A DNA stretch of 29,493 nt, from positions 1 to 29,493 of the IMG/VR virus record IMGVR_UViG_3300027743_000343. One strand, written 5' to 3'. Below the pieces are notes generated by a model. That model was not told where the DNA came from and searched no databases. It worked only from the letters and a program-made list of their open reading frames with translations. The position numbers and the translations under genes are program-made. Below, in pieces: positions 1 to 29,493 of the stretch. Origin of the DNA: a virus. Position 1 is the stretch's first letter; each line of letters begins with the position of its first letter.

Positions 1-3000
1 CCGAAGTTCGCCTTCCACCACTGGTTCGCACCACTCTGCGTGTGCGAGCAACCGGCTGACCCCTCGGTCAGGTGGTCGGTCGCCTTATTGGCCGTGCGTG
101 CCCCGTCTTGGTCCGTGGACTGGGTCGCCGTGTACTTGGACGGGTGCGGGTTGGTGTACGTCCCGGCACCAGCGTTCAGGCCGAGGGCGTTGAACACACC
201 GTTGAACCCGTTGACCGACCACGGCCACGTCGTCGGGTAGGTCAGGGCGATGAACGTGTCGATGGACACGATGCCCCCACCGAGGTCGGACACATACAGG
301 GCACCGAACCGAATCTCGGTCACGTCATCGACGCTGACGCCGTGGCTGTCGGACACGGTGATGGACCCACCGCCACCACCGGCTGACCCCTGCACGTAGG
401 TGACCAGCACCTCGGCGAGGTTGGCCGGTGGTGCATCGAAGGCCAGCGATGACCCGGTGATGGCGTAGTCGGCAGGCAGTGCCTGCACACCGTTGATGGT
501 GACCACGGCGATGCCACCGGGTGGGGCTGCCGTCAGGGCAAACGTCGTCAGGATGCCGTTGCCGATGAAGGCGTCCTGCGTCAGCGTTCCTGTCGGACCA
601 GCGGGCCCTGCCGGACCGGCGGGACCAGCCACGCCGCCACTGAGTTGGGTGATGGCGAAGGACAGGAACAGGCGGATGTCGGAGGCGTGGCCGTATGTGG
701 CAGCCGATGCCGTCGTGAACTCGACATAGTCGCCAGCATTCAGGTACGCGATGGCCGTCGAGATAAGGCCGTTGAGCGACGTGCCCGGCTGGTTGTACGT
801 CCCACGGATGTTGGTCGTGCCGTTCACCCGGAACTGCGTATCGGACGCGCCCGCGCTGGCACGGTAGGCGTTGGCCACGAGCAGGTAGTAGCCGCTCACC
901 GGGATGGTCAGTCGAGACGGGTTCGCCGCATCGTGGAAGCCGCTGGTGTCGAACTCCTCGGCGTCGTACGCGAACGCTGTCATGCCGCTCGTGGTCTGTA
1001 CCGTGGTCCGGTAGACCTTGGCCCCGGCGAACGCTGCGCCACCACCGCCGCCACCAGCAGCCACGGTGCCCGGCTTCCAGATGCTCCCGTCCCAGACCAG
1101 CGCCTGCCCACTGGTGGGCGGAACGGTCGACGTGTTCACGTCGGACAGGTAGTCGAGCGGGATGGGCGGCAGGTCAGCGAGCGTGAGCGGTGGCCCGTAG
1201 ATGTTCTCGCCGGTGTTCACCCACTCGGCGGTCGTCTGGTCGTACTCCCAGATATCCCCCGTGTCGGCGTCGATGTAGGTGTGGGTCGCGTCCGTGTTGA
1301 CCGTGGTGGTGGGCGGCGTCGGTGGCGGCGTGCCCGGAATGGCCATCCACTCGACGGTCACCACGCCGTCGCACTGCGGTGCCCACTGCCCGTTGCGGGC
1401 GAGTCGGTACTGGGTCGGTGTGCCCCACGATGGATGGGCGTGGGTCAGGTCGGCGTACGCCCAGCCACCGGTGCCAATCTGTGAGTTGTCCACCCACCCG
1501 TGGACGTTGCTGCCTGCGTTGTAGCCCCACACCTTGTCGAACGTGCCGGTGCCACCGACGCCCCATGCGAAGCCGGGATGGAGGACGACGCCGCCCGACC
1601 CACCGTCACCGTCGAGGTCTTGCAACTGGAGTTCCAGCGCACCCGACTCGGTCCATGGATAGGTCGATGACGCCACGACCGTCCACGTCCCACGAGCCCG
1701 CAGCGCGTAGCCCGACGAACACAGGTTGACCTTGCCGGTCATCCAATGCATGTGCCCGCCGATGGACGCACCCGGCGCGGCGGTGACCGTGTGGGTAACG
1801 GCGGGACAGGGACCGGTGCCGCCCGTCGTCGTGACGGGCGGGCCATGGCCGAGGGCCCACTCGGGGTCGTCAAGGATGGGGATGGACGGGAGCAGGTCGG
1901 GGTTGGGCGGGACGGTGTCCTGCCGTGGGGAGATGGACAGGTCGAGGTCGGTGTGGCCATCGGGATAGGACGACCACGTCCAGCCCCAGATGGTCCAGTA
2001 GTGGGAGCCCCAGCGGGTGGTGTCGACGACGCCCCGCTTGATGACGATGGGAATGTCGTCGGTGATGTTCCAGCCATCCTTGACATCGAGTGAGCCGACC
2101 CGGATGCCGATGGCCAACTGCTTGCCCACCTTGGAGATGGACATGGCCTGCTGCCGTGCCCGCCGCCGGAGGTCGTTGAGGTCGGCCAAGTCCTGATACA
2201 CGACCGACTGCGGGAACGCGCCCCACGTGGACGGCGCGATGCCCGGGGCGGGCTCCTTGTGGTAGAAGGTCTTGGCCCCGGTGGCCGTTCGCCCGATGGC
2301 GTTGAGGCTGGTGCCGAAGTCACCGAAGGGCACGGTGCGGAACCCTTGGATGAGCCCGCCGTACTCCATGCGCAGGTTGTCACGAGCCGGGGCCAGTGGC
2401 TCGATGACCCGCCAGCGATAGATGCCGTCGGCACCCTTCTCGCAGATGATGCGGGTGCGCTTGCCGGTGCCTGCCCGGTGTGACTCCAACAGCCCGGCGA
2501 TGAACGGCAGCCGTGACTTGAACGAGGCGTACAGGTCCAGCACCGCGTCCATCTCGACGATGTCGCCGACCTCGATGAACCCGACCGGGCTGTTGGCCGT
2601 GGCTTTGGCCCTCGCCAACTGGTCGGCCACAATCTGCTTGATGGTCTGCTGGACGTACTTGCCACCACCCTTGGTCGTGGGCAGGTCGGCGTTCTGTGGG
2701 TCGTACCGCTCCTCCTGCGACAGCATCAGCAGGCCGAGGTAGTCGGTCCCGTAGAAGACCACCTCGTCCTCGGTGGCGTCGAAGTCGGTGACGAGCCCGG
2801 CGGTCATCTCGCGCCAGCCCTCACCCCGGTACATCTCCAGCGCCCAGTGGGTCTGGTACGGCTCGATGACCGACGCTTGTGGGTGGGTCACCGGGAGCGT
2901 GAAGAAGAACTCACCGGCGGCGTTGTAGTACTCGCTGGCCCCGGCGTTGCCCGCATCGGACAGCGTTGCCACCACCGTGCCCGGTCGCCGGTCGGCGTAG

Positions 3001-4475
3001 GCCACACCGGCGCTGTTCTTCATGTTGCGCACGACGATGCGCCAGCGGTCGCGCTTGCGACCGTAGCCGGTCATGAAGTCGAGGACGCCCGGGTCCGGGT
3101 CGTACGGCGCGGTGATGGTGAAGTCGCCGTACACCCACGCGCTCACCCCACCCGAGGAGTTGACCGCACGGATGCGGTACGAGTACCTACCTTCGCCTGC
3201 TGGACCACCACCGACCCCGAGGGTCAGGCGTGAACCCCGGTACAGGGTCCGCAGGGTCTGCAGGTAGTCGCCGCCCGACACGGTGACCGGGGAACTCGCC
3301 GGGATGATGACGCGGCCTGAATCCCAGTACATCGTCCCGGCGTCCCATGTCGGGTCGCTCGGGACGGTTCGGTCCCTGACTTGGACCTCCATCGAACTTG
3401 CCGCCCGGGGGTTGGAGTCGCGGTACGAGACTTGAAAGTAGACGCCGTTGAGCGATGCGCGAGGGGCGTTGCTCGGTAGCGGGTTGGAGACGGTCGGGCT
3501 GACCGTCGTCAGGCGCAGTGCCTCGTACGCGGTCATCGGCGTCCACTCGCCCGCGTTGTTCTTGACTCGGGCTCGCCAGATGTACGACACGCCCTTCTGG
3601 AGGCTGCCCGGGATGGGCACTTCGAAGATGCCCGCCGTCACCTCGTTGGCGTCCGGTGTCAGGTCGGTCCCGCCGGGCCATACGTTCGTCCCTCCTGCGG
3701 TCTGGCGCACCTCGACCGTGTACTTGGTCATCTTGTTGCCAGCACGACCGGGCTCGTACTCGGCGCTGAACATGTTGTCGGGGCTCTCGGCGATATCCCC
3801 CACCGGGCCGATGAGGACGGTCTGGCCCGGCCCACCCTTGCGCTCGATGGTGAGGCGAAGGACGGGGTGGTACCCCGTGTTCACATGGTTGTTGCTGCCG
3901 ACCACCCAGTCACGGTTGGCCCCGGCCTCGCCTGCCTGCAGCATGACCACGCCGTGGTTGGGCTTGTTCAGACCGGCGGCATTGTTGACGAGGACCGACG
4001 CCGGTGCCCATGCCTTGACGATGGGCAGGACCGGCACCACGTTCTCGCGTCCGGCGGTCGACGACAGCCATGCGTAGACCTTGTAGTTCTCGTCGGTGGC
4101 GATGCCGTTGATGTTGTCGCCCGTCTCGGTTTCCCAGCCCTCCTCGTCACCACCGGCCTCGGTCCATGCGGTCTTCTTGTAGGCCATCCGCAGGTTGGTG
4201 TCGGAGGGGTCGATGGCCGTGGTCTTGAACCCGGCGTGGTCGGCAGCGGTGTACAGCAGGAGTTCGGCCTTCTTGACCGCCTTGATGTCGACCCAGTCGA
4301 TGTCGAACTCAAGCAGTGAGGCGAACTCGGTCCACATGCCGGTGCTGCGCCCACCGATGAGGTGTTCCTCGCCCTTGGCCATCTTCCACTCGCCGAAGGG
4401 CACGTCCGCGCTGTCACGGTCACGGCGCAGCGAGGCTGCCTGCAGTGGCGAGAGATACAGAATCTCGTCGGCCAT
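1..4475 (-). CDS. Large tail tip/fibre protein, C-terminus cut by window edge
   Basis: The frame starting at the ATG at 4475-4473 (MADEILYL) stays open to the left edge, giving at least 1491 residues; the stop lies outside the window. Visible regions: an N-terminal part of about 240 residues; two stretches resembling fibronectin type III folds (about 245-455); a middle part resembling siphovirus tail-tip proteins (about 460-900); a fibre motif (GQALVWDGSIWKPG) and a Gly run near 1130-1145; a C1q/TNF-like jelly-roll (about 1145-1277, with VSGYYLLVANAYR and YLNAGDYVEF); and a short collagen-like Gly-Pro-Ala stretch (about 1279-1295). It begins 3 nt after the stop of the Dit-like gene with no good ribosome binding site, so translation is probably coupled. 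The likely role is host recognition at the tail tip; the C-terminal domains would be exposed and receptor binding. The tail role is well supported, the exact family is not. Confidence 0.82.
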   Translation of the reverse strand, partial: MADEILYLSPLQAASLRRDRDSADVPFGEWKMAKGEEHLIGGRSTGMWTEFASLLEFDIDWVDIKAVKKAELLLYTAADHAGFKTTAIDPSDTNLRMAYKKTAWTEAGGDEEGWETETGDNINGIATDENYKVYAWLSSTAGRENVVPVLPIVKAWAPASVLVNNAAGLNKPNHGVVMLQAGEAGANRDWVVGSNNHVNTGYHPVLRLTIERKGGPGQTVLIGPVGDIAESPDNMFSAEYEPGRAGNKMTKYTVEVRQTAGGTNVWPGGTDLTPDANEVTAGIFEVPIPGSLQKGVSYIWRARVKNNAGEWTPMTAYEALRLTTVSPTVSNPLPSNAPRASLNGVYFQVSYRDSNPRAASSMEVQVRDRTVPSDPTWDAGTMYWDSGRVIIPASSPVTVSGGDYLQTLRTLYRGSRLTLGVGGGPAGEGRYSYRIRAVNSSGGVSAWVYGDFTITAPYDPDPGVLDFMTGYGRKRDRWRIVVRNMKNSAGVAYADRRPGTVVATLSDAGNAGASEYYNAAGEFFFTLPVTHPQASVIEPYQTHWALEMYRGEGWREMTAGLVTDFDATEDEVVFYGTDYLGLLMLSQEERYDPQNADLPTTKGGGKYVQQTIKQIVADQLARAKATANSPVGFIEVGDIVEMDAVLDLYASFKSRLPFIAGLLESHRAGTGKRTRIICEKGADGIYRWRVIEPLAPARDNLRMEYGGLIQGFRTVPFGDFGTSLNAIGRTATGAKTFYHKEPAPGIAPSTWGAFPQSVVYQDLADLNDLRRRARQQAMSISKVGKQLAIGIRVGSLDVKDGWNITDDIPIVIKRGVVDTTRWGSHYWTIWGWTWSSYPDGHTDLDLSISPRQDTVPPNPDLLPSIPILDDPEWALGHGPPVTTTGGTGPCPAVTHTVTAAPGASIGGHMHWMTGKVNLCSSGYALRARGTWTVVASSTYPWTESGALELQLQDLDGDGGSGGVVLHPGFAWGVGGTGTFDKVWGYNAGSNVHGWVDNSQIGTGGWAYADLTHAHPSWGTPTQYRLARNGQWAPQCDGVVTVEWMAIPGTPPPTPPTTTVNTDATHTYIDADTGDIWEYDQTTAEWVNTGENIYGPPLTLADLPPIPLDYLSDVNTSTVPPTSGQALVWDGSIWKPGTVAAGGGGGGAAFAGAKVYRTTVQTTSGMTAFAYDAEEFDTSGFHDAANPSRLTIPVSGYYLLVANAYRASAGASDTQFRVNGTTNIRGTYNQPGTSLNGLISTAIAYLNAGDYVEFTTASAATYGHASDIRLFLSFAITQLSGGVAGPAGPAGPAGPTGTLTQDAFIGNGILTTFALTAAPPGGIAVVTINGVQALPADYAITGSSLAFDAPPANLAEVLVTYVQGSAGGGGGSITVSDSHGVSVDDVTEIRFGALYVSDLGGGIVSIDTFIALTYPTTWPWSVNGFNGVFNALGLNAGAGTYTNPHPSKYTATQSTDQDGARTANKATDHLTEGSAGCSHTQSGANQWWKANF

Positions 4476-4478
4476 GGC

Positions 4479-5444
4479 CTAGGCGAACGATTCGCTGTAC
4501 ATCACCCGGGTGTTGTCACCGAACGGACCGGTCGACCACGCCGTGCTGATGGTCAGGTTGCTGACCCCGGGCGGGACAGTGGGGTGAACCGTGTCACCGA
4601 CGAACTCCTGCAGGTCCATGCGCAGGGCCTCGTGGCTGTCGACCTCCAGCGTGGTCACCTTGAGCGAGCCCGAGTAGCGGATGACCTGCACCTTGTTGAC
4701 CTGCGGCACGTGCAGCCGCAGCATCGTGGCCCCGATGGCGAACTGGACGTAGGCCCCACTCGGTGACCCGGCCCAGTTGGCGGGCAACTCCAGCAGGATG
4801 TCGAGCGGTGCGGGGTAGTCGCCCCGGTTGCGCAGGGTGAAGGTTCCGGCGGTCGTCCGGTACACCCAGATGGGCGGACGCACGTACATCCGGGGGTCGG
4901 CGCACTCCAGTTGTGCTTGGAACGACACGGCCCCACCCCGCGTGGGGTCTGCGCCACGGCCCTGCCCCGAGTCCCGGCGGAGCATGAACGCGGGCTGGCC
5001 ACGGGGGCGGCAACGGAACTCCAGTGGCCGGTAACTGGGGATGGCCGAGCCCGCACCGAAGTCCACGCTGTCGGCGGTGGGCAGTTCGAACTCCAGTGGG
5101 AGGTAGCCGTAGCGGGACTGGTCGGCGGCATAGGCGATGGTCGGCGTCAGCGCCGTTCGCACCACCTGCACCCGGTCCTGCAGGTCACCGGGCCCGATGC
5201 CGTAGATGGTGCCGCCGAGCCGGATGTAGCGTGCCCCCAAGAACACGTCGCTCACGTCGAGCCCATCGTCCTGTGCCCGCTTCTCCGTATACCCCACGGC
5301 CTGTGCGCTGGAGAAGTCGAACTCCTCCAGCAGCACGCCACGACGCAGGCCACCGGGCTCCATGGTGACCGTGTTGAGGTCGACTGCCTCCGAGGCGGAA
5401 AGCCGGTAGCGGATGGGCCGGGCCAAGGCGTCGAAGTCGGCCAC
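4479..5444 (-). CDS. Distal tail (Dit-like) protein
   Basis: 321 residues from a GTG start, 3 nt after the stop of the connector gene and 3 nt before the fibre gene. The N-terminal segment LGGTIYGIGPGDLQDRVQVV (about residues 76-95) resembles phage tail-family/Dit proteins, where a strand-rich domain is followed by a helix with an L..R.. pattern. The central and C-terminal halves are rich in short strands with aromatic and Pro residues, as expected for a tail hub. In siphophages Dit joins the tail tube to the tip complex. Here it sits directly between a connector-like gene and the giant fibre gene, so it may link the portal/connector to the fibre in a short tail. The resemblance is by pattern only. 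Confidence 0.6.
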   Translation of the reverse strand: MADFDALARPIRYRLSASEAVDLNTVTMEPGGLRRGVLLEEFDFSSAQAVGYTEKRAQDDGLDVSDVFLGARYIRLGGTIYGIGPGDLQDRVQVVRTALTPTIAYAADQSRYGYLPLEFELPTADSVDFGAGSAIPSYRPLEFRCRPRGQPAFMLRRDSGQGRGADPTRGGAVSFQAQLECADPRMYVRPPIWVYRTTAGTFTLRNRGDYPAPLDILLELPANWAGSPSGAYVQFAIGATMLRLHVPQVNKVQVIRYSGSLKVTTLEVDSHEALRMDLQEFVGDTVHPTVPPGVSNLTISTAWSTGPFGDNTRVMYSESFA

Positions 5445-5447
5445 GGC

Positions 5448-6155
5448 TCAGGTCACGTACTGGACGGTGGTCATCGGGCTGCGCCGTGGCCGGGCCGACT
5501 GCTTGCGCAGCCGCTCGTACGACTGCTCGGCCTGATTGCGCATGCCCTGCAACTGGGTCGGGCTCACGTCCGTGTTGTTGGTGGCCGCAAGCCACTGCTG
5601 GTACAGGCCACGGTCCGCCTCCAGCGTCTGGAAGGCGAGCGACTTCACGTGACGCACGACGCACAGGTAGTCGACCGAGTCCTGCAGGTCGAGGATGTCG
5701 CTGTCGGCGTCGGGGAAGTGCCGTTCACGGTAGCCGTACAGGGTGCAGGTCACGCCCTCCGGCTGGTGCAGCCGGTGCGTCTCGGCCAGCATGTTGAACC
5801 ACCACGTCGACAGCACGATGCGGTCGGCGTACCAGTTCCAGCCGTTGCGGATGAGTCCTTCCCCGGTCATGAACGGGATGACCACGGGCAGCCCTCCCGG
5901 CCACCGGTACTCAATCATCCACATGTAGTTCATCAGGTCGTAGAGGTCGGGGTCCATGCCAGCCGACGTGTAGAGCGCCGGGTCGAACGGCACCGACAGG
6001 AAGTACTCGGCGGGCCGGAACAGTGACAGGTCGGCCAGCGCCTCGGTGATGAAGTCGTCAAGCAGGGCGTCGACGAAGACCTTGCCATCGTCGTCGCGCA
6101 GGGACCGGCGCAGGACGGTCTTCATGTAGTCCCGCGTGGGCGGCGTGAACGGCAC
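5448..6155 (-). CDS. Probable head-tail connector or tail adaptor protein
   Basis: 235 residues from a GTG start, with purine-rich GAGAGGGGTGAGGT just upstream as ribosome binding site. The protein is mainly helical by composition, with many aromatic residues (a WMIEYRWPGG stretch near residue 80, NGWNWYADR near 104) and a basic, low-complexity end. I do not recognise a named family with certainty. Its position directly after the major capsid protein and before the tail genes is where head-completion or adaptor proteins lie, which is the main basis for the call. It is separated from the capsid gene by a strong hairpin, so its expression may be lower than that of the capsid. Confidence 0.5.
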   Translation of the reverse strand: MPFTPPTRDYMKTVLRRSLRDDDGKVFVDALLDDFITEALADLSLFRPAEYFLSVPFDPALYTSAGMDPDLYDLMNYMWMIEYRWPGGLPVVIPFMTGEGLIRNGWNWYADRIVLSTWWFNMLAETHRLHQPEGVTCTLYGYRERHFPDADSDILDLQDSVDYLCVVRHVKSLAFQTLEADRGLYQQWLAATNNTDVSPTQLQGMRNQAEQSYERLRKQSARPRRSPMTTVQYVT

Positions 6156-6189
6156 CGGACCTCACCCCTCTCGTGATGCGAAGTATCTA

Positions 6190-6225
6190 CCCCCGGCGGT
6201 GCTGGCTGAGAGACACCGCCGGGGG
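6190..6225 (-). terminator. Strong hairpin after the major capsid gene
   Basis: A perfect 12-bp inverted repeat (6190-6201 with 6214-6225, CCCCCGGCGGTG and its complement) encloses a 12-nt loop. Read on the minus strand it lies 11 nt after the capsid stop and is followed by TAGATACTT, which is only weakly T-rich. It is probably a partial terminator or an RNA-stabilising 3' hairpin that keeps capsid message above that of the tail genes. Confidence 0.65.
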
Positions 6226-6236
6226 AGAAGTGAGGG

Positions 6237-7388
6237 CTACGGGGTGATGTCGGCCCGGAGGTACTTCCACGCGCCGGGGTTGGTGGCCGGGCCCATCGGG
6301 GGCGTGCCATCGAACCCGACCGCAGCCAGACCCCACATGCCCTTCCAGCCCACGAGTCCACGCTGGGCCAACGGGTCCGCGTGGTCGCCACCGGGCGCGA
6401 CCCGGTAGGTCTGGATGGTCTGCCAGTCGCCCCACGCGATGGCCTCGGGGCCCATGAAGATGGTGTTGCCATCCACGGCCCGGGTCGTCTCGATGAAGCG
6501 GACGCCACGGAACTTGCCAATCTCGGCGTTGAGAAGGGCAGTCGCGTTGGCGTACTTCTGGGTGTCGGTCCAGCCCAACTCGCCGACCTCGGCCATCACC
6601 TTCGCGGCGTCAGCCGGGGAGATGAGGGCGTGGTAGGTGCCGTCGGGGAACTGCGGAATCTCGGCGACCTTCATCGCCGTGACCACGTCGATGATGCGAC
6701 CGACAGCGGTGGTCGCCGTCGGGGTGTGGGCAAGCCCACCGGCAGCGAGGACAGCAGCCGCGTCCTTCTCCGCCGTGTCGACCGCGTTCCACGCGACCTT
6801 CTCGGCTGCCGTCGAATAGAGTTCGAACGGCGACAGGAGCGCGGCGAGGTCCGTGATGGCAACGACCTTGCCCTTCTGGACCCCGGTGTACTCCATGCTG
6901 TCGAACAGCATCTTCTCGCTCTCGGGCGGGACGCCTTCAAGCAGGGCCACCGCCGGACTCAGGTCCGCGAAGGCCGAGTACACCATCTTGTTCGTGCCCG
7001 GGACGTTCCGCGCCTTGAGGAACACCCCCTGCTGGAGGATGACCGGCTGGCTGCGCAGGTTCTCGATGAGGTTGCGCTGCACCAGCGCCGTCACCACCTG
7101 CGAGAACGCCCCCGCGTTGAAACCCGCGTTGCTGAATGCCACCCCCGCAGTACCGGCAGCAAGCGTGCCCGCGTTGGACGGCGGGATGGGCTGGATGTTG
7201 ACCGCCGCGTCCCAGCCCTGCTGGCCACCCGACGGGCTACCGACACCACCGGCACTACCGGCGGTATTGGCATGCGGCGCGAGGACGTAGCCCGGGATGG
7301 ACCCGGCACCCTTGGCGTTGGCGGGCCGGTACTCGGCCCAGACGGACGGCATCGCGCCTGCGATGAGCCCGCCGAAGAACTCCTGCAT
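6237..7388 (-). CDS. Major capsid protein, N4-gp56-like
   Basis: 383 residues from an ATG preceded by GAGGAGAGGGAA on the minus strand, a strong ribosome binding site. After a Gly/Ala/Pro-rich N-terminus (residues 1-80), the pattern matches HK97-fold coat proteins of the N4-gp56 type: a helix with LVQRNLIENL (about 105), then LLEGVPPESE, then MEYTGVQKGKVVAITDLAALL, then YHALISPADAAKVMAE, and a C-terminal stretch with a GLVGWKGMWG turn (about 350-360). These are the order and phrases I expect from that family. It follows the scaffold gene in the usual head-gene order and forms the icosahedral shell. Confidence 0.8.
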   Translation of the reverse strand: MQEFFGGLIAGAMPSVWAEYRPANAKGAGSIPGYVLAPHANTAGSAGGVGSPSGGQQGWDAAVNIQPIPPSNAGTLAAGTAGVAFSNAGFNAGAFSQVVTALVQRNLIENLRSQPVILQQGVFLKARNVPGTNKMVYSAFADLSPAVALLEGVPPESEKMLFDSMEYTGVQKGKVVAITDLAALLSPFELYSTAAEKVAWNAVDTAEKDAAAVLAAGGLAHTPTATTAVGRIIDVVTAMKVAEIPQFPDGTYHALISPADAAKVMAEVGELGWTDTQKYANATALLNAEIGKFRGVRFIETTRAVDGNTIFMGPEAIAWGDWQTIQTYRVAPGGDHADPLAQRGLVGWKGMWGLAAVGFDGTPPMGPATNPGAWKYLRADITP

Positions 7389-7421
7389 CAGGTTCCCTCT
7401 CCTCGGCGGGCCTTGCTCAGG

Positions 7422-8045
7422 CTATCCGCCGTTGCGTAGCGCCTCCATCCGCGCCTGCTCTGCCGGTGACTGGCGGGCCAACTCCTGTAGGAGTTCGTCC
7501 TTGGTCATCTGGTCGAGCGGCTTGCGGGGCCCGTTCGGGGTGCGAGGCGGTTGGTTGGTGTCGACAGGTCCGGTCGGAGCGGGACGGGGCGGGGCACCCA
7601 CCAGAGCATTCATCCGCGCCAGCGACTCCTCGTTGGCCGATGCCCAGACGGGGTCGGTGGCCGCAATCTCCCCGGCCAGTGCCGGGAACTGCGCCCGCCG
7701 GTTGGCCACGGTGGCCTGCCGTCGGACCTGCTCCAGTTCCTGTTGCGCCGCTTCGTACTGCGCCTTGTACGAGTTCCCAGCCGGTGTGGTCCCGTCAGCC
7801 GCTGCGGATGGAGTCCCGGTACCCCGGAGTTCTTCGACCTGCTTGCGCAGGCTTTCGACCTCGGCGTTATGGGCTCGGTCGCGCTGGCTAAACCGGTTCC
7901 GCCAGATGGCCTCGACTTCCTCGGGTGTCTGGGGCTGGGCTGGAGCGGAGCCTTCGGGCTGGGGCTGCTGTCCTTCGACAGGAGCCTGTCCTTCTGGCTG
8001 CGCAACGCCGCCCGAGATGGACGGGTTGTCAGGCGATAGGGCCAC
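7422..8045 (-). CDS. Capsid scaffolding protein
   Basis: 207 residues from a GTG start with a very good ribosome binding site (ACGGAGGT, about 6 nt upstream). The protein is Pro/Gln/Glu-rich at the N-terminus, has a charged, heptad-like helical middle (about residues 42-72 and 92-120, e.g. AHNAEVESLRKQVEELR) and a basic, Pro-rich C-terminus ending in a short helix. This build (disordered acidic start, coiled coil, basic end) and its place immediately before the major capsid gene are typical of scaffolding proteins that shape the procapsid and then leave. No protease motif was seen, so it is probably not a fused maturation protease. Confidence 0.75.
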   Translation of the reverse strand: MALSPDNPSISGGVAQPEGQAPVEGQQPQPEGSAPAQPQTPEEVEAIWRNRFSQRDRAHNAEVESLRKQVEELRGTGTPSAAADGTTPAGNSYKAQYEAAQQELEQVRRQATVANRRAQFPALAGEIAATDPVWASANEESLARMNALVGAPPRPAPTGPVDTNQPPRTPNGPRKPLDQMTKDELLQELARQSPAEQARMEALRNGG

Positions 8046-8086
8046 CGTGTTACCTCCGTGAGTCTGCCATAGGGGTGGGCCGAATA

Positions 8087-11000
8087 CTAGCCGCCACCCA
8101 GCGACTCAGTCACATCCTCCAGTGCCTCCGTCAGTTCAGGCTCCACCTCGGCCTCGACACCACCCACCGGTTGCTGGACGGGGGCCTCGACCGGGCCCTG
8201 CTGGGCGGGCGTGGGCGGAACCATCGGGGCCGGAGCGAAGCCCTCCGGCTCGCCGTTCATCTGCAACTGCTCCTGACCCGAGGTGGTCCGTGGCCGGAAG
8301 TTCTCGCGCTGCAGGCGCTCCTCCTCGGTATCGGGCACGGCACCGGCGGCGATGTCGAGGGCCAGCCCCGGCCACGAACCCATGGTCTTGACCGTGTCCG
8401 CAAGGCCGACCGCCGAGTCGATGGTGTCGGAGAAGATGGACGAGTAGTCAGCGTCGCTGATGGTCTTCCACGTGTCGGCCTCGCCCTCGTTCTCCATCTG
8501 GGTGAAGTACGACTCGGCGATGGCCTCGACCGAGCGCCGGGCCCAGTTGGGGATGTTGACCGGCAAGTCCCACGGCAGCCCGGGGATGAACATGGCCAGT
8601 GCCCGGAAGGCATCCTCGTTGTCGGCGAGGAACTGGCGCAACTCGGGGTCGTTCTCCTGCTGGAGCATCACGTGCTGGTACATCTTGTTGACGTTCTGGA
8701 TGCCGACCAGCGGCATCTCCAGACCGAACGGCTTGAACAGCAGGAACTCCAGCATCTCGGGCAGCACCTTGCCCCACATGTAGGACAGCGGGTACATCCC
8801 GAAGTACTGGTGGTTGAGGCTGCGTTCCAGCCACGACCGCTCGCTCCGGGCGTTGATGAGTTCACGGCTCACCCGGTCGGCGCGGTGGTGTGAGGCGTAC
8901 ATCCAGCGCAGCGCCAACTCCTCGTCCACGTCGAAGGCGTACGGGTTCTTCGGCGGTGGGGCCTTGGCCGTGTCGTCGAACAGCGAGCCGACCTCGGGCA
9001 CGAGCGTGCGCTTGCGGGTCTTGGGGCCACGGGGCGGAGCGACCGGCTCCGCCGGGGCGACCATGTTGAACTCGGGCGGCGGCTCCGGCTTGGGGCGGAC
9101 CGGCACCACGTCCTCGACCGTGCCCACGTTCTTGAGCGACGCCTGCAGGCCAGCATCGGTGAGGTCTTCGGGGATGGTCTTCGACTCCAGCGAGTTGAGC
9201 AGTTCGTCCCACGCATCCTGCCGGGCGTCCTTGTACTCCTCCATGTCGCCGAAGTCACGGCGCTCCATGTTCTCCCAGTCGTCGACCATATCAATCTCGT
9301 CCTTCACGTCGTGGCCAGAAGCCGACAGACGTTCAAGGTCGGCCCGCATCCGTGGAGCGTTCTTGGCCCCACTGTCGTTCCACTTCGTGTAGACGGCCTT
9401 GACCTCGGCCACGTCCGCGACCGGCTCGGCAGCCTTGGCCGCAGCCTTCTTCTGCTTGTTGGCGAGGAACAGGCGACGCTCGACCACGTTGCGCAGGTCG
9501 TTCTCACGTGACCTGATGTCGGCCTGATGGACAGCCATGGCCTCTTCGTACTCGGCCCGCTTCTCCAGCCCGTAGTCACGCAGGTTGGGCGGGACTGCCT
9601 CGTCGATGCCCTTCTGGATGTCCTCCTGCATCCGCAGCAGTGAGCGCAACTCGGCCTCTGCCTTGTCCACGGGCGGGGCACCGGCGACAGGCAGCGCCTC
9701 CTGCGTGACGACGTCACCTTCCTTGGACACGTACCGGCGTGTGGTGGCAACAGGCGCGGGCCGGGTCTTGGGCATCGTGATGATGTGCGTGCCCGGCGTC
9801 TTGGGGTCGGGCGTGATGAAGTGCGAGTAGCGCGAGAGGACACGGCTGTAGTCCTCGTCGCTCATGAGAATCTGGTGGAGCGGCTTGGACTGCCCCGGCT
9901 TGATACGCCGGACCCGTTCCGGGTCGGTGACCAGTTCGTCCCACTGCATACCCGCTTGGTCGCCGGGGTGGACCGGACCGAGGCTGGCACCCTCCGGCAC
10001 AGGGGGGAAGCGAATCTCCCCCTCTGCCGGAGCAGCCGCAGCCTCGGCCTCCCAGTCGGCCAAGTCCTTCTGGTGCTGGGCGGTGGCCTGCTCGTGGGCG
10101 ATACGGGCGTTCTCGTACTCGGCCATGTCGGCCTCGTACTGGCGCTGCGCCACGCGGTGGGCCTGCTCCTCGGGTGTGGGCGGAACCGGCACGCGCTTGT
10201 CGCGGAGGCTCTTCTTGTAGTGGGCAGCCAGTGGCCGCAACGTCGGCGACACCATGGCCTCGTCGCCTTGGCGCAGGTACTCCACGAACTGGTCGGCCAG
10301 CCACTCCTGCTCGTCGACCGTCAGTTCGGTCACACGCGAGCGCGGGTCGTACGTGAGGCCATGCTCGTCGGCGTACACCCGCTTGGCCCGGCGCTTGGCC
10401 GATGCCTGCATGTGACGGTTGACCCAGTCGTGGGCCATCTCGTGGGCGGCGGTGTCCTTGGCCCGCGTCTTCCCGATGTAGACCTGCGCCCGGCGGGTGC
10501 CCTTGGAGGTGGCACCACCGGCGTCGGTTATAGCGCCCCGGGCGCCGGCGGGAGGACCGGCGGCTGCCCCGGCTCCGGCGGCACCAGCGGTGCGGTCTGT
10601 CCCGTCGGCTCGGCTGGCACGTTGCCAGAGAGTGGTGCTTCGTCGGGCGTCAGAGGCGGCTGTTCGGGCGGCTCTTGTGCCCCGAGGATGCTGGGAGAAA
10701 TGTCCGGTGTCACTGGCGAGGTCGAAGGCATCGTCTCCGGCGGCGGCTCGGGCAGTCCGGTGAGTGGCGACTTCTCGGGGCGCGACGGTGTTGTAGGCGC
10801 GGTCGATGACCATTCGCGCCCAATCCCTGCCGTCACTATCCAAGTACTCTGCTGCTGCCTGTCGTCGTCCGACATCGACCTTCTCCTCTGCCGCCGGGAT
10901 GCGGCGCAGTGCCTCCATGTACTGCTCGCCGTTGGGGTACAGCGACCAGTCGTTGCTCAGTTCGATGACATCAGCGTAGGTGCGCGACACACCGTACGCC

Positions 11001-14000
11001 ATGGCCGGGTCGTGCTGGGCCATGTACACCCCGTTGCCGGAGGTGTAGTCGTACGCCCCACCCCGGCGCTTGAGGTGGGTCTGCAGGGCCTCGGCATCCT
11101 CCAGCGTGTCGGTCAGCCAGTTCACGTCGAAGTCGATGGTCCCGGTGTCGACATCGTGGAACACCCCGAGCCACACGCCCTCGCGTTCCAGATGGCCATG
11201 GTTGGCATCGACGAACTGGCGCAGCGCCGCTTCGAACTCGGCCCGTGTCCCGCCCGGGGCGATGCTCAGCGTCTCCCCGAAGGCGGACGAGAAGGGGCCA
11301 CCGCCATTCTCCTCACCAGCGGGCGTGACCTTGGCGTCGGAGTGGGCGTCGATGGACTCACCACCCCACGGCTCGCGGGTCTTGGCATACAGGTCATCGA
11401 CGATGTCATCCCAGTTCTCGTCGAGGTAGTCGATGGGCGTGGCCGGGCTGGTGGCAATCTCGCGCATGACGCCCTTGCCCTGTGCCTCGATGGACTCCAG
11501 TCGCTGGGGCTGGACGTAGCGCCCACGGGCGTAGCCGTCCTGATGGACGATGCTCGTGTACAGGTCGTTGAGGGCGGTGTCATCCATCCGGCTGGTGAAC
11601 GAGGGCAACCCCTCGCCCGGCTCGCTCACCACCCGGATGATGTACGACCCGTCCGGTGCCACCTGCAGGTCGGCGTTGCGGAAGAACGGGTTGTCCTCCG
11701 CCAACTGCTTCATGACCCCACGCATCTCGGGCCGCGTGATGTTGGAAGGAAATGTGATGTTGGCCGCGTGCCTGACCGAGTTCTTGGCGGTCGGCTTGGT
11801 GACCGTTGTCCGCACCGAGCGGATGCTGGGCAGGCGCAGTTGGACACCGAGGACGGCAGCGTGCGTCTCGGCGTTCTGGGGCGTGGACAGAATCTCGATG
11901 TTCACGGCGGAGCCCAGCCGACCCTCGCCTGATGCCCGCACGGACCCGTTCATCGAGATGACCTGCACGCCCGCCACGTGCGCGGCCTCGTCGCTGATGT
12001 CGTGGATGGCCAGCGAGGCCACCTCGTTGCTGGCCTCCTCGCTCAACTCGGGCAGGTCGTCCCACGTCATCCGCTCGTTGGGCGTGACCTCGACCGTGGT
12101 CTGGTACGAGTTCTCAAAGAACGCCGAGCGCACGTCACCGGTGTCGTCGCCGAACGCCTTCTTCGCACGGAACCAGCCCATCGCCTGCGCCTCGGCACCG
12201 GTCCAGTCGGTGCGCCCAAGGAACTCCTGCTCGTTGAGGTGGTCGACGATGTCGTTGTAGAACTCGACGATGGCGTCGTACTCGTGGTCGTTGGGGTTCG
12301 ACCCCACGTCCTTGGCCGGGATGGTGTGCGTCTCGCCGGTCGTCCGGTTGGTGAACTGGAACGAGTCGAACTTCTCGGAGGTGACGACCTTGCCCTTGGC
12401 GTTGACCTTGGTCACCTTGCGCACGTTCGTCTTGGTGACCCGGAACTCGGAGCCGTACACCTTCTGGAGGTAGGCGAACATCTTCTTGTCGAGGTAGCCC
12501 GCATCGCGCTTGGCCCAGATGTCACCGGCCACCGGCATCCAGTTGCCCTTGGGCCCACGGACGGGGATGGTCCGGGTGGGCATGCCGAGGAGCGAGTCGA
12601 TGAAGTCGATGAGTTTGAAGCCGAAGCCCTCACTGGTGAGGGGGTTGCTGTAGGCGTCGGACATGAACGCCTTGAGGGCAGGCCCGTTGAGCCCGGCGTA
12701 CTTCTTCAACTCCATCAGGTCGTCGGGCAGTTTGCCCCCACCCCGCAGCGTCTCGCTGATGCGCAGCAGGAAGCGCATGCCATCGACCGGCGACGTGTTC
12801 AACTGGGTCGCGCCGAAGGCCATGAGCATCTGCACGGCCTCCTCACGCTGGTTGTCGTTGAGAGCCATGAACGACCGGCGCATCGAGGAGTACCACTGCG
12901 CGGCCTCCCGAATCTGGTCGTCGGTCAGGTTGTTCTGCAGTTCCTCCAGCCACTGCACCGGTTCCTTGCGGCCACCGATGGAGTGGATGACCCGCCCGTT
13001 GTTGTCGTGGGCGAGGAGCCGACCATCGGGTGCGTTGGGCACCTGCCCGGGCACGCCCAACTCGGGATTGCGGGCACGGTCGACACGGGCCTTGAGGGCG
13101 GCACGTCCCTTGCGCTCGGCGTCGGTCAAGTCCTTGGTCGCACGCAGGCGCTCGGCCTCGTTGCGCCGGAACAGCGCCACCTCCGGGTCGACGAGGCCGA
13201 TGTCGCTCGGCTTCATCTGGTTGGGGATGTAGCCGAACTCGTCCGGCGGTCGCCCGGGCACCACCGTCCCACCGAGGGGGCGGCGCTTGTTGAGGAACAC
13301 GGTCACCGGGACCATGACCTTGTCCTGCCCCTTGGGGTGGGACCGGCGCAGTGCCTCCAGCCGGTGGTTGCCCTCGTCGATGAGGACCGTCCGGTCCTGC
13401 TGACCATAGGTCAACTGGATAGGCTCACGCATGCCCTCGGCATTGAGCGAGGCAGCGAGGTCGTCGACCTCCTCCGACGACAGCCGAGTGGCCGGGTTGC
13501 CCGGGGCCATGGCCAGCAGTTCGGACAGCGGGATGAGTTCGGTCTGGGTGGCGTGCGGGTGGCCGACCCATGCCAGTTCCCGGTCAGGTGCGGGCAACGA
13601 CAGGTCGGGCATCCGGGCCCGACCAATCTCGACGTACGCCTTGAGGATGTCGTCGTCGATGTCGGGCACCTTGAGGCCACGCGCAATCATCGCGTCCTCG
13701 ATGACTTGGAACAGGGCCATGCCCCGCTTCTCGTTCCACTGGTCGAGGGACTTGGGGGCGTCGGCGTACTTGTCACCCAGCGACTCGCTGATGTGGATGC
13801 CCTCGGCCTCGGCCACCGCCCGGTGGTAGTCCATCACCGCCTTGGCCTCGTCCTTGCCCAGCAGTGCAGTCATACGCCGTTCGAACTCGGCCTCGTCGGC
13901 ATAGCCGAGGTGCAACTTGGCCCGCTCGATGTAGTTGGGGTCGGCCCCGGCCTCGGTCAGGATGTCGGTCAGCCAGCCCTCGGTGACCTCGGTGTCCTTG

Positions 14001-17000
14001 GGGTCACGGAAGCGACGACGCAGGGTGCCCCACGTCTCGATGGGGGTGACCCGGTTCTGGTTCACCACCTCCATGACAATCTGCTGGCTGACCCGGGTCT
14101 TCGCCCCCACGAACGAGGGCCGGAAGAACTCCGCCGGATGGGTCTGGGCCTTGACCGCGCTGTACGCGGAGTCGGGGTTGTTGCGGGCCAACAGGTCGTT
14201 GAACCAACGGATGGCGGTGTCGCCGTCGGACGCCCCGTAGAACGTCTTCATCGTCCACCACGCCCGTGGCGACTCGGCCTCCATCATCCGCCGCATGTTC
14301 TGCCCGGCGTTGCGCCGGAAGGCCATGACCTGACCACGTGCCTTGATGCCCGCGACGAGGCTCGTGCCGGTCAGGCGGGCCAGCATCTGGCCCTCGCCCG
14401 AGGACGCCATCTTGGCCGAGGCAGCCCGGCCCCAGCGGACCACGTCGGTGCCCTCGACCACGTCCATCAGGACGTTGGTCCCGGTGGCCATGGCATCCAT
14501 CATGACCGCCGTCTGGTACAACTCGTGGGCCTCGGCCTCCTTGAGCGCATTGCGCGTGGCCTTGCCCCGGCTGATGCTGATGCCCGGGCCACCCGTGACC
14601 GCTTCCTTGGTACCCGACCACAGCGCCCGTGGGACGTACTGGCCCGGGTTGAGCCAGCCACGCACGGCCAGCAGAATGGGCGTCTCGGTGACCTCCATCG
14701 ACTGGAACTTGGGCGACCAGCGGAAGCGGATGTTGGGGAACATGCGTTCCGCCCACGTGCCCAGCATGGTGGTCGCCGGACCACGCATGACCTCACGGGT
14801 CTTGAGCCAGCCCGTGAACTTCTGGCTGACACCGACCACGCCGAGCGAGCCCTCGTAGGCGAAGAAGATGGACCGCGCCAGTTCCTTGCGGGTGATGGAG
14901 TCCTTGACCTTCTTGGGTAGGTGGACCTTATCGGCGGCCCTGACCATCTCCTCGGCGGTGAGGCCACGAGGACTGGAGGCGTTGGCCTCGTTGGTCGCCG
15001 TGCGCAGGGCCCGCATGATGGAGTCGGACTGGTAACGCGAAAGGCCGTAGACCTCACCCATGCGCTGGGCGAAGCGACGGTTCTGCTCGGTCGCCACCTG
15101 CACCCCGCCGATGGCCTTGGTCATCCCCGACAGGTGGCTCATCAACCGGTCCTGCGGCATCACGTCACCGATGCCGATGGTCTTGCCACGGACGTAGTCC
15201 ATGAACGGGTTGATGCTGACGATGGACCCGTTCTTGGTACCGACCCCGAAGACCTCCTCGGGGCGCAGGCTAATCTGGGCCACCTCGCCGAACCGTGACA
15301 TGAACGCCTTGAGGGCAGGCGTCAGGTTCTTCTCGGGGATGGCCTTGGGCAGGAACTGCTTCTGCGAGTCAAGGACGTTGGTGACCTGCCGCAGCAGTTC
15401 GTCGTCACCCAGCGACTGGTTGACGTTGTAGGTCAGCGTGTCGTACCGCTCGACCGCAGCCCGGACATCGGCATACCGCTTGGCCTTGATGTGCTGGCGG
15501 ATGAGCCGTTCGGTGTCGACATCCAACTGGTTGTAGCCAAGGAAGATGGCCCGCTCGACGAAGGATGGGTCGAGCCCGGCAGCGATGGCCTCCCGCATCC
15601 CTGCCTCGCGAGCGGTCAGGATGCTGTCGGCCATGTTCCCGTAGATGAGCATGCGGAGGGCACCGATGTCGTTGGCATCGGCCTTGGCCACCGCCTGCTC
15701 GGCTGCCTCACCCGTGATGTCGTAGGCCGAGACGAGCAGCCGTGCGGTCAACGCCCGCTCACGCTTGAGCGCCGTCTCCATCGTCTCACCGGCGGTGGGC
15801 ACCACGAGGTGGCGGACCTTGCCCGTCTTGTACTTGGTCAACTGGCGCACGTCCTTGCCGTGGCGCGACAGCATGTCGGCCCCGAGTTCGGCAGCACCCA
15901 GCACTGTCTCCGCGTTGTGCGGGCGCACGCCCATATGCGCGTACGTCGTGGCGATGGACTCACCACCGACCTGCTGGCCGATGTTGGCCGCAGCCGTGGC
16001 CATGTTGTCGGACAGGCGGGCCTCGTCAACACCGGCTGCCCGCAGGGCCGTGAACACCCGGCGCAGTGGACGCTCGCCGATGGCGTCACGGAACCCGGCC
16101 ACCATCTGGATGGCCACGCCCTGCTGGGTGAAGCGACCGACCCGGTCGCCACCGAACATGGACAGTGGGTCCAACACCTTGTTGACCCGTTCGACCCACT
16201 CCAGCGCGTGCTGGTGACTGACCAGCGGGCGGGTCAGTCGACCCACCGAACGGGTCGCAGCCCGCATCGCCGGGTCACCGGTGGAGAGCGCGTAGCGGAC
16301 CATGTTCCGGGGCGATGCGGCCACGCCCTCGGGCAGGTTCTTGGTCAGGCCCTCGATGGCCTGACTGCGGATGTCCTTGACCACTTGCTCGCCCATCTCA
16401 CGAGACAGCAACTTGGTCAGCGCCGAGCCAGCCACGTCCTCGGCCACCTCCCTGCCAGCGGCACGCGCCGCCGCCCGCAAGGCATCGTCGCCGTAGGCCA
16501 TCACCATCTGGGTCGCCGCACGGCCAGTGAGCCTGATGGCCCCACCGGTACCGCTGGAGAACAGGGTCAAGGGGTCGGTGCCCAACTCCAGCCCCATCGA
16601 GACAGCAGCAGCCACCACGTTGGCCGTGACCTCGGCAGGCAACTGGAGCAACGTGCCCTGCCCGAACCCACGGATGGCCTTGATGGGGTCGGACTGGCCG
16701 ACAGGGTTCATCAGGGCTTCACCCGCGAGGGTCAGTTCATCGAGAGCCCGGTCGTCGTCGTACTCCCCGGAGAGCAACTTGTCGCGGATAGCCATGGCGA
16801 CCTCGTCGCCTTCCAAGTCCTCGTCACTGGCCTTGCGAAGGGCATCCAACCGGTCTTGCGGGTCGAGGCCGATGATGCTGCGCTTGAGCCACTTGGACGA
16901 GATGTCCAGTCCTTCCATCGCCGTGTTGAGGCCACCGCCGATGGTTTGGTCGGTCGGGGTCGGGACGATATTGGCGAACAGGGCCGATGCCTTCTTGGTG

Positions 17001-17515
17001 GCCACGAGGTGGTCGCGCATGAACTGGCTCTTGGCCTGCGCCTCGGACATCCAGTTGGACCCACTGGACATCGACGCGAAGTACTGGTCGTAGTCGGCCT
17101 GATTGCCCTTGGCGTACTCGGCAGCGAAGGCATCGTTGACCAAGCCGAGGTTCGTGACAGCCTGACCGACGAAGGGGATGGCCGAGATGGGTGCCTTGGC
17201 AATCTCGCCGATGATGTGGGAGATACCCCCGAGGATGGGCACGCCTGCGAACGCCTCGGGTGTCTCGATGGGTTCCGCCCGCCGGGGCGTACTCATCAGG
17301 TTGGCGTTGAACTTCCCGATGGCGTTGAACGGGCGCGTGTCGTCCTTGGACTGGACGCTGCCGCCACCACTGGTGCCCTGCCGGGGCACGCCCATCGTGG
17401 CCGACTTCTGGTTCTGCTTGAGCCACTGGGCCGAGGACGCGGACGACTGCGACCCACCACCGCCGCCGCCGGACCCGCCCTGTCCGGTGTCCCGACGGTA
17501 GCCATCGAGGACCAT
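8087..17515 (-). CDS. Giant polyvalent-type internal virion protein
   Basis: 3142 residues in one frame, about a third of the window. Its ATG directly abuts the TAG of the preceding gene. A Gly-rich N-terminus is followed by hydrophobic, amphipathic stretches (about 88-125 and 290-315). A long helical region resembling internal virion proteins of short-tailed phages follows (about 350-1300). A ParB-like segment lies at about 1320-1410 (DEGNHRLEALRR). An Ala/Gly-rich linker precedes a metallopeptidase-like segment with HEMAHDWVNRH, first His at residue 2358; an acidic helix near 2400 may give the third zinc ligand. Near the C-terminus is a conserved-looking motif, HQYFGMYPLSYMWGKVLPE (about 2908). 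Position between portal and scaffold plus the domain mix point to a polyvalent protein packaged in the head and injected with the DNA. Functions are inferred; the enzyme motifs need structure prediction. Confidence 0.7.
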   Translation of the reverse strand: MVLDGYRRDTGQGGSGGGGGGSQSSASSAQWLKQNQKSATMGVPRQGTSGGGSVQSKDDTRPFNAIGKFNANLMSTPRRAEPIETPEAFAGVPILGGISHIIGEIAKAPISAIPFVGQAVTNLGLVNDAFAAEYAKGNQADYDQYFASMSSGSNWMSEAQAKSQFMRDHLVATKKASALFANIVPTPTDQTIGGGLNTAMEGLDISSKWLKRSIIGLDPQDRLDALRKASDEDLEGDEVAMAIRDKLLSGEYDDDRALDELTLAGEALMNPVGQSDPIKAIRGFGQGTLLQLPAEVTANVVAAAVSMGLELGTDPLTLFSSGTGGAIRLTGRAATQMVMAYGDDALRAAARAAGREVAEDVAGSALTKLLSREMGEQVVKDIRSQAIEGLTKNLPEGVAASPRNMVRYALSTGDPAMRAATRSVGRLTRPLVSHQHALEWVERVNKVLDPLSMFGGDRVGRFTQQGVAIQMVAGFRDAIGERPLRRVFTALRAAGVDEARLSDNMATAAANIGQQVGGESIATTYAHMGVRPHNAETVLGAAELGADMLSRHGKDVRQLTKYKTGKVRHLVVPTAGETMETALKRERALTARLLVSAYDITGEAAEQAVAKADANDIGALRMLIYGNMADSILTAREAGMREAIAAGLDPSFVERAIFLGYNQLDVDTERLIRQHIKAKRYADVRAAVERYDTLTYNVNQSLGDDELLRQVTNVLDSQKQFLPKAIPEKNLTPALKAFMSRFGEVAQISLRPEEVFGVGTKNGSIVSINPFMDYVRGKTIGIGDVMPQDRLMSHLSGMTKAIGGVQVATEQNRRFAQRMGEVYGLSRYQSDSIMRALRTATNEANASSPRGLTAEEMVRAADKVHLPKKVKDSITRKELARSIFFAYEGSLGVVGVSQKFTGWLKTREVMRGPATTMLGTWAERMFPNIRFRWSPKFQSMEVTETPILLAVRGWLNPGQYVPRALWSGTKEAVTGGPGISISRGKATRNALKEAEAHELYQTAVMMDAMATGTNVLMDVVEGTDVVRWGRAASAKMASSGEGQMLARLTGTSLVAGIKARGQVMAFRRNAGQNMRRMMEAESPRAWWTMKTFYGASDGDTAIRWFNDLLARNNPDSAYSAVKAQTHPAEFFRPSFVGAKTRVSQQIVMEVVNQNRVTPIETWGTLRRRFRDPKDTEVTEGWLTDILTEAGADPNYIERAKLHLGYADEAEFERRMTALLGKDEAKAVMDYHRAVAEAEGIHISESLGDKYADAPKSLDQWNEKRGMALFQVIEDAMIARGLKVPDIDDDILKAYVEIGRARMPDLSLPAPDRELAWVGHPHATQTELIPLSELLAMAPGNPATRLSSEEVDDLAASLNAEGMREPIQLTYGQQDRTVLIDEGNHRLEALRRSHPKGQDKVMVPVTVFLNKRRPLGGTVVPGRPPDEFGYIPNQMKPSDIGLVDPEVALFRRNEAERLRATKDLTDAERKGRAALKARVDRARNPELGVPGQVPNAPDGRLLAHDNNGRVIHSIGGRKEPVQWLEELQNNLTDDQIREAAQWYSSMRRSFMALNDNQREEAVQMLMAFGATQLNTSPVDGMRFLLRISETLRGGGKLPDDLMELKKYAGLNGPALKAFMSDAYSNPLTSEGFGFKLIDFIDSLLGMPTRTIPVRGPKGNWMPVAGDIWAKRDAGYLDKKMFAYLQKVYGSEFRVTKTNVRKVTKVNAKGKVVTSEKFDSFQFTNRTTGETHTIPAKDVGSNPNDHEYDAIVEFYNDIVDHLNEQEFLGRTDWTGAEAQAMGWFRAKKAFGDDTGDVRSAFFENSYQTTVEVTPNERMTWDDLPELSEEASNEVASLAIHDISDEAAHVAGVQVISMNGSVRASGEGRLGSAVNIEILSTPQNAETHAAVLGVQLRLPSIRSVRTTVTKPTAKNSVRHAANITFPSNITRPEMRGVMKQLAEDNPFFRNADLQVAPDGSYIIRVVSEPGEGLPSFTSRMDDTALNDLYTSIVHQDGYARGRYVQPQRLESIEAQGKGVMREIATSPATPIDYLDENWDDIVDDLYAKTREPWGGESIDAHSDAKVTPAGEENGGGPFSSAFGETLSIAPGGTRAEFEAALRQFVDANHGHLEREGVWLGVFHDVDTGTIDFDVNWLTDTLEDAEALQTHLKRRGGAYDYTSGNGVYMAQHDPAMAYGVSRTYADVIELSNDWSLYPNGEQYMEALRRIPAAEEKVDVGRRQAAAEYLDSDGRDWARMVIDRAYNTVAPREVATHRTARAAAGDDAFDLASDTGHFSQHPRGTRAARTAASDARRSTTLWQRASRADGTDRTAGAAGAGAAAGPPAGARGAITDAGGATSKGTRRAQVYIGKTRAKDTAAHEMAHDWVNRHMQASAKRRAKRVYADEHGLTYDPRSRVTELTVDEQEWLADQFVEYLRQGDEAMVSPTLRPLAAHYKKSLRDKRVPVPPTPEEQAHRVAQRQYEADMAEYENARIAHEQATAQHQKDLADWEAEAAAAPAEGEIRFPPVPEGASLGPVHPGDQAGMQWDELVTDPERVRRIKPGQSKPLHQILMSDEDYSRVLSRYSHFITPDPKTPGTHIITMPKTRPAPVATTRRYVSKEGDVVTQEALPVAGAPPVDKAEAELRSLLRMQEDIQKGIDEAVPPNLRDYGLEKRAEYEEAMAVHQADIRSRENDLRNVVERRLFLANKQKKAAAKAAEPVADVAEVKAVYTKWNDSGAKNAPRMRADLERLSASGHDVKDEIDMVDDWENMERRDFGDMEEYKDARQDAWDELLNSLESKTIPEDLTDAGLQASLKNVGTVEDVVPVRPKPEPPPEFNMVAPAEPVAPPRGPKTRKRTLVPEVGSLFDDTAKAPPPKNPYAFDVDEELALRWMYASHHRADRVSRELINARSERSWLERSLNHQYFGMYPLSYMWGKVLPEMLEFLLFKPFGLEMPLVGIQNVNKMYQHVMLQQENDPELRQFLADNEDAFRALAMFIPGLPWDLPVNIPNWARRSVEAIAESYFTQMENEGEADTWKTISDADYSSIFSDTIDSAVGLADTVKTMGSWPGLALDIAAGAVPDTEEERLQRENFRPRTTSGQEQLQMNGEPEGFAPAPMVPPTPAQQGPVEAPVQQPVGGVEAEVEPELTEALEDVTESLGGG

Positions 17516-20194
17516 CTACCGCCCGCCGGGCAGTCCGCCTTCGCCCTCTTCGTGCTTCACGATAGGAGGCGGAGGTGGAGGCGATGGAGCGTACGACCAC
17601 GGGTTCGGCACATCCCGAGGGATGGTGGGCGGAGGCGGTGGCGCAGCCGGAGCCGGAGGCTTCGTTGGCGTGGCCGTCTTCGGCGGCGGGACATAGACCC
17701 CACCCCGGTACGTCCCACCACCAGTGACGACCGTGCCCTTGGCCGTGATGGGCTTGGGCTTGGCGAACCCGATGTTGTCCGCGATGAGCGACCGGGTCCA
17801 GCCATTGAACATGCCGACGGTCTGCGCCCCCTCATCCACCGGCGTGCCATCCAACGGTCGACCGGCCACGCGGGCGGCACGGCGCAGGCCAAGGGCCACG
17901 TCGTCGAACTTGGTGTCGTTGAAGGTGATGGTGTTCTGCTTGACCCCAGCCTGCTGGAAAGCCCGGATGGTCAGCGGCGTAATCTCGCCCTTGAGGGCGT
18001 CACCGATAATCTTGTCCCGGTCCTTGATGTACTGCGGGTCAGCGAGGGACTGCGGACCCCGGTTCTCCTGCCGCCGGAAGTACGCATCCAGTTCATCAGC
18101 CATGCCCACGAACGCGTTGTCCTTGATGCCCGCTTGGTCAGCGAGGGCCGGGATATCGCCTGCCCTGTTGGCCGCACGCAGGCGCTTTTCGAAGTCGGGC
18201 GTGCCGCGCATGAAGTCGTTGCGTGCCTGCTCGGCGTCCAGATACACCCTGACCTGCTCAGGCAGACCGGCGTTGGGGCCGAGTTCGGCGTCGATGGCGT
18301 AGCGCACCGACTCGCTGCTCTCGCTGAACGCGATGCCCGTTTCCTTACCGGGGCCGGACACCCACGACGCGTACGAGGACAGGCCCACCGCGTTGGGCAT
18401 CAGGTCGGCGGTGCGGGGGTCACTGAACTCAGGCGCGACCGACACGTACGGGTCGAAGTCGGTCTTGTCGCCACCCTTGGCAAACCCCCCGACATCGACT
18501 TCGAACGTTCCTGCCACCGGGTTGAGTTCACCGACGAACGGGTTGACGTTGGAGTACCGCTTGGTCCCGTCGTTGGTCCAGTACTGGTAGACCGTCGAGC
18601 CGTCGGGCATGGTGTGGGCAACGCCCACCGTCGCCACCGACTTGGGGTCACGGAAGCCCAGCGGTCGACCGGCGAAGTCGAGTTGGCTGGTCGAGGCGAT
18701 GGCGTTGATGGGACGACCGATGGACCCGGTCAGCACACCAGCCGTGCGCACCTGCGTGCCATCCGAGAGGGTGATGGTCGCGGGCATGCCACCGGCGGAC
18801 GGCACGAAGGCCGAACCCTCGGGCAGGTCGGCGATACGGGCAGTGCCGAACTTGCCGGTGCCGTCCTCGGTGATGGCACCGCTGCTGTCCTTGCGGACCA
18901 TGACCGCCGTGCCATCGGTCAGTTCCTTGACCTGCGCCTCCAGTTCGGCGAACGCGGCCACGTTGCGGCCCGTCTCCCCGTCGCCGTTCTCGTGGGCCTT
19001 GGCCGACTCGCCCCGGCTGTCCTCCATCCACGTCGGCGCGTTGATGTCGCCCTTGCCCAGCAGGGACTCAATCTCGTTGTTGACGTGGCCGAGCGCCGTG
19101 TCGATGGGCTTGTAAGCGTCCTGCCCGAAGGCGTTGACGATGTCCTGCGACGGGCCAATCTGGGACAGGTGGTCGCTGACGTTGCGCAGGCGTCCGACGA
19201 GGTCGTCCTTGGCCAGCAGCAGGTCGATGGGCGTGACGTTGGGGTCGGTCGCCACGTCGTTGAACAGGCGGCGGGCCTCCTCGTACTCGGCCAGTGGCGG
19301 CGCGGCGACGATGGACAGGAACATGTCCGAGCCCTCGCCCATCTCCTTGGTGATGGCCGTGGTGTCGCCCTTCATGCCCGCCTTCTGGGCCTTGGTCAGC
19401 CGTCCCTCCATGCCGTTGGTCTTGTCGGCGAACATGCCGTGCAGGGCTTGGAACGAGTAGTCGCCGTTGAAGTTCGGGTCGCCGTACCGCTTGATGTACG
19501 CCGTGAGTTGGTCACGGCGCGGCTGGTTCTCGGGCGAGTTGAACAGGTCGATGAGTTCCATCAACCGCGTGCCGTCCTTTTCGAACGCACGCAGGTCGGA
19601 CAGCGTCTCGTCCTCCTCGTTGAGGATGCCGGTCTGGCGGGCGAGACGGGTCAGTTCCCCCATGAACGTGTCGTAGGTCAGTTCCTTGGCCGAGGGCAGG
19701 CGGTTCTGCTCGCTGTTGTAGCCACTGCCCCGGCGACCGCCACCACCACCGCCGCCACCGCCACGGCCAGCAGCAGCAGCCCGGTCGGCGTACTGCGCGG
19801 CCAACTTCATCATGTTGCGCCACGCCTCGGAGTCCTTCGGCAGGGCACCGGCAGCCTGCTTGTAGAAGCGGGACATGGCGGCGTCACCGACCTTGCCCTC
19901 GGCGTACAGCAACTCCTGCTTGGAGTTCTTCACCGCCCACGTGTACTCGGTCACGCGCTGGTCGTACTGGTCGTACAGCGGGTCGTCCGGGCTGACGTTG
20001 GCGCGGCGTTCCTTGAGGTGGGCGATGAGCATGTCGTCGGTGACGGCCTGCCCTTCGAACTTCCCGCCCTCGTTCCATGCGTTGACGATGTTCTGGTCAC
20101 GCATGTTCTGGTACTCACGGGCCATCGAGGCGACCGTCGCCGAGAGGTCGACCGAGGCTCGCGGTCGGCGACCCCACCGACCCCTACGGGCCAC
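17516..20194 (-). CDS. Probable internal virion/ejection protein, unrecognised family
   Basis: 892 residues from a GTG start 3 nt after the portal stop, with GGGGAGGG about 7 nt upstream as ribosome binding site; an in-frame ATG 23 codons later is a weaker alternative. The N-terminal 130 residues are helical and charged, then comes a long Gly run (about residues 143-152), a helical middle, a strand-rich segment (about 450-570, with ATITLSDGTQV), another helical part, and a Pro-rich tail with PPPP runs. I recognise no enzyme motif. It is co-transcribed between portal and the giant polyvalent protein, so it is likely carried inside the capsid or attached to the portal and ejected. A long tail-associated protein is the alternative. 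Confidence 0.55.
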   Translation of the reverse strand: MARRGRWGRRPRASVDLSATVASMAREYQNMRDQNIVNAWNEGGKFEGQAVTDDMLIAHLKERRANVSPDDPLYDQYDQRVTEYTWAVKNSKQELLYAEGKVGDAAMSRFYKQAAGALPKDSEAWRNMMKLAAQYADRAAAAGRGGGGGGGGGRRGSGYNSEQNRLPSAKELTYDTFMGELTRLARQTGILNEEDETLSDLRAFEKDGTRLMELIDLFNSPENQPRRDQLTAYIKRYGDPNFNGDYSFQALHGMFADKTNGMEGRLTKAQKAGMKGDTTAITKEMGEGSDMFLSIVAAPPLAEYEEARRLFNDVATDPNVTPIDLLLAKDDLVGRLRNVSDHLSQIGPSQDIVNAFGQDAYKPIDTALGHVNNEIESLLGKGDINAPTWMEDSRGESAKAHENGDGETGRNVAAFAELEAQVKELTDGTAVMVRKDSSGAITEDGTGKFGTARIADLPEGSAFVPSAGGMPATITLSDGTQVRTAGVLTGSIGRPINAIASTSQLDFAGRPLGFRDPKSVATVGVAHTMPDGSTVYQYWTNDGTKRYSNVNPFVGELNPVAGTFEVDVGGFAKGGDKTDFDPYVSVAPEFSDPRTADLMPNAVGLSSYASWVSGPGKETGIAFSESSESVRYAIDAELGPNAGLPEQVRVYLDAEQARNDFMRGTPDFEKRLRAANRAGDIPALADQAGIKDNAFVGMADELDAYFRRQENRGPQSLADPQYIKDRDKIIGDALKGEITPLTIRAFQQAGVKQNTITFNDTKFDDVALGLRRAARVAGRPLDGTPVDEGAQTVGMFNGWTRSLIADNIGFAKPKPITAKGTVVTGGGTYRGGVYVPPPKTATPTKPPAPAAPPPPPTIPRDVPNPWSYAPSPPPPPPIVKHEEGEGGLPGGR

Positions 20195-20197
20195 TCG

Positions 20198-22165
20198 TTA
20201 GCCCTCCCCGAGGATGCGCTGCTGGCTCACGATGCGAGTGCGCGGAGCCTGTCCGGTGGGGGTCTGCTGCTGCAGCAGCATGTCGCCCGCCATGCCACCG
20301 GCTGGTGCCTGCGGCGGACCACCCATCAGTTCCTCGCTGGGCACGCCCTGACCCTGCTCCGGCGGCACGACCGGCTGCTCCTCGGGTGACTGCATCGACT
20401 CGCCCGCCGCCTCGTTCGGACCACCGAGGAGGCGTGAAGCGTTCAACGACGACTGCGCTGCCCCGGCAGCGTTGACCGCCTCCTCCGGTGGCTGCAACTG
20501 CAACTGGCGCAGGACGGTCAGCAACTGGGCGAGGGTCATGACCGAGGCCGGGTTGTAGGTGGCGTCGGTCTGCTCCTCGCGGATGACGTCCATCTCCATC
20601 TCGGGGTCGTCGACACCGACCCGGTCCATGCCGCGCTTGGCCGACCACATCTTGGCCATCACGAGGTTGGCAGCCATGGTCGCTGTCTCAAGGTCGTCAC
20701 GTGGGGTCAACGTCGGCGGCGCGATGTCGTGGCGGTAGGCCGACTCCAAGATGTCGGCGATGTCCGATTCCTGCTCGGCCCACAGGGTGCGGGCCACGGT
20801 CCACACGTCGCGTCGCGCTTGGAAGTACAGGTCACGCTTGATGCGGATGCGCGACTCGTAGTTGCTGACGAGGGCGTTGATGGCCTTGCCCGAGTTCATG
20901 ACCGCCGTCGGGGCCATGCCACGGAGCAGGTCGTTGAGCCCACTCACGTCGCTCAGTTCGCGGTCGATGCGGGCGAGGTGCTGCTCGACTTGGAACGAGG
21001 GCATCCATGGCTGGATGGCCTCGATGCGGTTGCCAGCACCGGGGCTCACCACCTGATTGGGCGTGGGCCGAAGGCCGAGCGGCACCTCGTTGGCCTCGGG
21101 CCCGGTCAACTGCCAGTACTGGCCGTTGATGGCGCGGCTCATCATCTGCGCCGCCTCGGACATGCGCTCGTCCTTCTCGCGCACCAACTGCTCGATGTCG
21201 AACAGTTCGCTCTTGCCGTCGGGCATGCCCGGCATGTACGTGTTGAACAGCGGCACGTACGGCAGCAGGCCCCGGTACTCGCCCCGCTTCTCGCGCCGGA
21301 TGAGGGCGTTGCCGATGAACAGGGCGTTCCACGTTTCGAACTCGACCGGCTCGCCGATGACGTGGTCCTGCCCGGGGCGGGGCAGGCGGTACCAGTAGTC
21401 GTACACCTCCAGCCGGAGGTCCGAGAGCGGGGTGTTCATGTACGCCCGGGCCTCGTAGGCACCGGCACCGGCCACGTACGGGTAGACCACACCGGACTTG
21501 GTGTCCTTCATGGTCATGACCGGCAGGCCGTACTCCTCCTCCGCCGTCTCGGGCGTGATGAGATACGTGTACAGCCCCCACTGGAGGCGGGTGTAGTCAC
21601 TGGAGGCGTAGCCGAGGCGCAGGTTGCGCGGCTGGTCGACGACCGACACCTGCGGATGGCCCGCATCGTCGTCCCACCACACCTTGAACGCCGTCCGACC
21701 GTACAGCGCCTTGGTGGTGCAGGCCATGTGGCCCTTCATCTCCAGCGAGATGGTGTCCTTCCACGTGGTGTACAGGCGTTCGGCCATCGAGGCCATCTCA
21801 CGGGCCTGCTTGCCGTCTTCGGTGTCCTCGATGGAGGCCACGAAGTTCTCGATGGGCGGGACGGAGGTCAGCGAGGCGGGGATATCGACGTAGGCGGGGT
21901 AGATGTTGACCGAGACGTGGCTGCGACCGGGCAACTGGGCGCTCTCGTGTTCGCTCCAGTGTGATGCGCCACCCGACGTGAAGCCTGCGGGGTAGTACAG
22001 GTTGTCGAAGCGGTCACACAGGGCCCGGAAGGTGGCCATGTCCTGCTCGGACTGGAGGAGTCGCCCACGCATCCGCCGAAAGATGTGGAGGTCTTCCTCC
22101 GACATGGCGTCTTGGGCTGCAGCAAGGTCGACTGCTGCGTCGATGGGGAGTGCGACGACCGCCAA
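20198..22165 (-). CDS. Portal protein
   Basis: 655 residues. The longest frame opens with TTG at 22165, preceded by AGAGGGG; the first in-frame ATG is 19 codons later (MSEEDLHIF) with a poorer ribosome binding site, so TTG is preferred. The order of elements fits portal proteins: an N-terminal helical part with NLYYPAGF, a segment with ALYGRTAFKVWWDDDAGHPQV (wing region), then a long helical stem (MFDIEQLVREKDERM-type helices) and a Pro/Gln-rich C-terminus. It forms the dodecameric DNA channel at one capsid vertex. It starts 17 nt after the TerL stop, the usual TerL-portal order. Confidence 0.82.
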   Translation of the reverse strand: MAVVALPIDAAVDLAAAQDAMSEEDLHIFRRMRGRLLQSEQDMATFRALCDRFDNLYYPAGFTSGGASHWSEHESAQLPGRSHVSVNIYPAYVDIPASLTSVPPIENFVASIEDTEDGKQAREMASMAERLYTTWKDTISLEMKGHMACTTKALYGRTAFKVWWDDDAGHPQVSVVDQPRNLRLGYASSDYTRLQWGLYTYLITPETAEEEYGLPVMTMKDTKSGVVYPYVAGAGAYEARAYMNTPLSDLRLEVYDYWYRLPRPGQDHVIGEPVEFETWNALFIGNALIRREKRGEYRGLLPYVPLFNTYMPGMPDGKSELFDIEQLVREKDERMSEAAQMMSRAINGQYWQLTGPEANEVPLGLRPTPNQVVSPGAGNRIEAIQPWMPSFQVEQHLARIDRELSDVSGLNDLLRGMAPTAVMNSGKAINALVSNYESRIRIKRDLYFQARRDVWTVARTLWAEQESDIADILESAYRHDIAPPTLTPRDDLETATMAANLVMAKMWSAKRGMDRVGVDDPEMEMDVIREEQTDATYNPASVMTLAQLLTVLRQLQLQPPEEAVNAAGAAQSSLNASRLLGGPNEAAGESMQSPEEQPVVPPEQGQGVPSEELMGGPPQAPAGGMAGDMLLQQQTPTGQAPRTRIVSQQRILGEG

Positions 22166-22182
22166 CGAGGCCCCTCTGCGCT

Positions 22183-23940
22183 CTACCTCCGGGGATATCG
22201 CGCGACGGTCGCTGTGGCGAGCGTGTCCAGACGGAGGACACGGTCGTCCACGTATCGCCGTGGCGTCTCGGGTACGGACGATACACCCCGCGTGGCCCCC
22301 GGCATAGGCCGAGTGCTGGCAGCGGGGTGGAAGAAGTCGAATGGTAAGGGCTTACCAGCGCCGTACTGTGCCCGCAGCGCCATGCGCGTTGCGACCACGA
22401 GGGCCATCACCGCGTCAGTCGAGAGTTTGCGGTCGGCCAACTTGTAGGCCAGCAGTTGGCGACGCAGTTCCAGCCACGTCCCAGTGCGGGGAAGGACCAG
22501 TCGACCGGTGTCGAGGGCCGTTCGCAGGTTGTTCAGCAGGCGCTGCTTGGTCACCGACCGGCCACCGAACTCGACCGACGTGGCGATGACCCCACTGGAG
22601 CGCAGCAAGTCGGCGAAGACCTTGCCCCCGAAGCCCGTAGCGTCGATACCTGACTGGCACAGCCCACCTTGGTGGTACTCGTGGTGCTGGTCCGAGGCCA
22701 ATCCGACGATGGACTCGGCTGTCTGGCGTCCGGTCCGCTTCTGTGCGCTCACTCCGACCCAACGCTCGGGGTCTGTGATGTCCAGCACGATGCTCCACGT
22801 GCTGTCGTAGGTCAACGCCGGGTCGACCCCGTGCGCGTAGCGGTGCCGCTCCTCCCACGGCACGTACTCGTCGAGGTCGCGCCCGGTGTCGAACGCCTTG
22901 TTGACCGAGGACGAGGCGAAGAACGAGGTGCGAGCCTCGATGAAGTAGCCGTCGATGTTCTGTGGCACCAACTCGGCGGGCACGGTGCGCAGCATCCGGT
23001 CGAACATGGGCTGGCTGATGCCGTACCCGACGTTGTCGCGGGTCGACATGCGGATGGACATGTAGTCGGGCTGTCGGTCCGGCGCGAGCGGGTCACCCCG
23101 GCTCCACAGTTCGTGGTACGCCTCACTGCCCTCGGTGCTGGTGGCGATGAGGAACGCCTGTCCGCCGGTGGACATGCGCCGCAGGTTCAGCACCTCGTCG
23201 AACACGAACATCACGTTGGGGTCGAAGGCCGGTTCGTCCCACGACCAGCCGTTCATGTCCCGGCCCAGCGTGCTGAGAGCCTTCTCGCCGGTGGTGCGGA
23301 AGTGGACCTCTGCCCCGCCCAGCAGCGGCGACCACTTGAACCATGCCCACTCGCCACGCTCCTTCCGCGACCAGTCCGCCACGTCCTCGCCGAGGGCCTG
23401 CGTGAGCGGACAGCCGCCCCGCTTCTGGGCTTCATGCACGCCCGTGAGGATGCGCACCATCTCCAAGAACAGGAGTTCGCTGACCTCCTGCGACAGGCCG
23501 AAGTGGTACCAGTCGTAGGGCGCACGGGCCCATGCGTTGGCGCTGTCGTCGTCACCGGCCACGGCAGGTGGCAGGCCCATCTTGAACAGGGTCTGGTGCA
23601 TGACCGCCACGCACAGCCCGAGGGTCTTGCCCGCACGGTTCCCGGCGGCGGTGCAGAGGGTCAGGTAGGCGGGCGAGTAGCCGTCACCGGTGCGGGCGAT
23701 GGCCATGTCGAAGAGGGCTTGCTGCCCCGCGTGCGCGTCGATGCCCAGCACCTTGGCGCAGAACAGGCCCATGTTCCAACGGGACGCCGCGAGGAGGTCG
23801 ACCATCGTGCCCGTGGCGATGGCTTGGATGGTCGCCAGTGCGTCCGCTTCGGCATCGGCTGTCTCGTCAATCTTCCGTGAGCGCGAGGTCGTCTGGGTCG
23901 AACGCACCGCCCGCGTCGTCGCTTGTCGTGCCGTTGACAC
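22183..23940 (-). CDS. terL: Terminase large subunit
   Basis: 585 residues from a GTG start that overlaps the small terminase gene by 74 nt. The ATPase half carries a Walker A motif, GNRAGKT (about residues 100-106), and a Walker B-like WSWDEP (about 232-237). The nuclease half has GVDPALTYD, then IDATGFGGK and a C-terminal STDAVMAL, which supply the acidic residues of an RNase H fold. Length and order are as expected for the packaging motor that cuts concatemers and pumps DNA through the portal. The first 45 residues are rich in Thr, Arg and Ala; an ATG at residue 46 would make a shorter protein but leaves a gap. Confidence 0.9.
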   Translation of the reverse strand: MSTARQATTRAVRSTQTTSRSRKIDETADAEADALATIQAIATGTMVDLLAASRWNMGLFCAKVLGIDAHAGQQALFDMAIARTGDGYSPAYLTLCTAAGNRAGKTLGLCVAVMHQTLFKMGLPPAVAGDDDSANAWARAPYDWYHFGLSQEVSELLFLEMVRILTGVHEAQKRGGCPLTQALGEDVADWSRKERGEWAWFKWSPLLGGAEVHFRTTGEKALSTLGRDMNGWSWDEPAFDPNVMFVFDEVLNLRRMSTGGQAFLIATSTEGSEAYHELWSRGDPLAPDRQPDYMSIRMSTRDNVGYGISQPMFDRMLRTVPAELVPQNIDGYFIEARTSFFASSSVNKAFDTGRDLDEYVPWEERHRYAHGVDPALTYDSTWSIVLDITDPERWVGVSAQKRTGRQTAESIVGLASDQHHEYHQGGLCQSGIDATGFGGKVFADLLRSSGVIATSVEFGGRSVTKQRLLNNLRTALDTGRLVLPRTGTWLELRRQLLAYKLADRKLSTDAVMALVVATRMALRAQYGAGKPLPFDFFHPAASTRPMPGATRGVSSVPETPRRYVDDRVLRLDTLATATVARYPRR

Positions 23941-24187
23941 CGTCGGTCAACTCCCTTGGGGTCACATCGACGATGACGGTATCAGGCGTGCGCCCACCAC
24001 CAATCATGGCCGCGAGCCGGATGGCCAGTTGCCGGTCAGCCGCCCGCTCCGCCCGCTTGTCGAGCATGGACTGGGCGATGAGGCCGTGCTGGAGGGTCGG
24101 CTTGAGTTTGCCCTCACTGACCGCCTTGAGCGTCTTGTCCCGCACGATGACGGCCAAGTCATCAGGCGGCTTGCGCTGTGCTGGCAT
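23867..24187 (-). CDS. Probable terminase small subunit
   Basis: 106 residues from the ATG at 24187 (MPAQRKPP). An upstream GTG at 24205 would add six residues, but GGTGGGAG works better as ribosome binding site for the ATG. The sequence has a short helical, basic N-terminal half (about residues 20-60, KAERAADRQLAIRL-type) and an acidic C-terminus (TSDDAGGAFDPDDL), a build seen in small terminases that bind the packaging site and contact TerL. It is the first gene of the minus-strand block and overlaps terL. The assignment rests mainly on position and size; no helix-turn-helix could be fixed by eye. Confidence 0.6.
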   Translation of the reverse strand: MPAQRKPPDDLAVIVRDKTLKAVSEGKLKPTLQHGLIAQSMLDKRAERAADRQLAIRLAAMIGGGRTPDTVIVDVTPRELTDGVNGTTSDDAGGAFDPDDLALTED

Positions 24188-24307
24188 GTGGTATTGTTCT
24201 CCCACCTACTGACCGAAGAGGAGGACACAACCACCCACATCAGTCACTTCTAGTCACTTCCCGTAGGGGTCCACCCAACTACCTACTCTCACTGGAGACT
24301 ACATCTC
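24171..24307 (+). promoter_or_regulatory. Divergent intergenic region with candidate early promoter
   Basis: The two gene blocks diverge here. On the plus strand TTGCGC (24171-24176) and an extended -10, TGG then TATTGT (24192-24197), are 15 nt apart, somewhat short. A tandem direct repeat AGTCACTTC (24242-24250 and 24252-24260, 10-nt period) follows and could be an operator. GGAG at 24293-24296 is the likely ribosome binding site of the SSB gene. No convincing minus-strand promoter was found. Confidence 0.4.
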
Positions 24308-24823
24308 ATGAGCCTGTTCGAAGCCCAGCCTCGGTCGACCATCGAGGACGGCAACTACGTCGCCACGGTGCGCAGCGCCGAGCGCGACGTCATCACCCCG
24401 CGCAAGGGCCGCAACGCTGGCAAGGACGTCGATATCGTCCGCTGGACGTGGTACCTCGACGAGGTGCAGGAGGACGTCGAGTCCATCACGGGCATCGACC
24501 CCACCTCCGAGAAGTCCAACCTGTTCAGCGTCCTCGTGGCGCTGGTCGGCACCAATCGTGACGCGTGGCTCGCTCTGACGCCACCGGAACTGGTCGGTCG
24601 CAAGGCGCTGGTGCAGGTCACCAACGACGCCGACGGTTGGCCCAAGGTCACGTCCGTGACCGCTCTCCCCAAGGGCATGCGCCCTCCGGCCCAGCCGGTC
24701 GGTGCCCCCGTGGGCTCGCCGGTCGCCACGACCGTCCCGGTCGAGGTCACCGAGGCCCCCATCGCGGAGGCCGTGCAGGCGACCCTCGTCCCGGCTGATG
24801 CCGAGGACGACCTGCCCTTCTAG
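24308..24823 (+). CDS. Single-stranded DNA-binding-like protein (DUF669 type)
   Basis: 171 residues from an ATG, first gene of the plus-strand block. Residues 1-125 look like an OB-fold protein of the phage DUF669/SSB kind: EDGNYVATVRSAERDV, then RWTWYLDEV, then a GRKALVQVTND strand pair. A Pro/Val-rich linker follows, and the protein ends in DDLPF, matching the acidic tip by which bacterial SSBs recruit replication partners. It most likely coats single-stranded DNA during phage replication and works with the primase-polymerase/helicase encoded next. A terminator lies 12 nt after the stop. Confidence 0.7.
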   Translation: MSLFEAQPRSTIEDGNYVATVRSAERDVITPRKGRNAGKDVDIVRWTWYLDEVQEDVESITGIDPTSEKSNLFSVLVALVGTNRDAWLALTPPELVGRKALVQVTNDADGWPKVTSVTALPKGMRPPAQPVGAPVGSPVATTVPVEVTEAPIAEAVQATLVPADAEDDLPF

Positions 24824-24834
24824 GCGGGTACAGC

Positions 24835-24876
24835 AGAGCCCCCTCATCGGCTTCGCAGCAGGTGAGGGGGCTCTTT
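24835..24876 (+). terminator. Intrinsic terminator after the SSB-like gene
   Basis: A 12-bp perfect stem (24835-24846 with 24863-24874, core GAGCCCCCTCA) with a 16-nt loop is followed by TTT (24874-24876). It separates the SSB-like gene from the replicase gene, so downstream genes need read-through or another promoter. Confidence 0.8.
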
Positions 24877-24925
24877 GCGCGTCGGACATCACCCCAACGC
24901 TCTGGCTGCAGGGCCGAGGAGAACC

Positions 24926-25051
24926 GTGTTCACCACCCCGCATCCACACTCCAGACCATATCAGAACCGGCGTAGACTGCGTAGTCCCTGCGAGAGGACG
25001 CTCGTCACGCGGCTCCGCATCCGAGGAGTTCCTGTACATCATGCCAGATGA
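24926..25051 (+). CDS. Possible short Arg-rich leader peptide
   Basis: A 41-codon frame opens with GTG at 24926, with GAGGAG 4 nt upstream; the GAGGAGAACC context is identical to that before the small gene at 29191. The peptide (starts MFTTPHPHS, then RRRLRS) is very rich in Arg and His. Its stop overlaps the start of the replicase gene by 11 nt, suggesting translational coupling. There is no homology evidence, so it may be chance. Confidence 0.33.
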   Translation: MFTTPHPHSRPYQNRRRLRSPCERTLVTRLRIRGVPVHHAR

Positions 25052-27344
25052 GGATGAGTTCCGCCCGGTCCGCGATATCGCGGCAGAGGCGGAGGTGGTC
25101 GACGATGTCGTCGAACAGACCACCGCCCGGCTGGAACAGAACCGAGCCCAGCAGGACGACACCAGCAAGTACCCGGCCATGCTCGCCGCCCTCGGCCTCG
25201 CCGCCATCGGGTGCGCCATCATCCCGGTCCAGACCCACAAGAAAGACCCGCTCATGGGCAAGCGGTGGGAGGAGACGGCCCGGACGTACCCGCAGACGTT
25301 CCTGCGCAACCCGGGCACCCTGAACTACGGCGTGCTGCCCCCTCCGGGCTGCGTCATCCTCGATGTCGACGGCGACAACCCGGCGTGGATGGCCGAACTG
25401 GCCCAGACCCTCGGCCAACTGCCCGAGACGCGCATCCACGCCTCTCCCAACGGCCAGCACTGGTTCTTCCGGTGGCCAGACACCCTTCCCCGCCCTTCCG
25501 GCCCGTGGTGGGGCCGTGTCGTGGCTCGCTGGCCGTACGGTGACGACGGTCAGGGCTACGTGGTCGGCCCGGGCTCGCAGGTCAAGCAGCCGGACGGGTC
25601 CATCAAGGCGTACAGCGTGCTGTGGGACGAGCCCATCGCCGACCTGCCCCTGTCGTGGGCCGAGAGCGTCCTTGCGTACCGGCCACCGCGTGCGGTGCCG
25701 ACCCCTGAGGGGATGGACTGGGACGCAGCGGGAGGTGAGCCGTACGTCCTGCCCGAGTCGGTGCATGAGGGTGGCCGGTACGACAGCATCGTGCGCTACA
25801 CCGCACATCTGTACAACCAAGGGCTGTCGATTGCTGAGATGGCCGAGAAAGTGCGCGACGAACTGGTCCCACGCTGGACCAAGCCCAAGTCGCAGGCCGA
25901 ACTGCGCGGTGACTTCCGGCGTGCGACCAAGGACATGGTCGACCGGCTCGGCCCACCGGCCCACGTCCCGCTGCCCGGCGGCATCGTGCCCGGGTCGCTG
26001 CTTGACCCCACGAGTCAGTCCGACGAAGCGTCGGTTGAGCCCACGACACTTGACACGGGAGCGTACGCTCAGGACTCGCCGACCGTACAGGCGAGTCCTG
26101 AGCGTACGAACACGGTTGACCCCACGCCCCTGTTCGGCGCACCATCTCAAGGGGCTCCTGCCGCTGTTTCCCCCGAGCCAGCGGCGGTCGAGCCCCCGTT
26201 CTTCGAACGTGGTGACGTCCTCGCCGACCGGCTCCGGGCGATGGGCCCGGTCCCGTACCTGCTCGACGGTCTGGTCACGTCATCCGGCCTGAACCTCATC
26301 GGTGGCCACCCGAAGTCCGGCAAGTCGCTGGCGGCGCTGCAGATGCAGGCAGCATGGGTCATGGGCGGCGACTTCCTCGGCCACGCCGCCGACCAGCGCG
26401 GGCACCGCGTGGCCGGGTACGTCACGCAGGAGGGCTCGCGTGACCTCATGCGTGAGCGTCTGGACCGGCTGTACGCCGCCCATCCGGGCATGGACGCCAC
26501 GGGGCGCTTCCTGACCGCCTTCCTCAAGCCGCTCCTGTTCACGAAGGAGGGCTACGCCTTCATGGCCGAGCGCATCTCGGCCATCGAGTCCGAGTACAGT
26601 GCCCGGCCCGGCCCGCTCGACCTGTGGCTGACCCTCGACCCGCTCCGTGACTTCATGCCGTCCGGTGCCGACGAGAACGACGCCAAGCACATGGCCGAGG
26701 TCAAGCGGTGGTGCCGCACGCTGCTGTCCGAGTTCACGTTCCTGTCGTTCACGGTCGTCCACCACCTGCGCAAGGCGGCGAACGGCGACACCGGGCTGGA
26801 ACTGTCCGGCTCGGGGGCCACGTACGCGATGACTGACTCGACGCTCACGTGGAAGGCCAAGAAGAAGGACGAGGACGAGTACGACGACACTGGCTTCCTG
26901 CGTACGCGTCGACCGCTGCGTGGGACGTACAACATCGAGTCGCGCGGTGGTGAGCCGAGTGGTGGCCCGTGGCGCTATGACCAGCACAGTGGCCTCATCG
27001 TTCCCGACAACCAGCGCGAGACGGACACCCTTGGCCGCTCACAGCCCGGCGAGACGCAGCGCACCGTCTACGACCTCCTGCTCGACGCCGGTGGTCGCGG
27101 CATCACCGGCCCCGAGGTCAGCGCCCTCTTCCCCGAACTGACCCCGGCGGCAGCCGGTGCCGCCCTTCTCCGGCTGTACAAGGACGGCAAGGCCGACCAG
27201 ACCGGCGATACCACCAGTGGTGGCCGTGGCAACGCCAAGCGGTACTACGGCAGGGGCTGGAGCCCGGCGAATGACCCGGCTGGGTTGGTGCCGCCGGACG
27301 AGTCCGAGGACTTCACCCCGGACCCCCTGCATCCGGTCGACTGA
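25041..27344 (+). CDS. Primase-polymerase/helicase replication protein
   Basis: 767 residues from an ATG with GAGGAG 12 nt upstream; longer in-frame extension into the SSB region is unlikely. The N-terminal half (about 40-240) matches bifunctional primase-polymerase (AEP) domains: LDVDGD with D108 and D110 as metal ligands, and a GQHWFFRWP motif with H140. A helical part (about 250-305) and a disordered linker (about 315-385) follow. Then comes a RecA-fold, RepA-like helicase: Walker A GHPKSGKS (residues 422-429), LWLTLDPLRD near 530 as Walker B, and VVHHLRK near 573. A winged-helix-like segment is at about 675-740. The protein probably starts replication at the repeats just downstream, making primers and unwinding DNA with SSB help. 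Confidence 0.85.
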   Translation: MPDEDEFRPVRDIAAEAEVVDDVVEQTTARLEQNRAQQDDTSKYPAMLAALGLAAIGCAIIPVQTHKKDPLMGKRWEETARTYPQTFLRNPGTLNYGVLPPPGCVILDVDGDNPAWMAELAQTLGQLPETRIHASPNGQHWFFRWPDTLPRPSGPWWGRVVARWPYGDDGQGYVVGPGSQVKQPDGSIKAYSVLWDEPIADLPLSWAESVLAYRPPRAVPTPEGMDWDAAGGEPYVLPESVHEGGRYDSIVRYTAHLYNQGLSIAEMAEKVRDELVPRWTKPKSQAELRGDFRRATKDMVDRLGPPAHVPLPGGIVPGSLLDPTSQSDEASVEPTTLDTGAYAQDSPTVQASPERTNTVDPTPLFGAPSQGAPAAVSPEPAAVEPPFFERGDVLADRLRAMGPVPYLLDGLVTSSGLNLIGGHPKSGKSLAALQMQAAWVMGGDFLGHAADQRGHRVAGYVTQEGSRDLMRERLDRLYAAHPGMDATGRFLTAFLKPLLFTKEGYAFMAERISAIESEYSARPGPLDLWLTLDPLRDFMPSGADENDAKHMAEVKRWCRTLLSEFTFLSFTVVHHLRKAANGDTGLELSGSGATYAMTDSTLTWKAKKKDEDEYDDTGFLRTRRPLRGTYNIESRGGEPSGGPWRYDQHSGLIVPDNQRETDTLGRSQPGETQRTVYDLLLDAGGRGITGPEVSALFPELTPAAAGAALLRLYKDGKADQTGDTTSGGRGNAKRYYGRGWSPANDPAGLVPPDESEDFTPDPLHPVD
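26062..26108. repeat. 19-bp perfect inverted repeat inside the replicase gene
   Basis: Arms 26062-26080 and 26090-26108 are exact complements around a 9-nt spacer. The repeat lies in the linker between the primase and helicase domains, where protein sequence is free to vary. A 6-bp hairpin (26018-26032 region) and three TTGA(C/G)CCCACG direct repeats (26002, 26035, 26116) surround it. Confidence 0.8.
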
Positions 27345-27345
27345 T

Positions 27346-27401
27346 GCGCTAAACCCCTCACCTCGGCCCCCTATAGGGGGGGGCCGTGAGGGGTTTAGCG
27401 C
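27346..27401 (+). repeat. 16-bp inverted repeat just after the replicase gene
   Basis: GCGCTAAACCCCTCAC (27346-27361) is the exact complement of 27386-27401, with a second GC-rich stem inside. It begins 1 nt after the replicase stop. Its right arm contains the GTGAGGGG unit of the repeat array that follows. It could act as a terminator (no T-tract follows), an RNA 3' end, or part of an origin. Confidence 0.75.
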
Positions 27402-27503
27402 AAACCCTTCGTCGTTCCGCACGTGAGGGGTTTCGTTCGTGCTTGTGAGGGGTATGTGAGGGGTTTCGTGAGGGGTTAGGGCTGTTGGGTTTCGTGAGGG
27501 GTT
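27386..27503 (+). repeat. Iteron-like GTGAGGGG array, candidate replication origin
   Basis: Six same-direction GTGAGGGG units start at 27386, 27423, 27445, 27456, 27468 and 27494, mostly followed by TTT or TTA, plus one inverted copy at 27354. Spacings are 37, 22, 11, 12 and 26, partly matching the DNA helical turn. The longer unit TTTCGTGAGGGGTT occurs at 27464 and 27490. Repeats just downstream of an initiator-type replicase are typical of phage and plasmid origins, so this may be the binding site of the replication protein. Direct evidence is lacking. Confidence 0.6.
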
Positions 27504-27763
27504 TTCCACGGACTCGGGCGTACCGGATTGACACCCTGCAGCCCAGCCCCCCACCCCTACCCGGGGGCCCATGTCCCCCAAACGCGACGGAGCGCGGCGA
27601 AACGTGGGGGGAGAGGGGTCTTGCCCTCACCAAACGTGCTGCGGGGGGGCACCCACCACCCACGCCGCGCCCCGGGGCACCCTAGATAGACCGCACGCAC
27701 GGCACCCAGCACCCAGACCCAGCACACACTGCGGCTCAGGCTCTGACATGCCGGGTGAGAGGA
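27504..27763. other. C-rich stretch without recognisable gene
   Basis: No convincing coding frame was found; short frames here lack ribosome binding sites. It contains a GC-rich hairpin (CCCCCA at 27575-27580 with TGGGGG at 27605-27610, 24-nt loop) and long C/G runs. TTGACA at 27528 has no matching -10. Confidence 0.45.
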
Positions 27764-27878
27764 GGCAGGTGAGCGTGGCCTGAGCGTGGGCCGAACGTGG
27801 CGACCTGCCAGCCGGGCCGGACTTGCGGCCCGATGGGTCGACCCATGACCCCACCCACCTGCCACCACTCACGCTCAC
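27764..27878. promoter_or_regulatory. Phased repeats and palindrome, candidate operator
   Basis: GAGCGTGG occurs at 27771, 27782 and (as GAACGTGG) 27793, exactly 11 bp apart, between arms GGCAGGT (27764-27770) and ACCTGCC (27803-27809). A perfect 14-bp palindrome, ATGGGTCGACCCAT, lies at 27833-27846. A complement of the first repeat (CACGCTCAC, 27870-27878) abuts the promoter-like -35. The set looks like protein-binding sites controlling the next promoter. Confidence 0.5.
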
Positions 27879-27880
27879 AC

Positions 27881-27910
27881 TTGCGTTGCCCCCACCACCT
27901 GTGCTACCTT
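27881..27910 (+). promoter_or_regulatory. Promoter-like -35/-10 pair
   Basis: TTGCGT (27881-27886) and TACCTT (27905-27910) are 18 nt apart and fit a loose sigma-70-type pattern (TAnnnT). The start would be near 27917. This would drive the structured leader and the small genes downstream. Confidence 0.45.
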
Positions 27911-27916
27911 ACGGCC

Positions 27917-28435
27917 ATCAGCCACCCCGAGCGTTGAGGAAACGGGGTCGAACTCGCGGCGAACAGGCTCCTCGGAGCCGATGAAAGAACCGGGCGAGAG
28001 TCGACAACAGGTGACTGAGCCAGACCGAACGGAGCGCACACGAGGCAGGGGCCACGACCTAAGTGGAACCACCCGATGCCGAGCGCGAGACTCCCCTGCA
28101 AGACGACCTGCTGACGGCGACCGAACCAACGGTCCAACGGCGCAGGGCCGGACACTGGGGTCGGACGGACCATGAGAGCGAAAGACCCGAACGGGCCGCT
28201 GCACCATCGCCAGCACGGATACCGGCAACGACGACCGGAACGTGACAGCCGAGAGGCTGAGATGAAGCGGGCTCCAAGTAGGCCCCCGGCACCAGCCGGG
28301 AAGTAGCCCTGAGCAGGCCGATTGCAAGGCCGCTCCGAGTAGCCCCCACCCCGGGGTCCAGCCGCACGAACACCATCACCATCCCGATGGAGCGACCCTG
28401 CTGGAGCCGGTGCGTGGGCCGAACCACCGATGGTC
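27917..28435 (+). ncRNA. Candidate ~520-nt structured RNA upstream of small genes
   Basis: No convincing coding frame was found between the promoter-like pair and 28495. The strand is dense in short stems with purine-rich joins: GGCTC/GAGCC with a CTCG loop (27966-27979), CCAC/GTGG (28052-28066), CAGCC/GGCTG with a GAGA tetraloop (28246-28259), CCCGGC/GCCGGG with an ACCA loop (28285-28300), and TCCAGC/GCTGGA (28357-28405) enclosing CCAT/ATGG. AGTAG followed by C-runs recurs three times (28277-28345). A hammerhead-like core at its end would cut after 28435 and give a defined 3' end. It matches no RNA class I can name, so the call is tentative. Confidence 0.42.
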
Positions 28436-28481
28436 GCCGGGATGCATCACCCGGCCTGATGAGCCCACAGAGGGCGAAACC
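28432..28481 (+). ncRNA. Hammerhead-like ribozyme, type III arrangement
   Basis: The core is complete. Cleavage triplet GTC is at 28433-28435; stem I GCCGGG/CCCGGC (28436-28441 with 28450-28455) has an 8-nt loop. CTGATGA is at 28456-28462; stem II GCCC/GGGC (28463-28466 with 28472-28475) has an ACAGA loop; GAAA is at 28476-28479. Stem III is only GGT/ACC (28432-28434 with 28479-28481), possibly extended past an internal loop by CC/GG (28427-28428 with 28484-28485). Expected cut: after 28435. The short stem III is why confidence is lower than for the next two. Confidence 0.6.
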
Positions 28482-28495
28482 TAGGAGAACCACCC

Positions 28496-28756
28496 ATGGC
28501 CACCATCCGAACCATCCGAACCGTCCGCCCGGCCTACACCGAGAGCGAGGCGTTCGCCGTCGCCGAGGCCCTGAACACGCAGGCCGTCGCCATCCGAACC
28601 CGGATGCTGGAGACGGAGCATCGTGCCAAGAACCACCGCCTCAATGGCCGCGACACGGCCAGCGACATCGTCCTGCAGGAACTCCCTCTGCTGACCGCAC
28701 GGCTCAACGCCGTGAACGCCGCTCGCATCGCTCTGGCCGATGCCATGAACGTCTGA
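28496..28756 (+). CDS. Small protein of unknown function
   Basis: 86 residues from an ATG with TAGGAG about 8 nt upstream. The start has an IRTIRTVRP repeat from a 9-nt tandem repeat; the rest looks like one or two charged amphipathic helices (AFAVAEALNTQAVAIRTRMLE and LQELPLLTARLNAVNAARIAL). No known domain is recognised. It is the first of three small genes that each follow a hammerhead-like element, and its TGA stop shares its last A with stem II of the next ribozyme. Confidence 0.75.
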   Translation: MATIRTIRTVRPAYTESEAFAVAEALNTQAVAIRTRMLETEHRAKNHRLNGRDTASDIVLQELPLLTARLNAVNAARIALADAMNV

Positions 28757-28817
28757 GCCGAAACCCCGAGAGGGGTCGTTCCGACCTGACCGCCCGGAGC
28801 CTGATGAGGCTAGGTCA
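28756..28817 (+). ncRNA. Type II hammerhead ribozyme between small genes
   Basis: All core positions fit the hammerhead consensus. Stem II is AGCC/GGCT (28756-28759 with 28808-28811); GAAA is at 28760-28763; stem III is CCCC/GGGG with a GAGA loop (28764-28775); then TC with the cut after 28777. Stem I is GTTCCG/CGGAGC (28778-28783 with 28795-28800, one G-U pair), and CTGATGA is at 28801-28807. Stem II is the open stem, so this is type II. Loop I TGACC (28787-28791) can pair with GGTCA (28813-28817), a pseudoknot. GAGGAG (28828-28833) and the next ATG follow the ribozyme. Confidence 0.9.
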
Positions 28818-28841
28818 CCGCATCACCGAGGAGAACGCCCC

Positions 28842-29090
28842 ATGGCGCTCATCTACCCCAGCAACGTCCAGCCGTTCGCCAACCGCTGGGCGAACCGTGC
28901 GGACTACCGTGCGGCCTACGCCGCTGACCAGCCGGACGACCGGTGGGTCGTCGCGGCGAACGGCGACGAAGTCCCGTTCCTGCGCCAGAACCGCTGGTGC
29001 ATCCGGGTCTGGAACCCGCGCACCGTCACCCACGGCATCCTCGACATCGGCACGGACATCGTGACCGACGAGACGAACCCGTGGGACTAG
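28842..29090 (+). CDS. Small protein of unknown function
   Basis: 82 residues from an ATG with GAGGAG 8 nt upstream. It is rich in Trp, Arg and Asp (RWANRADYRAAY, then DDRWVVAANGDEVPFLRQNRW, then IRVWNPR) and appears strand-rich in its second half. No known family is recognised. The previous ribozyme would leave this message with a 5' hairpin, and the next one would trim its 3' end 46 nt after the stop. Confidence 0.78.
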   Translation: MALIYPSNVQPFANRWANRADYRAAYAADQPDDRWVVAANGDEVPFLRQNRWCIRVWNPRTVTHGILDIGTDIVTDETNPWD

Positions 29091-29113
29091 TCGCCATCCC
29101 TGTCGCCGGTCCG

Positions 29114-29173
29114 TAGCCGAAACCCCCACGGGGGTCGTCCCGCCTGCCGAGCGGGGCCTGATGAGGCTAGGCA
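29114..29173 (+). ncRNA. Type II hammerhead ribozyme between small genes
   Basis: Stem II is TAGCC/GGCTA (29114-29118 with 29165-29169); GAAA is at 29119-29122; stem III is CCCC/GGGG with a CACG loop (29123-29134); then TC with the cut after 29136. Stem I is GTCCCGC/GCGGGGC (29137-29143 with 29151-29157, one G-U pair) and CTGATGA is at 29158-29164. Loop I TGCC (29145-29148) pairs with GGCA (29170-29173), matching the pseudoknot of the upstream copy with different bases. Confidence 0.91.
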
Positions 29174-29190
29174 TCACATCGAGGAGAACC

Positions 29191-29493
29191 ATGGCCACGA
29201 CCATGCGCACCGAGGACGAGGGTGTCCTCAACATCAACACCACGCCGAACGGGCGGGTCCGCCTGTTCGTCGAGGACGGGTGCGGCGACCGCGCCGTGGT
29301 CTACCTGACCGCGACCGAGGCCGAGGCGCTCATCAGCGACCTGCGCCAGCGCATCGCGCCGGTCGAGTCGACGCCGGTCCACACCGTCCGTGGTGGCAAG
29401 CCTGCCGCCGAGTTCGGGGCGTACGGCGTGCCCCACGACATGGACTGCCCCGGCTGTCAGGGCACGTCGTTCACCGCATCGCCGCGCAGCGAA
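29191..29493 (+). CDS. Small protein of unknown function, C-terminus cut by window
   Basis: An ATG with GAGGAG 4 nt upstream opens a frame of 101 codons still open at the right edge. The visible part has a strand-rich start (VLNINTTPNGRVRLFVED), a short helix (TEAEALISDLRQRIA) and, near the end, CPGC, which could be half of a zinc-binding or redox pair. No family is recognised. It completes the repeated pattern of ribozyme, purine-rich ribosome binding site and small gene, which may continue outside the window. Confidence 0.75.
   Translation, partial: MATTMRTEDEGVLNINTTPNGRVRLFVEDGCGDRAVVYLTATEAEALISDLRQRIAPVESTPVHTVRGGKPAAEFGAYGVPHDMDCPGCQGTSFTASPRSE

Follow-up and report, generated by a model that had tools for sequence, protein, structure and literature searches.

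The sequence under study is a virus record of 29,493 b from IMG/VR, analysed at its full length and referred to below as the window. Its gene content is that of a phage, with genes for a portal protein, a major head protein, and a DNA polymerase/primase (Table 1). A 3142-aa open frame on the minus strand (8087-17515) sits between the portal and major head protein genes and matches no Pfam family at E 0.01. Directly behind the polymerase/primase gene lies a 58-nt palindrome (27345-27402; two 29-nt arms, 86% complementary), followed by copies of GGGTTTCGTGAGGGGTT within 27379-27503; together they are perhaps a replication or termination site. Rightward of the palindrome and short repeats come an A-rich noncoding leader and three small genes, each preceded by a hammerhead ribozyme or hammerhead-like element (HH1, HH2, and HH3).

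Table 1. Coordinates of the genes, ribosome binding sites, and hammerhead parts in the window.
Feature	Position	Strand	Description or basis
Portal and major head protein genes		-	gene identification in window
DNA polymerase/primase-like gene	24702-27344	+	880 aa
A-rich noncoding leader	27915-28413	+	between promoter-like stretch (by eye) and HH1
HH1, hammerhead-like	28414-28482	+	predicted cut after 28435; activity doubtful
HH1 5′ block G copy	28414-28426		stem II strand GTGGGC, J CGA, ACCA
HH1 stem III partner	28431-28434
HH1 stem I	28436-28441 / 28450-28455
HH1 CTGATGA	28456-28462
HH1 stem II strand	28463-28468
HH1 3′ block G copy	28472-28481		GGGC GAA ACC
Gene 1 ribosome binding site	28483-28487	+	AGGAG
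Small gene 1	28496-28756	+	86 aa; ORF and ribosome binding site
HH2, type II	28756-28817	+	descriptor; R2 42.8 bits, E 4e-10
HH2 stem II	28756-28759 / 28808-28811		AGCC / GGCT, 4 bp
HH2 GAA	28760-28762
HH2 stem III	28763-28767 / 28772-28776		5 bp
HH2 predicted cut	after C 28777
HH2 stem I	28778-28783 / 28795-28800		6 bp
HH2 CTGATGA	28801-28807
HH2 pseudoknot, loop I-3′ tail	28787-28791 / 28813-28817		UGACC with GGUCA; by eye
Gene 2 ribosome binding site	28829-28833	+	AGGAG
Small gene 2	28842-29090	+	82 aa; ORF and ribosome binding site; no family
HH3, type II	29114-29173	+	descriptor; R2 47.9 bits, E 1.6e-11
HH3 stem II	29114-29118 / 29165-29169		TAGCC / GGCTA, 5 bp
HH3 GAA	29119-29121
HH3 stem III	29122-29126 / 29131-29135		5 bp
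HH3 predicted cut	after C 29136
HH3 stem I	29137-29143 / 29151-29157		7 bp
HH3 CTGATGA	29158-29164
HH3 pseudoknot, loop I-3′ tail	29145-29148 / 29170-29173		UGCC with GGCA; by eye
Gene 3 ribosome binding site	29182-29186	+	AGGAG
Small gene 3	29191-29493, cut by window end	+	106 aa in longer contig L132

The leader, whose AT skew reaches 0.58, folds with z = -1.17, and a promoter scan of the leader region found none. It is partly conserved (71.6% identity over 74 nt, E 0.001) in a relative, L131, whose portal is 62% identical to that of the window phage. Possibly the leader is a structured RNA in its own right, which would owe its 3′ end to HH1. In a search of annotated phages, neither region 27900-29493 of the window nor the portal protein found a match.

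The sequence AGGAGAAC precedes all three start codons, in agreement with a sequence-only reading of the window that had noted a similar ribosome binding site before each gene. That reading also placed a small gene behind every element; gene 3 is borne out by relatives in L172 and L133, and genes 1 and 2 are predicted from an open reading frame with a ribosome binding site, and IMG/VR searches recovered them in the same phage only. None of the three small proteins matches PHROGs at E 0.01 or reaches a Pfam cut-off; small protein 1 matches Pfam SpoIID at E 0.003, below that family's cut-off.

Scanned with a descriptor comprising CUGANGA, GAAA, UH, and three stems, the window yields two type II hits and a single type III hit, every one on the plus strand, where the CTGATGA cores lie at 28456, 28801, and 29158. 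The same descriptor finds zero type II or type III elements on both strands of 60 simulated windows with the same dinucleotide make-up. The letters at the cleavage positions named by the sequence-only reading (28435, 28777, and 29136) are those expected, and its count of two type II cores and one type III core holds for HH2 and HH3 under both the descriptor and model R2; HH1 is not a clean type III element, its stem III having only 3 bp.

R2 is a covariance model built from 38 elements of other phages with the window sequences left out. An earlier model, R1, included HH2 and HH3, so its scores for these two are circular. Without them, R2 still recovers HH3 and HH2 with the scores given in Table 1. 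An Rfam search of the whole window found no family at its gathering score; below threshold, RF02276 (Hammerhead_II) scores 33.6 bits for HH3, 22.1 for HH2, and 15.2 for HH1 against a cut-off of 37. The sequence-only reading had staked itself on a covariance-model hit above threshold; Rfam's own model gives none, and R2 gives HH2 and HH3. Thermodynamic z-scores (HH1 -0.64 and 0.36, HH2 -0.20, HH3 0.03) indicate that shuffled sequences fold equally well.

In HH2 and HH3, all core elements are present (CUGANGA, GAA plus A15.1-U16.1, and the UH cleavage site); loops close stems I and III, and stem II is open. HH2 fits tightly behind gene 1, with the stop codon 6 nt before G12 and the stop TGA (28754-28756) overlapping the element by one base. 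HH3 has no such tight fit, the stop codon of its upstream gene lying 31 nt before G12. By structure, HH2 and HH3 are sound type II hammerheads with predicted cleavage.

HH1 is a doubtful hammerhead as judged from its letters and folds. Its GAA-bearing strand is doubled (GTGGGC-CGA-ACCA on the 5′ side, GGGC-GAA-ACC on the 3′ side), and the same GCCC can pair with either copy. In the type II fold (-24.9 kcal/mol), the junction of stems II and III reads CGA and not GAA, which keeps HH1 out of the type II class. In the type III fold (-19.9 kcal/mol), the core is intact, and stem III has 3 bp with a pairing probability of 0.07-0.08. The type II fold is thus 5 kcal/mol the more stable of the two, and the structure of lowest energy (-28.8) corresponds to neither of them. 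HH1 may represent an intermediate between type II and type III or a decayed element, and may be slow or inactive.

That HH1 is a chance or decayed motif, leaving HH2 and HH3 as the elements that count, is a serious possibility that falls slightly short of even odds, and it is compatible with a role of the array in punctuating an operon. Besides the two flawed folds, the R2 score points this way (13.8 bits, E 0.036, against 10.7 bits for the next-best match in the window), as does the fact that a loose descriptor gives 4 type III elements across the searched loci and the window together. Against decay, the position of HH1 is the one expected of a hammerhead, with 33 nt separating its CTGATGA from a start codon that has an AGGAG, and hammerhead-like RNAs open the small-gene region in the relatives L131 and L128. 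HH1 has no recognisable upstream gene on its strand. A scan for the capacity to fold as both type II and type III returned HH1 alone, among 232 type II-capable and 2 type III-capable places; it covered the collected loci other than six window-copy or control loci and L172-L177.

The element in L131 lies before the first small gene and consists of hairpins for stems III and I, then CTGATGA, then a hairpin for stem II; an intact GAAA is missing from this counterpart of HH1. For HH1 and the L131 element, a permutation of type III or "three closed hairpins" form was considered; with one relative only and no covariation, it was set aside and remains a lead. The gaps after the first two small genes of L131 hold a repeated hairpin (GAGCCCT..AGGGCTC, at about 18210-18270 and 18540-18600 of the reverse complement) rather than hammerheads. 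L128 ends inside what reads as a type II hammerhead with GAAA; this truncated element scores 18.8 bits with R1 and 11 bits with R2, and given the low R2 score (E 0.65) it is a reading by eye.

The array consists of three elements. A longer contig of the same phage (L125/L132; 46,734 b, with one mismatch in 19,293 shared bases, 99.995%) carries three copies of CTGATGAG on this strand, which are the same three elements as in the window, and R1 finds HH2 and HH3 only, a search by which an element with other letters could be missed. Searches of the longer contig with CTGATGAG and R1 thus yield no fourth element, and the suggestion that the operon continues to the right with further modules is not upheld.

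Among 12 records of the window's group, R1 finds matches in five (2, 1, 1, 2, and 1) and none in seven, several of the records being fragments. L172 contains three hammerheads, each before a gene; the first is truncated by the contig end, and its remnant precedes a homologue of gene 3 (52% over 75 aa). The other two elements of L172, both type II (401-479 and 931-1008), have extra letters in or beside CUGAUGA (CUGAUGA-C-GGC and CUGA-A-UGA-A-GGC) and retain their stems and the UGACC/GGUCA pseudoknot. In L133, which holds another relative of gene 3, neither a hammerhead by the descriptor nor CTGATGAG was found. Two IMG/VR contigs, L128 and L135 (L172 1-10), end inside a hammerhead, and perhaps repeated ribozyme sequence stops assembly at such places.

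To place these elements in a wider set, IMG/VR was surveyed with a pattern consisting of the type II core and a 3-bp stem II, with stems I and III not required. The pattern matches at least 120 stretches, compared with 1 for a control with two core letters swapped, and 116 of 120 pattern loci contain at least one copy of an element with proper stems; the sample was selected throughout by this one type II pattern. R1 gives 212 matches at E <=0.001 over 121 loci and none in the control locus, L124. The predicted proteins of the window have no match in the 120 pattern loci at 1e-5, and a repeat with a positive control was also empty; similar elements therefore occur in phages without detectable kinship to the window phage.

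The non-redundant set holds 174 type II elements, 168 of which are testable for placement. An upstream stop codon lies 12 to 5 nt before G12 in 116/168, compared with 6, 4, and 6 of 174 at random, and in these the distance from stop codon to GAAA is 5-12 nt; the stop chosen for the placement count falls inside the ribozyme in 8/168. A ribosome binding site and start codon follow within 70 nt downstream in 141/168 (random: 38, 31, and 41 of 174). The message leader after the predicted cut has a median of 56 nt in the survey and spans 54-64 nt in the window. A loop I-tail pseudoknot, a frequent but not a required feature of type II hammerheads, is present with at least 5 bp in 78 of the 174 elements versus 29.6 with shuffled tails. 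Across 38 aligned elements, 121 cells are changed on both sides of a pairing versus 30 in shuffles, the aligned elements having been taken from the set that the finder had selected for pairing. At least two elements are found in 17 of 45 hammerhead-bearing records, and in each of these 17 they share one strand; as many as 13 elements occur in a single record.

Queries of annotated phages with array stretches and single elements pointed to cultured Streptomyces phages of the subfamily Arquatrovirinae; the window's own HH3 matched annotated phages only at E 3 or worse. Seven cultured phages, all of this one subfamily, were chosen from the similarity hits. In the stretches searched, R1 finds 11 elements in VieEnRose, 13 in Paedore, 11 in Celia, 11 in Issmi, 9 in R4, 9 in Hank144, and 8 in Amethyst, and it finds no element in the whole genome of phiC31. 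The Rfam model detects hammerheads at its gathering score in VieEnRose, Paedore, Celia, and Issmi and also in two IMG/VR stretches (L176 and L177). GAAA, UH, and CUGANGA are present in 72/72 cultured-phage elements.

According to the deposited gene tables, from which three tiny R4 ORFs overlapping hammerheads were removed beforehand, the arrays of the seven phages contain 66 gaps of at least 60 nt, and 59 of these hold a hammerhead (42/47 in VieEnRose, Paedore, Celia, and Issmi; 17/19 in R4, Hank144, and Amethyst). One element in VieEnRose and one in Celia overlap annotated genes, and elements outside such gaps number 5/9 in R4, 1/9 in Hank144, and 2/8 in Amethyst. The stop codon lies 12 to 5 nt before G12 for 22/46 elements of VieEnRose, Paedore, Celia, and Issmi; given this count and the 31 nt of HH3, the tight stop-codon fit is not universal.

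Clustered phage hammerheads and the processing idea are already known, and the window adds a further example. The comparison below draws on portions of the papers cited. Perreault et al. 2011 (PMC3088659) proposed that such clusters cut RNA into single-gene messages, and reported cleavage in vitro for three clusters (Clostridium, Azorhizobium, and Agrobacterium) and in E. coli for one, with 14/18 tested consensus hammerheads cleaving in vitro. A 2017 review (PMC6155905) treats the role of prokaryotic hammerheads as an open question, and why they associate with genes was still unknown in 2023 (PMC10085705). In the window, at least two hammerheads lie close together and flank single genes, and as in the 2011 clusters the identity of the genes varies and the type II elements have a pseudoknot between loop I and the 3′ tail (PMC3088659). 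Unlike those clusters, the window has in HH1 two copies of the GAA-bearing strand, and the portions of that paper drawn on contain neither the stop-to-ribosome-binding-site fit nor the near one-per-gap arrays of 8-13 seen in the Streptomyces phages. RF02276 has the core and three-stem layout in common with HH2 and HH3. In the block permutations of Eckert et al. 2023 (PMC10085705), HH2 and HH3 share the block order GSC (type II); the order G-S-C-G of HH1, whose block G is degenerate in the 5′ copy and intact in the 3′ copy, was not found in the portion covered. HHphage of the haloviruses HF1/HF2 likewise resembles a hammerhead and directly precedes the start codon of a viral gene, and the 5′ end of the message was mapped near the cut; it differs in belonging to viruses of halophilic archaea, in its variant core, and in being described as one such element (PMC3088659). 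Neither the doubled GAA strand nor tight, near one-per-gap arrays were found in the portions consulted of PMC3088659, PMC6155905, PMC7761336, PMC4524478, PMC10085705, and PMC11300833, and among the matches listed from the open-licence PMC literature, none describes Streptomyces phages with near one-per-gap hammerhead arrays.

We consider it likely, with a probability of roughly 0.7, that HH2 and HH3, and perhaps HH1, act as self-cleaving punctuation of a phage operon that would yield single-gene messages. From the motifs, cores, pairing, and placement observed, we infer transcription, cleavage in the cell, and a gain along the following lines. A rightward transcript would run through the noncoding leader and then through genes 1 to 3. 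HH2 and HH3, each folding between a stop codon and the next ribosome binding site, would cut after 28777 and 29136, respectively; HH1 may likewise cut after 28435, but at a lower rate, or may fail to cut. Gene 1 would end up on a unit spanning 28436-28777 (extended at its 5′ side should HH1 not cleave), gene 2 on a unit spanning 28778-29136, and gene 3 on a message of its own. Downstream messages would begin with a 5′-OH and the stem I hairpin, 54-64 nt ahead of the start codon, and upstream messages would end in the stem III hairpin right behind their gene. The likely gain would be separate, hairpin-capped messages whose stability and translation could be set individually.

The favoured position of elements at gene borders in the survey and the near one-per-gap arrays in cultured phages argue for processing, as do the covariation of the stems and the hammerhead remnant before the gene-3 homologue in L172; the seven of 12 group records that lack an R1 match, several of them fragments, argue against it, together with the flawed folds of HH1, the Rfam scores below cut-off, the flat thermodynamic z-scores, and the L133 relative that lacks a hammerhead by the descriptor. 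The observation made by the sequence-only reading is largely real, with HH1 doubtful, and its interpretation is partly supported: the cutting of a polycistronic RNA into single-gene messages fits the anatomy and the survey, the cultured phages agree with it well, and the label "early" for that RNA finds no support.

Cleavage may not always be kept, since the L172 cores contain insertions and the L131 element lacks an intact GAAA. The elements could instead be mainly structured spacers between genes, with cleavage slow, conditional, or lost, whose hairpins and pseudoknot protect message ends or shape access to the ribosome binding site. Retention of stems and pseudoknot in two L172 elements despite their core insertions, the broken cores of HH1 and the L131 element, and the plain hairpin repeats in L131 gaps would suit such a role. 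We nevertheless regard it as quite unlikely, because the catalytic core is kept in HH2, HH3, and every cultured-phage element, and an unpaired core should drift without selection for cleavage; the searches, however, favour intact cores.

RtcB-type ligases join 5′-OH to 2′,3′-cyclic phosphate ends, and the gene-2 unit would end in just these groups. That the ribozymes are selfish or circle-forming elements, with units between two hammerheads ligated into circular RNAs as in retrozymes, is nonetheless very improbable, given that RtcB occurs in 1/45 hammerhead-bearing records (a host may supply one), that most elements sit at gene borders, and that Perreault et al. 2011 were unable to detect circular or spliced products (PMC3088659). 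Circularisation through a phage RtcB was rejected on the same count of RtcB genes.

Beyond operon punctuation as such lies a more far-reaching proposal, which we judge unlikely: phages that show no detectable relatedness would share a distinct type of operon punctuated by hammerheads, cutting would be coupled to translation of the neighbouring genes, and HH1 would be either a bistable switch or an intermediate between type II and type III. If so, a ribozyme would occupy most larger gaps, a terminating or initiating ribosome would cover part of a ribozyme that is often tightly fitted, and the two competing GAA-bearing strands of HH1 (order G-S-C-G) would underlie the switch or the intermediate.

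The main interest of the finding lies in the cultured phages, R4 with its host S. coelicolor among them, where most of the larger gaps of the small-gene arm are occupied by hammerheads; R4-type phages are a laboratory system in which the single-gene-message idea can be tested directly. For annotators there is also a warning: the tiny R4 genes gp60.1, gp67.1, and gp75.1 coincide with hammerheads (9763-9846, 12126-12218, and 15074-15175 of L182) and are probably false genes.
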